Assembly: GCA_028687755.1 (NCBI GenBank)
Contig: JAQTZL010000005.1
Coordinates: 1-64,000 of the forward strand
Direction of reading: 5' to 3'
DNA from: Candidatus Nanopelagicales bacterium
GTDB lineage: Bacteria; Actinomycetota; Actinomycetes; S36-B12
DNA length: 64,000 nt
Below, one piece after another: positions 1 through 64,000 of this stretch (the first letter of the stretch is position 1; each line of letters begins with the position of its first letter). The translations under genes and the position numbers were made by a program. The notes below the pieces were generated by a model, which worked only from the letters and a program-made list of their open reading frames with translations, had not been told where the DNA came from and searched no databases.

Positions 1-39
1 TGGCGTGTCGCTGCTGCTTGTATTGGCTCCCAATCGACA

Positions 40-1788
40 TCAGATATTGCGGTCGTTCTCGGGAGCCTGTCGGGCGTTGACGGCACGCAAGATCCTTGTC
101 GTTCTGGGTTCGTACCTAATGTGGTCCACCCAATAGTCGATGTTCAAACTTCCGACGTCCGTAGGTTTGACATCCTCCCCCGCACGCAGCCTGGCCTCGT
201 AGGCCAGCGCTGCGGCGTGGAGGTTCGGGTCGAGCAGCCAGTCGAATGGTTCACCAGGCTCCGCCTCCACACGGTCCACGTTCTCGACCTCGTAGACGTG
301 GATGCGCTCGAAGAACGCTTGGTTGCAGATGCGTCGGAGTGAGTCGTCAATGCTCATGTAGATCGCGTGCATGTCACCGGCTAGCGCGAGGCAGTCTTCC
401 AAGTGCGCCTTGGCCTGGTCGTACTCGATCTGGCCCGCGTCGATCTGCGCATCGAGGAACGCGAGCCTGCGGCCGATGCGGTCTTGTTCCTCTTTGAGGA
501 GGTCGAGTGGGACGGCTCCGGCGTGGTGGGCGTGGAGTAAGCTGCGGCGTTCGTCGCGGAGCTGGTCGCGCTCGACGGCGAGGGTGTGGCGTTCGGCTTT
601 GTTCGCGGTGTGGAGGTCATCGAACTGGCGCACGAGCATCTGCCGCAGCGCGGTGACGATGTGCTCGGGAATCTGCACACGCCGGTAGTAGTCCTCCACC
701 TGTCGTTCGATGTGCTCGATCGGCATCGCCTGGCGGGTGCAGTTCGTGCGCTTGGAGTGCCGCCCGGCGCAGATGAAGTACGGGTAGACGATGCCCTTGC
801 CGTTCTTCGCGTGCGTGACCATCAGCCGCGAGTCGCAGTCACCGCAGTACACGGACCCTTTCAGGTAGTGCTCGTGGGTTTGGGTCTTCTCCCCGGACAC
901 TTGGTGCGCGGTGAGAACGTTCTGGACCCGGTACCAGAGTTCCGTGCTCACCAGCGGTTCGTGGAGTCCGTCGTAGCGGACGCCACGGAAGATGACATCG
1001 CCCTTGTAGTACGGGTTGGAGAGCATCTGCTGGATCGTGGACAGCCCTGGTGCTTTCGCGGGTCGTTTCGGAGTCGGCACGCTGGTGAGGCCGCGGTCGA
1101 TCAGTTCGCTGTGCAGCATTGAGGTTGAGTAGTTCCCTGTGGCGTATGCCTCGAACGCCCACCGCACCAAAGCGGCACGGTCCCGGTCCGGGATCACGGT
1201 GGGAACGTCGCGGCCGAGCTCGTCACGCTGGTGGACGTTGAGGTATCCGATGGGTGCCCGCCCGACGGTGCCACCGGTTGCCGCTTTCTGGGTCATGCCC
1301 TTGGCGACCTCGTTGGCGAGGTTGCGGGAGTAGAACTCCGCGATCGTGGACATGATGCCGTGCAGCAGCATTCCCGATGGGGTCTCGTCAATGTTCTCCG
1401 TCGCGGACACGAGCATCACGCCGGCGTCTTTGAGGGCGAGGTGGATCGCCACGTCGTCGGCGCGGTTGCGGGCGAGCCGGTCGACTTTGTGGACGATGCA
1501 GTACGCGACCTGGTGGGTCTTGACGTACTCGATCATCCGCATCAGCTCGGGCCGGTCGGCCTTCCGCGCGGACTCGCCCGCGTCGATGAACTCCTCCACG
1601 ACGATCGCGTTCAGGTCGCGGGCTTTGCGGAGGTTCGCGTCGCGTTGCGCGGGGATCGAGAAGCCCTCGTCGCGGCCGCCGCGCTCTGCCTGCTCCTTCG
1701 TGGACACACGCAGGTAGGAGACGGCGAGGGTGGTGGTCTCGCCGAGACGGTCGAGACTGGTGGGTGGCGCTGGGGGTGCCAGAGTCAT
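40..1788 (-). CDS. Large serine recombinase (element integrase)
   Basis: This 582-residue protein is a large serine site-specific recombinase, expected to integrate and excise the element. The N-terminal resolvase domain (about 22 to 165) has the motif YLRVSTKEQ with catalytic Ser29 and the downstream DRLARNR arginines. A recombinase domain follows (about 185 to 300), then a zinc-ribbon region beginning with CGDC near residue 315. A charged coiled-coil-like stretch lies around 390 to 480. The length is normal for the family. It sits at the left edge of the conjugative block and reads leftward. The attachment site usually lies next to such a gene, but I cannot identify the core. Confidence 0.93.
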   Translation of the reverse strand: MTLAPPAPPTSLDRLGETTTLAVSYLRVSTKEQAERGGRDEGFSIPAQRDANLRKARDLNAIVVEEFIDAGESARKADRPELMRMIEYVKTHQVAYCIVHKVDRLARNRADDVAIHLALKDAGVMLVSATENIDETPSGMLLHGIMSTIAEFYSRNLANEVAKGMTQKAATGGTVGRAPIGYLNVHQRDELGRDVPTVIPDRDRAALVRWAFEAYATGNYSTSMLHSELIDRGLTSVPTPKRPAKAPGLSTIQQMLSNPYYKGDVIFRGVRYDGLHEPLVSTELWYRVQNVLTAHQVSGEKTQTHEHYLKGSVYCGDCDSRLMVTHAKNGKGIVYPYFICAGRHSKRTNCTRQAMPIEHIERQVEDYYRRVQIPEHIVTALRQMLVRQFDDLHTANKAERHTLAVERDQLRDERRSLLHAHHAGAVPLDLLKEEQDRIGRRLAFLDAQIDAGQIEYDQAKAHLEDCLALAGDMHAIYMSIDDSLRRICNQAFFERIHVYEVENVDRVEAEPGEPFDWLLDPNLHAAALAYEARLRAGEDVKPTDVGSLNIDYWVDHIRYEPRTTRILRAVNARQAPENDRNI

Positions 1789-1948
1789 GAGTCGTGTTTC
1801 CTCTCACCGATGGGTGGGAGCCAACGCGACGACGAAGCGTCACGCGGTGCGACTCGTAAACGGGAAACACGTCCGCCGGAATGAACCGGGGTAAGCCACA
1901 AGGGCAAAGAGACTGCGCACCCAGCCGGAGAGGCTGTGGCGTCGGGTT

Positions 1949-2140
1949 CTATTCTACGTTGCCAGGCTCAGAACGCCCAGGATCATCAGCATCCGGCGCG
2001 GATGACTCCTCGGCCTTCGCCCTGCCAACCGCCATGCCGAGGAACACTTGCGCGAGCTTGTGCAGATCAGGTTGGCTGCGCGGCACCGCCTCTACCGTGA
2101 AGCGCCGATCCTCACCGCGCCTGCGCCGCTGCCTGTTCAC
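1949..2140 (-). CDS. Small hypothetical protein
   Basis: This 63-residue basic protein has no family I recognise. Its start codon overlaps the stop of the DUF4913 gene by four bases (ATGA), so the two are probably translationally coupled. It begins with an Arg-rich segment (MNRQRRRRGED) and ends in a polar, disordered-looking tail. It lies between the serine recombinase and the transfer operon. It is called as a gene because of the overlap and position rather than by sequence similarity. Confidence 0.5.
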   Translation of the reverse strand: MNRQRRRRGEDRRFTVEAVPRSQPDLHKLAQVFLGMAVGRAKAEESSAPDADDPGRSEPGNVE

Positions 2141-2745
2141 GGCACTTCTCCTGTGCTCAGAACAAGTCCAGCGATGAACTGATCCTCAGCCCATCGCCGT
2201 GCTTCAACGTCGGCGTGCATGTATTCCACGAAGTCTTCCTCGCGGTTCGGGATCACCACGTCTTCGACTGGTTCGACGGGTTTCTCGCCGGGCCAGATGA
2301 TCTGGCGGGTGGGGCGGTCGGTGTTCAGGCGCGTGCCGCAGGCTGCGGTCCAGTCGCGGAGGCGTTCGCGGGCTTCGGCGAAGTCGCGATGCCAGACGAG
2401 CATCGCGGAGCCCTTCGCTTCGGGGTGGATCGCGCACAGCCAGTGGATGTGCAACGCGGACAGTTCCCACACCAATGCCGGGTGGCGGTGCCAGAACGGC
2501 GGGCAGACGGCAACGGGGAGGCCGTAGGTGTGGCGCAGCCAGTGCACCCATTCGTTGAGCGCGAGCCATTCTTCCTCCGCGGCATCGGCAGTGAGGAGAT
2601 TCCAGTTCACCGGCCCTGGCGGACCCGCCGACCCCTCATCGTCAGTTCCGGAAGTGTCGGTGTCGGGGTCGTAGCTCTCATCGAACTCGTCCTCCGCCAC
2701 CTCCCCCGGATCAACATTGCCCATCTCGGGCAGCTCATCGACCAT
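2137..2745 (-). CDS. DUF4913 domain-containing protein
   Basis: This 202-residue protein has an acidic N-terminus (about 1 to 50). It is followed by the Trp-rich core typical of DUF4913 proteins on actinobacterial plasmids and conjugative elements: WNLLTA, WLALNEWVHWL, then CPPFWHRHPALVWEL. The function of this family is not established. Its stop overlaps the next small gene, and a GA-rich ribosome-binding region precedes the ATG. It is the penultimate member of the minus-strand transfer operon. Confidence 0.75.
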   Translation of the reverse strand: MVDELPEMGNVDPGEVAEDEFDESYDPDTDTSGTDDEGSAGPPGPVNWNLLTADAAEEEWLALNEWVHWLRHTYGLPVAVCPPFWHRHPALVWELSALHIHWLCAIHPEAKGSAMLVWHRDFAEARERLRDWTAACGTRLNTDRPTRQIIWPGEKPVEPVEDVVIPNREEDFVEYMHADVEARRWAEDQFIAGLVLSTGEVP

Positions 2746-2754
2746 GACCCGCCC

Positions 2755-3219
2755 TCACCTCCCGACCGTGGCGGCACCAGCGGGCGCGCGGAGTTGTGCG
2801 TCGGGTGACAGGGCAGCATCCTCGAGTCCGGCATCCAGTGAGTCGGTTGCTGGTGTGCGTCGGGGGCGGTCGACGGTGTAGCGGGTGCGGGCGAGGTCGT
2901 GGCCCAGTTTCTTCGCGACGAACTCTTCGACCTTGACGGCCTGCCCGTTGTCGTCGGTACGGTCGTAGTGGTGGGTGTAGCCCTCGGCGATGAACTTGTC
3001 GCCTTTGGCGAAGCGCTGGTGGGCGCGTTCGGCGGTCTTCCGGAAGGCGACGAGGTCGTGGAATGTGGTCTCGGTCTGCGTGAACGAGCCGTCGTCTTCT
3101 CGGCGGTAGTGTTCCTGCCCGATCTTGACGAATAGCCGCGCATCACCTTTCTCGGTGAACGACAGGTGCGGTTCGGAAGCGATGAACCCGGACAGGGACT
3201 CTTGCGTATGGATAGCCAT
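2755..3219 (-). CDS. ssb: Single-stranded DNA-binding protein
   Basis: This 154-residue protein resembles actinobacterial element-encoded SSB proteins. An OB-fold-like region covers about residues 8 to 110, with features such as FTEKGDARLFVKIG. The C-terminal tail is variable. It would coat transferred single strands during conjugation and replication. An in-frame extension upstream (to 3342) is rejected because the ATG at 3219 is preceded by a clear AGGAG eight bases away. A small hairpin lies between it and the coupling-protein gene. Confidence 0.8.
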   Translation of the reverse strand: MAIHTQESLSGFIASEPHLSFTEKGDARLFVKIGQEHYRREDDGSFTQTETTFHDLVAFRKTAERAHQRFAKGDKFIAEGYTHHYDRTDDNGQAVKVEEFVAKKLGHDLARTRYTVDRPRRTPATDSLDAGLEDAALSPDAQLRAPAGAATVGR

Positions 3220-3241
3220 TGGACACTCCTCGTGATGACGA

Positions 3242-3260
3242 CACCCCGCACTTCGGGGTG
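3242..3260 (-). terminator. Hairpin between coupling-protein gene and ssb
   Basis: A 7-bp perfect stem (CACCCCG and CGGGGTG) with a five-base loop follows the traG-like stop codon and precedes the ssb ribosome-binding site. No T-run follows, so it may attenuate or process the transcript rather than terminate it. Confidence 0.4.
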
Positions 3261-3265
3261 CTCTG

Positions 3266-5083
3266 TCACTCAGGTGCGCCCACCGGCCCCTCATCTCCCG
3301 TGGATGCTGGGGTGCCGGCTTGCAGCAGTTCCTCCACCACACGCCGCTGACCCTGCAGCTCGCTCGCGTCCTTGCGGCGGGTCCAGGGCCGGAGTTTCGC
3401 GACGATCGGCGGTGCGGCGCGCAGCAGGATCAGTCCGGTGCCGAATGCGAGGGTGCGGATCACGTCGGGCGGCATGATCGACACCCGACGAATGGAACGC
3501 TGCGCGGTGCGGGAGCCGTGGTCGCCGATGGTGGTGGAGTCGGTGATCTCGTCGCGTTCTCCGATGAGGGTGGTGAGGTCTTGGAGGTCGCGGCTGTTGG
3601 ATGCGCCGCCGAGGATGATTTTCACAATGCTGGCGTCCCAGATCGCGCCGGCCGCGTTATCCGACCACTTCTCCCGCGCCTGCGCGAGAGACTGCAACAC
3701 CGGCATCGTCGTGATCCCCGTACCCCCTCCTTCTGCCATCAACGTCGGGAGCGACGGGAGCGGGGCAAGGTTGCCGATCTCATCCAGCGCGAGCAGCAGG
3801 GGCGGGTCGAGGCGGGCTGCGGGTGAGCGTGCGGCGAGGCGGCGGGAGGCTTCGACGAGGTCTTCCACGAACGCCGACACCAGCGCGGCACTGTTATTCG
3901 CCCCCGCCCCCGTCGCGAGCAGATACACGGTGCCGCGCTTGCGTAGAAACTCCTCCGGATCGAACCGCTCCTCCGGGCCCGGACTGACCGCATCAAGAAC
4001 ACGAGGATCGGCGAGCGCGGCAAGGGACAGGGACACGCCTTGCCAGATGGAGTCGCGGGTTCGGGGGTCTGAGTCGATCATCGCCTGCAACGAATCCGCC
4101 CACCCCGTCGCCGCCCGAGGGTTCGCAGTGAGGATCGCGACCGCATCGGACGCTGCGGCAGGATCGAGGGTCCACCGGAACAGCTCGGCAGGCGCACGTT
4201 GATCGAGGGCGGCGGCGTGAAGGAGGGCTTGGAGTGCGGTGCGGGTTTTCCCTTCCCAGAAGTCCCCGCCCTCGACGCCACCGGCGGACAGGCCGGTGCC
4301 CGCAGCGAGGCCGGTGGCGCGGATCATCGCCGTCAACGGGTCCTCACATCCCCGGATCGGCGACCACCGGAGTCCTGCGGGGACGCCTTCGGCGAGGTGC
4401 TGCGGATCGAACACCGCCACCGGCCGACCCTCCGCGCCCCGCGCCTTCAACGTCGCGGTGAGGTTGTCGGGGCGGGTGGAGGTTGTGACGACTGCGCCGG
4501 GGGCATCGAGGATCGCGTTGATGACCACATGCAGACCCTTCCCAGAACGGGGTGGCCCGATCAGCAGGATCGAATCCTCCACACTCGCCCACACACCCAC
4601 ATTCCTCGATGCGCCGAGGAGGTAGCCGACATCGGTGACGGCAGGCTCCTCGATGGAGGGACGGAGTTGCCCGGCCCGTCGCAGCAGTGCCTTCTCTGAG
4701 GCTGCGGTGGTGACGTCGGTGCGGGTGGCGATCCCGACGATCCGGTACGGGTCGACCTTCGTCTGCCGTGCGTGCTCACGGAAGAACCGCCACACCCACC
4801 ACCCCGCACCACCGACCGCGACGATGAGGACACCTGCGACGACCCAGTACGCCACCGGGTTCAGCCCGTTGGCACCGAGTGCGCTGCCGGGGTCGGTGGG
4901 GTGCAGGATGACGCCGAGGCCGGCTTCAATCCCGCCCGTAGGCTGCTTGATCCCGGTGACCCAGGCGGTGATGGTGCCCGCGACGCGGAGGATGACGGCG
5001 AGGACGGCGGCGGCGATGAGGGCGATGATGCCGAGGTTCGCCAGCTCATCCCCAAGCGCCCCACCCTGCCGCGGAGTACTCAT
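3266..5083 (-). CDS. Type IV coupling protein, VirD4/TraG family
   Basis: This 605-residue membrane ATPase would link the relaxase-DNA complex to the transfer channel. Two N-terminal membrane segments (about 13 to 42 and 77 to 99) are followed by a Walker A motif GPPRSGKG at 176 to 183. A Walker B LLLALDEIG lies at 429 to 437, and the following TGITTMPVLQSLAQAREKW matches the conserved TraG/VirD4 region. Length is normal for actinobacterial members. Its start overlaps the stop of the upstream gene by four bases, so it is translationally coupled to it. The last codons contain a copy of the GCACCTGnCTG-like motif that recurs upstream of the ICE genes. Confidence 0.93.
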   Translation of the reverse strand: MSTPRQGGALGDELANLGIIALIAAAVLAVILRVAGTITAWVTGIKQPTGGIEAGLGVILHPTDPGSALGANGLNPVAYWVVAGVLIVAVGGAGWWVWRFFREHARQTKVDPYRIVGIATRTDVTTAASEKALLRRAGQLRPSIEEPAVTDVGYLLGASRNVGVWASVEDSILLIGPPRSGKGLHVVINAILDAPGAVVTTSTRPDNLTATLKARGAEGRPVAVFDPQHLAEGVPAGLRWSPIRGCEDPLTAMIRATGLAAGTGLSAGGVEGGDFWEGKTRTALQALLHAAALDQRAPAELFRWTLDPAAASDAVAILTANPRAATGWADSLQAMIDSDPRTRDSIWQGVSLSLAALADPRVLDAVSPGPEERFDPEEFLRKRGTVYLLATGAGANNSAALVSAFVEDLVEASRRLAARSPAARLDPPLLLALDEIGNLAPLPSLPTLMAEGGGTGITTMPVLQSLAQAREKWSDNAAGAIWDASIVKIILGGASNSRDLQDLTTLIGERDEITDSTTIGDHGSRTAQRSIRRVSIMPPDVIRTLAFGTGLILLRAAPPIVAKLRPWTRRKDASELQGQRRVVEELLQAGTPASTGDEGPVGAPE

Positions 5084-5670
5084 TGGATTCTCACGATGCT
5101 GAGGGTGCCGGAGATGCGCCCGAGGAGGATCACTTCACCCGTCACCGCCAACGCTGCCTGCTCTGCGGTGAGGAGAGCGCGGGCGGTGCCGTTGCTGCTG
5201 GCGTCGGTGTGGGCGTGGATGATCGCAACGGCAACATCCTCACCTGGAACGAACCCCGCCCCTTCGACCTGATGCAGCACGGGCGGCACCGCGCGCACCG
5301 GCGCCGCCATGACGTCGTCCGGGGGTGGTACTTCCCACGGTCTCGGCGCGGGGCGTTCGCGGGGCGGGGTGATGATGTCGGTGAACGTCGACCCGTCCGC
5401 CTCGTGTACCTGCACCCGCAGCGGCGACCGATATCGGGCGGTGAGGGCGTCGAGGATCGTCGGGAACGCTTCGCGTCGCCACCCCGGAGCGAACGGCTCC
5501 GGCAGGTACGTCGCCCCGTCGACGGTGACTGTCATCGCACCGTCATCGGTGATGGTGAACTCCACCACCGGCACGACGACCGGTCCACCGGGCTCAGTCT
5601 TCGGTGGCTTCGGCGCTTTCGGGGGTTGGTGGTCGGGGTGGGTGCGGCGGTAGCGGGGCTTCGGCGTCAC
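5080..5670 (-). CDS. Hypothetical transfer-operon protein
   Basis: This 196-residue protein starts at GTG 5670 after a GAGAGG-type ribosome-binding site; the in-frame extension to 5898 overlaps the surface-protein gene and is rejected. The N-terminal 35 residues are basic and Pro-rich (PPKAPKPPKTEPGG). The rest looks like a soluble mixed fold with no signal peptide or membrane segment. It overlaps the coupling-protein start by four bases, implying joint expression. I do not recognise a family; it may be a cytoplasmic partner of the coupling protein. Confidence 0.7.
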   Translation of the reverse strand: MTPKPRYRRTHPDHQPPKAPKPPKTEPGGPVVVPVVEFTITDDGAMTVTVDGATYLPEPFAPGWRREAFPTILDALTARYRSPLRVQVHEADGSTFTDIITPPRERPAPRPWEVPPPDDVMAAPVRAVPPVLHQVEGAGFVPGEDVAVAIIHAHTDASSNGTARALLTAEQAALAVTGEVILLGRISGTLSIVRIQ

Positions 5671-5703
5671 AGGGTTCCTCTCGGTGGAGTGCAGTGGTGT
5701 CGC

Positions 5704-5716
5704 CAGGCAGGTGCGC
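5704..5716 (-). promoter_or_regulatory. Recurrent ICE upstream motif GCACCTGnCTG
   Basis: This copy (CAGGCAGGTGC on the plus strand) lies 33 bases upstream of the GTG at 5670. Similar copies precede several other ICE genes. Confidence 0.45.
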
Positions 5717-5821
5717 TCGTACCGCCCCGGGAACGCAGGTGGGAGGGCACGAACCTGGGGGTGGTTCGTGCCCTCCCGTGCCGGCCCGCCATGGGGGTGC
5801 CGGCGGGTCAGCAGCCTGGGG

Positions 5822-8800
5822 TTAGTCCTCCTTTGCTCCCTCGAACTGGGCCTTGAACTCCTCGAACGCTTCGTCTTCCTCGCGGACGTACCCGGCACGG
5901 TCGCGGGCGATCGCGAGGTGACGCCCGAACAGCAGCACCCCGCCGGTGACCGCGGCGATCAGCCCACCGGCAAGACCGAGCGGCCACCAGTCACCGCCGC
6001 CGGTGTGAGCGAGCTCACCCGGCGTGCCCGGTGTCCCTGGTTCGTCCGGAGTGTCGGTGACGGTGGTGGTCTCATCCGGTGCGCCGCAGACCCCACGGTG
6101 CAGGATCGTGCCGTCCTCATCGGTGACGGTCTCCACCCAGTAGTAGATGCCGACCGTCTCGAAGATCACCTCGTCAGAGCGATACTCACCCGGCCCATCC
6201 AGATCAATCGTGGTGGAGGTGAAAACGAGGTCTTCCGAGGTGCAAGTCGCGGTGTCACTGTCCTGCCGGTACGCCTCGAAGATCAGGCGTGCCCCGTCGG
6301 GGACGGTGCCGGTGACGGTCGCGACATCATGCGCCGGATCACCAAGCTGCACGGTCGCCACGGCGTTCGTTTTCACGATCAGCTCCTCTGGCTGCTCCTT
6401 CACCACCGTCGTCTCACCCGGCGCACCGCAGACGCCTTCGGCGATGATCTCGCCGTCGGCGTTGTAGAGGGATTCGACCCAGTACACATTCCCCGGCTCA
6501 GTGACGGTGGTGGTGCCAGAACGGTAGACACCCGCCTGAGTGATCGGGATCTCCTCGCTCTCATAGAACGGCGATTCACACACGGCTCCGGGGTCTGCCG
6601 GGTGGGGTCCGTAAGCGCGGAACACCAGATAGGAACCGTCGGGAATCTTCGTGCCCTGCACGAGCGCAGTATCCGAGAACGGTTCACCGACGAACGCTTC
6701 CGGTGTCGCCTGCGTCACCACCGACACCGGAACCTCCGTATTGGTGGGTGGGACGTAGAAGCGTTCCAGCACATCCGCCGGAGACGACGCATACGGCTGC
6801 ACGCGGTCGTCGCCGGTGAAGGTGGTGACGAGGACGTAGAAGCCGGGCTCGGTCGGCACGATCTTGTCCTCATCCGTGTACCCGAGCTTGTACACCCCGT
6901 TCCTCGCCGGCGTCGTAAGCGCCGTCAGCACCGGAGCACCGGTGAGGTCGAGATCATCGGTGAGTTCCGTGTCGGTGGCGAAGGGGCCGTAGACGGTGTG
7001 GTGGAGTTCGTCGACGTCGGCGTTCCAGTAGCCGTCGCCGGTGAAGTCGCCGTGGTTCGCCGGGAACCCGGTGACGGTGATCGCATCGAAGGCGCGTCCG
7101 CCGGGGTGCACGTTGTACTCTCGCATCAGCGAGGTCACCGTGACCGGCCACCGCACCGAGGTCGTCTCCACCGTGATGCCGTACTCGTCCTGCCAGTCGT
7201 TGGCGAGGTAGTCGCGCACCCACTCGGGCTGCGACGACTTCTTGACCTCCCACACCCATGTCACGAACCCGCCCGTCGGCGCGATCACCGACGGAGACGT
7301 GTACACGCCGGGACCGTCTGCGGTGACTGTCACCGTGCCGAGCGGCACTGCGTTCGGGTCGATGTCGGCGCTCTGCGCCGGGGGCAGTGTGCCTGGCACC
7401 TGGTAGGCGGTGCCCTCGAACACCACCGGAATGTGCGCGCCGTCCTTCTTCAACCACGCACCATTGCTGCTACTGACGGTGATCGTGTCCGTGAGTGCGT
7501 CGCCGGGGACGGCGAGACGCTGATCTGCTTCCGAAACAGCTTCGGGCTGGAACGGCACCACCGATGTCTCGGTGACTTGTCCGAAGCGGTCGGTGAACGA
7601 GTCGGTGAGGTACTTCGCGTGCTCACCGTGCGCGGCCTTGTCGATGCTCCACACCCACGTGTAGAACCCCGACTCGGAAGCAACGATCGTGCCCGGCGAC
7701 GTATACGACCCCGCACCCGTCAACGTCACCGTCTCGACGCCGGTGACGGGCGCTCCGGCAGGTGGGGTGTCTGCTTCGGTGGGCTGCTCATCGAACGGCC
7801 CATACAGGGTTCCGGTCGCGGTCACCTCGATCGGGATCCCGTCGAGGTGAATCCAGGCGCCCTTCGACACCGACACGGTGAGCCCGTCCACGAACACATC
7901 ACCCTCGGCGACGTAGCGGGAGGCGACCTGGGTGGTGATCTCCGGCTGGAAGTCCAGCGCGATCACCGGCGACTCCGCCCGCGCCGAAAGCCCGGTGGAT
8001 GACCCTGCGACGGCGGCGATCAGACGCTGCGCGCCGGGAGTCGTGTAGAGATCGAGCGCGGCACCGTACCCCGCCGCGGCGATGTTCATGGAAGCACCGA
8101 CACGGTACGACGGCACGCCGTCTGCGGGGGTGCCGGTGATCGGATGTGTCCCGGCGCCGATCGTGCGGGCCGATGAACCGTCAGCGAAGATCGCATCCGA
8201 CAGGATCGCCGTGCCTGTGAGCCCTGCCGGGTGGGTTGCGACGGTGAGGGTGCCGGCGTACTGATCCGCCATGTCCAGTGACAGAGACAGTGAGGGGTCG
8301 GTGACGGCGTAGACGGCGGCGTTCTGGCGCATCATGTCCAGGTTCGCGAGGATCGTGCCCCGCTCGGACGCGGGCGCCCGCCCGACGTAGTAGATGTCGC
8401 CGGACATGCCGTGGGAGTTGTAGGTGCCGGCACTCGTGATCGACCATACGAACAGAGCGACCGCCGCAGTCGTATTCGGATCGCCTGACTGCCCCCACCG
8501 ATCCAGCACATAGTTCAGCTCCGCGAGCTGCTGCCGGGACAGCGAGTCCAGCGACGTGATCGTTTCCGGCCCGGAGGTACGCGCGAACGGTGAAGCCGCA
8601 TCGAGGTCCGCGCAGTACGCCTGCCGGCCATCAACGTCGGTGTTGTACGCGCCGAGGAACCCGTTCCCGATGTCGTACCCGACCCCGAGACTGCCCGCAT
8701 GAGCCGCCGGCGCATTCAGTGCGAGCGACCCTGCCAGCAGGAACAGGGCCAGCAGCACCGAGAGCCAGCGCCGCACCCCCGTTCTGGGTGGCGCAGCCTC

Positions 8801-8857
8801 CGGCTGCGTGATGTGGGCGAGTGATCCTGACACGAGATACCTCCTGGTGTTGTCCAT
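5822..8857 (-). CDS. Large LAxTG-anchored surface protein
   Basis: This 1011-residue protein is predicted to be exported and wall-anchored. A signal segment (about 30 to 54, LSVLLALFLLAGSLALNAPAAHA) is followed by a domain with YCADLD and VALFVWSIT. These recall thioester-type adhesin domains, but the usual Gln of the thioester is not evident. Several Ig-like repeats of about 110 to 130 residues follow, with recurrent GxYxSxxxxxxxxGxYxWVxxx patterns. The C-terminus has LAHTGGG, a membrane segment and a charged tail, matching the LAxTG signal used by class E sortases. Lying inside the transfer operon, it may promote mating-cell contact. That role is inferred. Confidence 0.85.
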   Translation of the reverse strand: MDNTRRYLVSGSLAHITQPEAAPPRTGVRRWLSVLLALFLLAGSLALNAPAAHAGSLGVGYDIGNGFLGAYNTDVDGRQAYCADLDAASPFARTSGPETITSLDSLSRQQLAELNYVLDRWGQSGDPNTTAAVALFVWSITSAGTYNSHGMSGDIYYVGRAPASERGTILANLDMMRQNAAVYAVTDPSLSLSLDMADQYAGTLTVATHPAGLTGTAILSDAIFADGSSARTIGAGTHPITGTPADGVPSYRVGASMNIAAAGYGAALDLYTTPGAQRLIAAVAGSSTGLSARAESPVIALDFQPEITTQVASRYVAEGDVFVDGLTVSVSKGAWIHLDGIPIEVTATGTLYGPFDEQPTEADTPPAGAPVTGVETVTLTGAGSYTSPGTIVASESGFYTWVWSIDKAAHGEHAKYLTDSFTDRFGQVTETSVVPFQPEAVSEADQRLAVPGDALTDTITVSSSNGAWLKKDGAHIPVVFEGTAYQVPGTLPPAQSADIDPNAVPLGTVTVTADGPGVYTSPSVIAPTGGFVTWVWEVKKSSQPEWVRDYLANDWQDEYGITVETTSVRWPVTVTSLMREYNVHPGGRAFDAITVTGFPANHGDFTGDGYWNADVDELHHTVYGPFATDTELTDDLDLTGAPVLTALTTPARNGVYKLGYTDEDKIVPTEPGFYVLVTTFTGDDRVQPYASSPADVLERFYVPPTNTEVPVSVVTQATPEAFVGEPFSDTALVQGTKIPDGSYLVFRAYGPHPADPGAVCESPFYESEEIPITQAGVYRSGTTTVTEPGNVYWVESLYNADGEIIAEGVCGAPGETTVVKEQPEELIVKTNAVATVQLGDPAHDVATVTGTVPDGARLIFEAYRQDSDTATCTSEDLVFTSTTIDLDGPGEYRSDEVIFETVGIYYWVETVTDEDGTILHRGVCGAPDETTTVTDTPDEPGTPGTPGELAHTGGGDWWPLGLAGGLIAAVTGGVLLFGRHLAIARDRAGYVREEDEAFEEFKAQFEGAKED

Positions 8858-8885
8858 CAGCGACGCGAGCCGGCCGCCTTCACAC

Positions 8886-8895
8886 CAGGTGCACC
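8886..8895 (-). promoter_or_regulatory. Recurrent ICE upstream motif (GGTGCACCTG copy)
   Basis: CAGGTGCACC on the plus strand, 28 bases upstream of the surface-protein ATG. It contains the perfect dyad GGTGCACC, shared with copies at 15568 and 18223. Confidence 0.4.
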
Positions 8896-8902
8896 ACCCG
8901 CC

Positions 8903-9916
8903 TCACCGGTCCAGGCCCGGCCCCTCACGCTGAGCAGAGGGAGTCGGGGTGTCGAGGGGGTCGACCTCAAGCCCCGCGGTGCGGCGTACCGCCCGATGAG
9001 CTCCATCCCGCACCCCGTCGAGGAGGCCGCGCACATCGTCGTAGCCGGTGATGACCGTGGCGAGGCCGTCCCGCAAGAGTCGGTGACAGCCTGACGACGC
9101 TGCGCTGGTGATCGGGCCAGGGATCGCCCCGACGAGGCGGCCGAGCTCTGCGGCGCGGGCGGCGGTGTGGAGGGTCCCGGAGCGGTAGCCGGCCTCCGCA
9201 ATGAGGACGGTGCCGGAGAGCGCGGCGAGGAGCCTGCCTCGTTGCAGGAACCTCCACTTCGTCGGCGCCGCGCCCGGCGGCAACTCCGACAGCAACAGGC
9301 CGTCTTTGCCGACATGGGTCAGCAGATCAGTGTGCCCTGCCGGATACGGCCGGTCCAGGCCGCCTGCAAGCACGGCGACCGTCGCACCGCCCGATGCGAG
9401 CGCGGAACGGTGCGCGGCACCATCGATCCCATACGCGCCGCCGGAGAGCACCAGCCGGGAGTCCGCGACCGCCGACTGCACCAGCTCCGTGGTGACGTGC
9501 TCCCCATACCCGGTGGACGCCCGAGCGCCAGTGATGGTGAGGCGATCCCACAGCGGGCCGGTCAGCAGCCCTGCGTTGCCTTTCGCCCACAACGCCACCG
9601 GTGCACGATCGCCGAGCGCGTCGATCCCTGCCGGCCATTCGGCATCGCCGGGGATCAGCACCCTCATTCCGTGCCGCTCCGTCTCGGCAAGCACCCGCTG
9701 GGTCTGTGCGGCGTCGAGGCGTGGTGCGAGGCGTCGCTGCCAGGTGTCACCATCCGGCCCGGGCGGGGCTTCATCGGCGGGGAGACGGGCGACGGTTTCG
9801 GATGCGCCGACGGTGCGGATCATCCTCCCCGTCACCGCGTCGCCTGGTTCGGACGCGATACCGAGGATGATCCTCGCGGTGCGCTCCTCTGCTGCCAGCT
9901 CGTTGATCGTGTCCAT
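8903..9916 (-). CDS. dprA: DprA/Smf-family DNA-processing protein
   Basis: This 337-residue protein has the Rossmann-like DprA fold. Recognisable parts include LTITGARASTGYGEH, LVLSGGAYGIDGAAHRSAL and TVAVLAGGLDRPYPAGH, then LLSELPPG and LIAEAGYRSGTLHTA. DprA binds single-stranded DNA and loads RecA. On a mobile element it may protect or process incoming single strands. The ATG at 9916 is preferred over 9937 because GAGGGAG lies eight bases upstream of it. The gene sits between the VirB4 and surface-protein genes, an unusual place compared with the chromosomal topA-linked dprA. Confidence 0.88.
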   Translation of the reverse strand: MDTINELAAEERTARIILGIASEPGDAVTGRMIRTVGASETVARLPADEAPPGPDGDTWQRRLAPRLDAAQTQRVLAETERHGMRVLIPGDAEWPAGIDALGDRAPVALWAKGNAGLLTGPLWDRLTITGARASTGYGEHVTTELVQSAVADSRLVLSGGAYGIDGAAHRSALASGGATVAVLAGGLDRPYPAGHTDLLTHVGKDGLLLSELPPGAAPTKWRFLQRGRLLAALSGTVLIAEAGYRSGTLHTAARAAELGRLVGAIPGPITSAASSGCHRLLRDGLATVITGYDDVRGLLDGVRDGAHRAVRRTAGLEVDPLDTPTPSAQREGPGLDR

Positions 9917-10096
9917 CAGTGCTGCTCCCTCGGTCATGGCGAATCAATCGAGGGATAGGTGCGAACCAGCACGCCGAAACAGTCACCAAGAGCAGGCCAG
10001 TGTGCGGGGAACTTACACCCTCACAACGCCCCGCAAATCGGCTGAAACTGGCGGAATGACGCGGAATCAGGGTTCAGAAATCCTGAACGTGAGCGT

Positions 10097-11575
10097 TTAG
10101 CCCTTCATTCGTGCTGTGGTGTCGAACGCGGCGAGCTCGGCGGGGTGGAGCTGGTGCTGGACGACGAAGGAGCGTTCTTTGATGCGCCAGAGTCCTTGTC
10201 CGGTGCCGAGTCCTGGGAGGAGTTTCTGTTCGGTGCCGGTGAGTCCGAGGGCTGCGGCGGTGGCTCCGAGTTGGTCGGGTTCTTGTCGGTAGATGATCCT
10301 CGTCTCCGCATTCGCCAGAAGCGAGTTCGCGAGGGCTCGCATCGCAGAGCCGGAGTCGCCGACGTTGTCGAGGTCGGTGAGTTTGTGGAAGATCAGCATG
10401 TTCGCGATCCCGTAGTGCCGTGCGAGTCGCCATTGCGCGTCCATGCGGCGTAGGAGGGCTGGGTAGGCCATGAGTCGCCAGGCTTCGTCGTAGATCACCC
10501 ACCGGTGCCCGCCATTTGGGTCCATCAGCGCCGACTCCATCCACGCCGACGAGCAGGTCATCAGCACCGAGATCAACGTGCTGTTCTCCGCGACGCGGGA
10601 CAGGTCCAGGCTGACCATCGGCAGCGATGGATCGAACCGCACGGTCGATGGCCCATCGAACAGCCCCGCAAGATCACCGGCAACGAGGCGGCGGAGGGCG
10701 TGGCCGACGAGCCGGCCGTCCTCTGCCAGCCTCCCGTCGGTGTCGGTCGCGGGGTCAGGGGCGAGGATACGGTCGACGACCATCGGCAGGATTGGCACGT
10801 CAGCGGTGCGGACGGTGTCTTGGAGGGCGAGGTCGATCGCGGTGTGCTCCAACGGTGACAGCACCCGATCCAGGACGGTCTCTGCGAGCGCGCCGATGAG
10901 TTCCCGGCGGCGGGACGCGACTTGCGCCGCCCATTCCGCATCGCTGACCCCGGATGTGCGGTGGCCTTCATCAAGGGGGTTGAGCCGGTTGCGGAGCCCA
11001 TGCCCGAGCACGATCGCCCGCCCGCCGACCGCCTCCGCAACCGCGGTATGTTCGCCTTTCGGGTCGCCGGGCACATACACGCGGCGACCGAACGGGATCG
11101 ACCTCGTGTAGAGAGATTTGGCGAGGGAGGATTTGCCGGAGCCGACGATCCCGGCGAGGACGATGTTGGGTGCGGTGATGAGGCCGCGGGCGTAGAGGGT
11201 CCAGGGGTCGTAGACGAAGGAGCCGCCGGAGTAGAGGTCTTGGCCGATGAACACGCCGTCGGCGCCGAGGCCGCCTTCGGCGAGGAACGGGTATGCGCCC
11301 GCGAGCGTCGCCGAGGTGTCCTGATGTCGCGGCAACCGAAACCGCCCCGGCGTCCGCAACGCCGCTGCCCCTGGTTCGCCGGCGGCGGGGAGGTAGGTGG
11401 TGTTGCGGCGTTCGGCCCGCTCCGCCGCCAGCCGTTCACGCTCCGCCGACTGCTCGGTGCGACGGGCGCTGGTTTCGATCTTCGCGGCGGCGTGCTTACG
11501 TGCCTTTCGCTGCTTGCGGCGTTCACCGGCCGGTTCGACCAACGCCGCGGTATGGAGCTTCTGGCGATCGCTCAC
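10097..11575 (-). CDS. VirB4-type conjugation ATPase
   Basis: This 492-residue ATPase would power assembly of the type IV secretion machinery. A charged N-terminal region (about 15 to 60) precedes the catalytic domain. The Walker A motif GIVGSGKSS is at 142 to 150, and Walker B HRWVIYDEAW lies around 350. The region RRMDAQWRLARHYG then matches the VirB4/TraC signature. It starts with GTG overlapping the upstream stop (GTGA). It is shorter than full VirB4 proteins because the N-terminal half is probably supplied by the SCO6880 protein two genes upstream. Confidence 0.9.
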   Translation of the reverse strand: MSDRQKLHTAALVEPAGERRKQRKARKHAAAKIETSARRTEQSAERERLAAERAERRNTTYLPAAGEPGAAALRTPGRFRLPRHQDTSATLAGAYPFLAEGGLGADGVFIGQDLYSGGSFVYDPWTLYARGLITAPNIVLAGIVGSGKSSLAKSLYTRSIPFGRRVYVPGDPKGEHTAVAEAVGGRAIVLGHGLRNRLNPLDEGHRTSGVSDAEWAAQVASRRRELIGALAETVLDRVLSPLEHTAIDLALQDTVRTADVPILPMVVDRILAPDPATDTDGRLAEDGRLVGHALRRLVAGDLAGLFDGPSTVRFDPSLPMVSLDLSRVAENSTLISVLMTCSSAWMESALMDPNGGHRWVIYDEAWRLMAYPALLRRMDAQWRLARHYGIANMLIFHKLTDLDNVGDSGSAMRALANSLLANAETRIIYRQEPDQLGATAAALGLTGTEQKLLPGLGTGQGLWRIKERSFVVQHQLHPAELAAFDTTARMKG

Positions 11576-12354
11576 AGTGCCCGCCCCCGCAACGCGGATG
11601 AGGACTGTGACTGCGCGAACCAGTCGTCTTCCTCCTCGTCCACCGCCGCTTGGCGCCGCGCCCGTGGACGGGTCGGCGTCGTCCGCGCAGACGGAGCCTC
11701 AGCATCCGGCTCTCGTGTTTCCGTGTGGGCTCGGAGCAGGGACACGTGCCCGTGGTCATGGTTGTACGTCAGGGTGTAGACGCCTGCGGTGGTGGTGTGG
11801 TCGAGGGCGCCGGTGGGGGTGGTGTCGTAAACGTATCCGTTGATGAGCGCGGCCTGCGTGGTCTCCTCGCCCATGTCGAACCCGGCCAGGTGCTCGATCG
11901 CGGCATCAGTGCCGGCGCGGTCGATGATCGCGAGCACGTCGTCGGCGTCCTGTCCTTGCAGGAACACCACGCTCACCCACCGCGACACCGGGCCTGGTTC
12001 TAGAGGCGCGGGGTGCCAGGCGATCCGTCCCGAGGCAGCCATCGCCGCATCCACTCGCTCATGCACGCCATCCAGCAACGCCGCGGCCTGCTGCAGCTCG
12101 GCGGTCGCGGCGAGCGCGTAGGTTGCGCCGGCGGTCTGATCCCCGGCGTCGTCGTGCGCGCGCACTCGGTTCGTCACGTGGGTGGTGGCGAGCTGGTCGA
12201 GCACTTGCCGGAGGGAGCGCACCCCGGCGAGCAGATCACCCAGCACCGCATAGGTGTCAGCGGGGTCCTCGAACACGCGGGAGGCGTGCGCGAGCCCGCG
12301 GAGCGCTTCGGACGCTTCCGCGGCGTCCGTGGTCGGGTTCTGGAAGGTCGGCAT
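11572..12354 (-). CDS. Hypothetical ICE protein
   Basis: This 260-residue protein has no family I recognise. Its first 120 residues are Ala-rich and helical, the middle contains WVSVVFLQGQDADDVLAII, and the C-terminal 50 residues are acidic and disordered-looking. No signal peptide or membrane segment is evident. It starts at ATG 12354 after AGGAG and its stop overlaps the VirB4 start. It is wedged between the two ATPase-complex genes, suggesting an accessory role there. Confidence 0.7.
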   Translation of the reverse strand: MPTFQNPTTDAAEASEALRGLAHASRVFEDPADTYAVLGDLLAGVRSLRQVLDQLATTHVTNRVRAHDDAGDQTAGATYALAATAELQQAAALLDGVHERVDAAMAASGRIAWHPAPLEPGPVSRWVSVVFLQGQDADDVLAIIDRAGTDAAIEHLAGFDMGEETTQAALINGYVYDTTPTGALDHTTTAGVYTLTYNHDHGHVSLLRAHTETREPDAEAPSARTTPTRPRARRQAAVDEEEDDWFAQSQSSSALRGRAL

Positions 12355-12370
12355 GACGGGCTCCTGTCGT

Positions 12371-13840
12371 TCAGACGGTGCGGCACAGCGGCAAGGCTGC
12401 GACGGTGAAGGCTTGGGCCTGCTGCCCGACGAGACGCCGGGTCTCGCAGGAGGCTTGGATCGCGGCTTGCTCGATCGCGGCGACCGCGGTATCGAGTTCT
12501 TCCGGGGTGGGCGCGCTGATGCTGATGAGGCCGGTGTAGCGGAGGACGCCGTGGCCTGCGGTGAGGTCGGCTTCTTGTTGGAGGATGTCGCTGTATTCGG
12601 CGGTTTGGGAGGCGTCTTCGATCTGTCCCATCTTCTGCCGCTGCGCGGCGTCCGAGATCAGCTCGGTCTTCTTCTTTCTGATGTCCCGTGCCGCCTGATC
12701 CGACCGGATTGGCGTGCACACCAGCGAGAATGAACGTTGAATCCCGGACGACAGCAACACCGGGGCGAGGAACCCTGGATACACCTGCGACCTCGGCCAC
12801 TCCGACACCCACAGCACCGCATGGTGCGCGGAATCCGACCGCAGGCGATCCCAGGTCTCCGTGACCGCAACCGGGCCCGCCGTCGCCAGCGACCGGCCGA
12901 TGTCGGTGTTCCGTTCGAGGATCGCGGCCGTGGCGGGGTCATAAGCGGATCGGAGGATCACTGCGACCTGTGCGGGGGTGAGCCACCCGGTGATCGTGAG
13001 TTCCGCCGCCCGCAGCGCCGTCACGAGCGTCGTCATCTCTTGGCGGAGGACGGCGGCGGCTCCCTTGATGCCGCCGCCGTTGGTGCGGACCTGGCGGGCG
13101 GCAGCTTTGAGGTCGAGGGCGAGACTGATGGTGGTGGCGTGGCGTTCCCCGGCGGGTCCGGCACGGTCGATGAGCTCGCGGTACACGGTGGAGGCCCAAG
13201 ACCCGTCGTCAGTGCCGTGGCGTTGCCACCACTCGATCAGTCCGGAACCTCCATCGGGGAGGGTGCGTTCGCACACTTGAAGGCGGGCGATCCGACCGGA
13301 CCGGCAGGTCGTGGCGAGTACCCGACCCCAGGTGGCGACGCGGCGTTCCTGTTCGCCGGGGTCGAGGAGCACGAACGCAGGATGTGAGATGCCGACGATC
13401 GCGGTGAGGGTCTGGGCGTGGGGGTCGTGGATCATCGCTGCCCCCGTCTCCGGGTCCTCCCACTCCCGCAACGACGCCGCATCACCAGGAAGAGCGAGCG
13501 TGCCCGCAGGACGGGGCTTCACGACCTGCCGCTGGAACACCGTCTGCCGTGCCTGCGTGCGGGCCACCCACTGGAAAGTGACGGGCACCCACTCGATGAG
13601 CTTCCTGCCGCCGATGGGTGTCCAGGCGAGGGCTGCACAGAGCAGCCAGATAGGTGCGGTCCAGGCCAGCAGCATCCCACCCCCGGCATAAAGGGCGCCG
13701 ACGATGGAAAGCACGCCGACGGCGAGGACGATGAGTTGCGGGAGGGAGAGGCCGAGGAGGATGCCGCGGCGAGTGAGACGGGAGAACTGCACCGCCCGCA
13801 ACCCAAACCCCGCACTGCTCGTGTTCGGCTGAGTCGACAT
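12371..13840 (-). CDS. SCO6880-family conjugation protein (PrgI/VirB4 N-terminal-like)
   Basis: This 489-residue protein matches the SCO6880 family found in actinobacterial conjugative elements. Two membrane segments near the N-terminus (about 28 to 75) resemble PrgI. They are followed by a long cytoplasmic region similar to the N-terminal domain of VirB4 (for example LLDPGEQERRVATWGRVLA). No Walker motif is visible, consistent with the ATPase being a separate gene downstream. The ATG has a GGAGTG ribosome-binding site. It is expected to sit at the inner-membrane base of the transfer channel. Confidence 0.85.
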   Translation of the reverse strand: MSTQPNTSSAGFGLRAVQFSRLTRRGILLGLSLPQLIVLAVGVLSIVGALYAGGGMLLAWTAPIWLLCAALAWTPIGGRKLIEWVPVTFQWVARTQARQTVFQRQVVKPRPAGTLALPGDAASLREWEDPETGAAMIHDPHAQTLTAIVGISHPAFVLLDPGEQERRVATWGRVLATTCRSGRIARLQVCERTLPDGGSGLIEWWQRHGTDDGSWASTVYRELIDRAGPAGERHATTISLALDLKAAARQVRTNGGGIKGAAAVLRQEMTTLVTALRAAELTITGWLTPAQVAVILRSAYDPATAAILERNTDIGRSLATAGPVAVTETWDRLRSDSAHHAVLWVSEWPRSQVYPGFLAPVLLSSGIQRSFSLVCTPIRSDQAARDIRKKKTELISDAAQRQKMGQIEDASQTAEYSDILQQEADLTAGHGVLRYTGLISISAPTPEELDTAVAAIEQAAIQASCETRRLVGQQAQAFTVAALPLCRTV

Positions 13841-13843
13841 CGG

Positions 13844-15217
13844 TCACTCCTTCCCGGCAGTCGGCTTCGATGAGGGCGGAGGCGTCGAGGGCGTCGGTCG
13901 CGCCGGTGGTGCGGTCGGGGTGTGGCTCGGTGCGGGCGGTGGCGGTGCGGGTTGCGCGGGTTCACCGGCCCCTGCCGCGTGACCCTCTGCGGCACCGCCG
14001 ACCTTACCGCCGAGTTTCGGGCCCCCGGTCGCCGCCGCACCCACCACCTGGGCCCCGACGACGACAGCTGCCGCAGGCCCAGCCGCGGCCGCGCCCGCCC
14101 CGGCTCCCGCGGCACCAGCTCCGGCTCCGGCGCTCCCGGAAGCAGCCGCACCGCCGGTCGCGGCGGGTGCCGCACTGGACGCAGTTGGTGTAGCCCCACC
14201 GGCGGAAGGTCCCGCACTGCCGCCGCCTCCGGTGGGTGTGTCGCCGGCGCCATCGAGCACTTTCTTCGCCCCGTCGGTCTTCGGAGCGGACGGCACAGGG
14301 ACGGGACGGTTGAGCGCGGACTTAGCTTCTTGCTCCGCGCTCATCGAGTGGTACATATCGAAACCGATGAACGTGACGAACTTGTACGTCATGTACGGGG
14401 CGAACGCGGCGATGAACATCAGCACGACCCCGGCGATGGGGTCGCTGATCGACGCCAGATCAAGCTCAATCGGCGCGCTCACTTGGGTGATCGCGACGAG
14501 GAAGATCACCACCAGCACGAGCTTCGACAGGATCAGGGCGATCACGAACGTCGCCCACTTCTCGAACCATCCCTTGGTCGCATCCCAGGAGAACCCCGCC
14601 AAGGCGATCGGGGCGAACACGATCGCGACGAGCAGCAGGGCTTTGCGGATCAGGAGCGAGAACCACACGATCGCAGCCGCGCTGATGGCGAGGCCGGCGA
14701 GGAAGATCGTGACGATCGCCCCGACACCGGGCGCGGCGATGTTGATCCCCGCGAACCCCGCAGCGAGCAGGGTGATCCGGTCGCCGATGGATTCCATCGT
14801 GTTCCCCGTGGCCTGCACGATCCCGACCGCGAGTTGATCGGTGATCTCCAGCAACAGACCGGTGAGGCCGATGGCGACGAAGGAACCGAGGATGCTTTTC
14901 GCGGCTCCGAGGGCGGCGCGGGTGAGGGCGGTGGGGTCGCGGTGGATGAGGCCGGTGATCAGTTGCAGGCAGAAGAAGATCAGCACGACGAACACCGCGA
15001 CCCCGAAGAGGATGTTGTAGACCCCGACATAGCCTTCGTCGGTGACATCGACGAGGGTGGTGGTGTCGAACACCGCCCAGACCGCCTCGAACAGCCACGC
15101 GGCCGCCCCGCCCATCGCCTGGGCGAGCCAGTCGAACGGGGCCGCTACCAACGTCGCGGCTCCTTGGCCGACGGAGTCGCACACGGCCGAGATCACCGGC
15201 ACATCACACACACTCAC
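13844..15217 (-). CDS. VirB6/TrbL-like channel protein
   Basis: This 457-residue polytopic membrane protein has about six hydrophobic segments between residues 20 and 300, then a long Ala/Gly/Pro-rich low-complexity tail (about 330 to 457). This is the layout of VirB6/TrbL channel proteins of Gram-positive type IV systems. The start is GTG after GGAAGGAGG. It lies between the two small pilin-like membrane proteins and the SCO6880 gene. Confidence 0.85.
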   Translation of the reverse strand: MSVCDVPVISAVCDSVGQGAATLVAAPFDWLAQAMGGAAAWLFEAVWAVFDTTTLVDVTDEGYVGVYNILFGVAVFVVLIFFCLQLITGLIHRDPTALTRAALGAAKSILGSFVAIGLTGLLLEITDQLAVGIVQATGNTMESIGDRITLLAAGFAGINIAAPGVGAIVTIFLAGLAISAAAIVWFSLLIRKALLLVAIVFAPIALAGFSWDATKGWFEKWATFVIALILSKLVLVVIFLVAITQVSAPIELDLASISDPIAGVVLMFIAAFAPYMTYKFVTFIGFDMYHSMSAEQEAKSALNRPVPVPSAPKTDGAKKVLDGAGDTPTGGGGSAGPSAGGATPTASSAAPAATGGAAASGSAGAGAGAAGAGAGAAAAGPAAAVVVGAQVVGAAATGGPKLGGKVGGAAEGHAAGAGEPAQPAPPPPAPSHTPTAPPARPTPSTPPPSSKPTAGKE

Positions 15218-15247
15218 CGCATCCTCCTTCCCTCGTACGCGATGGGG

Positions 15248-15517
15248 TCAGACGGCTTGGCCGACGCCCCAGAAGAAGTTGATGAGCGTCACCGCTGCAC
15301 CGCAGATGATCGCCGCCCCACAGGACACGAGCACGCCGACCTTCCCTCGCGACGCAAGATGCGGGTTGGAGGAGTTCGCGCCGAAACCCCACACGATCGC
15401 TGAGATGATCAGGGCGAGGACGGAGAGGATCAGGCCGACGGTCATGACCGCGCCGACGATGATGCGCAGCTGCTCGATACCGGGAAGCCCGGTACCGTTC
15501 GGATCAATATCAATCAC
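15248..15517 (-). CDS. DUF6112-type small membrane protein, copy 1
   Basis: This 89-residue protein has two membrane segments separated by a short loop (SSNPHLASRGK). It is paralogous to the protein at 16037 to 16303; both share the order IVG, IISAIVW, SNPH or GNPH, then a second helix ending in N-F. I chose GTG 15517 because AAGGAG lies eight bases upstream and the length then matches the paralogue; an upstream GTG at 15538 is possible. Size and topology resemble VirB2-like pilins, but that is an inference. Confidence 0.75.
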   Translation of the reverse strand: MIDIDPNGTGLPGIEQLRIIVGAVMTVGLILSVLALIISAIVWGFGANSSNPHLASRGKVGVLVSCGAAIICGAAVTLINFFWGVGQAV

Positions 15518-15563
15518 AGGGATGCTCCTTCTGCTCACAAGCGCCGGGGAATGGCGGACTTGT

Positions 15564-15577
15564 CAGCCAGGTGCACC
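15564..15577 (-). promoter_or_regulatory. Recurrent ICE upstream motif GCACCTGnCTG
   Basis: CAGCCAGGTGC on the plus strand followed by ACC, giving both the 11-base motif and the GGTGCACC dyad. It precedes the first DUF6112 gene. Confidence 0.45.
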
Positions 15578-15659
15578 ATGAGGCCCCTTGATAGGCTTAA
15601 GTGGTCACAGGCGGATTCGCGTTGCCCAGATGTCGGCAAACGAAGGAACGGGGCCAGGG

Positions 15660-16028
15660 GTGAGTCTTATTGATGTGATTGCCGTTACTCGAGTCACGAG
15701 AAGGGGCCGGTACCTTCTGGCAATGTGTGCTGTCGCCACTGGCATGCTGCTAGCGGGATGCTCGCAGGTTCCCGACGTGAGGACCGTGGACGCAAACGGC
15801 AACCAGTGGTCGGTCGGGGTCGCTGACCCACGTTTCTCCGGGGACGACCGATGTGACTCTGATTCCATGATTGAGGCCACGGTTATGAGCGCGGACCTGC
15901 CACCTTCCGGCCTCGGCATCACTCTCAGGCCCGAAGCGACCGAGGATGATGCGCAACGCATCGCTGAGTGCCTTCGTAACGCGCTCACCAGCGGTGAGAT
16001 CACCATCAGCCGACCGACGGCCGGCTAG
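15660..16028 (+). CDS. Small lipoprotein, inverted within the transfer operon
   Basis: This 122-residue protein has a classic lipobox (LLAGC) after a signal peptide, so it should be anchored to the outer face of the membrane. It is the only plus-strand gene within the minus-strand transfer block and sits between two paralogous DUF6112 genes. GTG 15660 is preferred, with AAGGAA upstream; the reading frame extends to 15588. Composition is less G+C-rich than its neighbours. A role in entry or surface exclusion is plausible from position and topology, but no family is recognised. Confidence 0.65.
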   Translation: MSLIDVIAVTRVTRRGRYLLAMCAVATGMLLAGCSQVPDVRTVDANGNQWSVGVADPRFSGDDRCDSDSMIEATVMSADLPPSGLGITLRPEATEDDAQRIAECLRNALTSGEITISRPTAG

Positions 16029-16036
16029 GAGCAAAA

Positions 16037-16303
16037 CTAGAGACGTTCGCCGACGGCGAGGAGGAAGTTGACCCAGGCGACGCCTGCTCCGGCGAGGGCT
16101 GCGGTGCCGAGCGCAACCCAGGCCCCGAGTCGGGCTTTGGTGGCGGTGTGCGGGTTGCCGATCGAAGATGAGATGGCCCAGACGATCACGGAGACGATCA
16201 GCATGAGCACGGCGATGATGAGCACGAACATCAGGAGTGCACCGATGACGGTGCGGAGGTCGTCGGCCGCGCCGACGCCGCCGAAGTCGGGGAATACGTC
16301 CAT
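16037..16303 (-). CDS. DUF6112-type small membrane protein, copy 2
   Basis: This 88-residue protein has two membrane segments and is a paralogue of the gene ending at 15248 (shared SVIVW, GNPHTATKARLG, WVNF). Its ATG overlaps the stop of the M23 peptidase gene by three bases within ATGA. The in-frame extension to 16540 is rejected because it lies inside that peptidase gene. It is probably a structural subunit of the transfer apparatus, pilin-like in size. Confidence 0.78.
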   Translation of the reverse strand: MDVFPDFGGVGAADDLRTVIGALLMFVLIIAVLMLIVSVIVWAISSSIGNPHTATKARLGAWVALGTAALAGAGVAWVNFLLAVGERL

Positions 16304-17484
16304 CAGCGTCCACCTCCGCTCAGGGTGCAGGACGCACGGGAGGCGTTGCCGCCGGTGATGCCTTCGGCGTCGTGGTCGGTGAGCCATTGGTCGGAGTCGA
16401 TCGCGGGCTGACCGGTGCCTCCGGGGCGGATTTCGAGGTGCAGGTGCGCTCCGGTGGATTTCCCGGAGGAGCCGACATCGCCGATGTGCTGCCCTGCGGT
16501 GACGGTCATGCCTTCGGTGACGTGGATGCCGTGCTCCCACATATGCGCGTAATACGAGGCAACCCGTTCCCCGCCGACGGTGTGCTCCACAATGATGAGC
16601 CCGCCCCAGGAGCCGGTGTATCCGGCGTGGGTAACGATCCCATCAGCGACGGCGAAGATCGGGGTGCCGTCGGCGGCGGAGAAGTCGCTGCCGGAGTGGA
16701 ACGCGGTCTCGAACGTGATCGGGTCGGTGCGCCACCCGAACGGGCTGGTCCGCACCCAGGAGCCCTCCGGCAACGGGAACACGACCCTGGTGGTCTCAGG
16801 CACCACCACATCACCACCGTTGCCACCGCCGCTTGATGGTGCGGGGCGGGTGAGGGCGGTGAGGATCGCTTCGGCGACGGGCTGATAGTTCTGATACCTG
16901 TCCGGGTATGCCGACACCTCAACGGCTTGCGCGGCTTCGCCTGGGTCGAGTTGCTGCCACCCCGGAATGTCGAGCAGCCCGCGCGGTGAGGGGTAGTTGG
17001 GTCCGGCCGGTCCGCCGTAGAACGCGCGGGCTTGATAGTTCGGGTCCATGAGCTCCGCAACGGTGCCCCAGCCGGCTTGCGGGCGCATCTGGAACAGGCC
17101 GAGGGAATCATGATCGGCTGCATCCCCATCGTTGGGGTAGTTCGCGGATTCGGGGTAGGTGCCGGTGTTGGTGAGCATCCGCAGGTGCGACTCCGTGAGC
17201 GCTGCCATCAACGCGATCACCACCCCTGCACGCCCCACCCCATCCGTCTGTCCACCGACGGTGATGATCGTGGCGGCGTGGGTGAGCTGCTGCCGGTTCA
17301 GTGTCACCGTCTCACCGTTGCGCGTGGTCGCGGTCAGTGAGTCCGGGATCGGTCCGACGATCAAGGACCCTGGTGCGCACGCGGCGATGGCAGGGCTGGC
17401 GAGGACGGCGACGGAGAGGAGAACGGTAGCGGGGCCGAAGCAGACGGCAGCGGCGGTGAGGGTGGCGAGGAGTTTCTTGAGCAT
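16303..17484 (-). CDS. Cell-wall hydrolase with M23 peptidase domain
   Basis: This 393-residue secreted protein would open the peptidoglycan for the transfer channel. A signal peptide ends near residue 35 (SPAIAA). The middle region (about 65 to 205), with ALTESHLR and LGLFQMRPQAGWG, resembles a lysozyme-like or transglycosylase domain. The C-terminal M23 domain has the zinc-site motifs HSGSDF and HLHLEI. It plays the VirB1/TcpG role. It is followed without a gap by the second DUF6112 gene. Confidence 0.9.
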   Translation of the reverse strand: MLKKLLATLTAAAVCFGPATVLLSVAVLASPAIAACAPGSLIVGPIPDSLTATTRNGETVTLNRQQLTHAATIITVGGQTDGVGRAGVVIALMAALTESHLRMLTNTGTYPESANYPNDGDAADHDSLGLFQMRPQAGWGTVAELMDPNYQARAFYGGPAGPNYPSPRGLLDIPGWQQLDPGEAAQAVEVSAYPDRYQNYQPVAEAILTALTRPAPSSGGGNGGDVVVPETTRVVFPLPEGSWVRTSPFGWRTDPITFETAFHSGSDFSAADGTPIFAVADGIVTHAGYTGSWGGLIIVEHTVGGERVASYYAHMWEHGIHVTEGMTVTAGQHIGDVGSSGKSTGAHLHLEIRPGGTGQPAIDSDQWLTDHDAEGITGGNASRASCTLSGGGR

Positions 17485-17490
17485 GGCCGG

Positions 17491-18186
17491 TCACCGCAAA
17501 GGGTTGTTGAGCTGCGACAACCGCAACAAGAGACAGGTGTCGGTGATCGGCTCAGCCAGCGATGGCGCGGAGGCGCGTTCGGGGGTGCAGGTGAGGAACA
17601 CGGTGAACGCAACCGGGTGTGTTGTCGTGACCGGATCGGTGCCCCAGTAACCGGTGCGGTGGCGGGTGCCGGTGATCGTGTACGCGACCGAGCCCTCGGG
17701 AATCTGGCCCGGTGCCGCCTGCGCCGCCGCGTCCTCCCATGCGGCGGGGATCTCGACTGTGTCGATGGTGAGCCACTGCCGCGTTTGGTGGGTGCGGAGC
17801 TGCGCCCACGCCTCCGGCGTCGGCAGATAGGAACGGACATCCGAGGCTGCGGCGTCCGCCTCCGTGTCGGCGGCGACATCAGCGAGCATCTGCGCGTAAT
17901 CGGCAGGCTCATACCCGCTGGCCGTATCCCAGGTGAACAGCGCCTCCGCGACCGCCACCGCGAACTCCTCCGGGCCGCCGAACGCGACCACCGGCTCTGG
18001 CTCTGTCGGGACGAGCGCCGGGCTCGTTGCCGTCGGTTCACCCGTCGGGGTGACTCCGTTGGGTTCGGCGGTCTGGGGTCCGCGGATGAGTCCGTAGACG
18101 CCGACGCCGATGAGGAGGAGCAGGATCAGGCCGCCGGCGATGGCGGCGATGAGCACGGTGCGGCGGCGGCGAGCGGTGGGGTCCAT
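17491..18186 (-). CDS. Single-pass membrane protein, VirB8-like position
   Basis: This 231-residue protein has a basic start (MDPTARRRR), one membrane segment (about 11 to 33), a Pro/Thr-rich linker and an extracytoplasmic domain. The fold could be NTF2-like as in VirB8/TcpC. That assignment rests on topology and neighbours, not clear similarity. ATG 18186 has a GGAAGGA ribosome-binding site; the long in-frame extension to 18987 lies inside the ParB-like gene and is rejected. Confidence 0.75.
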   Translation of the reverse strand: MDPTARRRRTVLIAAIAGGLILLLLIGVGVYGLIRGPQTAEPNGVTPTGEPTATSPALVPTEPEPVVAFGGPEEFAVAVAEALFTWDTASGYEPADYAQMLADVAADTEADAAASDVRSYLPTPEAWAQLRTHQTRQWLTIDTVEIPAAWEDAAAQAAPGQIPEGSVAYTITGTRHRTGYWGTDPVTTTHPVAFTVFLTCTPERASAPSLAEPITDTCLLLRLSQLNNPLR

Positions 18187-18218
18187 CCTGGTGTCCTTCC
18201 CGACGAGATTCGGATCAC

Positions 18219-18232
18219 CAGACAGGTGCACC
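18219..18232 (-). promoter_or_regulatory. Recurrent ICE upstream motif GCACCTGnCTG
   Basis: CAGACAGGTGC plus ACC on the plus strand, 32 bases upstream of the VirB8-like ATG. It contains the GGTGCACC dyad. Confidence 0.45.
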
Positions 18233-18262
18233 AAAACACTCAGCAGGGAGACGGCGGAGGGT

Positions 18263-19339
18263 TCAGGCGGTTTCGCGGCGCACGTTTCGTGCAATGCGGG
18301 CGGTATCCAGGAACGCGATGGTCGCGGTGACGGCGTTCTCAAACATCGCCCACTGCTCACCCGACAAGGCCGGGCCGATGGTTTCGGGGTCGTAGCGTTC
18401 GGTCCAGGTGGAGAGCTCATCCCAGAGGTAGACGAACGACCGCACCGGCAGGAACTCCCGCGGCTGCTCGTCAACCGCGTGGAGTCGTGCTGATGCGAGC
18501 TGGGCGGGGCGCTTCTTCGTCGCAGTCTTCGCACGCTCGACAGCGAGCACCGCGAGACGTTCCAGATCTGCCGGCCGTGCGGTGTCTTCGAGCTCCCGGA
18601 GACGCGCCGCTCCTGCGGCTGCGGTGTCGCGGATGCCTGCCGGTTGGGCGGGGTCGCTGGCGAGGGTTTCGAGTTCGACGAGGGCTTGCGCGGCGCGGAT
18701 GCGATGCTGCGCTCCGGTAATCGACCCGCCCGCATCGATCCGGTCAAGTTCCTCCCGTGCCCGCTGCTGTACGTCGTCGGGCTGCGCAGTGTCAGCGGCA
18801 AGGTTCTGCAACTCGTTGATGCGTTCCAGCGAGGTGTACGCGTTGCGGCCGGTGACCATAAGCGCGGCCTGCTCGCGGGTCTTCCCGATACCCCCAGCCG
18901 ACGGTGGGGCCACCGTGGCCCCACCGTGTGACCTGGGGTTTTCCTGTTTCGAGGTGAACCGTGACGCTTTCTGCCGACCCGTCGCATCCTCGACCATGAG
19001 CGCTTTCAGTTCGGCGTAGAGGGTGGCTTCCTCGGTGCGGGTGAGGGGCTTGTGCAGGAGGTTGTCGTCCTGTTCGGCGAGGAGCTGCCCGAGGGTCGTA
19101 GAGATACCGGAGCGCACCCACACGTTCACCGTCTTCCACCCGAGCCGGCGGATCGCGGCCAAACGCCGGGCACCGCAGATCAGCATCCCGTCCGGGGTGA
19201 TCGTGATCGGCTGCAACAGCCCATCCCGAGCGATCGACTCGACCAGCGAGTCGAGGTCGCCGTAGTCTTCGCGGTGACGGCGGCCGGCCCAGATCGAATC
19301 CACGGCACGCTCCAGCTCGATATGCCCCGGCTCGCTCAT
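18263..19339 (-). CDS. ParB-like nuclease-domain protein
   Basis: This 358-residue protein has a ParB/Sulfiredoxin-type N-terminal domain (about 8 to 100), with DSLVESIARDGLLQPI followed by LICGARRLAAIRRLGW. A helical region follows that may hold the HTH (TREQAALMVTGRNAYTSLERI), then a long Ala-rich helical C-terminus. Such proteins help maintain plasmids or excised elements or regulate transcription; no ParA partner is seen here. The ATG overlaps the upstream stop (ATGA). Confidence 0.85.
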   Translation of the reverse strand: MSEPGHIELERAVDSIWAGRRHREDYGDLDSLVESIARDGLLQPITITPDGMLICGARRLAAIRRLGWKTVNVWVRSGISTTLGQLLAEQDDNLLHKPLTRTEEATLYAELKALMVEDATGRQKASRFTSKQENPRSHGGATVAPPSAGGIGKTREQAALMVTGRNAYTSLERINELQNLAADTAQPDDVQQRAREELDRIDAGGSITGAQHRIRAAQALVELETLASDPAQPAGIRDTAAAGAARLRELEDTARPADLERLAVLAVERAKTATKKRPAQLASARLHAVDEQPREFLPVRSFVYLWDELSTWTERYDPETIGPALSGEQWAMFENAVTATIAFLDTARIARNVRRETA

Positions 19340-20202
19340 GACCGGCCCCGCGTCACGCCAGGTGCGGCGACTTTGATCGCCGCAGCCAAGTCCGTGTCAT
19401 CCATGAGGTGCGCCAAGGGCTCACCGATCAGTAGCCGCAGCAACACCCCACGACCTGCGTTCGTCCCGGCCAGGTGCAGATCGGGGGCGCCGAGGATGAT
19501 CCGCAGCAGCCGGTACCAGGACGGTGCGGGGATGTCGAGCAGGGCGCGGGCGTGCCGATCGCGCCGTAATGACTCGTACGCTCCCGCACGAGAGACGGAC
19601 TCTGCGAGGCGTGCGCAGATGCACTCGACCGCTGCACGGGCGACCACTGGTTCCCACCGGTACCAGCACAGCAGCGCGATCGTGTCCTCGACGGCGGACT
19701 CCACGCCCGTCGACCCCGACACCTCCATCTCGTCGGCGTCGTCATCGTCATCGTGCGCGAGGGGGTCGGCGCGGAACGCGGGGTGGTAGTCGGTGAGGGG
19801 GTTTTCGCGGTCGGAGAAGCGTTCGGCGTCATGGAAACTCGAGTATCTGGGCCTGCGCGCCTGATGCACAGAGCACAGCAGCCCGTTGGCTCGGTTTTCT
19901 GCGATGCAGGTGATCTGCACGGCGCGGGTGATGACCGCCCACGGATCGTCTGCCCGTCGCACCGAGGGCGTGCGCATCGCCTCGAATGCCGCGGTCGCGG
20001 CCTCCCACGGGTCGAGGCCGTGTTTGCGTGCGAGGGCAGCGTACTTTTGGGCGGCGTGGTGCATCAGTGCCGCCGCCTCGGGGTCATTCCTCCAGGCGTC
20101 GGGGCCTTCGGTGTTGAGGCGGGTGAGGAGTTCGCGGAGTCGTTCTGAGTTCTCGAACCCAGACCCGCGAGCGTCACGGCGTGGGGTGTGGGGTTGTGGC
20201 AT
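19336..20202 (-). CDS. Hypothetical ICE protein
   Basis: This 288-residue protein is soluble, with an acidic stretch (DDDDDADEMEV) near residue 160. Helical halves lie on both sides (PWEAATAAFEAMR, ALLCWYRWEPVVARAAVE). I recognise no family. ATG 20202 has AGGAGG nine bases upstream; the extension to 20274 lacks such a site. It overlaps the ParB-like gene and is probably co-transcribed with it. A DNA-maintenance or regulatory role is possible but unproven. Confidence 0.7.
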   Translation of the reverse strand: MPQPHTPRRDARGSGFENSERLRELLTRLNTEGPDAWRNDPEAAALMHHAAQKYAALARKHGLDPWEAATAAFEAMRTPSVRRADDPWAVITRAVQITCIAENRANGLLCSVHQARRPRYSSFHDAERFSDRENPLTDYHPAFRADPLAHDDDDDADEMEVSGSTGVESAVEDTIALLCWYRWEPVVARAAVECICARLAESVSRAGAYESLRRDRHARALLDIPAPSWYRLLRIILGAPDLHLAGTNAGRGVLLRLLIGEPLAHLMDDTDLAAAIKVAAPGVTRGRS

Positions 20203-20217
20203 GGTGGCACCTCCTGA

Positions 20218-20230
20218 CAGGCAGGTGCGC
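20218..20230 (-). promoter_or_regulatory. Recurrent ICE upstream motif GCACCTGnCTG
   Basis: CAGGCAGGTGC on the plus strand, 15 bases upstream of ATG 20202 and just before its ribosome-binding site. Confidence 0.4.
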
Positions 20231-20280
20231 ACCGGCTCCCCACCGACCCCGTCGCGCCACCGTCTTCTGCGCATGGCGGT

Positions 20281-20715
20281 TCACCCCAGCCCGATCCCGG
20301 ACGGCCGCACCCACGACGACGAGCGGGGCCGATCCTGCGGCTCGAACACATCGAACGACTCGAACACCGCCGACTCCGCAGGTGCCGCGCGTTCCGCTCG
20401 GCGATCCCGAATGTCGCGCGCATGATTCCGGGTCGCCCGGTAGGCGTGGCCTGGCGCGCGGCGGGCACGGTGCGCGAGTTCGGTCTGGAAGTTGATGCCG
20501 CGGCCAGCGATCCTGGCGGTGCTCGACGCGATCAGATCAGTCGGACGTACCCACGCGATCCCGCGTTCCACACGCGAACCAGGGTCAGTAGTAGTTCCTG
20601 AGAGTGAGGGGTCGCGGTGCACGGCGAACGCCGACCGCTCCGCCCCCGCACCGTCGCCCCGTTCGGGCAGCGTCTCCGGTAGCTCGGTGCGGCTGGTCTC
20701 TGTGTGGTCGTTCAC
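20281..20715 (-). CDS. Hypothetical Arg-rich ICE protein
   Basis: This 144-residue protein starts at GTG 20715 within GTGA, overlapping the stop of the DUF2637 gene. GGAGGAG lies seven bases upstream. It is polar and rich in Arg, Glu and Ala, with a conserved-looking block (WVRPTDLIASSTARIAGRGI). No signal peptide or membrane segment is present and no family is recognised. Translational coupling suggests it works with the neighbouring DUF2637 protein. Confidence 0.65.
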   Translation of the reverse strand: MNDHTETSRTELPETLPERGDGAGAERSAFAVHRDPSLSGTTTDPGSRVERGIAWVRPTDLIASSTARIAGRGINFQTELAHRARRAPGHAYRATRNHARDIRDRRAERAAPAESAVFESFDVFEPQDRPRSSSWVRPSGIGLG

Positions 20716-21398
20716 GAGGTCTCCTCCTGCTCTTCGTTGATGGCTGGGGTGAACCAGCGGCCGACGGTGGAGGGGTGCACGCCCAGGTGCCGGGCGATCT
20801 GCTTGTTCGACCACCCCTCCACCTCCCGCAACTGCGTCGCTTCCGCCCGCCGCTCACTCACTGACACCACCGGCATCTCCACTGCCTGCGCCTGCTCAAC
20901 CTCCGGTACGGCGACCGCCTGTGATGGAGCGGCGGTCTCTGCCGGCACCTCCTCGATCGCGTCTGTATCCGGCGTGGTGGTGGGGCGGGTGAGGATGACG
21001 GTGAGGTGCGTGATCGACAGCAGCACCAGCGGCGGGATCGCAGCGACCGACGCTGCAAGAACCGCCGGGACGTCGGTGTCGGCGGCAATGATCGCGTGGA
21101 TCGCGTTCGCCGTGACCGACACGACGGCGCCGGCGGCGAGGAGCGTCCAGGGGTACCAGGTCGGACGGGATTGGTTGGCGAGGGCGACGACGGCGACGGT
21201 TGCGACGACGATGATGCCGTCCACGATCAACGGCCACGCCCACGCCTGGCCCGCATCAATCCCAGACCGCCGCGCAAGATCAGCAAGCGCGGTGAATGAC
21301 AGCCAGAATGCGCCGGCGGCGATGAACACCGTTCCCGTGATCGCCGTCACCGCAGCCAACCGGCGACCCCGCGGCAAGACAGTCTCGATGGTGCTCAT
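20712..21398 (-). CDS. DUF2637 membrane protein with C-terminal HTH
   Basis: This 228-residue protein has about four membrane segments (15 to 135), typical of DUF2637 proteins on actinomycete plasmids, some of which are linked to spread of conjugative plasmids. The C-terminus (about 185 to 220) has a helix-turn-helix, WSNKQIARHLGVHPSTVGRW. That combination suggests a membrane-tethered DNA-binding protein. It overlaps genes on both sides by four bases, so it is translationally coupled to both. Confidence 0.85.
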   Translation of the reverse strand: MSTIETVLPRGRRLAAVTAITGTVFIAAGAFWLSFTALADLARRSGIDAGQAWAWPLIVDGIIVVATVAVVALANQSRPTWYPWTLLAAGAVVSVTANAIHAIIAADTDVPAVLAASVAAIPPLVLLSITHLTVILTRPTTTPDTDAIEEVPAETAAPSQAVAVPEVEQAQAVEMPVVSVSERRAEATQLREVEGWSNKQIARHLGVHPSTVGRWFTPAINEEQEETS

Positions 21399-22303
21399 GA
21401 GATCACCCGCCCTGGTGATCCGCGCACCACACGCCGCTCATCCGCCACGGGCTCCACGGACGTGCGCGTTGTGGGGTGGGTGGTGCGGTAGGCGGAGCGG
21501 ATCGACGCCATGATCTCCCGCGGCCTGAGCCCCGCGTGCTCTGCCGCCGGGCCCAGTGCGTCGAGGGTTACATCGGGAGGGGCTCCTGATTCTGCGAGTC
21601 GGCAGGCGGCCCAGAACAGGCCCCGGTTCCGCTCACCCTCACCACGCCCCGCCACCCAGCCGGCGAGCACTTTCGCATCCGACCCCCGCCGCTCAAACCG
21701 AGAAGCGCGCGCACGGTCGAGAGGGATCGGGGTGCGAGGGTCTAAGAACTCGCGCAGCCGCGCCGCGTCCACCGGAGCCGGAGGACTACCTGCCGCGACG
21801 ATCAGCCGGTACGGTGCCCGCACCCCGCCAGGGCGCAGCACCTTCGACGGCGGGGCAATGATGTAGCCACCGTCACCCCGGAAATCGACATGCGCCCGCG
21901 CTGCCTGCCACGACGACTGCACACGGTCGGAGTCTGCCGGATAGTAGGCGTGGAGCCCGCCGGAGGGGGTGCGCACGAGCGCCGCCCACCCCGCCGCATG
22001 GCCTTCACGGTGCGCGGTGCGGAAGGCGGGGAATCCGGTGCCGGTCGCGTGCACGTCGACATCGACGACCTCGATACCGGATGCAGCACCGGTCGGGATG
22101 CCGATGTTCGCGGACGGCCACCTCGACCACCACCCAGCGACCTGATGAACGTCGGTGCTCGCGTCGTGGAACCCTCGGCGCACGAGCGGGCGCTTCTCGC
22201 CCGGCACACACGGAAACACCGACACCCCGGCAGCCGCGAACCGCGCGGCCGCATCAGCGAGCGGCATCCCGTTCACCTCAGCGAACACGTCGATCGCACC
22301 CAT
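21395..22303 (-). CDS. Bifunctional primase/polymerase (prim-pol) protein
   Basis: This 302-residue protein has the N-terminal prim-pol domain of element-encoded primases. Key blocks are FPCVPGEKRPLVRRGFHDAS, NIGIPTGAASGIEVVDVD with the catalytic Asp pair, and LVRTPSGGLHAYY. A helical C-terminal region follows. It would prime the transferred strand or the replicating circular form. ATG 22303 is preferred because AGGAG lies six bases upstream; GTG 22306 is the alternative. It overlaps the ArdC-like gene. Confidence 0.88.
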   Translation of the reverse strand: MGAIDVFAEVNGMPLADAAARFAAAGVSVFPCVPGEKRPLVRRGFHDASTDVHQVAGWWSRWPSANIGIPTGAASGIEVVDVDVHATGTGFPAFRTAHREGHAAGWAALVRTPSGGLHAYYPADSDRVQSSWQAARAHVDFRGDGGYIIAPPSKVLRPGGVRAPYRLIVAAGSPPAPVDAARLREFLDPRTPIPLDRARASRFERRGSDAKVLAGWVAGRGEGERNRGLFWAACRLAESGAPPDVTLDALGPAAEHAGLRPREIMASIRSAYRTTHPTTRTSVEPVADERRVVRGSPGRVIS

Positions 22304-23385
22304 CACAGACTCCTCACCGACCCGGCCGCAACCCGGCGCGGCCCCTCCGCCAGCGGATCAACATCGGGCGCCCGCTCAGACGCAGCAGATTTCGGGGACG
22401 GCGCATCACGGTTCAGACCGGGAGGGTCACCGTTGCTGATCTGCTCGGTGGGGAGTTGATCGAGAATCCCCGCAGCCGTCTTCCGCACCCGCTCGCCGGT
22501 GGCTTGGACGACCTCGACCGGGGGCTTCTCGGGCACCGTCGCCGCCCACCCCGACACATACGGAATCGTGTAATCGGAGGTGTCCATGCCGTGAGCGGCA
22601 GCGACCATCAACGCGACAGAGTCCGCCTCCACCTCACCGATCCCACGATGACCGGACGCATCGTGATTGTCGGGTCCGTGTAGGAGGACATGCGCGAGCT
22701 CATGAACGAGGGTCTTCACCTGTGCCGCTTCGGGCATGTTCTCGCGCACGGCGACGGTCTTCGCCCTGAAGTCGGTGAGACCGTTGGCGCCGTGGATCAT
22801 GCCCTCGTGTGGCACTCGCAACACTGCGAACCCCTCCGCCTCCACCAGCCGGGCGATGCCGTCCCAGAGCCCGTCGGGTGCTTCGCCTTCGAGGAGTCGC
22901 GGCGATGGTGGTGTGAGGATCGGGTCGCCGGCGGTTTGGGAGACATCCCAGACGTACGCGGGCCGAACGCCGACCATGCGGGACCGAACCGCCTCACCGG
23001 GTTTCGGCTTCTCGAACCGGCCGAGCCTGCGCCACGATTCCGCCACCTTCGGAGTGAACGACGCGAACCTGCCGGTGACGGGGGCGAGGATCATGTACCC
23101 CGACTGGCCCTTCTCGACCTTCCGCCCGAGCGCCTGCCACTGCTTGAACCCAGCCACATACGTCGGCACCGGTCCCGGCACCCTGCCCGCCTCGAACGCG
23201 CTCTGGTGCTGCACGAAGATCAGCAGGGTGTTGTTGAACGAGCGGGCCCGGAACCTGGCGGCGAACTCCAGTGCTTGCTTCCAGTCCTCACCTGACACCA
23301 ACGACTCCACCCCGTCGGTGAGCTGTTCATGCAAAGCATCGAGCTTCGCATCCCGCGCCGCCCGCTGTTCCTCAGTGGTTGCCAT
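22303..23385 (-). CDS. ArdC-like antirestriction/metallopeptidase protein
   Basis: This 360-residue protein has an N-terminal ArdC-type single-strand DNA-binding region. It includes RFRARSFNNTLLIFVQ and VAGFKQWQALGRKVEKGQSG. A zinc-peptidase motif follows near residue 230 (TLVHELAHVLLHG). ArdC proteins protect incoming plasmid DNA from host restriction. As the first gene of the operon it would be expressed early after transfer. GGAAGGAGG precedes the ATG. The peptidase motif suggests it may also cleave a host target, which is inferred. Confidence 0.87.
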   Translation of the reverse strand: MATTEEQRAARDAKLDALHEQLTDGVESLVSGEDWKQALEFAARFRARSFNNTLLIFVQHQSAFEAGRVPGPVPTYVAGFKQWQALGRKVEKGQSGYMILAPVTGRFASFTPKVAESWRRLGRFEKPKPGEAVRSRMVGVRPAYVWDVSQTAGDPILTPPSPRLLEGEAPDGLWDGIARLVEAEGFAVLRVPHEGMIHGANGLTDFRAKTVAVRENMPEAAQVKTLVHELAHVLLHGPDNHDASGHRGIGEVEADSVALMVAAAHGMDTSDYTIPYVSGWAATVPEKPPVEVVQATGERVRKTAAGILDQLPTEQISNGDPPGLNRDAPSPKSAASERAPDVDPLAEGPRRVAAGSVRSL

Positions 23386-23610
23386 CGTCGACCTCCTTCC
23401 GCAGGCACCTGCACACGGCGGGTGACCTCTGCGACCAGAAGGTGCGCGAAGGGACTCAGGGAACGCAATCGAGACGGACGACGGACAGATTGTGAGCGAC
23501 CGCCAGGTGCATCGCTGAACCCGACGTGGTCAAACTCGGTTTACATCATTCTCTGGCGACCCGAGGATCTGCGCACCAAACATGAGCGTTTCGCCCGGAC
23601 ATCCGCGCGT
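23386..23610 (-). promoter_or_regulatory. Probable main promoter region of the transfer operon
   Basis: This 225-base gap lies upstream of the first transfer gene and holds three variants of the recurrent element: GCACCTGC at 23405, AAGGTGCGC near 23440 and CAGGTGCA at 23504. No clean -35/-10 pair could be assigned. Confidence 0.4.
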
Positions 23611-24585
23611 TCACTCAGGGTTGGAGTGTGCCGGAGCAACACTGCTGATTCTGCGGTACTCGGACGGGGACACACCGATGCTCCTGCGGAACTGACGTGC
23701 AGCGAAGTCAGGATCGTTCCAACCCACCCTGGCGGCGATCTCCGAGATAGGTGCGTCCTCCACGCGCAGGAGGTGAGCCATTCGTTCGGCACGCAGCATC
23801 GTCAAGTACGAGATCGGTGACTTGCCAAACGCATCGACGAATACTCGGCGCAGTTGAGACACAGAGAGATGCGCTCTTGAGGCGAGCTCGCCCACGGTCC
23901 AGTGGCGATCCAGTTCCTCGCGCAAGGATTGTGCAATAACCAGCACCTCAGGTCGTACAGGGCGGAAGGGGCGATGACGTGGCGCGGTGGGAACCGACGA
24001 GTTTCGCCGCGCGACTCCTGTTCCTTCGCTGGTGACCACAATAAACGGAACCAAGACATCGAAGACGGCGGAGACTAGCGATTGCGCCCTATAGAACCGG
24101 TCAGGAGGCACTCCTTCGGCGCTCAACGCAGCGAGTTCGTCAAGCCATGGCATCATAAGCCCGGCCCGGTGTTTACCGATGCGGAGGACTTGAGTGGGCT
24201 CCGCATAGTGCGTATCAAGAAACTGGCTCGCGTCAGGCCGCTCCTGGAACTGTGAAGCGTACTGCCAGAACACTTGATCGATGACGTAGTCTCGGTCGAG
24301 ATAGAGCGTTGTGGTCGCTACCCATCCATCTGGTTCGGCGCCACACAGAGTGTTCGCCGCCAGGACAGCAACATCACCGACGCTGACAAAGTGCGCGCCA
24401 AACTCACTAAAGAGTCGAGCTCGGCCCGCCCGAATAACAATGAACTTGACGCAATCGAAAGCGATTGGATCAATCGGGTCGTGAGCGACTTGGGTCCGGG
24501 CGAGCAACGGCGAGAACGCGGACGCCGACGCAGCCTGCATGCCAATGGGCGGCGCAACCTCTTCCCCCCGAAAATCACTGGTCAT
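23611..24585 (-). CDS. AraC-family transcription regulator, copy 1
   Basis: This 324-residue regulator has an N-terminal AraC-type sensing domain (about 20 to 190) and a C-terminal double HTH (about 225 to 315). The HTH includes WTVGELASRAHLSVSQLRRVF and RMAHLLR, followed by ISEIAARVGWNDPDFAARQFRR. It is a clear paralogue of the protein at 34194 to 35141. I chose the ATG at 24585; its ribosome-binding site is weak. It lies just upstream of the transfer operon, so it may control it. The ligand is unknown. Confidence 0.88.
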   Translation of the reverse strand: MTSDFRGEEVAPPIGMQAASASAFSPLLARTQVAHDPIDPIAFDCVKFIVIRAGRARLFSEFGAHFVSVGDVAVLAANTLCGAEPDGWVATTTLYLDRDYVIDQVFWQYASQFQERPDASQFLDTHYAEPTQVLRIGKHRAGLMMPWLDELAALSAEGVPPDRFYRAQSLVSAVFDVLVPFIVVTSEGTGVARRNSSVPTAPRHRPFRPVRPEVLVIAQSLREELDRHWTVGELASRAHLSVSQLRRVFVDAFGKSPISYLTMLRAERMAHLLRVEDAPISEIAARVGWNDPDFAARQFRRSIGVSPSEYRRISSVAPAHSNPE

Positions 24586-24665
24586 AGATGACAATCGAAG
24601 GCCACAGGCGACCGAGAACCGAGTACCCCTAACGGTACCCATACGAAGGTTGCCCGAACTCTAAG

Positions 24666-26013
24666 GGTGTGTCCGATAAACGGTGTATCTGGTGTGGCGG
24701 TCATTAGTTGATTCGGCCTTCGAATGCGATCGCGAACGCGTTCAGCGCTGGCTTCCATCTCGTTGCCCAGCGTGCCCTGCCGCGGCCGGTCGGGTCAAGC
24801 GATCTGGTCACAAGGTAGAGACACTTCAACGCCGCGGCGTCGTTGGGGAAGTGCCCGCGCGCCCGGACAGCTCTGCGGTACCGGGCGTTGAGCGACTCGA
24901 TCGCGTTCGTGGAGCAGATGATCCGTCGGATTTCCACGTCCCAGTCGAGGAACGGCACGAACTCGGACCAGGCGTTGTGCCAGAGCTTGCTGATCGCCGG
25001 GTACTGCTGGCCCCATTTCGCGTCGAACTCCGCGAACCGTTCACGAGCGGCCGCTTCGGTCGGCGCCGTGTATACCGGGCGCAGGTCCTTGCCCATCTCT
25101 TCCCAGTAGTGGCGGGACGCGAATCGGAACGTGTTGCGGATCAGGTGGATGATGCAGGTCTGCACCGTCGCGAGCGGCCAGACGGTGTTGATCGAGTCCG
25201 GTAGTCCCTTCAGCCCGTCACACACGACGATGCAGACATCCTCGGCGCCGCGGTTTTTGATCTCGGTGAGGACGCCGAGCCAGAACTTCGCTCCTTCACC
25301 GCCATCGCCGGCCCAGATTCCGAGGATGTCGCGTTCGCCGTTCACGGTGACCCCGACGGCGATATAGAACGGCTTGTTCCGCACCTGCCCGTCCCGGACT
25401 TTCACGACCAGGGCGTCGATGAACACCACCGGGTAGACGCGATCCAACGGCCGGTTGGCCCATTCGGTCATCTCCTCGATGACCTTGTCGGTGATCCTCG
25501 AGATCGTGTCCTTCGACACAGCCGCGCCGTAGACGTCATCGAAATGCGCTGCGACCTCACCGGTTGTCAGCCCGCGAGCAGTCAACGACAACACGATCTC
25601 ATCCACCCCCGTCAGGCGCCGCTGCCGCTTCTTGACGATCTTCGGTTCGAACGACCCCTCCCGATCCCGAGGAACGTCGATCTCAACGGGACCGACCTCG
25701 GTCAGCACCGTCTTCGATCGCACCCCGTTACGGGCGTTCTCACCAATCGTGTTGCCGTGCTTTTCGTAGCCGAGATGCTCAGCCATCTCCGCCTCGAGCG
25801 CTGTCTCCAGCACCCGTTTCGTGAGCCCGTTCAACAGCCCCTCGGGGCCGACGAGGTCGACCCCCTGTTCCTTCGCTTGCTTCAGCAACTGCTCCGCGAG
25901 CTGCTGCTCATCGATGATCTCTCCCGTCACAGGATCGATCATCTCGACGACATCGGTCATCGCCCTACCTTTCGGTCAGGCCACACCCAGATACACCGTT
26001 AGTCGGACAGTCC
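24666..26013. mobile_element. IS256-family insertion sequence
   Basis: One transposase gene is bounded by imperfect inverted repeats of about 30 bases. The left end reads GGTGTGTCCGATAAACGG and the right end, on the other strand, GGACTGTCCGACTAACGG; both continue TGTATCTGG. The flanking bases (actctaag and ccggcacg) show no target duplication. Confidence 0.85.
24704..25960 (-). CDS. IS256-family transposase
   Basis: This 418-residue DDE transposase belongs to the IS256/mutator family. Conserved parts are VRSKTVLTEVGPVEIDVPRD, the first catalytic Asp block VVFIDALVVKVRDG, the second at VCDGLKGLPDSI, and C-terminal CSTNAIESLNARYRRA with the catalytic Glu. The gene is full length and apparently intact. 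It separates the AraC regulator from the downstream cargo and may have brought in or disrupted nearby DNA. Confidence 0.95.
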   Translation of the reverse strand: MTDVVEMIDPVTGEIIDEQQLAEQLLKQAKEQGVDLVGPEGLLNGLTKRVLETALEAEMAEHLGYEKHGNTIGENARNGVRSKTVLTEVGPVEIDVPRDREGSFEPKIVKKRQRRLTGVDEIVLSLTARGLTTGEVAAHFDDVYGAAVSKDTISRITDKVIEEMTEWANRPLDRVYPVVFIDALVVKVRDGQVRNKPFYIAVGVTVNGERDILGIWAGDGGEGAKFWLGVLTEIKNRGAEDVCIVVCDGLKGLPDSINTVWPLATVQTCIIHLIRNTFRFASRHYWEEMGKDLRPVYTAPTEAAARERFAEFDAKWGQQYPAISKLWHNAWSEFVPFLDWDVEIRRIICSTNAIESLNARYRRAVRARGHFPNDAAALKCLYLVTRSLDPTGRGRARWATRWKPALNAFAIAFEGRIN

Positions 26014-26133
26014 CCGGCACGGACGCGAGTGGCCGCGCCCTCTGCGTGGTGCTGTTAGCGGCAGGCCGAGAAGGCGCATGAGTTCCGTGAGGGGCTGTTC
26101 CCTGCCCGGTGGTTGCCGCGTAGAAGTGGAGGC

Positions 26134-26700
26134 ATGACCCTCACCGCCATCCTCCCCTCCCTCAGACGCAGCATCCCCGACCCTCTCCAACCCCGACGTT
26201 GGCCCGAGCGCACCGTCCCCACGGTCTCGGATGTCGTGATCGGCGGAGTGTCCCTGAGGCGACTGGTGGACATCACCGGCACCCCGGCGCTACTCACCGG
26301 GGACCTGCCGCACCCGAAACCGGCCCAGGCGCACGCCCAGGGGATCGGCAACGACGTCACCGTCCTGGTCTTCCAGGTCACCCTCCGCGTCGACACCGAC
26401 ACCGATAAACGCGTCGCCCTCACCGACTGCGGATTCGACCGGGTGGCCCCCTACTGGGACGAGTGCCGGCTCATCGGCCGCACGTCGACGGCGAAGAACA
26501 CCACCATCGAACTCATCCCCGGCGAAACCGGGTCTGCGCCGTGGCCGTACCCGATCGTCACCCTTCCCGCAGACATCCACCAAGGCGACCTTCTCGCCGT
26601 CCCCTGCGCCGGCGCGGTCACGCTCAGCGACGTGCGCCCACGCCCGCAGGAAGCCTTCGTACGCGCAGATCAGGTCCGGGAACTCGCGGTGACCCGATGA
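26134..26700 (+). CDS. Unknown cargo protein A (paralogue of next gene)
   Basis: This 188-residue protein has no recognised family. It is a diverged paralogue of the next protein. Aligned blocks include VVIGGVSLRRL against ISIGAQSLTAL, TGTPALL against RGTPCVL, and GDLLAVPCAGAVTL against GDLLALTCEGTIAL. No signal peptide or membrane segment is seen; the fold looks rich in beta strands. ATG 26134 has GGAGG just upstream. The stop overlaps the next start (ATGA), so the two are translationally coupled. It may form a complex with its paralogue. Confidence 0.7.
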   Translation: MTLTAILPSLRRSIPDPLQPRRWPERTVPTVSDVVIGGVSLRRLVDITGTPALLTGDLPHPKPAQAHAQGIGNDVTVLVFQVTLRVDTDTDKRVALTDCGFDRVAPYWDECRLIGRTSTAKNTTIELIPGETGSAPWPYPIVTLPADIHQGDLLAVPCAGAVTLSDVRPRPQEAFVRADQVRELAVTR

Positions 26701-27245
26701 GCATCATGCACACCCTGATCTCGTCCCGGGCGATGGCTCTTGCCGCCCTGTACGAGGACTGCCCACCCTGGCCCGCAGACACCGCCTTCGCCGACCGCGA
26801 CATCAGCATCGGCGCGCAATCACTCACCGCCCTCGCAGCACAGCGCGGCACCCCCTGTGTCCTGATCGCGCCCAGCAGCGCGTCGGCGCGAGGAGAGGAG
26901 TACCGCACCGTCATCGTCACCACCATCCTCGCCCGCACATCGCGCCGCGGGCTGCGGCACCCCTTGGAACTGACGGTCGACTGCGACCTGGCCGCCCTCG
27001 ACTCCCGCGTCCTCGACGTCCTGCCCCTGCAGTGCCCGAACGCGCGGCACCGCAAGACGACCCTGCTGCGCTCCCCGCACACGCAGACCGCCATCAGGGT
27101 GCTGCTTCCGCAGACCTGCGCCCCCGGTGACCTCCTCGCCCTCACCTGCGAAGGCACGATCGCACTCGGGCAGATCACCAGCCACCCCACCCGCATCCAC
27201 CCGGGCAGTGACGACGAGGAGTGGCAAGGCAGGTGCCTCAAATAA
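26697..27245 (+). CDS. Unknown cargo protein B (paralogue of preceding gene)
   Basis: This 182-residue protein pairs with the preceding gene. It shares the same order of motifs: an IG-x2-SL start, a TVIVTTIL strand, a Cys-containing middle and a C-terminal GDLLALTCEGTIALGQI. The stop codon overlaps the next gene's ATG in TAATG, so all three genes appear to be one translationally coupled unit. No known domain was recognised. Confidence 0.7.
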   Translation: MSIMHTLISSRAMALAALYEDCPPWPADTAFADRDISIGAQSLTALAAQRGTPCVLIAPSSASARGEEYRTVIVTTILARTSRRGLRHPLELTVDCDLAALDSRVLDVLPLQCPNARHRKTTLLRSPHTQTAIRVLLPQTCAPGDLLALTCEGTIALGQITSHPTRIHPGSDDEEWQGRCLK

Positions 27246-27808
27246 TGGACACCATCCGACACACCACCCGCTCGTCCCCGGCAGGCCCGCAGTCTGGGAA
27301 GGCTCGTTTGCTCCTCTACGGCGACTCGCTCGACAGCCTCGCCTATCTTGCCATGCCCGTTCCTTACGATCACGACGCACTCGACGACCGGAGAGCGCGA
27401 ACCATGATCGTGGGAATCCGCGTGCCCGACACGAACCACCCTCGGCAAGCGCTCCGGAGTCAGCTCCGGGCAGCGCATGACATCCTCACGAAGCCGCTGC
27501 GCACGCACCCCCTGGTGCGGCACATCTTCTACATCGTCGAAGTCCCGTCTGACTCACCGACCCCTGACCGCGCCGTCAACGCATTGTCCGCAGCGATCTG
27601 CGCACACCACGCTGAGATCGAAATGCGCCACGGCCGCGACATCTGCATCACCGGAATCATCACCACCCCCCACACCGACCCCGTGACACTCACCGAACGC
27701 GTACACCAAAGGATCACCACCACACCCTTCGAGAGCTACTACGCGACCTCGTGGGACCAAATCGCACACAGATCCATTGCCGCCGCCGCCGCAGAAGCAC
27801 TTCTCTAG
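27245..27808 (+). CDS. Unknown cargo protein C
   Basis: This 187-residue soluble protein ends the three-gene unit. It has LLLYGDSLDSLAYLAMPVP and MIVGIRVPD near the N-terminus, a central LVRHIFYIVEVPSD strand and a Thr-rich C-terminal part (RHGRDICITGIITTPHTDP). I do not recognise a family. Its coupling to two paralogous proteins suggests a three-component complex. It is downstream of an IS256 copy and convergent with the next membrane-protein gene. Confidence 0.68.
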   Translation: MDTIRHTTRSSPAGPQSGKARLLLYGDSLDSLAYLAMPVPYDHDALDDRRARTMIVGIRVPDTNHPRQALRSQLRAAHDILTKPLRTHPLVRHIFYIVEVPSDSPTPDRAVNALSAAICAHHAEIEMRHGRDICITGIITTPHTDPVTLTERVHQRITTTPFESYYATSWDQIAHRSIAAAAAEALL

Positions 27809-27881
27809 CGTCGCCGAATCCCTACCAGTGGACCCATCGATGGTCACGGGCGCCAGCTCCCAGCGCGAATCCGCGTGCTTA

Positions 27882-28424
27882 CTAATCTCGCGCGGGAGAC
27901 AGTGCATGCGTCTCCTCGTAGACGGCCATCCACACGCGGTCGTACACGCTTCGCGTGATCCTCCCGTGACGAAGATCCTCTGTTGCGCGCTCCATCAGCA
28001 ACGACAGCGTCGTGATCATCTCTTCACGATCCTCATCATCACGACGAGGCCAGAACACGAATCGGCTCGACCACGCCATTGCCACCCGTCCACGAAGCGG
28101 ACGTGCCTTCCACCAAAGGAACACTCCGGCCGACACCCCCACCAGCACGATCCCGACCGCCGACGCCTCAGGAGACGCGCCAACCGCGATAAGCACAAGC
28201 CACAGCAGCAGACCCATGCTCAGGGCCGCCGGCACGAAAGCACTCGCCAACCGTGCCCAGAACCGTTCACGCTCCGACGACACCGGCGAATACACGACCA
28301 GGCGGGACGTCCCCACACCGTGACGCGCGACAGTGTGACAAACGGATCCCCAGCGCACGGGTCGCGGCAACCGGGAACCGCTGGGCTGTCGCGACCGGCC
28401 AGCTGTGGGACTTACACGAGACAT
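27882..28424 (-). CDS. Hypothetical membrane protein
   Basis: This protein (up to 180 residues) has two adjacent membrane segments (about 60 to 105). A cytoplasmic tail follows with an acidic helix (RRDDEDREEMITTLSLLMERATEDLRHG is its core). The N-terminal 36 residues look non-coding, so the true start may be GTG 28316. No family recognised. It is convergent with the preceding three-gene unit. Confidence 0.6.
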   Translation of the reverse strand: MSRVSPTAGRSRQPSGSRLPRPVRWGSVCHTVARHGVGTSRLVVYSPVSSERERFWARLASAFVPAALSMGLLLWLVLIAVGASPEASAVGIVLVGVSAGVFLWWKARPLRGRVAMAWSSRFVFWPRRDDEDREEMITTLSLLMERATEDLRHGRITRSVYDRVWMAVYEETHALSPARD

Positions 28425-28724
28425 GCACTGATGCTCACCCGCTCACGGGACCGCCGCGAGAGCGCCATACGGAGCCCATGCAGCAAACCGGCAGATCACC
28501 GCGGTTCGCTAACGCATTCCCAACACTAACGCCCCCGTTTACCGGGCACATCCGACCCATCAAACGCCCGAGCACCGCGCCGCAGGGGGCAGCCGGAGCC
28601 GCTGATCGTTCCCAATCCCTTGGCTCTCGCGTACGGATCGAGCGCGATATCGGCAGCAGCTTCGCCATGCTCCGCGTCGGTGAGCATGCTGGCAACAAGC
28701 AGGTCCTCACAGTGCTGGTGTATC
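28425..28724. other. Intergenic stretch of 300 bases
   Basis: No convincing gene or RNA. Short overlapping frames exist on the minus strand, but none has a good ribosome-binding site. A few bases may encode the end of a minor frame following the methyltransferase. Confidence 0.4.
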
Positions 28725-29831
28725 TCAGAAGTTGAGCATCTTCCGGGCCGCTCCCAAAGCCGCGACAGCTTGCCTCGGGAGAACACCGTTCCCGAGCGAC
28801 GCAAGTTGTTGGTTGGCGGTCAGCCCATGACACGCATCGGTCACCCATCCGGCCGGTAGCCCCATAAGCCATTCGACGAACGGGGGCGCCGGACGCGGAC
28901 CGGTCTTGTCGCTCAGAAGCGCCGGTGACGGAGCGGAGCGGCCAGTGATTCGCTCCCATCTGGTCACGGCTTCGGCGTATCGTCCCCAGCGTCGAAGAGC
29001 TGCCCGATCAACGACCACAGGCTCTCGGGCTCCTGGGTGCGCGGGTATCCGTGTGGTCCGTGGAGGGCGAGGTCGATAATCTGATGGCTCAGAGCGATCG
29101 TGCCCCGCCGTGCTTTCACCTGTTGCAGGGTCTCCCCGCCCCGAGACGCGTCCGACGCGAGTGGGGTCCGGAACAGCGCGGTGGGCGAGGATGAAGACCC
29201 GGTATCGGGGATGAGGTGCGCCGATAGCGGAAGCGGGTAAACCGATCCATTGCGCGTCATACCGGAGGTCGGCCAGGTCTCCCAAAACTGCTCCCGCTGC
29301 CCGAAGAGGTCGAGTTGCGGTTTCTCCCAAATGCCACGAATCGGATTCCACACTGCGAGAGGCTGCGTCGCTGGGGGTTGCGTCTTTGGGGTTGCGCTGC
29401 TCATCGTTGTCTCCTTCGGGAATCGCGCGGATCGCGGGTGCAGATAGCAGCCCGCGCACGTTCTCGATCACCACCCGTTCCGGTTGCAGAACGTCGATCG
29501 CTGCTGCCATGTGCGCCCAGAGTCCGGATCGAGTGCCGGGTTTCAGGCCGGCCATCTTCCCGACCGTGGATACGTCTTGGCAGGGGAACCCGCCGCAGAG
29601 GATGTCCACCGGCGGGACAGTGTTCCAGTTGATGGTGGTGATGTCGCCGAGGTTGGGGGCGTCGGGCCAGTGGTGGGAGAAGACACGGGAGACGGGTTCG
29701 TTTATCTCAGAGAACCAGATCGTCTTCGCTCCGAAGACTTCCTCCACGGCAAGGTCGAGTCCGCCGTAGCCGGAGAACAGCGACCCGACGCGTAGCGGCG
29801 CGGCCGGGTCGCTTGGAACCCTATTTGCCAT
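28725..29831 (-). CDS. Orphan C5-cytosine DNA methyltransferase
   Basis: This 368-residue enzyme has the expected motif order: I SLFSGYGGLDLA near the N-terminus, IV GGFPCQDVS with the catalytic Cys, VI IENVRG, VIII GAPHPRYRVFILAHR and C-terminal X-like ASLGNGVLP. No restriction endonuclease is adjacent, so it probably protects the element from host restriction or acts epigenetically. AGGAGG precedes the ATG. A 441-base second frame with its own strong ribosome-binding site lies wholly inside the gene, between motif VI and the target-recognition region. Confidence 0.92.
   Translation of the reverse strand: MANRVPSDPAAPLRVGSLFSGYGGLDLAVEEVFGAKTIWFSEINEPVSRVFSHHWPDAPNLGDITTINWNTVPPVDILCGGFPCQDVSTVGKMAGLKPGTRSGLWAHMAAAIDVLQPERVVIENVRGLLSAPAIRAIPEGDNDEQRNPKDATPSDAASRSVESDSWHLGETATRPLRAAGAVLGDLADLRYDAQWIGLPASAIGAPHPRYRVFILAHRAVPDPTRVGRVSGRGDPATGESTAGHDRSEPSDYRPRPPRTTRIPAHPGAREPVVVDRAALRRWGRYAEAVTRWERITGRSAPSPALLSDKTGPRPAPPFVEWLMGLPAGWVTDACHGLTANQQLASLGNGVLPRQAVAALGAARKMLNF
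28964..29404 (-). CDS. Nested gene inside the methyltransferase gene
   Basis: This 146-residue frame is read on the same strand but out of phase with the methyltransferase. It starts at an ATG with GAAGGAG six bases upstream. The protein does not look like random translation: WNPIRGIWEKPQLDLFGQ is followed by WETWPTSGMTRNGSVY and TPLASDASRGGETL. These Trp-Pro-Thr-Ser-Gly and TPxASD patterns are, as I recall, common in proteins encoded beside phage and element cytosine methyltransferases. Function is unknown. Confidence is limited because both frames cannot be checked for conservation here. Confidence 0.6.
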   Translation of the reverse strand: MSSATPKTQPPATQPLAVWNPIRGIWEKPQLDLFGQREQFWETWPTSGMTRNGSVYPLPLSAHLIPDTGSSSSPTALFRTPLASDASRGGETLQQVKARRGTIALSHQIIDLALHGPHGYPRTQEPESLWSLIGQLFDAGDDTPKP

Positions 29832-30111
29832 CGGCGAGCCTCCTGGGTCGGTGATCCTCGGAGCCGTGATGCTGCTCCGAGCTGGTCACCAACGAGGTGC
29901 ACGGTCGGCCCCACCGGCCTACGCCCAGGCCGCTCGCCACGCCCCCGCGTGCCGCGCCCAGAAGTTCGCTCGTCTGACCCCTTCGCGGTTCGCTCAAACG
30001 GGTTGTCACGCGTCTTGCAAGCGAGGCGCGCCGCCGTCCGAATGTGACCCCAAAAGTCACCTCGCCGCGGGCTGCGGAGCTCACCTTCGGGGTGAGGAAA
30101 GGCGGTGGCTG
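29832..30111. other. Divergent intergenic region, candidate oriT
   Basis: This 280-base space separates the methyltransferase and relaxase genes. It contains the small dyad GTGAC-cccaaaa-GTCAC near 30047 and several G+C-rich repeats. Origins of transfer often lie just upstream of MobF relaxase genes, but no nic site can be recognised. Confidence 0.3.
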
Positions 30112-33100
30112 GTGACGGTTTCGATGCGGGTGATGTCCGCCGGCGACGGCTACAAGTACCTCCTGCGCACCGTCGCCACCGGTGACGGCGGCCGGATGCT
30201 CTCGACACCGCTGACGAGGTACTACACCGAAGAAGGAACACCGCCCGGGCGCTGGATGGGATCAGCGGTCACCGCGCTTGGCCACGGCGCGCTCGGAGTC
30301 GGAGATGAAGTCTCCGAGGAGCAGCTTCAACGACTGATCGGGCAGGGCCGCGACCCCGTGACAGGCCAAGCGCTCGGCAGCCCGTACCGGAAGTACCCGA
30401 CCGTGGCCGAGCGAATCAAGCACCGCTCCGCACGTCTCGACGCCGATCTCCCCGTGACCGGGCGCGCGGAAGCGGTCGCCGCGATCGAGGCTGAGGAGAG
30501 CGCACACGGTGCACGGAAGGCGGTTGCGGGGTTCGATTTCACGTTCTCGATTCCGAAGTCCGCATCCGTGCTGTGGGCGGTATCGGATGCGGGGACGCAA
30601 TCGCTGATTGCGGACGCGCATCATGCGGCGGTTGCAGAGATGGTTGCGTTCATCGAACGCGAGGTTGCGGCAACCCGTGTCGGTGCCGCAGGACGCAACG
30701 GGGCGGTTGCGCAAGCCGATGTCTGCGGTGCGATCGCAACCGCGTTCGATCACTACGATTCGCGGGCGAGCGACCCGCATCTGCATACCCATGTCGTGAT
30801 CTCGAACAAGGTGCAGACCGTCCACGACGGCAAATGGCGCTCCCTCGACGGCCGCCCGCTACACGCCGCGACCGTCGCGCTCTCAGAACTCCACGAAGCC
30901 GTGTTCGCCGACCACCTCACCCGCGCGTTCGGTGTCGAGTGGCGGGCGCGCGACATGGGGCGCGACCGCAACCCTGCCTGGGCAATCGCGACGGTGCCGG
31001 AGAAACTGGTGGCAGAGTTTTCATGCAGGTCACGGCAGATTAACCAGGAGAAGAACCGTCTCATCGCCGAGTACGTTGCCCGTCACGGCAGGCAACCGTC
31101 GTTGGCGACCGTCATCAAGCTCCGGGCGCAGGCGACGTTGGCGACCAGACCGGAGAAGCAGGTTCGTTCGCTCGCGGACCTCACCGGCGAGTGGCGGGAG
31201 CGCGCGTCGCACCTGCTCGGTGAAGACGCCACCCGCTGGGCCCGAACCGTCACCGCCAACGACGTCCCGTTGCTGCTGCGCGCTGACGATGTGCCGTTGG
31301 ACGTGATCGCCTCGCTGGGTCGCAGTGTGGTTGAGGCGGTCGGTGAGAAGCGGTCGACCTGGCGCAGGTGGAACCTCACCGCCGAGGCCGCACGCCAGAC
31401 CATGCCCTACCGGTTCGCCAGCACGAGGGATCGCGAAGCAGTCGTCGGAATCGTCGTCGACGCGGCGGAACGTGCCTCCCTGCAACTCACGCCCCCCGAA
31501 CTCGCGTCCAGTCCGGCAGTGTTCCGCCGCTCTGATGACGCGAGCAGGTTCCGTCCGATCGCGTCGACGGTGTATTCGTCACCGGACATCCTGGCGGCCG
31601 AGGATCGGCTTCTCGAGCGCGCTCGCACCATGACCTCGCCCACTGTGCCTGTCGAGGTGGTCGAGAAGGTCGCTCGCCGCCCGGATCGCGACGGCCGACT
31701 CCTCGCCGACGACCAAGCCGCAGCCCTCGCCGCCGTTGCGACATCAGGCCGTGCAGTCGATGTGTTGGTCGGCCCGGCCGGGGCGGGAAAGACAACGGCG
31801 ATGCGCGCCCTGCGCACGGCGTGGGAGCGGGAGCACGGGCGCGGCAGCGTCGTCGGGCTGGCACCGTCAGCGGTGGCCGCGCAGGTCCTTGCCGATGATC
31901 TCGGTATCCGGACGGAGAACACCGCGAAATGGTGGCAAGACCACCAGAACACCGGCGCGTCATTCCGTAAGGGGCAGCTCGTGATCGTGGACGAAGCCTC
32001 CCTCGCCGGCATCCTTTCGCTGGATCGCGTCACTGCGCACGCGGTGGAGGTGGGTGCGAAGGTGTTGTTGGTGGGTGACTGGGCGCAGCTGCAATCCGTC
32101 GCAGCCGGCGGTGCGTTCTCCCTCCTCGTCCATGACCGCGACGACGCTCCCGAACTGGTCGACGTGCACCGATTCGTCAACGAGTGGGAGAAGACCGCCT
32201 CCCTCGACCTTCGCCACGGCCGCCCCGAAGCCATCGACGCCTACGCAGCTCACGGTCGCATCACCGGCGGGAACACCGAAGCGATGATCGACGCTGCCTA
32301 CACTGCCTGGCGCACCGATACCCTTGCCGGGGTTTCGACGGTGTTGATCGCGGACTCGAACGAATCCGTCCACGCACTGAACCAGCGCGCCCGCGCCGAC
32401 CTCATCCTCGACGGGACCGTGAACGCCGGCCGTGAAGTCGCCCTCCAAGGCGACGCCCGTGCCGGGGTCGGCGACACGATCATCACGAGGAAGAACGACC
32501 GCCGACTCCACACTCCGCGAGGGTGGGTGCGCAACGGGGACCGTTGGACAGTAACCGACGTTCGCGACGACGGATCACTCACCGCCCGCCGCGCGAACAG
32601 TCGCGGCACCGTGATCCTCCCCGCTGACTATGTCTCCGATCATGTTGATCTGGGTTATGCAGTGACGGCGCATAGGGCGCAAGGCATCACCATGGACACC
32701 TCTCATGTGCTCGTTGATCCGTCTACGACGCGGGAGAACCTGTATGTCGCGATGACTCGCGGCCGGCACGCGAACCTCGTCTACGTCGCCACCGACCGCC
32801 CCGACGACAACCACACCACTCCGCACCCGGCGGATGATCCTGATGTGACCGCACGGAGTGTTCTTTACGGGGTGCTGCAGCACGTCGGTGCCGAGCTTTC
32901 CGCGCACGAGACGATCACCGCCGAACACGAAGCCTGGGGGTCGGTGGGGCAGCTCGTGGCCGAGTATGAGACGATCGCGCAAGCCGCCCAACACGACCGT
33001 TTCGCCACCCTCATCCGCGAATCCGGTCTCGCCCCGGACGAAGCAGAAGACACGATCCGCTCCGACGCATTCGGCGCCCTCACCGCAGAGCTTCGGCGGG

Positions 33101-33660
33101 CGGAGGCGAACCACCACAACGTCGACGCCCTCATGCCGCGGCTGGTCGCGGCCCGCGGCTTCGGAGGCGCCGATGACATCGCCTCCGTCCTGCACCACCG
33201 TCTCGCCCGCGCCACTGAGAGGCCGGCTGGTTCTGGTCGTACCCGCAAGGCACCCCGTCTGATCGCCGGCCTCATCCCCGAAGCAACCGGGCCCATGTCC
33301 GCGGCGATGCGGAGGGCACTGACGGAGCGGCGCGAGTTGATCCAGCAGCGTACCGAAGCCATCCTCGACCAAGCCATTGCCGAACAGCAGGAATGGGTGC
33401 TCGCGCTCGGAGACACACCGGCAGAGACGAGGGCTGCGGCAGCGTGGAAACGGCAAGCACGAACCGTCGCCGCGTACCGCGATCGCTACGGCATCACCAC
33501 ACGCACGCCGCTCGGCCCAGCGCCCGATACCGATGCGCAGAAGATCGACGCGGCACGAGCGAAAGCCGCTCTCGCGAGGCTCCGAGACCTCGCGGGCGTC
33601 GATGGCAGCGATGACCTTTCGCGGACGGTGCGGCGCGAAGGGACGCGCCGGGGCCTGTGA
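30112..33660 (+). CDS. MobF relaxase-helicase (TraA-type)
   Basis: This 1182-residue protein nicks and unwinds element DNA for transfer. The N-terminal MobF relaxase has candidate Tyr residues in GDGYKYLLR and the metal-binding histidines in DPHLHTHVV near residue 222. The RecD-like helicase has Walker A GPAGAGKTTAM near 553, Walker B LVIVDEASLAG near 622 and the late motif AVTAHRAQGITMD near 850. A helical C-terminal tail follows. GTG 30112, after GAGGAAAGG, is preferred; the frame extends back to 29851 without a site. It is encoded divergently from the methyltransferase. Confidence 0.95.
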   Translation: MTVSMRVMSAGDGYKYLLRTVATGDGGRMLSTPLTRYYTEEGTPPGRWMGSAVTALGHGALGVGDEVSEEQLQRLIGQGRDPVTGQALGSPYRKYPTVAERIKHRSARLDADLPVTGRAEAVAAIEAEESAHGARKAVAGFDFTFSIPKSASVLWAVSDAGTQSLIADAHHAAVAEMVAFIEREVAATRVGAAGRNGAVAQADVCGAIATAFDHYDSRASDPHLHTHVVISNKVQTVHDGKWRSLDGRPLHAATVALSELHEAVFADHLTRAFGVEWRARDMGRDRNPAWAIATVPEKLVAEFSCRSRQINQEKNRLIAEYVARHGRQPSLATVIKLRAQATLATRPEKQVRSLADLTGEWRERASHLLGEDATRWARTVTANDVPLLLRADDVPLDVIASLGRSVVEAVGEKRSTWRRWNLTAEAARQTMPYRFASTRDREAVVGIVVDAAERASLQLTPPELASSPAVFRRSDDASRFRPIASTVYSSPDILAAEDRLLERARTMTSPTVPVEVVEKVARRPDRDGRLLADDQAAALAAVATSGRAVDVLVGPAGAGKTTAMRALRTAWEREHGRGSVVGLAPSAVAAQVLADDLGIRTENTAKWWQDHQNTGASFRKGQLVIVDEASLAGILSLDRVTAHAVEVGAKVLLVGDWAQLQSVAAGGAFSLLVHDRDDAPELVDVHRFVNEWEKTASLDLRHGRPEAIDAYAAHGRITGGNTEAMIDAAYTAWRTDTLAGVSTVLIADSNESVHALNQRARADLILDGTVNAGREVALQGDARAGVGDTIITRKNDRRLHTPRGWVRNGDRWTVTDVRDDGSLTARRANSRGTVILPADYVSDHVDLGYAVTAHRAQGITMDTSHVLVDPSTTRENLYVAMTRGRHANLVYVATDRPDDNHTTPHPADDPDVTARSVLYGVLQHVGAELSAHETITAEHEAWGSVGQLVAEYETIAQAAQHDRFATLIRESGLAPDEAEDTIRSDAFGALTAELRRAEANHHNVDALMPRLVAARGFGGADDIASVLHHRLARATERPAGSGRTRKAPRLIAGLIPEATGPMSAAMRRALTERRELIQQRTEAILDQAIAEQQEWVLALGDTPAETRAAAAWKRQARTVAAYRDRYGITTRTPLGPAPDTDAQKIDAARAKAALARLRDLAGVDGSDDLSRTVRREGTRRGL

Positions 33661-33810
33661 CCGGTCGCCCTTCCGAAAGTCGCTGGTGCGTCATATCCTG
33701 GGGCGAGGCGGATTTCTCCTTGATATGACGCTCCTCGGGGCAGGCCGCAAGGCCACTCACACACGCACCGCCTTCGACGATCCGTCGTGCCTGTGAGAGG
33801 AACCCCCGTC

Positions 33811-34239
33811 ATGATCCGCCAGCTCTGGACCCTCAGCGTCAACACCCGCGCATTCCTGCGCCGCTACATGCCCACCAACATCCTCCTCGACGCCATCCGC
33901 ACCCGCCGAGGACTCAAATGGGGCGTACCCGCGATGCTCCTTGCCGTGCCCTACCTCCTGGCCGCGAGCACCTTCACCACCCTCATCGCAGACGGCGGAC
34001 CCGGATGGCTCAACCTCCTGGTTCTCCTGTGTCTGTGGAACACGATGAAGTTCATCTTCATGGGACCCATCAGCCTGATCCTGCTCGCCCGGATCCGCGT
34101 GCGCGAGGCCGTGGCCGCTCACGCCGAACGACGAGCATCCACCGAGCCGGTCAAGCAAGCGGTCCGATCAACCACTGCTGGATCAGGACGCGGCTACGCC
34201 GTGTCATCCGAATCGGGCGCACACACGAACTGCCTGTAA
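33811..34239 (+). CDS. Small membrane protein downstream of relaxase
   Basis: This 142-residue protein has two hydrophobic segments (about 40 to 65 and 72 to 98) and a basic C-terminal part. The membrane region (NLLVLLCLWNTMKFIFMGP) is intact. The last 15 codons overlap the convergent AraC gene and may be an eroded end. It recalls short proteins annotated near sulfate-permease-like sequences on actinobacterial elements, but I cannot assign a function. Confidence 0.6.
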   Translation: MIRQLWTLSVNTRAFLRRYMPTNILLDAIRTRRGLKWGVPAMLLAVPYLLAASTFTTLIADGGPGWLNLLVLLCLWNTMKFIFMGPISLILLARIRVREAVAAHAERRASTEPVKQAVRSTTAGSGRGYAVSSESGAHTNCL

Positions 34240-35141
34240 GCCGTTGGCGTTACCCCAAGGCCCCGACGGAACTGGCGGGCCGCGAAGTCAGCATCCGCCC
34301 ACCCCACCTCTGCGGCGATCTGCTTGACCGGAAACACGGTCGAGCGCAGCAGATGCGCCATCCGTTCAGTGCGCACCATCGTCAGATACGCGATGGGTGC
34401 CTTCCCGAACGCCACCACGAACACACGCCTCAACTGTGACGGCGACAGGTGAACGGCCCCCGCCAGCTCCGGCACGGTCCATTGGCGCGCCGGATCGCCT
34501 CGTATGAGCTGCGCGACGTGTCGGGCTTCGACGCGAAGCGGCGAGAACTGACGATGTCGCGGCGCAGCGGGGACCATAGTGCCGCGTCGACCAGCACTGG
34601 CTTTGCTGACGGGCGTCGTCATGAATGGCACGACGACATCGAGCACCGAGAAGAGCAGCGCTTGTGCCCGGAGGAACCGTTCAGGCTGCGGCCCGTCCAC
34701 GCTGAGGGAAACGAGCTCATCCAGCCACGGCATGATCATCCCGGCCCGATCCTCGCCGATCCGGACAATCTGCGCGGGTGTCGAGTAATGGGCATCGAAG
34801 AAGTCGCGGGCGTTGTGACGGTCGCAGAACTGCGCAGCGAATTGCCAGAAGACCTGATCGATCACATAGTCACGGTCGAGGTAGATCGTGGTCGTCATAA
34901 CGCTGCCTTCCGGTTCTGCACCGCAGAGTGTGTGGGCAGCGAGGAGAACGACATCGCCGATCTTCACATGCCGCGCGCCGAACTCACTGAGCAGCAGGGA
35001 GCTGCCACTGCGAACGACGATCACTTTCACGCAGTCAAACGCGACCGGGTCAATCGGACTGTGGTGAGACCGAGTCTGGGCGACCAGTGGCGAGAACAGA
35101 GGCGTGGTGCGGCGCTGGGGTGCAGGGACGGAATCGGTCAA
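34194..35141 (-). CDS. AraC-family transcription regulator, copy 2
   Basis: This 315-residue regulator is a close paralogue of the one at 23611 to 24585, with the same SHHSPIDPVAFDCVKVIVVRSG-type N-terminus and the same HTH (WTVPELAGAVHLSPSQLRRVF). The start appears to be TTG 35141. It lies between the conjugation region and the metal cargo, and convergently overlaps the small membrane gene. The two copies bracket the cargo-relaxase segment, suggesting duplication or acquisition of one copy with neighbouring DNA. Confidence 0.85.
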   Translation of the reverse strand: MTDSVPAPQRRTTPLFSPLVAQTRSHHSPIDPVAFDCVKVIVVRSGSSLLLSEFGARHVKIGDVVLLAAHTLCGAEPEGSVMTTTIYLDRDYVIDQVFWQFAAQFCDRHNARDFFDAHYSTPAQIVRIGEDRAGMIMPWLDELVSLSVDGPQPERFLRAQALLFSVLDVVVPFMTTPVSKASAGRRGTMVPAAPRHRQFSPLRVEARHVAQLIRGDPARQWTVPELAGAVHLSPSQLRRVFVVAFGKAPIAYLTMVRTERMAHLLRSTVFPVKQIAAEVGWADADFAARQFRRGLGVTPTAYRQFVCAPDSDDTA

Positions 35142-35432
35142 GGTTCATCTGAGGTGAGAGCGACCAGGGCTACACGCAGGCGAAAGCTAACGAGTGTCTT
35201 GATGCACGATGGAAGGAGTGCAGCCGGTGCGCAGTTCCCACGATGTCAGCGACCCGTAAGCTTGATCCGGCGGTTCGGCAAGGATGAGGAAGCGATGTCC
35301 GCTGACAAGCGCGAGCGTGATGGTCACTTCGTCGCCAGGGGCGAGCGGTAGATAGGGACGACATTCGAACAGCGCCGGCGCTTCGCCAGTGGGCCTGCTG
35401 CCCGAATCTGCTGCGTCGTGATGTAGGGCCGG

Positions 35433-36287
35433 TCATAGTTCCCCCAGATGCGTCCGGCGTGATCGAAGTGACTGCTCGACCGGGGCAAAGAAGTCACGAG
35501 CGAGTGCAGTGAGAGTAGGGCCCGCGGCCTGCGGTGTTCCTGCTCCGTACGGAGGCTGGGGGGCGTACTCTGCTCCAAGTTCGAGGAATCGGGCGTAATC
35601 TGGCCCCCGTAGGCGCCCGACGATGGTGAGCGCGAGGTCCATGCCCGCGGTGACTCCGGCAGCGGTGAGGACGTTGCCGTCGGTGACGACACGATCGTCC
35701 ATGGCCGTGGCCCCGTACCCCGGAAGCAGATGTCGCACGGACCAGTGAGAGGTCGCACGTCGGCCGTCGAGAATCCCGGCTGCCCCGAGCGCGATCGCGC
35801 CGGTGCACACGCTCGCCACGAGATTTGACCGCGCGCCGAGTTCACGGATTGCGGTGATGGCCGCGGAGTCCTTGAGGAGCACACTCGTGTCGCCACCGGG
35901 CACAAGGAGAACGGTCGGGTTCTCCGGGGCGTCGACAAGTGTGGTCGTGGGTTGCAGAGGGATGCCGCTAGCGCTGCGAACTGGCTTGGTGAGCTCCCCG
36001 GTAGTGGCGAAGTGGATCCTCGCGCCCATCATCGATGAGAGGAAGTAGTGCGGGCCGAGTACGTCGAGGGTGTCGAAGTCGGGGTGGAGAACGATGACGA
36101 TGTCCTCGCTCGCATCGGTTGTCACGCCAGGCAGCGCGGCGAGGGCGTGGTGGGCTGCGACGGAGCGGTCCCAGGCCGCTTGTGCGTCAGGGTCACGGAT
36201 CGCGCCGTCCGCGGTGCCCGATAACGTGTCTCGCATCTCGTGGAGGTGTGCTTCGGTGGCTTCATGTTGAGCATCGTGAGTGGTCAA
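35433..36287 (-). CDS. DJ-1/PfpI-family protein in ABC operon
   Basis: This 284-residue protein has a class-I glutamine-amidotransferase-like DJ-1/PfpI domain (about 60 to 240). It includes the nucleophile elbow VASVCTGAIALGAAGIL with the reactive Cys, and LLVPGGDT. The HTH of GlxA-type regulators is absent, so it may be an enzyme such as an isonitrile hydratase relative. It starts at TTG 36287 overlapping the ATPase stop, with AAAGGA upstream. It is the fourth gene of the importer operon, which suggests a role in processing the imported compound. That is inferred. Confidence 0.82.
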   Translation of the reverse strand: MTTHDAQHEATEAHLHEMRDTLSGTADGAIRDPDAQAAWDRSVAAHHALAALPGVTTDASEDIVIVLHPDFDTLDVLGPHYFLSSMMGARIHFATTGELTKPVRSASGIPLQPTTTLVDAPENPTVLLVPGGDTSVLLKDSAAITAIRELGARSNLVASVCTGAIALGAAGILDGRRATSHWSVRHLLPGYGATAMDDRVVTDGNVLTAAGVTAGMDLALTIVGRLRGPDYARFLELGAEYAPQPPYGAGTPQAAGPTLTALARDFFAPVEQSLRSRRTHLGEL

Positions 36288-37081
36288 AGGTTTTTCCTTT
36301 CGGTGAATGCCAGTTGGAGCCGGCCGGTCAGTGGGTTGCTGAGGACGGCGGCGTGCACGCCGAAGACGTCGAGCAGGAGTGTTGGGGTAAGCACGTGTTC
36401 GGGTGTGCCTGCGGCGATGACCGTTCCGTGATCTATGACCACGATTCGGTCGCAGTATGCGGCGGCCAAGTTGAGGTCGTGCAGGGTCACCAGTGTGGTG
36501 CGCCCGAGCCGACGGACGAGTGAGAGCAGTTCGAGCTGGTGTTGGACATCGAGGTGATTCGTTGGCTCATCGAGCACGAGGATGCTCGGCTCTTGGGCGA
36601 GTGCGCGGGCGAGTTGAACGCGCTGACGTTCACCGCCGGAGAGCGTGGCGACATCACGGTCCGCATAGGCTTCGATTCCGACAGCCATCATTGCGTTCTG
36701 CACGGCCGCACGATCGGCTGCGGTCTCTGCGCCGAGCAGACGGCCGTGCGGCACGCGCCCCGTAGCGACGCACTCTGCCACGGTCAGTTCGAGATCGCTG
36801 GGCGCGTCCTGCACCAGAGCTGCGGTGATCCGTGCGGCCTCGCGCGCCGGAATGACCCAGACATCGCGGCCACCCGCCGTGACGCGTCCCGATGCGGGGT
36901 GCAGCATTCGGTAGACGGTGCGCAGCAGCGTGGATTTTCCGCTGCCGTTCGGGCCGACCAGCCCGAGCACATCGCCGTCCGCGCTGAGCGATGCTTCGTG
37001 GAGGATGCGGCGCCCGGCGATATCGACGCTCACCGCCTCGACATGCAACGGCACCGTGGCGGTGCTGGTTTCTGAGTTCAT
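36284..37081 (-). CDS. ABC importer ATPase, FecE/FhuC type
   Basis: This 265-residue ATPase has Walker A GPNGSGKST, signature LSGGERQRV, Walker B ILVLDEPTNHLD and the switch His in LVTLHDLN. It belongs to the iron-siderophore, heme and cobalamin importer class. ATG 37081 overlaps the permease stop, and an in-frame extension to 37540 inside the permease is rejected. It energises the permease and lipoprotein encoded just upstream. Confidence 0.93.
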   Translation of the reverse strand: MNSETSTATVPLHVEAVSVDIAGRRILHEASLSADGDVLGLVGPNGSGKSTLLRTVYRMLHPASGRVTAGGRDVWVIPAREAARITAALVQDAPSDLELTVAECVATGRVPHGRLLGAETAADRAAVQNAMMAVGIEAYADRDVATLSGGERQRVQLARALAQEPSILVLDEPTNHLDVQHQLELLSLVRRLGRTTLVTLHDLNLAAAYCDRIVVIDHGTVIAAGTPEHVLTPTLLLDVFGVHAAVLSNPLTGRLQLAFTERKNL

Positions 37082-38139
37082 GTTTCCACCCGTCCCAATC
37101 TGCGCATCAGCCAGAGGAAGAAGGGTGCGCCAACCGCCGCCGTCAGCAGACCGACGGGCAACTCCGTCGGCGCCAGGAGGAGCCGTGCGGCGATGTCGAC
37201 AACGACGAGCAGCAACCCACCGGCGAGCGCCGAAGCCGGCAGCACCCAGCGATGGTCGGTGCCCACGATGAAGCGCATCGCGTGGGGAATGATCAGACCG
37301 ACGAAACCGATCGCACCGCTGACCGCGACAGCAACACCAACCAAGAGCGAGGTGATGACGAAGAACACGAGGCGCCCACGCCCCACGTCCACCCCCAGAC
37401 TCACCGCGGTCTCGTCGCCCGTCAGGAATGCGTTGAGAATCCGGGAAAGCAGCACCAATAGTACGGTCGCCACCACTAACACCCCTGCGGGGAGGCCGAG
37501 GTCGCCCCAGTCCGCTGCGGCGAGGCTCCCCGCAAGCCACGACAGCACCTCACTCACACCGCCGCCGGGGGTGCTCGCCCGGAGAACGAGGTAACTTGTG
37601 ACCGAACTCAGCAGGTAAGACATTGCAACTCCTGCCAGCACGAGCCGGTTCAGGGTTACCCGTCCCCGGCGCTGCGCCAGCAGGAAAACGAGGAGCGTCG
37701 TGAGGAGCGCGCCGAAGAACGCGGCAACCGGCACCGAGACTGTGGCCAGTGACCCGGTCGCGAGGGTAAGCATCGCAACAGCGGCGACCGACGCGCCGGA
37801 GGACACCCCGAACACGAACGGGTCGGCGAGCGGGTTGCGTACGACCGCTTGGAGGACCGCGCCCGCAACGGCCAGCGCAGCCCCGACGAGGAAGCCGAGT
37901 AGTGCGCGCGGCAGCCGGAACTCCCACACGATCTGCGCCTGGGTCGCGGTGAACGAAGTTCCGGTATCCCAGGGAATGAGGTGATCCGCGACCACACCGA
38001 CGACGACGCCGGGATGGATCGGAACCGACCCGACCGCGACAGACAGAACCACCGCAACGACCGCCGCGACGGCAAGCACGAGGATCGTGGTGCGCGGACG
38101 CCGACGACGTCCGCGCACCACGATGTCAGCGCGGGTCAC
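37078..38139 (-). CDS. ABC importer permease, FecCD family
   Basis: This 353-residue polytopic protein has about nine to ten membrane segments and typical FecCD blocks, such as RLPRALLGFLVGAALAVAGAVLQ and GFVGLIIPHAMRFIVG. It forms the membrane channel of a siderophore, heme or cobalamin-type importer. GTG 38139 overlaps the stop of the lipoprotein gene, so all four operon genes are translationally coupled. Confidence 0.93.
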   Translation of the reverse strand: MTRADIVVRGRRRRPRTTILVLAVAAVVAVVLSVAVGSVPIHPGVVVGVVADHLIPWDTGTSFTATQAQIVWEFRLPRALLGFLVGAALAVAGAVLQAVVRNPLADPFVFGVSSGASVAAVAMLTLATGSLATVSVPVAAFFGALLTTLLVFLLAQRRGRVTLNRLVLAGVAMSYLLSSVTSYLVLRASTPGGGVSEVLSWLAGSLAAADWGDLGLPAGVLVVATVLLVLLSRILNAFLTGDETAVSLGVDVGRGRLVFFVITSLLVGVAVAVSGAIGFVGLIIPHAMRFIVGTDHRWVLPASALAGGLLLVVVDIAARLLLAPTELPVGLLTAAVGAPFFLWLMRRLGRVET

Positions 38140-39149
38140 GAAGCGGGGACCGGCAGGTCCAGACCGTGCAGCCCGTTCGCGATCTGCGTGAGCCCTCGCA
38201 TCACAGAGATCGAGGCGTCCGTGTCGGCGACCGGGATCTCAACGAGCCGGTCCTCCTGAACGGCAGTGAGTTCGGGGAAGGTCTGCCGCAGGAAGGCGCT
38301 CAGGGTCTCGTAGTCCTGGCCCTCGAACGTCCCGACCAGGATCACGTCTGGCTGAGATGCGGCGAACTCTTCTTTGCTGACGTAGACCGCGTCCCGAGGA
38401 AAGACATTTGTGCCGCCGGCTGTGGCGATCGCATCGTCGTAGATGCCACCGGCCAGGACGATAAGCGGTCCCTCACCTCCGTTGTAAAACGCGACTGTGA
38501 CCTCTTCCTGCCCGGCCACCGCGTCGATCACCGCCTGACGCTGTTCCTCAAGGGAGCTGATGAGTTCCTCGGCGCGATCGCTCGCCCCGAAGATCGTCCC
38601 GAGGTCGCGGAGCGCGTCGAGCGGGGTATCCAGCGTCATATCCACAGCGCCGCCAGAATCGGCATCACAGACGTTCGCCCCGTAGACTTGCGCGCCACTC
38701 TGCTCCAGCTGTTCGACTGAGGCATATCCCATCGACGTATCGAAGGCATAGCCGACCAAGGATTGGCCGAGCACGAGATCCGCGTCATAGCTGAGCACGG
38801 TTTCCTTGTCGGGCCATCCCATCGCCGACCCGATCGACGGGATGTCCTCCACCTCCGGCGCCACGGACTCGGGATACGTCGCGTAGTCGCCTGCGCGAGC
38901 CACCACCCGGTCTCCCAGTCCCAGCGCGAGCATCATCTCGGTCGGCGCCTGCCACAGGCTCAGCACCTTTTCGGGAGCCGAGTCGAAGCTCAGTGTGCGA
39001 TCGCAGTTCTCGACCGAGATGGGGTAGCCCTGCGCTTCGGATGACGGTGTTCCGCTGGGCTGCGGGGCTTCAGGAGGTGTACACCCGGCGAGTACGAAGA
39101 TAGTAGCGGCGGCAACCACACCGGTGGCTGCCTTTCGGTTGAGGGTCAT
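38136..39149 (-). CDS. ABC importer substrate-binding lipoprotein, FecB/FhuD type
   Basis: This 337-residue protein has a lipobox (VLAGC, Cys23) and the two-lobed periplasmic-binding fold of the TroA/FecB class. The blocks EKVLSLWQAPTEMMLALGLGDRVVAR and SQPDVILVGTFEGQDYETL are typical. It captures the substrate, which is unknown: iron-siderophore, heme, cobalamin or possibly a copper-ligand complex. AAGGAA precedes the ATG. A BlaI/CopY-like dyad (39185 to 39201) lies 36 bases upstream. Confidence 0.92.
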   Translation of the reverse strand: MTLNRKAATGVVAAATIFVLAGCTPPEAPQPSGTPSSEAQGYPISVENCDRTLSFDSAPEKVLSLWQAPTEMMLALGLGDRVVARAGDYATYPESVAPEVEDIPSIGSAMGWPDKETVLSYDADLVLGQSLVGYAFDTSMGYASVEQLEQSGAQVYGANVCDADSGGAVDMTLDTPLDALRDLGTIFGASDRAEELISSLEEQRQAVIDAVAGQEEVTVAFYNGGEGPLIVLAGGIYDDAIATAGGTNVFPRDAVYVSKEEFAASQPDVILVGTFEGQDYETLSAFLRQTFPELTAVQEDRLVEIPVADTDASISVMRGLTQIANGLHGLDLPVPAS

Positions 39150-39184
39150 GAGTTCCTTGCTGCTGTGTCCACATACGAGATGAT

Positions 39185-39201
39185 CTCCACATGATGTAGA
39201 G
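39185..39201. promoter_or_regulatory. BlaI/CopY-type operator, site 0
   Basis: CTCCACATGATGTAGAG shares the right half and the ATAA extension with the site at 46566 and keeps the ACAnnnTGT core. It lies between the importer operon and the GlxA-type gene; the overlapping GATAAT on the plus strand is a possible -10 for the latter. Confidence 0.55.
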
Positions 39202-39273
39202 ATAATCCATCATTGCCTCAAGCCTCGCGCTGGGACAAGTGGCATAAATGCCGTGTTGCGATAGATTTACGAC

Positions 39274-40292
39274 ATGAGCCATGCCTCGATGCTTTCCAAG
39301 CAGAAGAAGCCGCACCGCATCGCAGTGCTCGTGATGGAGCATGCGCTTCCGGTGGAAGTCAGCATGCCGTTCCTAGTCTTCGGCGCACCCGCCCTCGGGT
39401 ATGAACTCATGCTGTGCGCCGAGACGCCAGGGCCAGTCGAAACCGATCACGGATGGTCGGTGACGGTGCAGCACGGGCTGGACGCTCTGGCGACCGCAGA
39501 CACAGTCATCGTCACGGCCTTTCGCGGCTTTCTCGACACCCCCTCGCGCGATGTCCTCGCGAAAATGAAGAGTGCGCACGACAGCGGAGCGCGTATCGCA
39601 TCGATCTGCACCGGCGCGTTTGTGCTCGCCGCCGCGGGACTGCTTGACGGACGCCGAGCCACGACCCACTGGCAGTTCGCGGCAGATCTCGCCCGGATGT
39701 ACCCTGCCGTTCATGTCGATCCGACCCCCTCTACATCGATGAAGGCAACATCATCACTTCGGCAGGCGTTGTCAGCGGGATTGACCTCTGCCTCCATCTG
39801 CTCCGCGATGACCGTGGAGCGGCCGTCGCCAATGAGATCGCCAGCACGATAGTCGCCTCACCCCACAGAGATGGCGGCCAGGCACAGTTCATCCGCCGCC
39901 CAGACGGCCCACCGCGATCAGCCGGCGGGGTTGGGGCGACCCAGGACTGGGCGCTCGCGCACCTCGATCAACCGCTCACCGTCAAGGACTTCGCCTCGCA
40001 CGCGGGGGTGCCCGTGCGCACATTCGAACGCCGCTTCGCCGCAGAGAACGGCGTTTCACCGATCAAATGGCTGAATGCCGCGCGCATCGACCATGCGCGC
40101 AAACTTCTAGAGACGACTGATGTGAGCATCGACGACGTCAGCCGGGTCTGCGGACTGGGGACACCGGCGAACTTCCGGCAGCACTTCCGCCGAGCAACAG
40201 GGACCTCGCCGAGCGAGTATCGGCACACCTTCGCGTCTGTCGGCTCGCCGAGGGAATGGTCGGGGACACATAGCCCAGCAATATCCGTTTAG
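39274..40292 (+). pseudogene. Frameshifted GlxA-type AraC-family regulator
   Basis: The first frame (39274 to about 39720) encodes a DJ-1/PfpI-like domain with the nucleophile elbow ASICTGAFVLAAAGLLDG. The sequence then continues in another frame as DPLYIDEGNIITSAG, followed by a linker and a double HTH ending near 40230 (VRTFERRFAAENGVSPIKWL, ANFRQHFRRATGTSPSEYR). A single-base loss near 39718, in HVDP-DPLYIDEG, would explain the break; a sequencing error is possible. No strong ribosome-binding site precedes the ATG. It is divergent from the importer operon and may once have regulated it. Confidence 0.85.
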
Positions 40293-40397
40293 CCTTCAAT
40301 GGAAAAGATGCCACCATGACCGCAGGAGACCGGGGAGAATGCGAGCGAACTGACGTCCAGTACGAAGTCCACCGAGACGCATGGACGAGACGGGTTT

Positions 40398-40415
40398 CTA
40401 CGACAGGATGTAGAG
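40398..40415. promoter_or_regulatory. BlaI/CopY-type operator, site 1
   Basis: CTACGACAGGATGTAGAG, an imperfect dyad 34 bases upstream of the blaI-like start. This fits autoregulation by the encoded repressor. Confidence 0.7.
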
Positions 40416-40449
40416 TTGAGGCTAGGCAGGCCGAACACGGAGGTGCCAG

Positions 40450-40833
40450 ATGGCGGGCGAGCGCACGCGCGAACGAGGTGAGCTTGAAGGCGAGGTCATG
40501 CGCATCCTTTGGGGGGCATCCGAACCGTTGAGCGCCCGTGACATCCAGGCCGTGTTCACTGGGCACGTTCCTGCGTATACGACGTTGATGACGGCCCTTG
40601 AACGGTTGCAGAAGAAGGGCGATGTCGTCCGTTCCGGTGACTCGCCCCGGAAGGTTCGCTTCCATGCGGCACGAAGCGGGGACGAGCATGTCGGTCGCTC
40701 GATGATGACCGCCTTGGACGGTGCTGGCGATCGGCAGGCTGCGCTATTGCGGTTCGCCGGAAACCTTGCCGAAGAGGATCTCGATCTGCTCCGTAGCGCG
40801 CTCACTGGCAAAACCTCGCGCAAGCGCAGGTGA
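40450..40833 (+). CDS. BlaI/MecI/CopY-family repressor
   Basis: This 127-residue winged-helix protein has the family pattern LEGEVMRILWGASEPLSARDIQ, then YTTLMTALERLQKKGDVVR. It is expected to bind CTAC-type dyads as a dimer and to be removed by proteolysis or a metal signal. The next gene encodes an M56 peptidase, the usual partner. It overlaps no gene but is five bases from the start of the peptidase. Its own operator-like site lies just upstream. Confidence 0.93.
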   Translation: MAGERTRERGELEGEVMRILWGASEPLSARDIQAVFTGHVPAYTTLMTALERLQKKGDVVRSGDSPRKVRFHAARSGDEHVGRSMMTALDGAGDRQAALLRFAGNLAEEDLDLLRSALTGKTSRKRR

Positions 40834-40837
40834 GACG

Positions 40838-41644
40838 TTGATCGCCACGGCCTCCCTCCTCGTCGCAGCAGTGCTAGTTCTGCTACTCGCGCCTCTCGTC
40901 CTGACTGCGGGACGGTGGCAGGTGCGGCATCCGCGTATCGCGCTGACACTCTGGTTCTGCGCCTTCTTCGCCGGGATCGGATTCGCCGTGGCCTCCGCCG
41001 CCACCGCGCTGATGTGCGCAGTCGGCGGGGTGAGTCCGGCGAGTTCGGGCGAAGCTTTGGTACTGACGCTCGCCGGCTGGTTGAGTCTCGGGGTGATCGC
41101 CGCGGTGATCGCCTTCGTCTCCGCGTCCGCGGAGCCGCTCGCCGACTCGTGGCGGGAAGCGGTCGGTCGCTTCGCGCCGGTCGCGGTCTCCCGCGAGGAC
41201 TCGGATGGTGCGACCCTGGTCTGGTTCAACTCCGACGAGCCGGTCGCATGTGCCGTTCCTTCCCATGAGCCTGAGATCTTTCTCTCCACGGCACTCAGAG
41301 ACCTTCTGAGCTCTCCCGAGCTTCGCGCTGTGATCGAGCATGAGCGTGCTCATCTACGTCAATATCACGGGTGGGCCGTGCGGATCGCCGAGGTCAACGC
41401 CCTCTGCCTCCCCCGGCAGTTCGCGGGCGGGCGCGCCCTAAAGAGGGCCACGCTGCTGCTCATTGAACTCATCGCGGACGATGCCGCCGCTCGCCGCGCC
41501 GGTGCCGTCCACCTCGCGAACGCGCTCGCGACTATGGGGCGCACGACAGCCGATCCTGGCCTGGAGCTTCGCGCCGATCGTCTCACCCTTCGCCGCTGGA
41601 AGAAACCGCGCAGCCAGCGACGCGCAACCCTCGTGCGCGCCTGA
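40838..41644 (+). CDS. M56-family metallopeptidase (BlaR1-like, no sensor domain)
   Basis: This 268-residue membrane protease has about three hydrophobic segments at the N-terminus and a zinc motif HERAH in VIEHERAHLRQYHGW. It would cleave or release the BlaI-like repressor. It lacks the C-terminal penicillin-binding sensor of BlaR1, so the trigger should be something else, plausibly copper or another metal given the neighbours. The likely start is TTG 40838; the frame extends upstream into the repressor gene but without support. Confidence 0.87.
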   Translation: MIATASLLVAAVLVLLLAPLVLTAGRWQVRHPRIALTLWFCAFFAGIGFAVASAATALMCAVGGVSPASSGEALVLTLAGWLSLGVIAAVIAFVSASAEPLADSWREAVGRFAPVAVSREDSDGATLVWFNSDEPVACAVPSHEPEIFLSTALRDLLSSPELRAVIEHERAHLRQYHGWAVRIAEVNALCLPRQFAGGRALKRATLLLIELIADDAAARRAGAVHLANALATMGRTTADPGLELRADRLTLRRWKKPRSQRRATLVRA

Positions 41645-41669
41645 CCTGGTCTCTGCCAGCCACCCGGAT

Positions 41670-41687
41670 CTACGACACGATGTAGAG
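41670..41687. promoter_or_regulatory. BlaI/CopY-type operator, site 2
   Basis: CTACGACACGATGTAGAG, differing from site 1 at one base, 34 bases upstream of copZ. The shared TTAAGG extension follows. Confidence 0.72.
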
Positions 41688-41721
41688 TTAAGGGAGTGGT
41701 CCGGCGTCAAGAGGAGTGGTC

Positions 41722-41949
41722 ATGGCCGAGTTCGAGTTCTGGGTGAACGGGATGACCTGCGAGCACTGCGAGCGTGCCGTCACTGCGGAGCTCTCCGCCC
41801 TTCCCGGCATCATCGATGTCCAGGTCGATGCCGCCTCCGGTCGTGTCAACCTGGGCCACGAAACGCCCGTTGATCTGAATGCGGTGGAGTCGGCAGTCGA
41901 GGACGCCGGCTACACGGTGCGGTCCTGGCCCACGACCACGAATGCCTGA
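41722..41949 (+). CDS. copZ: Copper chaperone, CopZ-like
   Basis: This 75-residue single heavy-metal-associated domain has the binding motif GMTCEHCERAV near the N-terminus. It would carry Cu(I) to the CopA ATPase encoded two genes downstream. ATG 41722 follows GAGGAG. Its stop overlaps the start of the CopD-CtaG gene by eight bases. The promoter region carries a BlaI/CopY-type dyad. Confidence 0.92.
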   Translation: MAEFEFWVNGMTCEHCERAVTAELSALPGIIDVQVDAASGRVNLGHETPVDLNAVESAVEDAGYTVRSWPTTTNA

Positions 41950-44011
41950 CGCCATCACCGCCAGCCCCGCTGCGGCACTCGTGCCCATCTCGGATCCTCG
42001 AATCCGCAGGCCCAGGAGCGCGGTGGCCGCGCTCCTGATCGGCGGGGCCGCCCTCGCCCTCGTCGTCTTCCCGGTCGTTGTGGCGGTCATGCTCGGGGAA
42101 GAACCGTACGACCGATTGCATGTCGGGTATCCCGGTGTCGATGTCGCCGTGGTCACCACGATCCTGCTTTCCGGTGCCCAGCTCGGAACCCTGGTCACCA
42201 GTGGGGCTCTGGTGCATGTGCTGTTTCTGCGAGACGCTCCAGCCCGTAAAGCGCGGTATCTCGAGGATGGTTTCGAGATCTCGGTGCTGCGCGTCGCCTC
42301 CGGTGTGTGGGCAACCTGCGCGGGTGCGTTGGTGGTCTTCGAAGCGCTCGACTCCAACGGCACTCCGTTGGAGCGACTGGCTACTCCCGGGGCGTTGCCG
42401 TATCTGTGGGAGGCGAGTTATGCGCCGAAGGCGTGGACGATCAGTTTCCTGGCGGCGTTGATCGTCTTCTTCGTCTCCTTCTTCGCAGAACGGTGGACGG
42501 GTTTGCTGATCCCGTTGTGGGCGACCGGAATCGCGGTGCTCGCACCTGTTGTCACCGGGCAAGTCCTCGTGGGACCGGACCACGACTTCGGCAGCGACGC
42601 CGCGATTTTCCAGACCGTCGCCGTGAACGCGTTCTTCGGAGCGGTCGTGGTTGCCGTCGTGCGCGTGGTCTCCGGGCGGCTTGTCTCGCCGCTGACCTTG
42701 CGGCGACTGTTCCGGATCGGAGCCGTCGCACTCCCCGTCGTCATCGTCTCCGATGTGGTCATCGCCGTGTTCAAGCTCGCCGGCGGCAGCATCACCGCCT
42801 CGCTGACCGGGTGGCTGATCCTCGCCGGCTTCGCCTGCCTGGTTGCGATCGCGGTGGCGTTCGTTACCGTCGCGACCCTCGCGCGACGGGGACGGCTGCG
42901 GGCGGGGCACATCACCGGACTCCTCTCCCTAGCGGCCGTGGCGGTGGCGGGGTGGACAGGTGTGGGCGTGGCGATGACACGGCAGCCGCCGCCGCAGTAT
43001 TTCGTGCCGACGAGCATCGAGCAGGTCTTCATGGGCTTCGAGGTCCCCGACGCTCCGACGCTGGATGTGTTGTTCGGGCAGTGGCGACCGAACCTGCTGT
43101 TCCTGGGTATCGCCGCAGCGGCGATCATCGTCTACTTGGTCGCCGTGCGCACGCTGCACAGGCGGGGTGACCGGTGGCCTCTCGGGCGGACAGCCGCGTG
43201 GATCGGCGGGTGGACCGTGGTGATCGTCGCGACGAGTTCCGGGTTCGGGAAGTACTCCGCCCCGGATTTCGGGGTGCACATGATCGTGCACATGTCGCTG
43301 AATATGCTCGCCCCCGGGCTTCTCGTCCTCGGCGGCGTAGTCACGTTGCTGCTGCGGGCATCCCGCTCGGACCGAACCAAGCCCGCGGGCCTGCACGACT
43401 GGATCACGTGGGTGCTGCACTGGCGGGTGCTGCAGTTCCTCTACAACCCGCTGATCGTGTTCGTGGTCTTCATCGGCTCCTACTACGGCCTCTATCTCAC
43501 CGGCATCTTCGGCGACTACATGCGGTTCCACTGGGCGCACCAGCTCATGAACCTGCACTTCCTCATCGTCGGCTACCTCTACTACAGCCTCATCATCGGC
43601 GTCGACCGGCCACCACGCCCCCTGCCGCACATCGGCAAACTCGGGTACGTGCTGGCGGCGATGCCGTTTCACGCGTTCTTCGGGGTGATCCTGATGACCA
43701 GCCCTAACATCATCGCCGAGACCTTCTACCGCTACCTCGACCTGCCCTGGGCCGACCTGCAGGCTCAGCAGTATCTCGGTGGCGGTGTCGCCTGGGCGGG
43801 TGGGGAGATCCCGCTGATGATCGTCATCGTCGCACTTGGCATCCAATGGAGCAGGCAAGACGCCAGGGACGCCCGCCGTAAGGACCGGCACTTCGACACC
43901 GGCCGCGATGACGAGTACGACGCCTACAACCAGATGCTCCAACGCCTCACCGATCGCGACGCGACCCGCCTCGGCCCCCGACCGACCGTCCGAGAGGACA
44001 CCCACTCATGA
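41942..44011 (+). CDS. CopD/CtaG fusion membrane protein
   Basis: This 689-residue polytopic protein joins an N-terminal CopD-like half and a C-terminal caa3-type CtaG half. The N half has about eight membrane segments and LVTSGALVHVLFL. The C half contains HMSLNMLAPGLLVLGG and FHWAHQLMNLHFLIVGYLYY, with metal-binding His residues. Such fusions are common in actinobacterial copper clusters and are thought to move copper across the membrane or supply cytochrome oxidase. It starts at ATG 41942 and its stop overlaps the copA start. Confidence 0.9.
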   Translation: MPDAITASPAAALVPISDPRIRRPRSAVAALLIGGAALALVVFPVVVAVMLGEEPYDRLHVGYPGVDVAVVTTILLSGAQLGTLVTSGALVHVLFLRDAPARKARYLEDGFEISVLRVASGVWATCAGALVVFEALDSNGTPLERLATPGALPYLWEASYAPKAWTISFLAALIVFFVSFFAERWTGLLIPLWATGIAVLAPVVTGQVLVGPDHDFGSDAAIFQTVAVNAFFGAVVVAVVRVVSGRLVSPLTLRRLFRIGAVALPVVIVSDVVIAVFKLAGGSITASLTGWLILAGFACLVAIAVAFVTVATLARRGRLRAGHITGLLSLAAVAVAGWTGVGVAMTRQPPPQYFVPTSIEQVFMGFEVPDAPTLDVLFGQWRPNLLFLGIAAAAIIVYLVAVRTLHRRGDRWPLGRTAAWIGGWTVVIVATSSGFGKYSAPDFGVHMIVHMSLNMLAPGLLVLGGVVTLLLRASRSDRTKPAGLHDWITWVLHWRVLQFLYNPLIVFVVFIGSYYGLYLTGIFGDYMRFHWAHQLMNLHFLIVGYLYYSLIIGVDRPPRPLPHIGKLGYVLAAMPFHAFFGVILMTSPNIIAETFYRYLDLPWADLQAQQYLGGGVAWAGGEIPLMIVIVALGIQWSRQDARDARRKDRHFDTGRDDEYDAYNQMLQRLTDRDATRLGPRPTVREDTHS

Positions 44012-46263
44012 CGACGACAGACACCACCACACCTGTGGTCCTCGCTCCGGTGGAGCTCGACATCTCCGGGATGACCTGCGCGGCCTGCGCGGGACGCGTC
44101 GAGCGCGCACTGGGCAAGCTCGACGGGGTGACAGCGAGCGTCAACTACGCCACCGAACGCGCCATCATCACCGGCCTTCCCGACAACGATGTCGAGACGG
44201 CCATCCGGCAGGTCGAGAACGCCGGATACGGCGCGCACCTGCGCGATGGCAGCGACGACGCCTGGTCGACGCGCGCCACTGAGGTACGGATCTCGTCGCT
44301 CCGGAGGCGCCTGGCTGTGTCCGCGCTGCTCACCGTCCCGCTCATGGACATCACGATCGTCCTGGCCCTCGTCCCCGGATGGAGGTTCCCCGGTTGGGAA
44401 TGGGTGTGTGTGCTGATGGCGCTGCCGATCGTGACATGGGCGGCGTGGCCGTTCCACCGGGCGACGCTCCGCAACCTCCGTCACGGTGCGGTCAGCATGG
44501 ACACGCTCGTCTCGCTCGGCATCGCCGCCTCATTCGGGTGGGCGATCCTGACCCTGCTGCTCGGGTTCGGCACCACGGAAGCCGCCGGCTACTGGCTCGG
44601 CTTCGGCGTCACCCCCGCAGGTGCGGACTCCATCTATCTCGACGTCGCCGCCGGGATGACGACCTTCCAGCTCGCGGGCCGGTACTTCGAAACCCGTTCA
44701 CGCCGTAAGGCCGGTGATGTCCTCGGCGCTCTGAACGCCCTCGCCGCCACCCACGTTCGGGTCGTCCGCGACGGCGTCGAGACGATCGAGCCGGCCACCG
44801 CACTCCGCGTCGGCGATACGTTCGTCGTCCTCCCGGGAGAGACGATCCCCGCTGATGGCACCGTCCACGCGGGGGCCGCTGCGGTGGATGCGAGCATGAT
44901 GACCGGGGAACCCGTGCCTGTGCCGGTCGGCCCCGGAGCCTTAGTGACCGGCGGGACCATCAGCACTGACGGGCGCCTGGAAGTGACCACGACTTCGGTC
45001 GGCGCCAACACCCAGCTCTCTCAGATGGCTGCGCTCACCGAGCAGGCCCAGGCGCGCAAAGCGCGCGTGCAGAACCTCGTCGACCGGATCGTCACTTGGT
45101 TCGTCCCCGCCGTCATCGCGCTTGCGATCATCGTCACCATCGCGTGGACTCTTACTGGCACTCCGTTTGCGCAGGCGTTCGGCATCGGGATCAGCGTCCT
45201 CATCATCGCCTGCCCCTGTGCACTCGGGCTCGCGACGCCGACTGCGCTCATGGTCGGGATCGGGCGGGCAGCGACCCTCGGCATCCTGATCAAAGGCCAC
45301 GACGCCCTCGAAGCCTCTGGCACCATCACCACCGTCGTTCTCGATAAGACCGGAACCCTCACCACCGGACGCATGACCGTCGAAACCGCGACCCCGTTTG
45401 GAATCGCCGATCATGAGCTGTGGCGTTTGGCCGCGTCCGTCGAGCAGGGTTCCGAGCATGCGATCGCCCACGCCATCCAGGACGCCGCCCGCGCCCACGT
45501 TACTGACCTTCACCCGTTGGAGGACTTCACCGCCCTCCCCGGTCTCGGTGCTACCGCCCGCATCACAGGGAGCACCCTCCTCGTCGGGAACGCCGACCTG
45601 CTCCGCGAGCACGGCGTCGACCTCACCCCGGCGGTCGCCGCTCTCTCGGATGCCCACGAGCACGGGCACACCGTCGCACTGGTCGCTCGCGACGGGCAGC
45701 TGATCGGGCTGCTTGCCCTTGCCGACACCATCAAGCCTGGAGCTGCGGACGCCATCACAGCGCTGCACGCCCAGAACCTCACCACCGTGCTCCTCACCGG
45801 CGACAGCCCTGCTGCCGGTGCTCGCATCGCGGCCGAACTCGGCATCGAACGCTTCCACGCCGGTGTCGCCCCTGCCCAGAAGGCTGACGTCGTCCGCGAA
45901 CTCCAAGCAGCCGGAGAGAAGGTCGCGATGGTCGGCGACGGCATCAACGACGCCATCGCCCTCGCCACCGCCGACCTCGGGCTCGCGCTCGTGTCCGGCA
46001 CCGACATCGCCCTCAAAGCCGCGGACATCATCCTCGTCCGCGACGACCTCCACGTCATACCCGATGCGATCGCGATCTCCCGCAAGACCCTCCGCACCAT
46101 CCGCACCAACCTCGGCTGGGCCTTCGGATACAACATCGCCGCCATCCCCATCGCTGCAGCCGGGTTCCTGAACCCTCTCATCGCCGCCGCCGCGATGTCC
46201 CTGTCCTCTGTGCTCGTCGTCTACAACAGCCTCCGCATCCAGCGCGTGCGCAGCACCCGGTAG
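44008..46263 (+). CDS. copA: Copper-transporting P1B-type ATPase
   Basis: This 751-residue Cu(I) exporter has an N-terminal metal-binding domain with GMTCAACAGRV. It has eight predicted membrane segments, the CPC motif IACPCALGLATP near 399, the phosphorylation motif DKTGTLT near 446 and the hinge MVGDGINDA near 642. Length and motif order are typical of P1B-1 ATPases. It is translationally coupled to the CopD/CtaG gene and fed by the CopZ chaperone. Confidence 0.96.
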   Translation: MTTTDTTTPVVLAPVELDISGMTCAACAGRVERALGKLDGVTASVNYATERAIITGLPDNDVETAIRQVENAGYGAHLRDGSDDAWSTRATEVRISSLRRRLAVSALLTVPLMDITIVLALVPGWRFPGWEWVCVLMALPIVTWAAWPFHRATLRNLRHGAVSMDTLVSLGIAASFGWAILTLLLGFGTTEAAGYWLGFGVTPAGADSIYLDVAAGMTTFQLAGRYFETRSRRKAGDVLGALNALAATHVRVVRDGVETIEPATALRVGDTFVVLPGETIPADGTVHAGAAAVDASMMTGEPVPVPVGPGALVTGGTISTDGRLEVTTTSVGANTQLSQMAALTEQAQARKARVQNLVDRIVTWFVPAVIALAIIVTIAWTLTGTPFAQAFGIGISVLIIACPCALGLATPTALMVGIGRAATLGILIKGHDALEASGTITTVVLDKTGTLTTGRMTVETATPFGIADHELWRLAASVEQGSEHAIAHAIQDAARAHVTDLHPLEDFTALPGLGATARITGSTLLVGNADLLREHGVDLTPAVAALSDAHEHGHTVALVARDGQLIGLLALADTIKPGAADAITALHAQNLTTVLLTGDSPAAGARIAAELGIERFHAGVAPAQKADVVRELQAAGEKVAMVGDGINDAIALATADLGLALVSGTDIALKAADIILVRDDLHVIPDAIAISRKTLRTIRTNLGWAFGYNIAAIPIAAAGFLNPLIAAAAMSLSSVLVVYNSLRIQRVRSTR

Positions 46264-46289
46264 GAGAACGGCAGGAGACAGATATCCCG

Positions 46290-46478
46290 ATGGAGTTCTT
46301 CCTACCGCTGTCCCTTGCTGCGATGCTCTACCTCCTCGTGCTCTGGATCGCCCTCACCGCACCACCACGGCCCCCACAGCTCTCAGATCCCACCCTGCGC
46401 GACGAATGGGACTCCGTCGCCTTTCGGGGGGTACGCAAAGGCGTCGAACGCCTGCGCGGGCGATTGCGCAGGCGGTAG
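46290..46478 (+). CDS. Small membrane protein after copA
   Basis: This 62-residue protein has one N-terminal membrane segment (about 5 to 25), a Pro-rich linker and a basic tail (GVRKGVERLRGRLRRR). An AGGAG lies 13 bases before the ATG. It resembles small membrane proteins seen after copper ATPase genes in some actinobacteria, but its function is unknown. It probably ends the copZ-copA operon. Confidence 0.6.
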   Translation: MEFFLPLSLAAMLYLLVLWIALTAPPRPPQLSDPTLRDEWDSVAFRGVRKGVERLRGRLRRR

Positions 46479-46533
46479 CGCCCTCGCGGGAGCCTGGACC
46501 GGCTCACCCGGGGAGGCGCTGTGCGCAGGCGTT

Positions 46534-46563
46534 TTGACCTCGCGATCGCCACCCCGCTAGTGT
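46534..46563 (+). promoter_or_regulatory. Promoter of the DUF5134-YcnI-CopC operon
   Basis: TTGACC, an 18-base spacer and TAGTGT (TANNNT type). The BlaI/CopY-type dyad begins three bases after the -10, placing it over the start of transcription. Confidence 0.6.
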
Positions 46564-46565
46564 AT

Positions 46566-46583
46566 CTACTACATGTTGTAGAG
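46566..46583. promoter_or_regulatory. BlaI/CopY-type operator, site 3
   Basis: CTACTACATGTTGTAGAG is the most symmetrical of the four copies and resembles the TACTACATATGTAGTA operator known for mycobacterial BlaI. It lies between promoter and start codon. Confidence 0.75.
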
Positions 46584-46597
46584 ATAAGGTGTGTGGC

Positions 46598-47188
46598 ATG
46601 CTGTCTGACCCGGTGCTCCAATGGACGCTGACACTCGCCTTCACCGCGACCGCCGCGTACGCCACACTGCGACTCTTCACAGACCGCAAGCCGTTGCTCA
46701 TCGTGGGCAACGCTTTGCACCTGGTGATGAGCCTCGTGATGATCGCCATGTGCTGGCCGTGGTGGACCGTACTGCCGTCACTCCCGCAGACGCTCTTCTT
46801 CTCGGCCGGCACGGCCTGGTTCGCTGCGGTGGTGCTCCTCCAGGCGCGGCGTCGCATCACGCGGGCTGCCGTTGGCGGACACAGCGTGTGGCATCAGGTG
46901 GCACACGCGGTCATGATGCTCGCGATGGTCTGGATGCTCCTCGCGATGCCCTCCGGAACCGACGGTGCGACGCATGACCATCACCATGGAGGGCTCGAGC
47001 CGTGGGCGGCCCTGACCGGGGTTGCCGTCACCGCGGCGCTGACGACGTCCGGGGTCGTCTTCCTCGTCGAGCTCGTCCGCTGCCTGCGCGGGCGTACCAC
47101 CTGGCTCGGACATACCGGGGATGTCGCCTCCGGGGCGCTGATGAGCTTCGGCATGGCAGCGATGTGCTGGCCGATGATCACCGGCTGA
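46598..47188 (+). CDS. DUF5134 membrane protein
   Basis: This 196-residue protein has five to six membrane segments and a His-rich loop (DGATHDHHHGG), a likely metal-binding site. It matches the DUF5134 family of actinobacterial copper loci. The start may be ATG 46598 or GTG 46589; AAGG precedes the ATG. It is the first gene after the operator and promoter pair and is followed by the YcnI gene after a small hairpin. Confidence 0.78.
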   Translation: MLSDPVLQWTLTLAFTATAAYATLRLFTDRKPLLIVGNALHLVMSLVMIAMCWPWWTVLPSLPQTLFFSAGTAWFAAVVLLQARRRITRAAVGGHSVWHQVAHAVMMLAMVWMLLAMPSGTDGATHDHHHGGLEPWAALTGVAVTAALTTSGVVFLVELVRCLRGRTTWLGHTGDVASGALMSFGMAAMCWPMITG

Positions 47189-47213
47189 ACACCCTTTGAC
47201 CACCACCATCAGT

Positions 47214-47232
47214 CCGCCGGCGCTGTCGGCGG
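47214..47232 (+). terminator. Hairpin between DUF5134 gene and ycnI-like gene
   Basis: CCGCCG and CGGCGG form a 6-bp stem with a seven-base loop. No T-run follows, so it may process or stabilise the transcript. Confidence 0.4.
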
Positions 47233-47254
47233 GTCAACAAGAAAGAGAGACACC

Positions 47255-47992
47255 ATGAGTACACGACGCAGCAAGAGGCCCCTTCTGATCGGAACCGGAG
47301 CCCTCGCGGCTACTGCCGCGCTGGTTCTCGGCGGTGCGGTCGCCGCGAACGCACACGTCAGCATTGCCGAAGGCCCGGTCGAGGCCGGATCGTACTCGAT
47401 CCTCACCTTCGGGGTGCCGCATGGATGCGATGGGTCTGCGACGACGGAGGTAGCGATCCAGATCCCCGAGGGCATCAACGCCGTCACCCCCACCCGCAAC
47501 AGTCTCTACTCCGTCGAAAAGGTGATGGAAGAGCTCGACACCCCCATCACTGACAGTCACGGCAACGAGGTCACCGAACGGGTCGCGCAGGTCGTCTACA
47601 CGGCCTCGACGCCCCTGCCCGATGGGCAGCGGGACGCGTTCGAGCTCTCGCTGCAGATCCCGGAGGACGCCGCAGATACCACTCTGTACTTCCCGACTGT
47701 GCAGACGTGCGAGCAGGGTGAGACCGCCTGGGTGCAGATCCCGGAGGAAGGGCAGGACGGCCACGAGCTTGATGCACCAGCCCCGAGCGTCGACGTCGTC
47801 GCAGCCAGCGACGCTGGATCGCACGGGCACGGCGACAGCACCGAGGACACCGTCGATGCGCACGACGAGGATTCGGCATCCGCGGCAGCTCCTGCAGATC
47901 AGACGCCGCTCGTGGTCACCTCGCTCGCCGTCGGGGCCCTCGGCCTGATCGTCGCGGTGATCGCCCTGCTGAGGGGACGCAAGAAGGCGTGA
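47255..47992 (+). CDS. YcnI-family copper-binding protein
   Basis: This 245-residue exported protein has a signal peptide (about 8 to 33) ending at ANAHV; the following His1 of the mature protein is the copper-binding residue of this family. The DUF1775 domain follows (about 34 to 180), then a His/Asp-rich linker (SHGHGDSTEDTVDAHDED) and a C-terminal membrane anchor. It would bind copper outside the cell and hand it to the CopC-CopD protein encoded next. Confidence 0.92.
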   Translation: MSTRRSKRPLLIGTGALAATAALVLGGAVAANAHVSIAEGPVEAGSYSILTFGVPHGCDGSATTEVAIQIPEGINAVTPTRNSLYSVEKVMEELDTPITDSHGNEVTERVAQVVYTASTPLPDGQRDAFELSLQIPEDAADTTLYFPTVQTCEQGETAWVQIPEEGQDGHELDAPAPSVDVVAASDAGSHGHGDSTEDTVDAHDEDSASAAAPADQTPLVVTSLAVGALGLIVAVIALLRGRKKA

Positions 47993-49710
47993 GCACTCTC
48001 ATCGCCGGGAAACGCGCACCGCGACGCGGCTCCGCCCTGGTCCTCCGTGCGCTGGCAGCCCTCCTGCTCGGCTGGTTGCTGGCGCTCACGGGAGCACAGG
48101 CGGCGTCCGCGCATGCCGAGCTGCTGTCCACGACACCGGAGAACGGTGCCGTGCTCGATGAGGCTCCCGCGGAGGCGGTGCTGACGTTCAACGAGCCCGT
48201 ACAGCTCATCGACGGCAGCATCCGCCTGTTTCCCGGCGATGAAGACCCCCTCACACTCGACGCGCACGTCAACAACACCAGCGTCATCGCCGTGCTCCCC
48301 GCCGACCTCGCCGACGGAGCCTATGCGCTGAGCTACCGCGTCGTCTCAGCAGACGGGCACCCCATCTCCGGCGCGATCACCTTCACCATCGGAGACGGCC
48401 AGGCGGACAGCGCGACGGCTCCCATCGTGGAAACCGCGACCCCGCAAGATACCCAGTTCGCCGTCAGCGCCCTGACAGCACTGCAATACCTCTCGCTCCT
48501 GGTCTTCGCCGGCCTGATCCTGTTCGAGCGAATGGTGCTGCGCAGCATCACGCCGTCCGATCGCCGGTCCAGAAACATCCTGCGACTGACCGGCATCGGA
48601 GCGGGGACCGCCTCGCTGCTGCTCATTCCCACGTCAGCGCTCAACGTGACCGGAAACCCACTGACCGCGGTGATCGATCCGACTGCATGGTGGTCGGGTG
48701 TCTTCTGGGCACCGGTCGCTGCGGCCATCATCGTATGCGCAGGACTCGTCGGAGCCACAGTGCTATCGACACGACAGCTGGGGAACAGGGGGATGCGCCT
48801 GCTCGCCGTGCTGCTGCCGCTCCTCGCATTGGCCGCGCCGGTGCTCGTCGGACATACCCAACTGATGGAACCACGGGCGCTGATCATCGCCGCCGACCTC
48901 GGACACCTTCTCGCCGGCTCCTTCTGGACCGGAGGAGTCCTCGGCCTACTCCTGTTCCTCGCGGCAACCCGCGTGACCAACGCCCAGGAGGCATGCACCT
49001 CACCTGCTCTCGCCGCGAAGGTCGTGCAGAGGTTCTCCGGCGTCGCGGTCTGGAGCGTCGTTATCCTCGCCGTCAGCGGAACTGTCATGGGCGTCATGAT
49101 CGTCGGAAGCGTCGACGCTCTGATCACGACCAGCTACGGGCTCACCCTCCTGCTCAAGATCGGGATCGTCATCCCCGTGATCGCGATCGCCGCCTACAAC
49201 AGGACCCGACTCCTCCCACGGATCGCGTCACGACCGACCGCACGCATGCAATGGCAGACCCTGACCCGAACCCTCAGCTACGAAGCCGCACTCCTCATCG
49301 CGGTCCTGCTCCTGACCGGCTTCCTCACCAACCTCAGCCCCACACACGACCACCACGACACACCAACCGAGATCACGGCAGCCACCGCTCAGACCGTCAC
49401 GATTGACGCGGACGCCCAAGGGCTATCGCTGAGGGGCGAACTCGAACCAGCACTGACCGGCGACAACAAGATCACCTTCACGCTCGAATACGACGGCAAA
49501 CCAGTCGCCCCCGACGAGGTGACCATTCGCACCACTCAACCTGAGCACGACCTCGGACCGTTCCAGTCCGTAGCCGAACTCGACCCTGAAACCGGTGAAT
49601 ACTCCGCCCACCTGGACATGCCCGTCGCAGGTGAATGGGAGATACAGGTACTCGCCCGCGTATCCACCTTCGCTCAGCCGATCGTCACGATACCTGTCAC
49701 CGTCAACTAA
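47989..49710 (+). CDS. CopC-CopD fusion protein
   Basis: This 573-residue protein has a signal peptide followed by a CopC domain (HAELLSTTPENGAVLDEAP; mature His first). Eight membrane segments of CopD follow (about 155 to 440), then an extracytoplasmic beta-rich tail (about 465 to 573). It is expected to bind and move copper at the cell surface. GTG 47989 overlaps the stop of the YcnI gene, so the two are translationally coupled. It is the last copper gene before the composition change. Confidence 0.93.
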   Translation: MSTLIAGKRAPRRGSALVLRALAALLLGWLLALTGAQAASAHAELLSTTPENGAVLDEAPAEAVLTFNEPVQLIDGSIRLFPGDEDPLTLDAHVNNTSVIAVLPADLADGAYALSYRVVSADGHPISGAITFTIGDGQADSATAPIVETATPQDTQFAVSALTALQYLSLLVFAGLILFERMVLRSITPSDRRSRNILRLTGIGAGTASLLLIPTSALNVTGNPLTAVIDPTAWWSGVFWAPVAAAIIVCAGLVGATVLSTRQLGNRGMRLLAVLLPLLALAAPVLVGHTQLMEPRALIIAADLGHLLAGSFWTGGVLGLLLFLAATRVTNAQEACTSPALAAKVVQRFSGVAVWSVVILAVSGTVMGVMIVGSVDALITTSYGLTLLLKIGIVIPVIAIAAYNRTRLLPRIASRPTARMQWQTLTRTLSYEAALLIAVLLLTGFLTNLSPTHDHHDTPTEITAATAQTVTIDADAQGLSLRGELEPALTGDNKITFTLEYDGKPVAPDEVTIRTTQPEHDLGPFQSVAELDPETGEYSAHLDMPVAGEWEIQVLARVSTFAQPIVTIPVTVN

Positions 49711-49934
49711 GCAGATCGCCGAGGCTTCTCATGTTCATGACGATCGAACATCACTGTCGTGGCGGGGGTTCACGTCCACACCTTTCGTAGACGGCGAGAG
49801 ACGTCAGAACCGTTGCGCGTCGATCAAGATAGCGAACAACGCTCCTCCTCCTAGCGTCGAAGAAACCGCTCGACTGACCAAGCCCTTCAATTGCGGAGGC
49901 CGAACACTCGCATCCGCACTGAGTTGCCGAGAAG
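49711..49934. other. Intergenic boundary region
   Basis: No gene, repeat or clear terminator is seen in these 224 bases. The change from high to moderate G+C starts here and may mark an element boundary. Confidence 0.4.
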
Positions 49935-50279
49935 TCATTCACTCGCTTCACGAACTGGCGGAGTAAAGTGGCGTCCTCGCGGACGAATAGTGCCACCGTC
50001 AGCGACGATGGCGACGCGCACTGTCTTTGGGTCAACGTCAAGTCGTTCGGCGACTTCCGCCAACGTCAGTCCCGCCTCGTAAAGGGCAACCGCTCGACGA
50101 CGGCTATCGTCATCCAAGCCAGGCGTTCTGAGACGACCTCCAGCACGCGAAACCAATCCCGGGATCGTTCCACGATGCACCCGATACTTCGCAGCGATAG
50201 CCTTTACTGGCATCCCCGCCTCGTAGTCGGCGACCAGCGCCGCACGCCGCTCAGAGGTCAACCGTGTTTGAGACTTCAC
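49935..50279 (-). CDS. Orphan recombinase-type HTH protein
   Basis: This 114-residue protein contains two helix-turn-helix units, GMPVKAIAAKYRVHRGTI and GLTLAEVAERLDVDPKTV. They resemble the C-terminal DNA-binding region of resolvase/invertase-type recombinases, but no catalytic serine domain is present. GTG 50279 is my start; the open frame reaches 50375 but would overlap the divergent gene. It may be a regulator or a leftover of a recombinase. Confidence 0.65.
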   Translation of the reverse strand: MKSQTRLTSERRAALVADYEAGMPVKAIAAKYRVHRGTIPGLVSRAGGRLRTPGLDDDSRRRAVALYEAGLTLAEVAERLDVDPKTVRVAIVADGGTIRPRGRHFTPPVREASE

Positions 50280-50355
50280 CGAACTCTTCGCGACTGCACC
50301 TCGCGAGTCCTGCCTATCCGGGGTTCGGTTCCGCTGTCCGCGTCGCTCAGAGCCC

Positions 50356-51579
50356 TTGAGAACCCGGCGAATCAACGATTTCAGCGCCGGGCGGCTGTTT
50401 GAGAATCGCTTGGGAAGGTCCGCGCTAGTCGTCTATGGCGCGTACCGCCTCGGACTGTGGTCGGTCGAGCTGACGAAGGACACGGTCATCGTCATTGTCT
50501 TCGCCGGGCTGCCGCTCGTCTTTGCCGCGGGCAAGTTCGACGGCGGAAAGCAGATCATGCGGAAAGTAGCCACGGAGGTGCTAGGCATCTCGGCGCTGCT
50601 AGTCGTCTACCTCAGCCTCGCATTGTTCCCGCTGTGGGCCGAAATTCTGTTGCAATCGCTCCTCCTCATTCTCGTAATGCTTGTGACTGTCGGCGCACGG
50701 CAAGCGAGCACGGCGAAGCTGACCGGGTGCCTGAACGCGATAGTCGCCTCCATCACTCTCGGGGTCGCCATCTACGTCGCACTTCAGGTGTATTGGAACT
50801 TTGGGTCGTATGACTGGACCGAAGAGGCTCGCACCTTCGCGCTGTCGATTTGGCTGCCGATCGCCCTCATTCCGTTTGTCTACATTTGGGGGTTTCGCAT
50901 GGCCTGTGAGTTGACCCTGCTCCGCGTGCGATGGCAAGGCGAGGATCGTTCTGTCCCTCGGCGCGTCCAACTTGCGATCGTTCTGGGCTTCCTTGGAAGT
51001 CTTCGTTATGCGACCCGATTCAAGCTTCACTGGATCGGAGATCTGGCGAGAGAAACCTCCTTCCGAGGCGCGTGGCGTGCCATGCGCGAATTCCGTCGCG
51101 CTGTCCGCGTTAACCGGCGCGCAGAACGTGCACGTAAGGCTCGCCTTGAGCGCTTCGCGGGTGTTGTCGGTCTCGATTCTGCAGGGCTTCAACTCGACCG
51201 CAGAGAATTTCACGAGACCAAGGACGGACTTATCGATGTCTACTACACGCAGTCCGGGTACTTCAGCCAGCACCGTCGATACGAGTCCGACGCGGAAGCC
51301 ATCTTTCGACTGAGCTTGCTCTCCAAGTTGCCTGACGAGCACCAGATCCAGTTTCGAGTTAGCAAGGATCGCAGGACATGGAGAGCCTGGCGTCAGACGC
51401 CTGCAGGCTACGTCTTCGCCGTTGGAGGGACGAAGGACATCAACCAGGAATGGCGATTCGATGGTGACGATCCTCCCGAAGACTTTCCGCGTCAGGGGGG
51501 CCGGCGGTGGCGAGACATGATGATCGAGGATGAGTCACCAGAGTGGGCCAAGGACGACGCGCCGATTCCAGACGCGTGA
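50356..51579 (+). CDS. Unknown membrane protein
   Basis: This protein of up to 407 residues has five or six membrane segments in the first 200 residues. A cytoplasmic part (about 210 to 407) is rich in Arg, with helices such as FRRAVRVNRRAERARKARLERFAG. A beta-rich end contains YFSQHRRYESDAEAIFRLSLL and QIQFRVSKDRRTWRAWR. No family is recognised. The start is uncertain (TTG 50356 or a later TTG near 50410). It is paired divergently with the HTH protein and followed by a HEPN-like gene. Confidence 0.7.
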   Translation: MRTRRINDFSAGRLFENRLGRSALVVYGAYRLGLWSVELTKDTVIVIVFAGLPLVFAAGKFDGGKQIMRKVATEVLGISALLVVYLSLALFPLWAEILLQSLLLILVMLVTVGARQASTAKLTGCLNAIVASITLGVAIYVALQVYWNFGSYDWTEEARTFALSIWLPIALIPFVYIWGFRMACELTLLRVRWQGEDRSVPRRVQLAIVLGFLGSLRYATRFKLHWIGDLARETSFRGAWRAMREFRRAVRVNRRAERARKARLERFAGVVGLDSAGLQLDRREFHETKDGLIDVYYTQSGYFSQHRRYESDAEAIFRLSLLSKLPDEHQIQFRVSKDRRTWRAWRQTPAGYVFAVGGTKDINQEWRFDGDDPPEDFPRQGGRRWRDMMIEDESPEWAKDDAPIPDA

Positions 51580-51678
51580 GACGCGGCACCCGTCCCCGCT
51601 GAGTTCTGTTGGAGCCGGCTTACAGCGGGGATCCCGCCGCCGACGGCAGATCTCATCGGCGTCCGGCAGACTTGTGTC

Positions 51679-53334
51679 GTGACCGATCCCAACGAAAACA
51701 CGCTTGCAGCGATGGCCAGCCAGCCGTCGCGGCCCGAGATGTGGAAACTAGCACTCCCGGCTATCCGGGACGTCATACGAGCGATTGAGGACTACCTCGC
51801 CGATCCTGGGTGGGTGCCACGACTGAGCGACGGCACTCTGACGTGGTCCAATCGCGGATGGCCCTCCGTTTCCACACCAGTGATTGGCCCACAAGACGGT
51901 CGAATCGACTACGCAGCTCTCATCGGAAAGGGCCACAGACCGATCGATGCGACCTCATTTGAGAGTGTTCGGAATTTTGTCGCCTTCGTGCTTGCGGATC
52001 CAACTATCTCGCCGCGTCTAAAGCCCGCCATGGATGGAGTCGCTGCGGACACTGTTACGTACTTTGCCGGCAGCCTCGCGAGTGCGTTGCCGATCGACAT
52101 AGCGACGCACTCCATGACGATCGGGCTGACGGCGGAGGATGACCTTCGTGACCTGTACTGCCAGATCGAGCGCTATTGGCTGGCTCCGACCCTCTCAGTT
52201 GACTACGTCGTTCCTTTGGTGCTCACAGCGCTTGACGGTGTGGACCCTATTGAGGTCACGGCGTCAACGCGTTTGGTGAGGATGGACGACGACATGCTTC
52301 ACGCGCGCGCGATGGCAGGGCAGATGAATGTGCTCGACCCAGTGCCGTCCCCGATAACCGGTGCTGCGACCCACGCGCTAGTGATCGGGACGTTCCAACG
52401 GGATAACCAAGGTCCGTTAGAAGCAATGATCTCGCGGCGTAGCCTCGACTTAGACGATGTCCTTAGCGAGGCGGACCTGGCTTGTGAATCGTTGCGCATC
52501 CTCGGTGTGAAGGTGGTCGGATACGCAAGTGTCTTCCTGGTCCCGCGCGATTTCTCTTCCGGCTGGCATCGTCGCGGACTTCCAGAGCTATCGCTAGTCA
52601 AGACGATGCGACGCTACCCGGAGATTCTCGACAACTATGGCTGGCTTGCCGATATCCCGGCATTCCCAATGAGGTGGCTCGACGGGCTCCCGACGGTCGC
52701 GTCCGCGCTGGCACAGGCATCGCCTCGCGTACGGCTGGCCTCGCGACGATTGACACAATCGATGCTCAGATCCGATGAGCTCGACAGACTGCTAGACGCA
52801 TGCATCGGAATAGAAGCGCTAGTCGGCGGCGACGACAACAACGAGATCACCCATCGGCTCGCGCAGCGAGTCGGGGTTGCCTTGGCGACGTCCCGCACAG
52901 CCGACGGTCGCCGTCGGTCGCTTGGTTCGACCGACCTCGACAAGGTGTACGAGACCATGAAGGCGGTCTACTCGGATAGGTCCAAAGTCGTCCACGGCAC
53001 TACCCATGTACCGAAGACTCGCGACTTCCGTGGCGAACTCATTCCCACACACCTCCTCGCTGGTGACATCCTGCGATACCTACTCATTGAGGCGCTTGAC
53101 CGCCCCGACGAGATCTCCGGCAAGAAGCTCGACCAACGTCTGCTGCATGGCGCTACACGCGACCTCGCCGAATACTCAACACGCATCAAAGCTTCAGAGG
53201 GCACGGTGGCACGCGCAGCAATCAATGCATCCGGTCGAATGGACGAGCCGCCGTTACGACCTCATCCTGATCGCGCTGATCCCCAGGTACCGACCTCACC
53301 GCGCTATCCAGACCACGACGGGAACGGTGCCTGA
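51679..53334 (+). CDS. Apea/HEPN-like protein
   Basis: This 551-residue protein has a C-terminal HEPN-like domain of the Apea type (about 370 to 500). The region LDACIGIEALVGG is followed by HRLAQRVGVALA and YSDRSKVVHG, where Arg-x4-His matches the HEPN ribonuclease motif. The first 350 residues are unassigned. Such proteins occur in antiphage islands, though a toxin or RNA role here is inferred. GTG 51679 lacks a strong ribosome-binding site; ATG 51712 is possible. The last 30 codons run into the tRNA-fragment region. Confidence 0.75.
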   Translation: MTDPNENTLAAMASQPSRPEMWKLALPAIRDVIRAIEDYLADPGWVPRLSDGTLTWSNRGWPSVSTPVIGPQDGRIDYAALIGKGHRPIDATSFESVRNFVAFVLADPTISPRLKPAMDGVAADTVTYFAGSLASALPIDIATHSMTIGLTAEDDLRDLYCQIERYWLAPTLSVDYVVPLVLTALDGVDPIEVTASTRLVRMDDDMLHARAMAGQMNVLDPVPSPITGAATHALVIGTFQRDNQGPLEAMISRRSLDLDDVLSEADLACESLRILGVKVVGYASVFLVPRDFSSGWHRRGLPELSLVKTMRRYPEILDNYGWLADIPAFPMRWLDGLPTVASALAQASPRVRLASRRLTQSMLRSDELDRLLDACIGIEALVGGDDNNEITHRLAQRVGVALATSRTADGRRRSLGSTDLDKVYETMKAVYSDRSKVVHGTTHVPKTRDFRGELIPTHLLAGDILRYLLIEALDRPDEISGKKLDQRLLHGATRDLAEYSTRIKASEGTVARAAINASGRMDEPPLRPHPDRADPQVPTSPRYPDHDGNGA

Positions 53335-53454
53335 TAAGTCGTCACGGGCGAGCGGATCAACGCCGAAGGCTCGCGGCTGGCGACGACCGACACAGGGAGG
53401 GGTATATCTTGGGCGGGCTGTGGTGCAGCAACAGAAATCGAATGTGCCAAACGA

Positions 53455-53499
53455 CTCGTAATGCGCAGGTCCGGGGTTCAAATCCCCGAGGCGGCTCCA
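53455..53499 (+). repeat. tRNA-Thr(CGT) 3' fragment, probable attachment-site remnant
   Basis: From the anticodon loop CTCGTAA onward the sequence has a 3' anticodon arm, a perfect T arm (CGGGG/CCCCG) and acceptor AGGCGGC plus TCCA. The 5' half is absent. This is the usual footprint of integration into the 3' part of a tRNA gene; the intact gene is not in the window. Confidence 0.8.
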
Positions 53500-53507
53500 C
53501 GCAAAAC

Positions 53508-53522
53508 GGACATTTTTTGTCC
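53508..53522 (+). terminator. Small hairpin with T-rich loop
   Basis: GGACA and TGTCC pair across a T5 loop directly after the tRNA fragment. It could be a weak terminator or an integrase-related structure. Confidence 0.3.
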
Positions 53523-53544
53523 CTAATAACCCGCTAATAACCCG
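53523..53544 (+). repeat. Tandem 11-base repeat, integrase arm-type sites
   Basis: CTAATAACCCG occurs twice head-to-tail without a gap, 23 bases after the tRNA fragment. Short direct repeats beside a tRNA core are typical arm sites for tyrosine integrases. Confidence 0.6.
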
Positions 53545-53975
53545 GCGTCTTGCGCGATCTTCGCCGAGCCATAGGCCGAGGCGGTGGCTTCATCAGCCGC
53601 ACGGAACTCGCTGCTCTAGAGGTGTGGGGTAGAGCCAGCGACGCTTGTGCGTCGGGAATGGACCGGCGAAGCCCAGCGCCTGGACCTGACGCTTGCCATC
53701 GTCATCGGAAGGCCTATTGCGGCAAGGAGGTACCCCAGCCTCGGGAAGAAGTGGCAATTCGGGGACGTTCTACACGCGCGCCGAAGAGCGTGATCCGCAC
53801 GCTTCATCCGAGGACGCTCCAGGGTGGCTGAGGAACGAACCCACCTGCAGTCGTTAACATCGGCACGCTTCCATGCGAACCCACTGACGCAAAGAGGAAG
53901 ATTCAGCGAAATTCCGTTACCACAAAACGCTTGAAAACAAAGGGTTTTTGCGCACCGAGGAAAACAAGGAACCAC

Positions 53976-54023
53976 CCAGATTAATAATCTGGTACTCGTG
54001 GGTTCGAGCCCCCTCACGCCCCA
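53976..54023 (+). repeat. Second tRNA-like 3' fragment
   Basis: CCAGA-TTAATAA-TCTGG forms an anticodon-like arm, followed by a five-base variable loop, a TTCGAGC T loop with one stem mismatch and CACGCCCCA. No matching 5' half exists. It looks like a degenerate attachment-site remnant of another tRNA; the identity is uncertain. Confidence 0.45.
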
Positions 54024-54030
54024 CTCAGCG

Positions 54031-54055
54031 AGAGTCGTTGTCCTGCAACGACTCT
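54031..54055 (+). terminator. Ten-base-pair hairpin
   Basis: AGAGTCGTTG and CAACGACTCT pair perfectly across a five-base loop, followed by TGCTTG. It is a plausible factor-independent terminator for transcription from the left. Confidence 0.55.
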
Positions 54056-54340
54056 TGCTTGCGCAGGTTCCCTCCAATTTGCTGGCTAGTGGCTCTCTCA
54101 TGCCCCCTAAGTGGCACGCTGATGGCGCGGACTCCCTCACGGATTTGGGTCCGGAATATGGGCGTTGGCACGTAGGAGGCACGCTAAGGACGACCAGATT
54201 GCGTCCTGCCTCGACCAATTCGGTGAGACCGTGGCCAGGCGGATGTCAGCGTGCGGGACCATGCTTATCCTCGAACTGGACGAATCTTGCCGAAATCGGA
54301 TGGGTCGAACGTTGCGAGGACAGGTGAAGGGAGAAACGCC

Positions 54341-55060
54341 GTGGCGTTAGACGAAGGCCAGGTGGCCCGCGTGGTCATCCCGTTCGGCGGCGTCGTACGA
54401 CACCCCTCAGCAGGGTTGTCGTACATCGTTGAGTCTGGAATCCCCAAGTTCCACGACCTTGAGTTGCGCGACGAAGTCTGGCCGCACTGGATGGCCATGG
54501 CGCGCGATTCCTTAGCCAATGCTCTGGCCGCACGGGAAAGGAATCCGGGCTACTCCGTCGAAGGTGAGACCGCCTTCGGTGAGGCCCTGCAACTCGAGAT
54601 GCGCTCGTCCATGGCAGCCATTTGTAACGCCGCGTTCTCGCTCGAAGCGTTCACGTCCTCGGTCGTTCACTACAATATGGCTGCCGACGTCGAAGTCGAG
54701 GGTGCGGCGGCCCGCATTCACCAATCCTTCTGTCGTAGCTTCAGGCTGGACAACACGCAAAGCACCGCCGTTCGCGGGGAGTTGGGGCGGATGTTCGCGT
54801 TGCGAAACCGTGCGGTCCACGCACCCGGTAACTTCACACATGTCGGCTATCGAGCGGACTTCCAGGTACACGTGCACCCACGCTTTGTGGACTTCTCGGC
54901 ACCGGTTGCACAGGTCGTGGTCGATTTCGCCAGCAACCTCGTGAGGCAACTTCTGGAGGTCCCACGTCCGCACTGCTCCGAGCTCGTCGCCTGGAGCGCT
55001 GACATGCGGGAGACGCTCAGCAAGGCACGAGAGGCGTCCAACGCGTACTACCCGTTCTGA
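54341..55060 (+). CDS. Unknown protein with HEPN-like RxxxxH motif
   Basis: This 239-residue soluble protein is mostly helical. Near its middle, GRMFALRNRAVHAPG contains Arg-x4-His (RNRAVH), the pattern of HEPN ribonuclease domains. It follows a helix with AAICNAAFSLEAF that resembles the first HEPN helix. The assignment is tentative. GTG 54341 has AAGGGAG seven bases upstream. It ends 77 bases before the MmeI-like gene, suggesting a defence-linked pair. Confidence 0.65.
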   Translation: MALDEGQVARVVIPFGGVVRHPSAGLSYIVESGIPKFHDLELRDEVWPHWMAMARDSLANALAARERNPGYSVEGETAFGEALQLEMRSSMAAICNAAFSLEAFTSSVVHYNMAADVEVEGAAARIHQSFCRSFRLDNTQSTAVRGELGRMFALRNRAVHAPGNFTHVGYRADFQVHVHPRFVDFSAPVAQVVVDFASNLVRQLLEVPRPHCSELVAWSADMRETLSKAREASNAYYPF

Positions 55061-55123
55061 AGTGGAGGCAGAGGCAAGCGTTGCCACGCCCCAGCAGACG
55101 GTTGACGTTAGGCTCACAGTCAA

Positions 55124-55132
55124 CGGGGGGGG
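55124..55132 (+). repeat. Nine-G homopolymer next to the MmeI-like start
   Basis: A run of nine G residues ends five bases before the ATG of the restriction-modification gene. It overlaps or replaces the ribosome-binding site. Such tracts slip readily in other bacteria. Confidence 0.6.
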
Positions 55133-55137
55133 GTGTG

Positions 55138-57879
55138 ATGAAGGCTCGAAGTCTGCCGGAGATTGAGGCGGCTCTTGAACAGCTCGTGGATAGATGGAGT
55201 CGGTATTCCGGGACCGAGCGCTCCGGGTCGCAAACCTTCCTCAACCAGCTCATCCGTGCTTATACCGGTGCCGAGGATGTCATCGAGGCTGGGGCGACTT
55301 TCGAGCAGTTCGGGCCACGCGACGAGGGCGTCGGTTTCATGGACCTCTACTGGCCCGGGGTCACCATCGTCGAGATGAAGGCGCCAAAGGAGTCGGGGCG
55401 CCTGGACTCGCACCGTGCTCAGGTCCTGGACTACTGGCGAAATAGCGCTGACCCCGCCACGGGCACGCCTGCGCCGCCGTTCCTCGTGCTATGCAGCATC
55501 CGCAGCTTCGAGGTCTGGGAGCCGGGCCGGTTCCCGAATGCTCCGCGCGACGTCTTCACGATCGAGGAACTCCCAAGCCGGGCAGAAGCGCTCCTGTTCC
55601 TCGCCGGCAAGACTCCTGTTTACGGTGGGCCCGGGGCAGCTGTCACGCAGGAGGCCGCCCAGCACATGGTCGACCTGTACTTCCAACTGCTCGATCGTGA
55701 GGCGGCGCCGGCCGAGGAGCTCAGGCGCTTCATCGTCCAGGCAGTGTGGGTGCTTTTTGCCGAAGACCTCGGACTGGTGCCCGAGCGTGTATTCGCTAAC
55801 CTCATTGACGCTCTCGCTACGGACTCAACTCGCGACAGCGCCGTCGAGATCACTGACCTGTTCCGTAGGTTCAACCAACCGGACGCTGAGCGACGAGATC
55901 GGGGCCGTAGCGTGGCAGTGCCGTACGTGAACGGCGAGTTGTTTGCTGCGACTCCAGAGGTACCGCTCAACCCGGGAGAGTTACGCCACTTGCAGGCCGC
56001 GGCCGCTTACGACTGGCGCTGGGTCAACCCGACGGTCTTTGGATCCCTCCTCGAGGGCTGCCTCGGACATGATCATCGATGGGAACTCGGCGCGCACTAC
56101 ACGAACGAGGAGGACATCCTCTCGATTGTCCGTCCGGTCATCGTGCACCCGTGGGCAGCGCGGATCGAGGCTGTCGACGACCCTAAGAAGGCTGTGAAGC
56201 TACTGGTCGAACTGACCCAGTTCCATGTACTCGATCCCGCGATGGGCTGCGCCAACTTCCTTGCAATCGCCTACCGCGAGCTGCGCAAGCTCGAGCGACG
56301 ATTGTCCGACAGGATCTCCGATCTCTACACAGCCGCCGGTATGTTCCCTCCCACGCTTCCTCGCTACCCCCTCCGCAACATCCACGGCATCGAGATCGAT
56401 CCCTTTGCAGTCGAGATCGCCAAGGCGACCCTGTGGATGACTCATGCACTCATGGCACGCCAGTACGGAGCAGCCGAGGACCCCTTGCCGTTGCAGTCTC
56501 TCGACACACTTGACTGCGCCGATAGCCTCAAGATCGAGTGGCCGAAAGTCGACGCGATCATTGGGAACCCGCCTTTCCACGGTGACCGTCGTCTGCGTGA
56601 GGTTGTGGGGGACGCGTACATCGACGGGCTCAAGTCCGAGTTCGGTGTCGGCGTGAAGGACCACTGCGTTTACTTCTTCCGCAAGGCGCATACGCACCTT
56701 AGCAAGGGTCAACGTGCCGGACTTGTCGCGACGAACACGATCAGTCAGGCCAAGAACCGTGACGCTTCCTTGGTGTGGATCGTCGCAAATGGCGGCACGA
56801 TCTTCGAGGCCACCAGCACCAAGCCGTGGTCCGGCGACGCAAAGGTGCATGTGTCGATCGTGTGCTGGGAGAAGGGCGTCGTCCCGCCCCCTCCCTACTT
56901 ACTCGATGGTCGCGAAGTTGAGGGCATCACGCCGTCGTTGACGGCAGGAACAGAGCATCGTGCAGCCGTGAAGCTCGCCGGGAACGCGGGCGTCGGATTC
57001 GTTGGGTACTTCCCAAACGGAATGGGGTTCGTCCTTGACGAGGACGAGGCAGCTTCGCTGCTCGGCGGGACCGATGCCGACTATTCGACCGTTGTGTTCC
57101 CCTTCATCAATGGCGAGGACATCGTCGATCGGGTTTCGTCCGACCCCAGCCGATGGATCATCGACTTCGGGAGAAGGGCTCTCGAAGAGGCTGGGGCGTT
57201 TCCCGCTGCCCTTGACATCGTTCGCGAGAAGGTAAAGCCGTTCCGAGATGGAGTCAGCCGCAAGGCTCACCGCGAACGCTGGTGGCAGTTCGCCGAAACG
57301 CGCCCAGGCATGACGGCGGCCCTCGCGCCCCTCACCAGATACGCGCTGGCAGGCCTCACGGGGAAGCGCTGGATCGTCGCGTGGGGTCAGCCAGGGTGGC
57401 GCCCGTCGCACGCGCTCGCGGCCTTCGCGTTCGACGACGACTACTCCTTCGGAGTGCTTGCCTCCCGGCCACACGACCTATGGGCGCGCGCCAATGGGTC
57501 GACTCTCAAGGGCGACCTGCGATACACGCCGAGCACTTGCTTCGACACGTTCCCGTGGCCGACCAACCCGAACGACGGTAGGCGCGCGACCGTGGCCGAG
57601 GCCGCGCGCCGGATCGTGACGGAGCGGAGCGCCGCGTGCCAGTCACTCGGCAAAGGCTTGACCGCTGTTTACAACGCGATGGATGAGGGAGCGTTCGTGA
57701 ACCTAAAGAAGGCACACGACGACCTCGACCGCGCAGTCCTGGCCTGCTACGGCCTTCCTGCTTCACTAATCAAGGACCGACCTGCCTTGTTGAGTGCCCT
57801 GTTCGACCTCAATGAGAAGGCTGCTGCGGACTCCATCTATGACCCTTTCGGAAGGCGAGACTCCGGTGGCCATTCCTGA
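55138..57879 (+). CDS. MmeI-like single-chain restriction-modification enzyme (Type IIL)
   Basis: This 913-residue enzyme combines nuclease, methyltransferase and target recognition. The N-terminal nuclease motif is D-x9-EMK in MDLYWPGVTIVEMKAPKE, the same spacing as in MmeI. The N6-adenine methyltransferase has motif I DPAMGCANFLAIAYREL and motif IV IGNPPFHGD. The C-terminal part should hold the target-recognition region. Length is close to MmeI (about 919). ATG 55138 is preferred over TTG 55081. An mrr-like fragment starts inside its last codons. Confidence 0.92.
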   Translation: MKARSLPEIEAALEQLVDRWSRYSGTERSGSQTFLNQLIRAYTGAEDVIEAGATFEQFGPRDEGVGFMDLYWPGVTIVEMKAPKESGRLDSHRAQVLDYWRNSADPATGTPAPPFLVLCSIRSFEVWEPGRFPNAPRDVFTIEELPSRAEALLFLAGKTPVYGGPGAAVTQEAAQHMVDLYFQLLDREAAPAEELRRFIVQAVWVLFAEDLGLVPERVFANLIDALATDSTRDSAVEITDLFRRFNQPDAERRDRGRSVAVPYVNGELFAATPEVPLNPGELRHLQAAAAYDWRWVNPTVFGSLLEGCLGHDHRWELGAHYTNEEDILSIVRPVIVHPWAARIEAVDDPKKAVKLLVELTQFHVLDPAMGCANFLAIAYRELRKLERRLSDRISDLYTAAGMFPPTLPRYPLRNIHGIEIDPFAVEIAKATLWMTHALMARQYGAAEDPLPLQSLDTLDCADSLKIEWPKVDAIIGNPPFHGDRRLREVVGDAYIDGLKSEFGVGVKDHCVYFFRKAHTHLSKGQRAGLVATNTISQAKNRDASLVWIVANGGTIFEATSTKPWSGDAKVHVSIVCWEKGVVPPPPYLLDGREVEGITPSLTAGTEHRAAVKLAGNAGVGFVGYFPNGMGFVLDEDEAASLLGGTDADYSTVVFPFINGEDIVDRVSSDPSRWIIDFGRRALEEAGAFPAALDIVREKVKPFRDGVSRKAHRERWWQFAETRPGMTAALAPLTRYALAGLTGKRWIVAWGQPGWRPSHALAAFAFDDDYSFGVLASRPHDLWARANGSTLKGDLRYTPSTCFDTFPWPTNPNDGRRATVAEAARRIVTERSAACQSLGKGLTAVYNAMDEGAFVNLKKAHDDLDRAVLACYGLPASLIKDRPALLSALFDLNEKAAADSIYDPFGRRDSGGHS

Positions 57880-57979
57880 TTTCCAGTCGTTGTTCCGGCC
57901 GGTGTTAGAGGCCGTGGCTGATGGTGCGGTGTGGCTGTTGGTGGAGGTCGACACGATCGCCCAGATAGCCGAGAACTGA
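57866..57979 (+). pseudogene. Truncated Mrr-like restriction gene fragment
   Basis: A GTG start overlapping the end of the MmeI-like gene by 14 bases opens a 37-codon frame beginning VAIPDFQSLFRPVLEAVADG. That is the typical N-terminal winged-helix start of Mrr modified-DNA endonucleases. It stops soon after, before the catalytic domain, so it is a remnant. The tail (WLLVEVDTIAQIAEN) may come from a deletion or frameshift. Confidence 0.75.
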
Positions 57980-58285
57980 GGTCGGTTGCTCGGGCGGCGC
58001 GGCGCCACTTCTTGGTATCCGGGGCTCCGGTCTGACGCGATTTCAGCCTGATTTCAGATCAAGAAGCCTCCTAAATTCACCCCAAAACGATCCGAAGAAT
58101 GACTGTTACGAGGTCGTTAACAAGGCCCTCAAGATCCGCAGGCAGAACAACCAACTGCATTGACCCCAACACCTCCCGGGCTGGCATCACAATGCTCCTT
58201 CCGGCACCAACGCATCGGGATGCCAGCCCGGGAGGTGTCTGGTCTGTTCTTGTAGGTCGTTGGTGGTTGGTTTTGGAGGCTTGTC
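57980..58285. other. Intergenic region with long inverted repeat
   Basis: No gene is seen in these 306 bases. They contain the 20-bp inverted repeat listed separately and a few short T/A-rich stretches. Confidence 0.55.
58169..58238. repeat. Perfect 20-bp inverted repeat
   Basis: ACACCTCCCGGGCTGGCATC (58169 to 58188) and its exact reverse complement (58219 to 58238) flank a 30-base spacer. There is no T-run, so it is not an ordinary terminator. It might be a bidirectional terminator, a recombination site or an origin-type structure. Confidence 0.7.
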
Positions 58286-58399
58286 ATGGACTCTTTGTGG
58301 TGGCTGTATTTGTGGATTCTCCTTGGCTTGTCTTTTGCTCTTGTTGTGATTCCGGTGATTTCAGCGTTCTTTGCATCTTTCGCCGGGCGGGAGGTGTAA
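58286..58399 (+). CDS. Very small membrane protein
   Basis: This 37-residue frame encodes one hydrophobic helix rich in Trp, Leu and Phe (MDSLWWLYLWILLGLSFALV) and a short polar tail (SFAGREV). TTGGAGG lies about seven bases before the ATG. It is small but has a good translation signal and a clear single-span topology. Function is unknown; small membrane proteins near integrases are sometimes toxins or holin-like. Confidence 0.5.
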   Translation: MDSLWWLYLWILLGLSFALVVIPVISAFFASFAGREV

Positions 58400-58474
58400 A
58401 TGCGATGTACCAAGCACCCCACACCGTTGAGGGGGTATGGCGACCACGTTGGCGCTAGCGAACGGAGGACCACG

Positions 58475-58792
58475 ATGAAGAACGAATTCATGATTGAGAC
58501 CAAGCGTGCGATGTATCGGTTGCGCAATCTTCAGTACTGCCACGTCAAGATGCGCGAGAAGTCCGATGCACGTCTACGAGTAGCACAGGAGCGCCATGCG
58601 CTCGAGATCTCCCGGGCAGAGATGGTCGAAGCCAAGGGGTGGAACGAGCTGATGTCGATTACCGGCATGACGATTCCGACGGCAGCTGCGATCTTGCAGG
58701 TCAGCGAATCGACGGTGAGCCGCTGGATTGCGCGCCACGGCAAGGGAGTCGAAGCCACCCCTTCCGCGGATACGTCGGCAGGTGGCGCATGA
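58475..58792 (+). CDS. HTH protein upstream of excisionase
   Basis: This 105-residue basic protein has a helical N-terminal half (MRKEKSDARLRVAQERHALE-like) and a C-terminal helix-turn-helix, MTIPTAAAILQVSESTVSRW. It is probably a regulator of the integration module. ATG 58475 follows GGAGG. Its stop overlaps the excisionase start by four bases, so the two are coupled. Confidence 0.7.
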   Translation: MKNEFMIETKRAMYRLRNLQYCHVKMREKSDARLRVAQERHALEISRAEMVEAKGWNELMSITGMTIPTAAAILQVSESTVSRWIARHGKGVEATPSADTSAGGA

Positions 58793-59031
58793 GTGCCGTG
58801 GCATTGACGTCGAGTGTCACGCCACCCGGGCTAATGAGAGCGTTGTTCATCGCCGAGGAAGTTGCCCTCGCCCTGGCAGTTTCGGAAACGCTGGTGCGTC
58901 AGCTCACTTTGTCAGGTGAGCTTCCCTGCCGTCGGATAGGGCGACTCGTCCGTTACACCCAGGCTGACCTCGATGCCTTTGTGGACCATTGCGATCAGCG
59001 TGGTTACTCGGTGGATTCGAGGACGAGGTGA
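58789..59031 (+). CDS. Excisionase-family protein
   Basis: This 80-residue protein has the MerR-like HTH_17 fold of excisionases: LFIAEEVALALAVSETLVRQL, then GELPCRRIGRLVRYTQADLDAFV. It should bind attachment-site arms and promote excision with the integrase encoded 51 bases downstream. It overlaps the upstream HTH gene. Confidence 0.88.
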   Translation: MSAVALTSSVTPPGLMRALFIAEEVALALAVSETLVRQLTLSGELPCRRIGRLVRYTQADLDAFVDHCDQRGYSVDSRTR

Positions 59032-59082
59032 TGTCAGAGGTACAAGCCAGAATTCAAGGAAGGGATCAGGAGAGGATTATCA

Positions 59083-60507
59083 ATGGCTAGGCGCAAAGGA
59101 GTGGAGGGATCGGTTCGGGAGATTCCGGCCGGTTCGGGTCCCTGGCAGGCGCGCCTTCCTTCGCGACTGGACGCGTATCGCAGACCGTTGCCGGAGACTT
59201 TCGCGAGCGAGTCGATCGCCTGGACGGCACTGCGTGTGGCCATCGTTGACATGGATCGGAACGCGGGCCTTCGCCCATTGGGCAGACCAAGCGGGACGGT
59301 GCGCAAAGTTCGCGAGGTGCTCAGCGACTACATCGCAGCACGCCAGAACTCTGCTCTGGCTCCTATAGCGATCCGAACGGTGCGTGACTACCGAAGTGTT
59401 CTGGAGAATCACGTTTCCCGGAAGCATGCTGACATTGGCCGAGTCCCGATTCACAAATTGACCGGCCGCGACATCAGGGCGTGGATGGATGACCCCGCCG
59501 CCGACGGAGTGAAAGCCGGCACCATTGCAAACGCACGACGGGTGCTTGGCGCGGCTCTGGCATGGGAGGTGCGCGAGGGCCGTTTGGGAGTCAATCCCGC
59601 GACTCACGTTCGAGTGGAGACGAGCAAGGCCCGCCGGGCGACGATGCAGACCGTTGATCCGGTATTGCTTCCGTCTTGGGCTGAATTTGCGACGATCGTC
59701 GAAACACCGGAATTCGAGCACGACCGACTGCTGCTCGCCCTGATGGGTTGGTGCGGGCTGCGCTGGGGTGAAGCCGTGAGTCTTCACGAGCAGGCGGTGT
59801 GGCGGGATCGTCCGCAGATCACAATCGATCGGGTTTTGGTCCGCAGGACGCAGAAGGAAGTTGATGCGCACTCTGGTGTTGGGCTGCACCTGCTCGAAAA
59901 CAACTACTGGCAGCAGGAGCCGCCGAAAGCTGGCATGACTGCCACTGTCCCGGTACCGCGGCCACTGTGGTTGCGCCTCGTTGCGTTAGCTGACCAACGC
60001 TTGCGCGAGACACCGATGCCAATGCCAGCCGGCCGCCTACTTTTTCGACGTCCGATGCTCTCGCCTGGCAATACGCACAGCATTGGCGTGCTCGACAACA
60101 CCAACTTCCGCCGCGATGTGTGGGTGCCTGCGCGCCTTGCTGCAGGCCTGGTCGGGGATGAGTCTTTACCGGCGCTCGATCCACGGCGTTACCCGATGAA
60201 GGTGAAGGACCTGCGCGCCTTTGCTGCCTCGGTACTGCTCGATAGTGGCAGCAGCCTGACCGAGGCGGCGCTCCTACTGCGACATTCGGACAAGCGCACC
60301 ACTGAGCGGCACTATGCGCGGGCGATGCAAGAACGATCCCATGATCGGGCTCGGCGGGCTGTCCAGATCGACCAGAGTGCGAGCCTGCCCGAGCGGCTTG
60401 ATGCCCTCTGGGAGGCCTGGGTTGGAGCTTTCCCAACGGTCGTGGCACGTCTCGGGTTGGATGCGGACAACGTCATCGACCTCGGTGCGCGCCGGGGCCG
60501 GGCATGA
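59083..60507 (+). CDS. int: Tyrosine-family site-specific integrase
   Basis: This 474-residue integrase has an N-terminal arm-binding region, a core-binding SAM-like domain (about 85 to 180) and a catalytic domain (about 195 to 440). Visible catalytic residues are Arg in GLRWGEAV, Arg in KDLRAFAAS, His in LLRHSDKRTTERHY and the final Tyr in RHYARA. The box II His is replaced by Lys (KDLR), a known variation. It points toward tRNA-Phe, the likely target, and follows the excisionase gene. Confidence 0.93.
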   Translation: MARRKGVEGSVREIPAGSGPWQARLPSRLDAYRRPLPETFASESIAWTALRVAIVDMDRNAGLRPLGRPSGTVRKVREVLSDYIAARQNSALAPIAIRTVRDYRSVLENHVSRKHADIGRVPIHKLTGRDIRAWMDDPAADGVKAGTIANARRVLGAALAWEVREGRLGVNPATHVRVETSKARRATMQTVDPVLLPSWAEFATIVETPEFEHDRLLLALMGWCGLRWGEAVSLHEQAVWRDRPQITIDRVLVRRTQKEVDAHSGVGLHLLENNYWQQEPPKAGMTATVPVPRPLWLRLVALADQRLRETPMPMPAGRLLFRRPMLSPGNTHSIGVLDNTNFRRDVWVPARLAAGLVGDESLPALDPRRYPMKVKDLRAFAASVLLDSGSSLTEAALLLRHSDKRTTERHYARAMQERSHDRARRAVQIDQSASLPERLDALWEAWVGAFPTVVARLGLDADNVIDLGARRGRA

Positions 60508-60549
60508 GGGATACGCATGGGTCGGCTGAAGTGGTAATTTTCTAGGGCT

Positions 60550-60599
60550 GGGCTGGCCGAGAGGCCCTGGTCCACCCTGTAGGCGGGGATATCCCCCGC
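60550..60599 (+). terminator. Dyads after the integrase gene
   Basis: GGCC-gaga-GGCC near 60556 and the perfect palindrome GGGGATATCCCC at 60585 lie after the integrase stop. The first may end transcription; the second could be a protein-binding site. Confidence 0.35.
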
Positions 60600-60674
60600 G
60601 TACTGCTACGCGAGCATTTCTCAAATGAGGCGCACCCCATTTCGCGAGCACTCTAGATGAGTCTCGTCGCGGGG

Positions 60675-60709
60675 TTTACATAATGCGTCGCTCATGCGAC
60701 TATTTATGT
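60675..60709. promoter_or_regulatory. Promoter overlapped by a 32-base palindrome
   Basis: TTTACA and TATTTA form a -35/-10 pair with a 20-base spacer. The interrupted palindrome ACATAA-tgc-GTCGC-tcat-GCGAC-tat-TTATGT (60678 to 60709) covers it and ends two bases before the ATG. This suggests autoregulation of a leaderless transcript. Confidence 0.65.
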
Positions 60710-60710
60710 C

Positions 60711-61412
60711 ATGGCGTCAGCGACCGAGACGATGACCAGTTCCGAGGCGGCTCGGCGACTGGGCGTCGGCATGCGGCAGGTCGAGAGACTATTGGCGGCT
60801 GGTGACCTCACGCGGGTGGGGACAGTCGGCCGGGCGGCGCTCATCGATGCGGTGTCGGTGCACCGGCTACGCACCCGAGGAGTCCGGCGTGGTCGGCCAT
60901 GGTCTGCCGCAACGAGTAGCGCAGCCATGGACCTGCTGACCGCCGGGGAGACCGGACGGCTCGGGTCTATCGAACGATCACGCCTGATATCGCGACTGCG
61001 CCACATGTCAGCCGAGGATGTGGTGCGGGCGACTCGGGGGCGTGCCAGCGTCCGGCGCTATCGCGCATCCGCCTCGTTCATCGACCGGATCAGGCAGGAG
61101 GTGACGCTGACAGGGTCCTCGGCGATCGACGCGGACGGAGCCATCGCCGGGCAGTTTGGACTTGCAGCAGCTCGGCACGATGAGGTTGACGGATACGTCG
61201 ACCCTGCAACCGCTCAGCAGTGCATTGCCCGTTTTCATCTCGTCGAGGATGCTCGGGGCAACGTGACGTTGAGAGTCGCGGACAACGAACAGGGGGGCAG
61301 ACGGGTAGCCAGCGCCGTCATCGTTGCCCTAGACCTTGCGGAATCCCTTGACTCGCGCGAGCGCGCAGCTGGGTTGGCGCTGCTGCGAGACCGGTTGGAG
61401 TTGCTGCAGTGA
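60711..61412 (+). CDS. HTH protein, antitoxin-like
   Basis: This 233-residue protein begins with an excisionase-like HTH (SSEAARRLGVGMRQVERLLAAG). A basic linker follows (RRGRPW) and a mixed C-terminal region (RYRASASFIDRIRQE, then VADNEQGGRRVASAVIVALDLAESL). The layout resembles DNA-binding antitoxins of the AbiEi kind, but similarity is not clear enough to assign. The ATG follows a palindromic promoter with no leader. A 28-codon frame starting at GTG 61410 may be what is left of its partner. Confidence 0.7.
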   Translation: MASATETMTSSEAARRLGVGMRQVERLLAAGDLTRVGTVGRAALIDAVSVHRLRTRGVRRGRPWSAATSSAAMDLLTAGETGRLGSIERSRLISRLRHMSAEDVVRATRGRASVRRYRASASFIDRIRQEVTLTGSSAIDADGAIAGQFGLAAARHDEVDGYVDPATAQQCIARFHLVEDARGNVTLRVADNEQGGRRVASAVIVALDLAESLDSRERAAGLALLRDRLELLQ

Positions 61413-61496
61413 CCTTGGTGCGCAGGCTCGGGCTTGACGAGCCATACCGGACGGCAGGACAGGACACCCTTCGGATCCTCGCCTCGCCAGCGTGAC
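61410..61496 (+). pseudogene. Possible truncated partner gene
   Basis: A GTG overlaps the stop of the preceding gene and opens 28 codons (LVRRLGLDEPYRTAGQD near the start) before a TGA. The overlap is operon-like but the product is too short to assign. It may be the start of a toxin or partner gene cut off at the island end. Confidence 0.35.
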
Positions 61497-61560
61497 GATC
61501 CCCGAACACATTCCCTCAAACAGACCAATCGGACAGGTTATCCACAGATTGTGCGCTTGT

Positions 61561-61584
61561 GAAAGGGCAAAAGAAAGGGCAAAA
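61561..61584 (+). repeat. Tandem 12-base repeat near tRNA-Phe
   Basis: GAAAGGGCAAAA occurs twice head-to-tail, 69 bases from the 3' end of tRNA-Phe. This is a plausible pair of integrase arm sites at the island's right junction. Confidence 0.55.
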
Positions 61585-61652
61585 GCGCTTTCCCTGCTAG
61601 TTCAGTAGGAATTGCCGAGCACCGAAAGTCGTTGCGCTGCAAGGGATCTTGA

Positions 61653-61729
61653 TGGTGGCCAGGGCCGGGGTCGAACCGGCGACCTTCCGAGTTTCAGTCG
61701 GACGCTCGTACCAACTGAGCTACCTGGCC
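61653..61729 (-). tRNA. tRNA-Phe(GAA), CCA encoded
   Basis: The cloverleaf has acceptor GGCCAGG/CCTGGCC, D arm GCTC..GAGC, anticodon loop CTGAAAC and T arm GCCGGTTCGACCCCGGC, with encoded CCA. Its 3' end faces the integrase-bearing island, so it is the probable attachment site. Confidence 0.95.
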
Positions 61730-61776
61730 GTGGCTGACGTTCCAGCCGCGATGAATCGGGGTTTCCCCCGAATCGT

Positions 61777-61853
61777 TGGCGACCCTGACCGGACTTGAAC
61801 CGGCGACCTCCGCCGTGACAGGGCGGCGCGCTAACCAACTGCGCTACAGGGCC
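61777..61853 (-). tRNA. tRNA-Asp(GTC), CCA encoded
   Basis: Acceptor GGCCCTG pairs with CAGGGTC (one G-T pair); the anticodon loop is CTGTCAC with GTC. The T arm GCCGGTTCAAGTCCGGT and GCCA end are present. It is clustered with tRNA-Phe and tRNA-Glu. Confidence 0.95.
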
Positions 61854-61866
61854 TTAAATGAAGCCG

Positions 61867-61939
61867 TATCCCCAACGGGATTCGAACCCGTGCCGCCGCC
61901 GTGAAAGGGCGGTGTCCTAGGCCACTAGACGATGGGGAC
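61867..61939 (-). tRNA. tRNA-Glu(TTC)
   Basis: Acceptor GTCCCCA pairs with TGGGGAT; the anticodon loop is CTTTCAC with TTC, and the T arm is ACGGGTTCGAATCCCGT. CCA is not encoded. The Glu-Asp-Phe order is common in Actinobacteria. Confidence 0.95.
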
Positions 61940-62019
61940 CTATATCTCCGTCGACCTTTGTGGATGCCGTTGGTGACCTGAGAACTATAGGGGATGGGTG
62001 GCCGGAGGGGTAATTGAGG

Positions 62020-63003
62020 TCAATTCGGGTGGGCGGCCCGGGTCAGCCGGTCTTTGATCGCGGCCCCAATTCCGCCTATGGGTGGGGCAACCGCCAGCAC
62101 CTTGGAAAGCTTCAAAGCGTCGGCCTCGCGAAGGGCTGAATAGAGCTGTTGGGCGTACTCCTCGCGGGTGACCGGCGCACACAGGCGCACCATGCCTGCA
62201 GGTGTTGGATGTTCGGCCAACGCGATGAGTCCGATGCTTGCGGTGGCGAACACAGGCTCGAGTAGTGCTGCTGCATCAACCAGTTCGACTGTTGCGGTGG
62301 GACTGTAATGAGACTCCAAAGTTCCACTTGCGCGAATCTGTGAATCAGTTGTGCAAGGAAGTCCTGTTATCTCTTCCACCTGCTCAACACTGATCGCACC
62401 TGGTCGAAGCAATCGCGGATTGTTACCAGTGCAATCAATGATTGTGGATTCAACACCGACAGCACATTCACCACCATCGAGAACAACATCCTCCGCACTC
62501 GTGAATTTATTGAGTTCCTCGAGCACGTGCTGCGCAGTTGTAGGACTTACTTTTCCAAAACGATTTGCGCTGGGTGCCGCAATTGCAATGGAAGGATCAC
62601 CTGTAAGTTCAACAAGAATTCTTTGTACCTCTTGCATTAATGGATGTGCAGAGACTCGAACCGCAACGGAGTTCTGACTGCCCGTGATGAAGTCACCAGC
62701 TCGCGGTGAGCGCGGAATAACAAGGGTGAGCGGACCTGGCCAAAAACTCTTCGCTAGTTGATATGCATATTCAGGAATATTTCTTCCCCAGTCATTCATT
62801 GCCTCGATCGTTGCAAGATGAGCGATCAGCGGATGGTCGGCTGGACGCCCTTTTGCGGCATAAATCTGAGCGATGGCATGTGGATCATCGGTACGAGCTC
62901 CAAGCCCATAGACGGTCTCCGTTGGCACAGCGGCTAGATGCCCAGCGGCCAAGGCAAGTGCTGCCTCTCGGGGACTGGCAACTGCTCGCATGTGCCTATT
63001 CAA
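62020..63003 (-). CDS. L-threonylcarbamoyladenylate synthase, Sua5 type
   Basis: This 327-residue enzyme makes the activated carbamoyl-threonine used for the t6A37 modification of ANN-decoding tRNAs. The YrdC/TsaC domain (about 10 to 195) has AVPTETVYGLGART, the substrate-binding KGRPADHPL and APSANRFG. A Sua5 C-terminal domain follows, with the linking SHYSPTA. It uses threonine, bicarbonate and ATP. Start could be ATG 63003 or 62991. Composition is much lower in G+C than the island, consistent with host chromosome. Confidence 0.94.
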   Translation of the reverse strand: MNRHMRAVASPREAALALAAGHLAAVPTETVYGLGARTDDPHAIAQIYAAKGRPADHPLIAHLATIEAMNDWGRNIPEYAYQLAKSFWPGPLTLVIPRSPRAGDFITGSQNSVAVRVSAHPLMQEVQRILVELTGDPSIAIAAPSANRFGKVSPTTAQHVLEELNKFTSAEDVVLDGGECAVGVESTIIDCTGNNPRLLRPGAISVEQVEEITGLPCTTDSQIRASGTLESHYSPTATVELVDAAALLEPVFATASIGLIALAEHPTPAGMVRLCAPVTREEYAQQLYSALREADALKLSKVLAVAPPIGGIGAAIKDRLTRAAHPN

Positions 63004-63117
63004 TCTGCTCTTTGTAAGAGGTTTGTCAGGACTCTAGGTTTTCGTGCCCGAACGGGAACGAAATCACTGGTTGGGGTGTCTCATGTCTATATGAGTTCGC
63101 CCCACGAAGGAGACCCC

Positions 63118-64000
63118 GTGTCCACCCCACTTCCACCTTTCACGCCCGCTGAACCGATCGCGACCAGCATTGCTCCGGTCTGGGAACGACCTGCGCCAAA
63201 GAAGCGTGGCCGTGGTCCCGCAATTGTTGGCGGGCTATTAGCTACTGCATTAGTTGCAGGCGCGGCAGGTGGTGCCGTGGGATTTGTTGCGGCAAAGCAA
63301 ACATTGCCGACCTCCGTGGTGGCATCGGCAACTGCTGATTCGAGCTCACCGTCACTACCCGCAGGGAGTTCCATTGCAGATGTTGCTGCTGCTGTGCAGC
63401 CTGCCGTGGTTCAACTGAATGTGAGTGGCACTGACGGTGAAGGCACGGGTTCGGGTTTCATTATTAGCAAAGACGGGTACATCATCACCAACAATCACGT
63501 TGCAGGTTCTGCGAAAGATGGCGGGATTGATGTGTTGTTCTCCGATGGCACCAAGGCGAAGGGCACCTTGGTGGGTGCCAATGCGGGCTACGACCTTGCA
63601 GTCGTCAAGGTAGATAAGCCGGGAGTTAAAACTGTTCCGCTTGGCAAGTCATCAACACTTCGAGTAGGAGACGAAGTCATTGCGCTTGGTTCGCCACTTG
63701 GCTTACAAGGAACTGTGACCTCGGGAATTGTCAGTTCACTGAATCGGCCCGTTACCGCAGGAGATGAGTCGTTCATCAACGCGATCCAAACGGATGCGGC
63801 AATTAACCCAGGCAACTCCGGCGGACCACTTGTCAATGGCAACGGCGCTGTTGTCGGTGTGAACTCGGCAATCGCCTCGATGGCATCAGGTGAAGCCCAA
63901 GCGGGATCTATTGGCCTTGGCTTCTCAATTCCTATCGATACCGCAAAGCGCATTGCGAACGAGATCATCAATACGGGTTCAGCGAAGACTCCAGTGATCG
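63118..64000 (+). CDS. HtrA/DegP-like serine protease (3' end outside window)
   Basis: The visible 294 residues contain a cytoplasmic Pro-rich start, a single membrane segment (about 33 to 58), a Ser/Ala-rich linker and a trypsin-like domain. The catalytic triad is His in ITNNHVAG, Asp in YDLAVVKV and Ser in NPGNSGGPL. The PDZ domain expected after residue 300 is beyond the window. It degrades or refolds damaged envelope proteins. GTG 63118 is chosen because AAGGAG lies five bases upstream; ATG 63091 is in frame but less supported. Confidence 0.92.
   Translation, partial: MSTPLPPFTPAEPIATSIAPVWERPAPKKRGRGPAIVGGLLATALVAGAAGGAVGFVAAKQTLPTSVVASATADSSSPSLPAGSSIADVAAAVQPAVVQLNVSGTDGEGTGSGFIISKDGYIITNNHVAGSAKDGGIDVLFSDGTKAKGTLVGANAGYDLAVVKVDKPGVKTVPLGKSSTLRVGDEVIALGSPLGLQGTVTSGIVSSLNRPVTAGDESFINAIQTDAAINPGNSGGPLVNGNGAVVGVNSAIASMASGEAQAGSIGLGFSIPIDTAKRIANEIINTGSAKTPVI

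What the first reader, a model, noticed from the sequence alone, without database searches (positions are those of the whole stretch)
28964..29404. Complete gene nested out of frame inside the cytosine methyltransferase gene
Seen: a 146-codon frame entirely inside the methyltransferase, starting at ATG with GAAGGAG six bases upstream, and encoding protein-like motifs (WETWPTSGMTRNGSVY, TPLASDASRGG). The outer frame still carries methyltransferase motif VIII in the same DNA. Dual coding over more than 400 bases with its own ribosome-binding site is unusual, and the inner protein resembles, from memory, proteins accompanying phage methyltransferases.
Basis: partly seen in the sequence, partly recalled or inferred. 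Interest (0 to 1): 0.65.

Follow-up and report, generated by a model that had tools for sequence, protein, structure and literature searches.

The report
Second methyltransferase gene hidden out of frame
A stretch of a bacterial DNA-methylating enzyme's gene is read in two frames at once: the second frame makes its own conserved protein, most likely the DNA-recognition partner of that same enzyme, and the arrangement recurs in phages and bacteria of several phyla.

Summary
A 146-codon ORF (28964-29404, minus strand) with SD GAAGGAG and ATG lies in the +1 frame inside a 368-aa C5-cytosine methyltransferase gene (28725-29831, minus). One open frame proves nothing here: 56% of synonymous recodings of the outer gene leave it open. 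The comparative evidence is decisive. About 45 relatives keep the same SD, start and stop. In the 3' half of the overlap, selection acts on the inner frame (dNN/dNS 0.18; outside 0.65-0.74), and the outer protein drifts (dNN/dSN 0.98). In the 5' half both frames are constrained. Every one of 77 viral relatives found by the inner protein alone sits in +1 over methyltransferase motifs VI-VIII. The inner frame encodes methyltransferase parts: in other lineages the same +1 frame continues into motif IX, or into IX and X. The catalytic ORF then has only I-VIII, or I-VIII plus X. I conclude that the inner gene is a second, probably target-recognition, subunit of a split C5 methyltransferase. The closest precedents are M.EcoHK31I and M.AquI. 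The layout here differs from both: IX and X stay in the catalytic chain and only the recognition-like part is nested. Subunit function is inferred, not tested.

The parts
28725..29831 (-). Outer ORF: C5-cytosine DNA methyltransferase, 368 aa, motifs I-VIII, IX-like and X
   Evidence: PF00145 E 2.3e-31; TIGR00675; motif columns invariant in A1; M.HhaI is the best PDB relative
28964..29404 (-). Inner ORF, 146 aa, +1 frame of the outer ORF; conserved nested gene
   Evidence: purifying selection
29411..29417 (-). Shine-Dalgarno GAAGGAG of the inner gene, 6 nt before its ATG
   Evidence: sequence; conserved in relatives; GGA at the overlapping outer Gly codon in 31/33 vs 19% background
29243..29278 (-). 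Inner motif TWPTSGMTRNGS, +1 reading of the outer motif GDLADLxYDAQW
   Evidence: 77 of 77 inner-selected viral loci share this overlap; Leu codon choice follows the inner frame
29060..29176 (-). Inner recognition-like module LFRTPLASDASRGG...GTIALSHQIIDLALH, homologous to the LLPTPxASD modules of overlapping or in-line phage methyltransferases
28971..29183 (-). Outer residues 217-287: linker between motifs VIII and IX that drifts neutrally in the outer frame while the inner frame is constrained
   Evidence: outer dNN/dSN 0.98 [0.63-1.42], inner dNN/dNS 0.18 [0.13-0.26]
29568..29594 (-). Outer motif IV GGFPCQDVS with the predicted catalytic Cys84
   Evidence: invariant P83 C84 Q85; role from knowledge of C5 methyltransferases
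29451..29471 (-). Outer motif VI VIENVRG
   Evidence: E123 N124 V125 invariant
29184..29225 (-). Outer motif VIII IGAPHPRYRVFILA, dual-coded with inner SAHLIPDTGSSSSP
28833..28883 (-). Outer motif IX-like segment PFVEWLMGLPAGWVTDA; in other lineages its counterpart lies in the inner frame
28755..28805 (-). Outer motif X LASLGNGVLPRQAVAAL

Best explanation
The locus encodes a two-polypeptide C5-cytosine methyltransferase from one stretch of DNA. The outer frame makes the catalytic chain (motifs I-VIII, IX-like, X). Ribosomes also start at an internal SD and ATG and make a 146-aa second chain in the +1 frame. That chain is homologous to the recognition-domain end of related methyltransferases, in which the same +1 frame carries the recognition modules together with motif IX or with IX and X. 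The two chains probably assemble into one enzyme: the outer supplies catalysis and cofactor binding, the inner supplies target recognition. The likely role is to protect a conjugative element from host restriction. Shown: the inner gene is conserved, has its own conserved start signal and is under purifying selection; wherever its viral relatives were examined they overlap a methyltransferase. Inferred: expression, complex formation, target recognition and the anti-restriction role.
For: Selection: inner dNN/dNS 0.18 (3' half) and 0.50 (5' half) vs 0.65 and 0.74 outside; outer dNN/dSN 0.98 in the 3' half. Replicated in enterobacterial-type phage methyltransferases (0.63 falling to 0.32-0.44) and actinophages (0.96 falling to 0.55, dSN halved). 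Codon choice: in 56 outer-selected viral genes one conserved Leu is never CTC (background 46%) and the Leu three codons on is never CTG (background 38%), as TWPxSGM requires. The +1 frame is open over 288 nt in 63/65 and 57/59 nonredundant loci; the +2 frame in 3/65 and 11/59. Start signal conserved. Methyltransferase identity of the inner frame: PHROG 1008 is matched by the inner protein (residues 4-92) and, further on in the profile, by the outer C-terminus (279-359). Layouts: L237, L057 and L205 have ORF1 I-VIII with ORF2 inner+IX+X. Seven loci, L214, L226, L239, L243, L246, L251 and Salmonella phage S9-5, have outer I-VIII+X with inner+IX. Motif IX, where recognised, is in the +1 frame in 51 of 51 loci. 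Two-polypeptide C5 enzymes with this kind of split exist: M.AquI and M.EcoHK31I (PMC3404938). Mobile element: a TrwC relaxase diverges from the methyltransferase here and in 50 of 80 genome loci.
Against: No expression or activity data. AlphaFold models of the inner protein (pLDDT 68) and of an ORF2 (pLDDT 63) are not confident. Foldseek gave no match at E<=0.001; its weak hits are mostly C5 methyltransferases over short stretches. The window inner protein lacks motif IX. The outer chain alone has every catalytic motif, so it could be active without a partner. Leucobacter relatives L118 and L146 carry an inner stop with an intact outer gene.
Confidence: 0.76

Rival explanations
1. The inner gene is real but makes an independent small protein (for example a regulator or anti-restriction factor) that is not a methyltransferase subunit and merely travels in this gene.
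For: In the window the outer ORF keeps motifs I-X, so it could act alone. Some conjugative elements carry anti-restriction genes; an ArdC-like gene lies nearby.
Against: In other lineages the same +1 frame continues into motifs IX or IX-X that the outer frame lacks. The inner protein was not found away from a methyltransferase: 77 of 77 viral loci overlap one.
Confidence: 0.15
2. The two frames are joined by programmed +1 ribosomal frameshifting into one fused methyltransferase.
For: Some relatives have motifs I-VIII in one frame and IX-X in the +1 frame.
Against: The conserved N-terminal part of the inner frame lies upstream of any useful shift point and would be skipped. The inner SD and start codon are conserved. 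In the window the outer frame already reads through to motif X. No slippery site was searched for.
Confidence: 0.05
3. The inner ORF is a by-product of high G+C and of conservation and codon bias of the outer protein.
For: The ORF alone is expected by chance (56%); TWPTSGM is the +1 reading of the conserved DLADLxYDA.
Against: Periodicity and dNN/dNS switch to the inner frame. Inner identity is far above the synonymous null. Leu codon choice is contrary to background. A 42% G+C Bacteroides plasmid keeps a 177-codon +1 ORF, null maximum 141 in 5,000 shuffles.
Confidence: 0.02
4. The inner ORF is a decaying remnant of an ancestral second subunit, made redundant when IX-X moved into the outer frame.
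For: The window layout keeps IX-X in the outer frame; a few relatives have inner stops (L118, L146, L123).
Against: Strong purifying selection on the inner frame, and conserved SD and start, in 33 nonredundant relatives.
Confidence: 0.02

Closest known systems
M.EcoHK31I (two-polypeptide C5 methyltransferase, YGGCCR)
   Same: Two polypeptides, the larger with motifs I-VIII and X, the smaller with IX (PMC3404938). From memory, not verified here (Lee et al. 1995 was not held), the smaller is encoded within the larger in another frame. The type-E relatives found here (L214, L226, L239, L243, L246, L251, S9-5) share this division of motifs.
   Different: In the window motif IX is in the outer chain and the nested chain carries only the recognition-like part. 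The cited paper places the predicted recognition domain of EcoHK31I in the larger chain. Homology to the EcoHK31I small chain could not be tested because its sequence was not held.
M.AquI (two-subunit C5 methyltransferase)
   Same: [quoted passage not shown] matches the ORF1/ORF2 layout of L237, L057, L205 and Jinkies.
   Different: The window outer chain carries IX and X itself, and the inner gene is fully nested.
PHROG 1008, 'DNA methyltransferase' (phage ORF2-type proteins)
   Same: The window inner protein matches its positions 61-149 at E 6.3e-13, and the outer C-terminus matches 228-314.
   Different: In the window these two halves lie in different reading frames.
Single-chain C5 methyltransferases such as M.HhaI
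   Same: The outer chain has the catalytic core; M.HhaI aligns over residues 12-130.
   Different: The stretch between VIII and IX, where the recognition domain would be, is not conserved in the outer frame; the overlapping frame is conserved instead.

Membership tests
C5-cytosine DNA methyltransferase (outer ORF) | PF00145 profile match and motifs I, IV (PCQ), VI (ENV), VIII, X | tested here: met
M.EcoHK31I-type two-polypeptide methyltransferase | Second polypeptide encoded by an overlapping out-of-frame gene | tested here: met
   That EcoHK31I itself is nested is from memory.
M.EcoHK31I-type two-polypeptide methyltransferase | Motif IX carried by the small polypeptide | tested here: not met
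   The window inner protein ends before any motif IX; it is in the outer frame. Met in type-E relatives.
M.EcoHK31I-type two-polypeptide methyltransferase | Sequence homology to the EcoHK31I small polypeptide | not tested
   Sequence and paper not held
M.EcoHK31I-type two-polypeptide methyltransferase | Both polypeptides needed for methylation | not testable with these tools
   needs an experiment
M.AquI-type split methyltransferase | Large chain I-VIII only; small chain recognition region plus IX-X | tested here: not met
   The window outer chain has IX-like and X. Met by L237, L057, L205.
Target-recognition subunit | Fold of a C5 methyltransferase recognition (small) domain | tested here: inconclusive
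   Low-confidence models; no Foldseek match at E<=0.001
Same-strand overlapping gene pair under selection | Purifying selection on the alternative frame | tested here: met

The most novel reading that the evidence does not exclude
A whole clade of C5 methyltransferases, spread over Actinomycetota, enterobacterial phages, Bacteroidota and Cyanobacteria, keeps its DNA-recognition domain in the +1 frame of its own catalytic motifs. The enzyme is then made from two out-of-frame proteins of one gene. In some lineages the recognition modules expand in the inner frame while the outer frame is kept open only as a linker, and the division of motifs IX and X between the frames has changed repeatedly.
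Probability: 0.65. Interest if true: 0.8.

Novelty: new variant of a known kind. Interest (0 to 1): 0.66.

Why it matters
Long same-strand dual coding under measurable selection on both frames is rare in cellular genomes, and annotation often keeps one frame and drops the other. If the inner chain is the recognition subunit, many 'orphan' phage and plasmid cytosine methyltransferases are annotated as half enzymes. Heterologous tests with only the annotated ORF may then fail or mislead about specificity. It also gives a tractable system for asking how overlapping genes arise and last: in part of the overlap the outer frame drifts where the inner is selected, and parts of one enzyme have moved between frames.

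Tried and rejected
Chance open frame: not excluded by the ORF alone, excluded by comparison. Pfam, NCBIfam and PDB sequence searches with the inner protein found nothing significant. First inner profile search failed because a wrongly framed row was included, then repeated. AlphaFold and Foldseek were not confident. One search used the outer frame by a one-base slip and was discarded. One search had wrong coordinates. One search stopped half-way and was repeated; one search crashed and was repeated. A DNA search in E. coli genomes with the S9-5 gene found only four records; one of them, read out, has an outer internal stop. Literature searches for overlapping or nested methyltransferase genes found only the M.AquI/M.EcoHK31I mentions.

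Full report
Observation. On the minus strand, 28725-29831 encodes a 368-aa C5-cytosine methyltransferase (PF00145, E 2.3e-31). Inside it, 28964-29404 is a 146-codon ORF shifted by +1, with GAAGGAG six bases before its ATG. All details of the finding are correct; the strand is minus.

Is it more than chance? Taken alone, no. Recoding the outer protein with local codon usage leaves those 146 codons open in 56% of trials. The argument rests on relatives. Fifty-some loci from Leucobacter, Microbacterium, Propionibacterium, Janibacter and others encode the same outer protein. About 45 keep the inner ORF end to end, nearly all with GAAGGAG or a close variant, a six-base spacer, an ATG and a stop at or near the same place. 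Inner proteins match the window at 58-90%. Synonymous recodings of each relative's outer protein reach at most 33-47%.

Selection. In the +1 frame every third-position change of the outer codon falls on the second position of an inner codon, so the frames can be separated. Outer codon positions 1/2/3 differ by 0.13/0.08/0.36 before the overlap and 0.22/0.17/0.59 after it. They differ by 0.18/0.13/0.26 in the first half of the overlap and 0.42/0.20/0.17 in the second half. An OLGenie-style count gives inner dNN/dNS 0.18 [0.13-0.26] in the second half and 0.50 [0.35-0.69] in the first, against 0.65 and 0.74 outside. In the second half the outer protein is unconstrained (dNN/dSN 0.98). So residues 144-216 (motifs VI-VIII) look truly dual coded. 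Residues 217-287 carry selection only on the inner protein; the outer frame merely stays open to reach motifs IX-X. The method is my own approximation of OLGenie, and pairs of sequences are not independent; bootstraps are over codons.

Further tests. Among 56 actinophage-type genes chosen by the outer protein only, the conserved Leu of GDL is CTG, TTG or CTT but never CTC (46% elsewhere), and the Leu of ADL is never CTG (38% elsewhere). The inner TW/LPxSGM dictates this; shared ancestry weakens the count but not the direction. The +1 frame is open over 288 nt in 63/65 viral and 57/59 genomic nonredundant loci, the +2 frame in 3/65 and 11/59. The Gly codon in the SD is GGA in 31 of 33 relatives against 19% elsewhere. 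Two further homologue sets repeat the selection result: enterobacterial-type phages (0.63 in the first 105 codons, 0.32-0.44 later) and actinophages (0.96 before, 0.55 over VI-VIII with a wide interval 0.34-0.94, dSN 0.60 to 0.29).

What the inner protein is. It matches PHROG 1008 'DNA methyltransferase' at positions 61-149, and the outer C-terminus matches positions 228-314 of the same profile. The reason shows in the relatives. A search with the inner motif alone returned 77 viral loci, every one in +1 over LGDLADLGYDAQW...GAPHxRxRVF or its variants. Three layouts occur. (B) ORF1 holds motifs I-VIII and stops; ORF2 begins inside ORF1 and holds the inner domain, LLPTPxASD modules, WGxYxPAIxRWE and motifs IX-X (L237, L057, L205, Arthrobacter phage Jinkies, and Micromonospora genomes such as L162). 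(E) The outer ORF holds I-VIII and X, the nested +1 ORF holds the inner domain and motif IX (L214, L226, L239, L243, L246, L251, Salmonella phage S9-5). In 80 loci chosen by the S9-5 outer protein, plus three added by hand, every recognised motif IX (51) was in the +1 frame; in the other 32 the pattern I used did not match in any frame. (A) The window type: outer I-VIII, IX, X; inner domain and one module nested. A Bacteroides plasmid (42% G+C) and a Nostoc plasmid have layout E, with motif X degenerate in Nostoc; in Bacteroides the 177-codon +1 ORF exceeds all 5,000 synonymous shuffles, in Nostoc P is 0.007. A sample of the window's class has the inner domain in 31 of 395 genomes.

Mechanism. 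Motifs I-VIII form the catalytic and cofactor-binding lobe; recognition lies between VIII and IX (general knowledge of C5 methyltransferases). In the window that interval is neutral in the outer frame and conserved in the inner. The inner protein is homologous to what fills that interval in layouts B and E. The simplest reading is a heterodimer in which the nested protein supplies target recognition. Natural two-polypeptide C5 methyltransferases are known: M.AquI splits I-VIII from IX-X, and M.EcoHK31I puts IX on the small chain (PMC3404938). That the EcoHK31I small chain is nested in another frame is my memory of Lee et al. 1995, which was not held. The window does not meet the motif-IX criterion, so it is a variant and not a member. 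Structure prediction did not help: pLDDT 68 and 63, no significant fold match.

Setting. The gene diverges from a TrwC relaxase; a TraG-type coupling protein, serine recombinase, ArdC-like protein and an MmeI-type restriction-modification enzyme are in the window. Fifty of 80 genome loci have the same relaxase beside the methyltransferase. Protection of a conjugative element against restriction is the likely use; this is inference.

Limits. No expression data. Homologue sets overlap in ancestry. The function of the inner chain is inferred from homology and layout. The library searched holds only open-licence papers, so prior description of this clade elsewhere cannot be excluded.

Noticed in passing
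29851-33660 and 40-23385, 55081-57879: Conjugative-element genes: TrwC relaxase diverging from the methyltransferase, TraG coupling protein, serine recombinase, ArdC-like gene, prim-pol; an MmeI-type restriction-modification enzyme also lies in the window.
   Followed up: partly
41879-49710: Caa3_CtaG, P-type metal ATPase and CopC/CopD genes: a copper-handling cluster near the element.
   Followed up: no
L007:1145-2221: Gordonia phage Keitabear: methyltransferase matches at 1145-1516 and 1829-2221 in one open frame with an annotated HNH gene (1212-1988) out of frame over them; the methyltransferase CDS is annotated only from 2009.
   Followed up: no
L233, L228, L248: The inner frame carries long arrays of LLPTPxASDG modules while the outer frame stays open for hundreds of codons as a low-complexity linker (ADADxxG...), apparently the other-frame reading of the modules; possibly multi-specific recognition modules.
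   Followed up: partly
L118, L146, L123, L014, L097, L130: Natural breakage: inner stop with intact outer in L118/L146 (and inner stop in L123), outer frameshift with intact inner in L097, L130 and L014; in L014 only the inner ORF is listed in the plasmid gene table.
   Followed up: partly
L006 and several phage records: Annotators choose different frames for the same kind of locus: in Actinomyces phage xhp1 the inner ORF is called the methyltransferase and the true N-terminal part is unannotated.
   Followed up: partly

Follow-up and report, generated by a model that had tools for sequence, protein, structure and literature searches.

Is a FecBCD-type importer that stands beside a set of copper genes controlled together with them, and if so, what would it import? 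The question is raised by a locus in the window, which is the whole 64,000-nucleotide stretch of DNA analyzed here. A sequence-only reading of this locus had noticed related dyads upstream of the importer operon, blaI, copZ, and a DUF5134 gene and had assigned the importer to a copper regulon. The features concerned are listed in Table 1.

Table 1. Putative operators and genes of the cluster, with positions in the window.
Feature	Position	Strand	Basis or remark
Operator 1	39183..39203	.	divergent promoter of importer operon (-) and GlxA-type gene (+); matrix 23.9
Operator 2, before blaI	40398..40419	+	exact match
Operator 3, before copZ-ctaG-copA	41670..41691	+	exact match
Operator 4, before DUF5134-ycnI-copCD	46566..46587	+	exact match
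Importer substrate-binding lipoprotein (SBP), class III, FecB/BtuF type	38136..39149	-	Peripla_BP_2 64.9 bits
FecCD-type permease	37078..38139	-	FecCD 313.5 bits
Importer ATPase	36284..37081	-	ABC_tran 103 bits; start placed by MNSETST motif
Isonitrile-hydratase-like DJ-1/PfpI enzyme, operon gene 4	35433..36287	-	best PDB match InhA 6ni5
GlxA/FtrA-type DJ-1 + AraC regulator gene	39274..40292	+	Pfam; frameshifted here
BlaI-family repressor without cysteine	40450..40833	+	Penicillinase_R 51.0 bits; 0 Cys
BlaR1/M56-like membrane metallopeptidase	40838..41644	+	M48 25.2, M56 13.1 bits; HExxH (HERAH)
CopZ-type copper chaperone	41722..41949	+	HMA 58.5 bits
Caa3_CtaG oxidase-assembly protein	41942..44011, start approximate	+	Caa3_CtaG 253.4 bits
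CopA-type P1B ATPase	44008..46263	+	TIGR01511 490.6 bits
DUF5134 membrane protein	46589..47188	+	Pfam 85.3 bits
YcnI (DUF1775)	47255..47992	+	Pfam 147 bits
YcnJ-like protein: CopC, CopD, YtkA domains	47989..49710	+	Pfam

The four dyads are indeed related. The motif CNACANNNTGTAGAGWTRA has only four exact matches in the 2,498,215-base genome (39187, 40401, 41673, and 46569), and these precede the importer, blaI, copZ, and the DUF5134 gene. With two mismatches allowed, the motif occurs at 14 places in the genome, versus six for a reversed control; it was derived from the four window sites themselves and is to that extent circular, the matrix tests being less so. The pattern given in the sequence-only reading, CTACNACANNNTGTAGAG, is matched exactly at 40398, 41670, and 46566 but with three mismatches at 39184, and since 1.5 chance matches are expected in the window at this level, the importer site was weak as first stated. 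A wider dyad guess, TNNACANNNTGTNGAG, missed sites 2 to 4 and was dropped.

A matrix built from only the three copper-gene sites of the window ranked 39181–39207 fourth in the window with a score of 16.0, and the best place outside these sites scored 9.2 in the same scan. With a matrix from seven copper-gene sites, importer sites excluded, the window importer site scored 23.9, a value reached by none of 3000 random 300-base stretches (maximum, 8.2), and 29 other FecB-type loci scored at most 7.5. The copper-gene-only matrix also picked the importer site in a second Leucobacter copy, in Kineosporia, and in the copy shared by Agrococcus, Microbacterium, and Frigoribacterium. For L065, the importer site scored 21.8 in a 234-base slice; an 87-base slice, with the site outside it, gave −9.6. 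At the sequence level, the case for an operator link between the importer and the copper genes is strong.

The importer site is a 9+3+9 dyad, ATCTCCACA-TGA-TGTAGAGAT, in which eight of nine arm positions are paired. It had been placed just upstream of the importer, and the SBP start is 34 to 54 bases away, but this description omitted the GlxA/FtrA-type AraC gene on the other side of what is a divergent promoter, starting about 70 bases from the dyad. The latter gene is split here into open pieces at 39274–39852 and 40008–40292 and is a single open frame in L063, L064, L065, and L066. The operator consensus is C(T/G)ACA-N3-TGTAGA, with a spacing of three, not two; some sites, CTCTACATCATGTAGAG among them, form perfect dyads, and some others have a poor left arm. 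A scan of 19 loci at a score threshold of 11 yielded 29 sites versus six with a reversed matrix, so single low-scoring sites are unreliable.

The repressor had been described as BlaI/CopY-type, of which the first half holds. A Penicillinase_R (PF03965) score of 51.0 bits, against a cut-off of 22.6, places it in the BlaI/MecI family. An identity as CopY is ruled out by the lack of cysteine, the spacing of three, the 20.7 bits scored against the CopY/CopR equivalog TIGR02698 (cut-off, 121.95), and the absence from the window of any match to the spacing-2 CopY box KACANNTGTA; the extended CopY consensus, RNYKACANNYGTMRNY, likewise had no match in the window. Nor does a CXC motif occur in the aligned part of any of 20 BlaI orthologues. 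What the repressor shares with CopY/CopR, as characterized in passages of PMC7253601, is a distant sequence relation and copper-gene targets. The mycobacterial BlaI sequence quoted in the sequence-only reading was not found in PMC12565901.

An HExxH motif is present in all 20 BlaI-neighboring protease genes. The window protease scores above the cut-off for Peptidase_M48 (25.2 bits) and below it for M56 (13.1 bits; cut-off, 31), and no Pfam match to a sensor domain was obtained in this short gene. As in BlaI/MecI systems with BlaR1/M56, a Penicillinase_R-family repressor is combined with an adjacent HExxH membrane protease gene and a site before its own gene; unlike in those systems, copper and importer genes take the place of β-lactamase as the apparent targets, and the operator is TACA-N3-TGTA instead of TACA-N2-TGTA.

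We looked for the dyad before FecB-type genes in related blaI–copper clusters and found that it recurs, for example in Leucobacter, Kineosporia, and G928. Of 20 BlaI loci, 16 have copper genes, and 16 have one operator or more. In blaI-M56 loci of Microbacteriaceae, the operator lies near Caa3_CtaG, CopZ, DUF5134-YcnI-CopCD, and CopC-PCuAC-DyP genes (preceding the last in Leucobacter L064 and in L119) and also before other FecBCD importers. Together with the operator before the importer in diverged relatives, these other importers in BlaI–copper clusters uphold the assignment of the importer to a copper regulon. In Kineosporia, the importer has BlaI-M56-CopA and a CtaG/CopD protein encoded no more than 10 kb away. 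The Kineosporia cluster also contains a four-gene set with a copper-chaperone-like domain, and G993 carries a KAS III/carrier-thioesterase/AMP-ligase set with the operator; both sets could be ligand-making genes. Judged from sequence, a cysteine-free blaI gene and an M56-type protease gene are accompanied by a shared putative operator, this arrangement recurs in several lineages, and the operator sits before blaI, copper-trafficking genes, and FecBCD-type importers.

The operator is absent from all five Paenibacillus importer copies. An uncontrolled neighborhood comparison found, no more than 10 kb from some of these importers, CsoR and a CopD-like gene scoring 29.0 bits against a cut-off of 32.1 (L071), NosL and a NosD-like gene (L072), and SCO1 together with a cytochrome bd-like gene (L070); for L074, no copper gene was recognized in the 10 kb upstream or the approximately 8 kb downstream.

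The importer comprises a class III SBP, an FecCD permease, and an ABC ATPase in one operon, all with Pfam scores above the cut-off; the ATPase start at 37081 overlaps the permease stop. The structures nearest to the predicted SBP model are those of proteins that bind siderophores, heme, or B12, with Z scores of up to 28.6. A match to the F420-0 ABC transporter (TIGR03868/3869/3873) was rejected, with scores of 97.2, 284.2, and 284.8 bits against cut-offs of 392.4, 437.35, and 372.4.

The fourth gene of the operon, previously called PfpI-like, does encode a DJ-1/PfpI enzyme, but its closest match is isonitrile hydratase. Its best PDB match is InhA (6ni5; E = 5.1e-46), and residues D75, C161, and T162, invariant in all six orthologues, align with Asp17, Cys101, and Thr102 of ICH, the last of which we take to be one of its active-site residues. 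Asp17 and Cys101 are catalytic according to parts of PMC10971408. The product of gene 4 is a putative isonitrile hydratase relative in which the active-site residues are kept. Unlike InhA/ICH, it has an N-terminal extension of about 60 residues and is encoded in an importer operon with a copper-gene operator. A structure model of it (mean pLDDT, 56.7) was set aside.

Among 12 loci retrieved by SBP similarity, eight (L065, L066, L068–L071, L073, and L074) have the complete order SBP–FecCD–ATPase–hydratase, and G928 has all four genes plus the operator; the isonitrile-hydratase-like fourth gene is retained across two phyla. It accompanies one importer type, no orthologue being found beside other operator-bearing importers (the second set of L115, L128, and L129). 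In G928 and G993, a gene adjoining a second operator-bearing FecBCD importer encodes a fusion of a DJ-1 domain with an HMA copper-chaperone-type domain, the latter scoring 28.9 and 28.8 bits against a cut-off of 24.8; one such importer is located after the fusion gene. The DJ-1 domain of G928, the one of the two that was compared, is closest to isonitrile hydratase (E = 7.3e-25). The best NCBIfam match of the fusion is FtrA, far below the cut-off, and the DJ-1 family includes regulators too. A comparable DJ-1 gene that lacks HMA occurs in Leucobacter L165, where it diverges from an operator-bearing importer, with the dyad between the two.

On balance, we lean toward a BlaI/M56 copper-acquisition regulon in which the importer takes up a copper–isonitrile complex and the hydratase frees the metal; low-copper induction and the importer cargo are what we infer from the genes present. 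The pairing of an importer with an isonitrile-degrading-like enzyme suggests that carrier-bound copper is taken in. In staphylococci, BlaR1 inactivates BlaI. By analogy, BlaI would bind the operator and repress until copper shortage or failure of a copper oxidase led the M56 protease to inactivate it, which would turn on copper acquisition and delivery to cytochrome oxidase through YcnI/CopCD, CopZ, CtaG, and the P-type ATPase and, elsewhere, CopC-PCuAC. The cargo of the window importer would be copper complexed with an isonitrile compound that neighboring bacteria or fungi produce. Gene 4 would convert the isonitrile to a formamide unable to keep Cu(I) bound, freeing copper inside the cell, and the divergent GlxA-type regulator, broken in this copy, would detect either the ligand or its product.

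The earlier emphasis on copper stress is not supported by the putative targets, which look less like detoxification genes than like genes for copper acquisition and oxidase assembly: parts of PMC9145763 and PMC13344008 treat CtaG, CopC-PCuAC, and YcnI/YcnJ-type genes as serving copper import and oxidase assembly. Passages of PMC12140626 and PMC10971408 were also counted toward the copper-acquisition explanation. A CtaG-domain protein and a CopC-PCuAC operon likewise occur in the copper-deprivation stimulon of Corynebacterium glutamicum (Morosov 2018, as reported in part of PMC9145763); unlike there, a repressor gene and an operator can be proposed here, and FecBCD importers are included. The ycnKJI operon of Bacillus subtilis (PMC13344008, in part) shares YcnI and a YcnJ with CopC, CopD, and YtkA domains but has YcnK as its repressor.

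CopZ and the CopA-type ATPase, both regulon members here, are often copper-efflux genes, and induction by copper excess therefore retains some plausibility. High copper would release BlaI, CopZ and CopA would export the metal, and the importer and hydratase would bring in and destroy toxic copper–isonitrile antibiotics of competitors. This agrees with the usual view, in the parts of PMC10971408 and PMC10792529 that treat them, of isonitrile hydratases as defense enzymes and isonitriles as antimicrobials. Nevertheless, we consider it unlikely, given the import and assembly roles discussed for YcnI/CopCD with YtkA, CtaG, and CopC-PCuAC in parts of PMC13344008 and PMC9145763, the oddity of importing a toxin for destruction, and the operator in front of an Azt/Znu-like metal ABC transporter (L136:15810–18195; all NCBIfam scores below cut-off).

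As to cargo, the sequence-only reading had offered a copper–ligand complex or iron. The former is favored by the hydratase-like gene 4, by the role of diisonitriles as copper carriers (PMC9600254, in part), and by the HMA-fused relative beside an operator-bearing importer. Iron (as siderophore or heme) or cobalamin, tied to copper through oxidase heme iron or copper-disturbed iron, would suit the modeled fold of the SBP and the PepSY_TM, 2Fe-2S domain, and DyP/encapsulin genes of some clusters; retention of the fourth gene in two phyla, the HMA fusion, and, weakly, the operator shared with copper genes argue against such a cargo, which we think rather improbable.

Somewhat less probable still is that the signal for BlaI/M56 is a failure of respiration or envelope stress (β-lactam) instead of copper, with targets serving cytochrome oxidase. 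The lack of a metal-binding CXC in the regulator speaks for this, but of 27 distinct sites in 12 genomes, 24 fall, by our own reading, within copper, importer, or blaI clusters, and an unsystematic look at the loci read recognized no respiratory-chain gene directly behind the operator. It seems very improbable that the motif mainly reflects promoters read by a common sigma factor, with TGTAGAG overlapping a −10 box: by eye, its TAGAGT/TAGAGA part could act as a −10-like element, and the left arm is poor at some sites, but the collected (matrix-chosen) sites retain the left half C.AC and the N3 spacing, CTCTACATCATGTAGAG-like sites are perfect dyads, and the site is rare across the genome.

The proposed copper-acquisition cluster appears to be mobile. 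Window positions 37280–49152 are 97.5% identical to Leucobacter. The right flank (61651–64000) has a 69% match in G064, a genome of the same genus, which counters a misbinned contig as the whole story and makes an island adjoining tRNA genes more likely; an assembly chimera may account for the junction. By sequence comparison, the cluster is common to several genera and is apparently carried on an island. SBP matches were obtained in two of 85 family genomes (its own and a weak one, E = 6.8e-4) and in 13 of 85 order genomes (best E among the 12 others, 3.0e-9); among the matches listed for 396 phylum genomes, none except its own exceeded 37% identity. A strict SBP profile found one of 394 class genomes and three of 51 genomes in the genus group of P. 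sinopodophylli. A tblastn search with the SBP gave 1239 plasmid records, with 27 to 35% identity among the matches listed, and in a DNA search of plasmid and phage collections with the 34 to 50 kb region, the matches listed were all short pieces. The RUSTI islands of cheese actinobacteria (PMC5526665, in part) are similar in being mobile importer islands with an AraC-type regulator. They were rejected as an identity for the operon on gene content: the RUSTI core has two SBPs, two permeases, one ATPase, and a siderophore reductase, versus one SBP, one permease, one ATPase, and no reductase here. The word "copper" is absent from the main text of that paper. The PvcA isonitrile synthase family had no match in 10 genomes, and control genomes were equally silent.

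Among the papers listed in our literature search, we recognized none linking BlaI, copper import, and isonitrile uptake. To our knowledge, bacterial copper uptake and importers of copper-loaded isonitrile carriers are poorly known. If the proposal is true, an importer, a copper-release enzyme, and a repressor with its operator would be combined in one movable and testable cluster, and the operator motif could be used to scan for further copper-carrier importers. More tentatively, and with some doubt, BlaI/M56 might be an undescribed master switch of actinobacterial copper acquisition that recruits FecBCD copper-carrier importers, at least two types of which would work with isonitrile-hydratase-like enzymes (one HMA-fused) that free copper by destroying the ligand. 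In many Microbacteriaceae, BlaI-type regulators have copper genes as neighbors, for which the proposal would also account. Several of the organisms that carry the cluster are presumably cheese isolates, in part judging by their names, and cheese-rind actinobacteria would therefore be predicted to exploit or neutralize the isonitriles of their neighbors.

The four dyads that a sequence-only reading had placed before the importer operon, blaI, copZ, and the DUF5134 gene are all present in the window. Three are exact to the pattern used in that reading, and the fourth (39184) has three mismatches, a tolerance at which 1.5 chance matches are expected in the window. Alignment of the four sites gave a better form, CNACANNNTGTAGAGWTRA, which is exact at 39187, 40401, 41673, and 46569, with no further exact match elsewhere in the 2.5-Mb genome. 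To reduce circularity, matrices were made without the importer site. With a matrix from the window's three copper-gene sites, positions 39181–39207 rank fourth in the window (score 16.0), and the top score away from the four sites is 9.2. With a seven-site matrix of copper-gene sites only (the window and L065, a related locus, giving three each and Kineosporia one), the importer site scores 23.9, whereas 3000 random 300-base stretches peak at 8.2. At 29 other FecB-type loci, the highest score with this matrix was 7.5. At the level of sequence, the link between the importer and the copper regulon is real. From the SBP start the dyad is 34 to 54 bases upstream and from the GlxA-type start about 70, and it could therefore serve both genes.

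Features of the importer operon and of the surrounding island
Feature	Position	Orientation	Remark
IS256-type transposase	24704–25960		name by reading of translation
Relaxase-like gene	29851–33660		name by reading of translation
DJ-1/PfpI-family enzyme	35433–36287	leftward	
Importer ATPase	36284–37081	leftward	
FecCD permease	37078–38139	leftward	
SBP lipoprotein	38136–39149	leftward	
GlxA/FtrA-type gene, DJ-1 and AraC domains	39274–40292	divergent to importer operon	frameshifted in window copy
Integrase-like gene	59083–60507		name by reading of translation
tRNA genes (tRNA-Phe/Asp/Glu)	61653–61939		

The GlxA-type gene is followed by blaI, an M56-like HExxH protease, copZ, Caa3_CtaG, a CopA-type ATPase, DUF5134, ycnI, and a CopC–CopD–YtkA gene. 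It is unbroken in L063, L064, L065, and L066, with intact copies in Leucobacter, Microbacterium, and Agrococcus. The cluster of importer and copper genes sits on an island, and positions 37280–49152 are 97.5% identical to Leucobacter. A DNA cytosine methyltransferase-like gene also occurs among the mobile-island features (24704–61939).

One scan of the genome collection with the SBP gave 12 loci. Leucobacter sp. 7(1) has two copies (99% and 88% identity), while Microbacterium esteraromaticum, Agrococcus casei, Microbacterium gubbeenense, and Frigoribacterium sp. JB110 have copies of equal identity (76%); Kineosporia babensis has one (69%), and Paenibacillus accounts for five (60–69%). Eight of the 12 show the full order SBP–FecCD–ATPase–hydratase. 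The hydratase match is split in two pieces in Paenibacillus pasadenensis (L072) and ends in M. gubbeenense (L067) after residue 63, where the sequence diverges from L065; for L063 and L064, the sequence examined ends within the permease gene. The distribution is patchy: among 394 class genomes, a strict profile matches one, that of the window itself, and in the genus group of P. sinopodophylli it matches 3 of 51. Searches for the SBP elsewhere in the host family and order gave weak matches only.

Ahead of SBP/GlxA, the operator is conserved in L063, L064, and L065 to L068; in Kineosporia it stands before the SBP with one core change. Importer-site scores are 15.7 (L064), 21.8 (L065), and 16.1 (L069, Kineosporia), against a random maximum of 8.2 over 3000 stretches. 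No operator was found in the five Paenibacillus upstream regions, with scores (−7.1 to 1.7) inside background. At the second Leucobacter copy, the operator also precedes a CopC–PCuAC–DyP operon (L064:2102). In Kineosporia, a perfect CTCTACATCATGTAGAG lies ahead of blaI (Penicillinase_R, 81.7 bits), M56, and copA, beside which a CopD–Caa3_CtaG protein is encoded, all less than 10 kb from the importer. Between these genes and the importer sits a four-gene set (L069:3809–9168) encoding a cysteine-synthase-like protein with rhodanese, a diaminopimelate-decarboxylase-like protein, an uncharacterized protein whose C-terminal domain is CopZ-like, and a cysteine-desulfurase-like protein; this set could make a copper ligand.

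Of 398 genomes of Microbacteriaceae, the family of Agrococcus casei, 99 have BlaI at E up to 1e-15. From 30 listed loci 20 were taken, leaving out G817 (already covered), four whose scores lay close to that of G1211, and, G1053 apart, the five with the lowest scores. Copper genes (tblastn with the cluster proteins) were present in 16 of the 20, and at least one operator scoring 11 or more likewise in 16. Neither was found in L121, L122, and L126 at this score; L116 has an operator without a copper gene in reach, and L134 has copper genes and no operator. The BlaI–M56 pairs of L116, L121, L122, and L126 stand without copper genes in reach. Across 19 loci (close relative L115 omitted), with palindromic sites counted on both strands, there were 29 sites at score 11 versus 6 with the reversed matrix, and 13 versus 1 at score 18; the 29 FecB control loci had zero. 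The CopY label of the sequence-only reading was wrong: the spacing-2 box has zero matches in the window, and CXC is absent from all 20 BlaI proteins over the aligned parts (one has a Cys). Spacing 2 does not occur among 45 collected sites either, which carries little weight beyond the window because the matrix itself presupposes spacing 3. HExxH is present in 20/20 M56 proteins over the aligned parts.

A CTACANNNTGTAGAG scan of 12 whole genomes, selected for having such clusters, gave 33 rows versus 7 for the reversed control, with nine genomes positive and none found in G890, G1138, and G1071. The rows collapse to 27 distinct sites, 24 of which we assign to clusters of copper, importer, or blaI genes; of the other three, one is next to the 3′ end of blaI–M56 (G1175), one falls within an unrelated gene (G896:C1:1584105), and one (G815:C66) was left unclassified.

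Three of the 20 BlaI loci contain FecB-type operons (tblastn). L115 (genome G928) has two operator-bearing importers, the hydratase type and a PepSY–FecCD–SBP–ATPase set, whose site is less telling because it also precedes a divergent DUF5134 gene. In L128 the operator starts 44 bases ahead of one SBP, a second SBP being without one, and in L129 it lies 124 bases ahead of an SBP–FecCD–ATPase set. Another site (L115:15623, score 31.2) falls between the 3′ ends of ATPase and GlxA-type genes, with no obvious target; the equivalent place in L064 is ahead of CopC–PCuAC–DyP. A further SBP–FecCD set, with a His-rich SBP and, in G928, an ATPase, has a perfect dyad directly ahead of the SBP in G928 (L135:9895) and G993 (L146), and a similar SBP and FecCD gene in Leucobacter (G815:C65, L165) also has the dyad. 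The link between importers and the copper regulon is wider than first claimed.

The fourth gene of the window's operon, described earlier as PfpI-like, encodes an enzyme whose nearest solved structures are isonitrile hydratases (InhA, 6ni5, E 5.1e-46). Asp17 and Cys101 are reported as the catalytic pair of isonitrile hydratase (PMC10971408). In the 6ni5 alignment, D75, C161, and T162 match Asp17, Cys101, and Thr102, and all three are invariant in six of six aligned orthologues. By homology and kept catalytic positions, the enzyme is isonitrile-hydratase-like, an isonitrile being its candidate substrate. Directly upstream of the importer with the His-rich SBP, G928 (L135:8693–9910) and G993 (L146:1508–2719) encode a protein that joins an HMA domain (28.9 bits in G928 and 28.8 in G993, against a cut-off of 24.8) to a DJ-1 domain. 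Among solved structures, isonitrile hydratase is again the nearest to this DJ-1 domain (E 7.3e-25, G928 protein), and the Asp and Cys-Thr positions are kept. The nearest NCBIfam model is the regulator FtrA, well under cut-off, and Pfam finds no DNA-binding domain. The fusion joins predicted copper-binding-type and hydratase-type domains in a single polypeptide. L165 has a similar DJ-1 gene that lacks HMA; it and the SBP gene run divergently from either side of the dyad.

Between two operator-bearing importers, G928 has genes for a DyP peroxidase and a family 1 encapsulin (L135:4581–6523). In G993, an operator (site 3700, score 25.9) stands immediately before KAS III, carrier-thioesterase, and AMP-ligase genes (L136:191–3698), making ligand biosynthesis within the regulon possible. 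Farther along (L136:10838–18195), a surface-like protein of 1151 residues and a metal ABC transporter of Azt/Znu-like type, the latter under NCBIfam cut-offs, each have an operator ahead of them.

The gene content of the regulon points to copper acquisition. In Corynebacterium glutamicum, a CtaG–CopD fusion (CtiP) and the CopC–PCuAC operon are tied to copper import and oxidase assembly in PMC9145763, which bases the link on a cited copper-deprivation study. Bacillus YcnJ, which shares its CopC, CopD, and YtkA domains with the last protein of the window's cluster, is described as aiding copper-dependent respiration when copper is limited, YcnI swapping copper with YcnJ (PMC13344008). CopA and CopZ would also suit copper efflux, and the regulon may thus respond to low or to excess copper. 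Copper acquisition fits the CtaG, CopC–PCuAC, and YcnI/YcnJ-type genes better than the copper stress first proposed.

Diisonitriles are reported to bind Cu(I) and to bring about copper uptake by Streptomyces and mycobacteria (PMC9600254, PMC12140626), and a fungal isocyanide cluster is reported to react to copper depletion (PMC5974471). On this basis, a copper-gene operator ahead of an importer joined to an isonitrile-hydratase-like enzyme suggests uptake of copper-isonitrile, from which hydration by the fourth-gene enzyme would free copper. Of the cargoes first suggested, a copper-ligand complex or iron, the former is favored by the hydratase-like gene, with iron the less likely. The steps that lead from the operator to a cargo are inferred, and no cargo more specific than isonitrile-bound copper can be proposed from these data.
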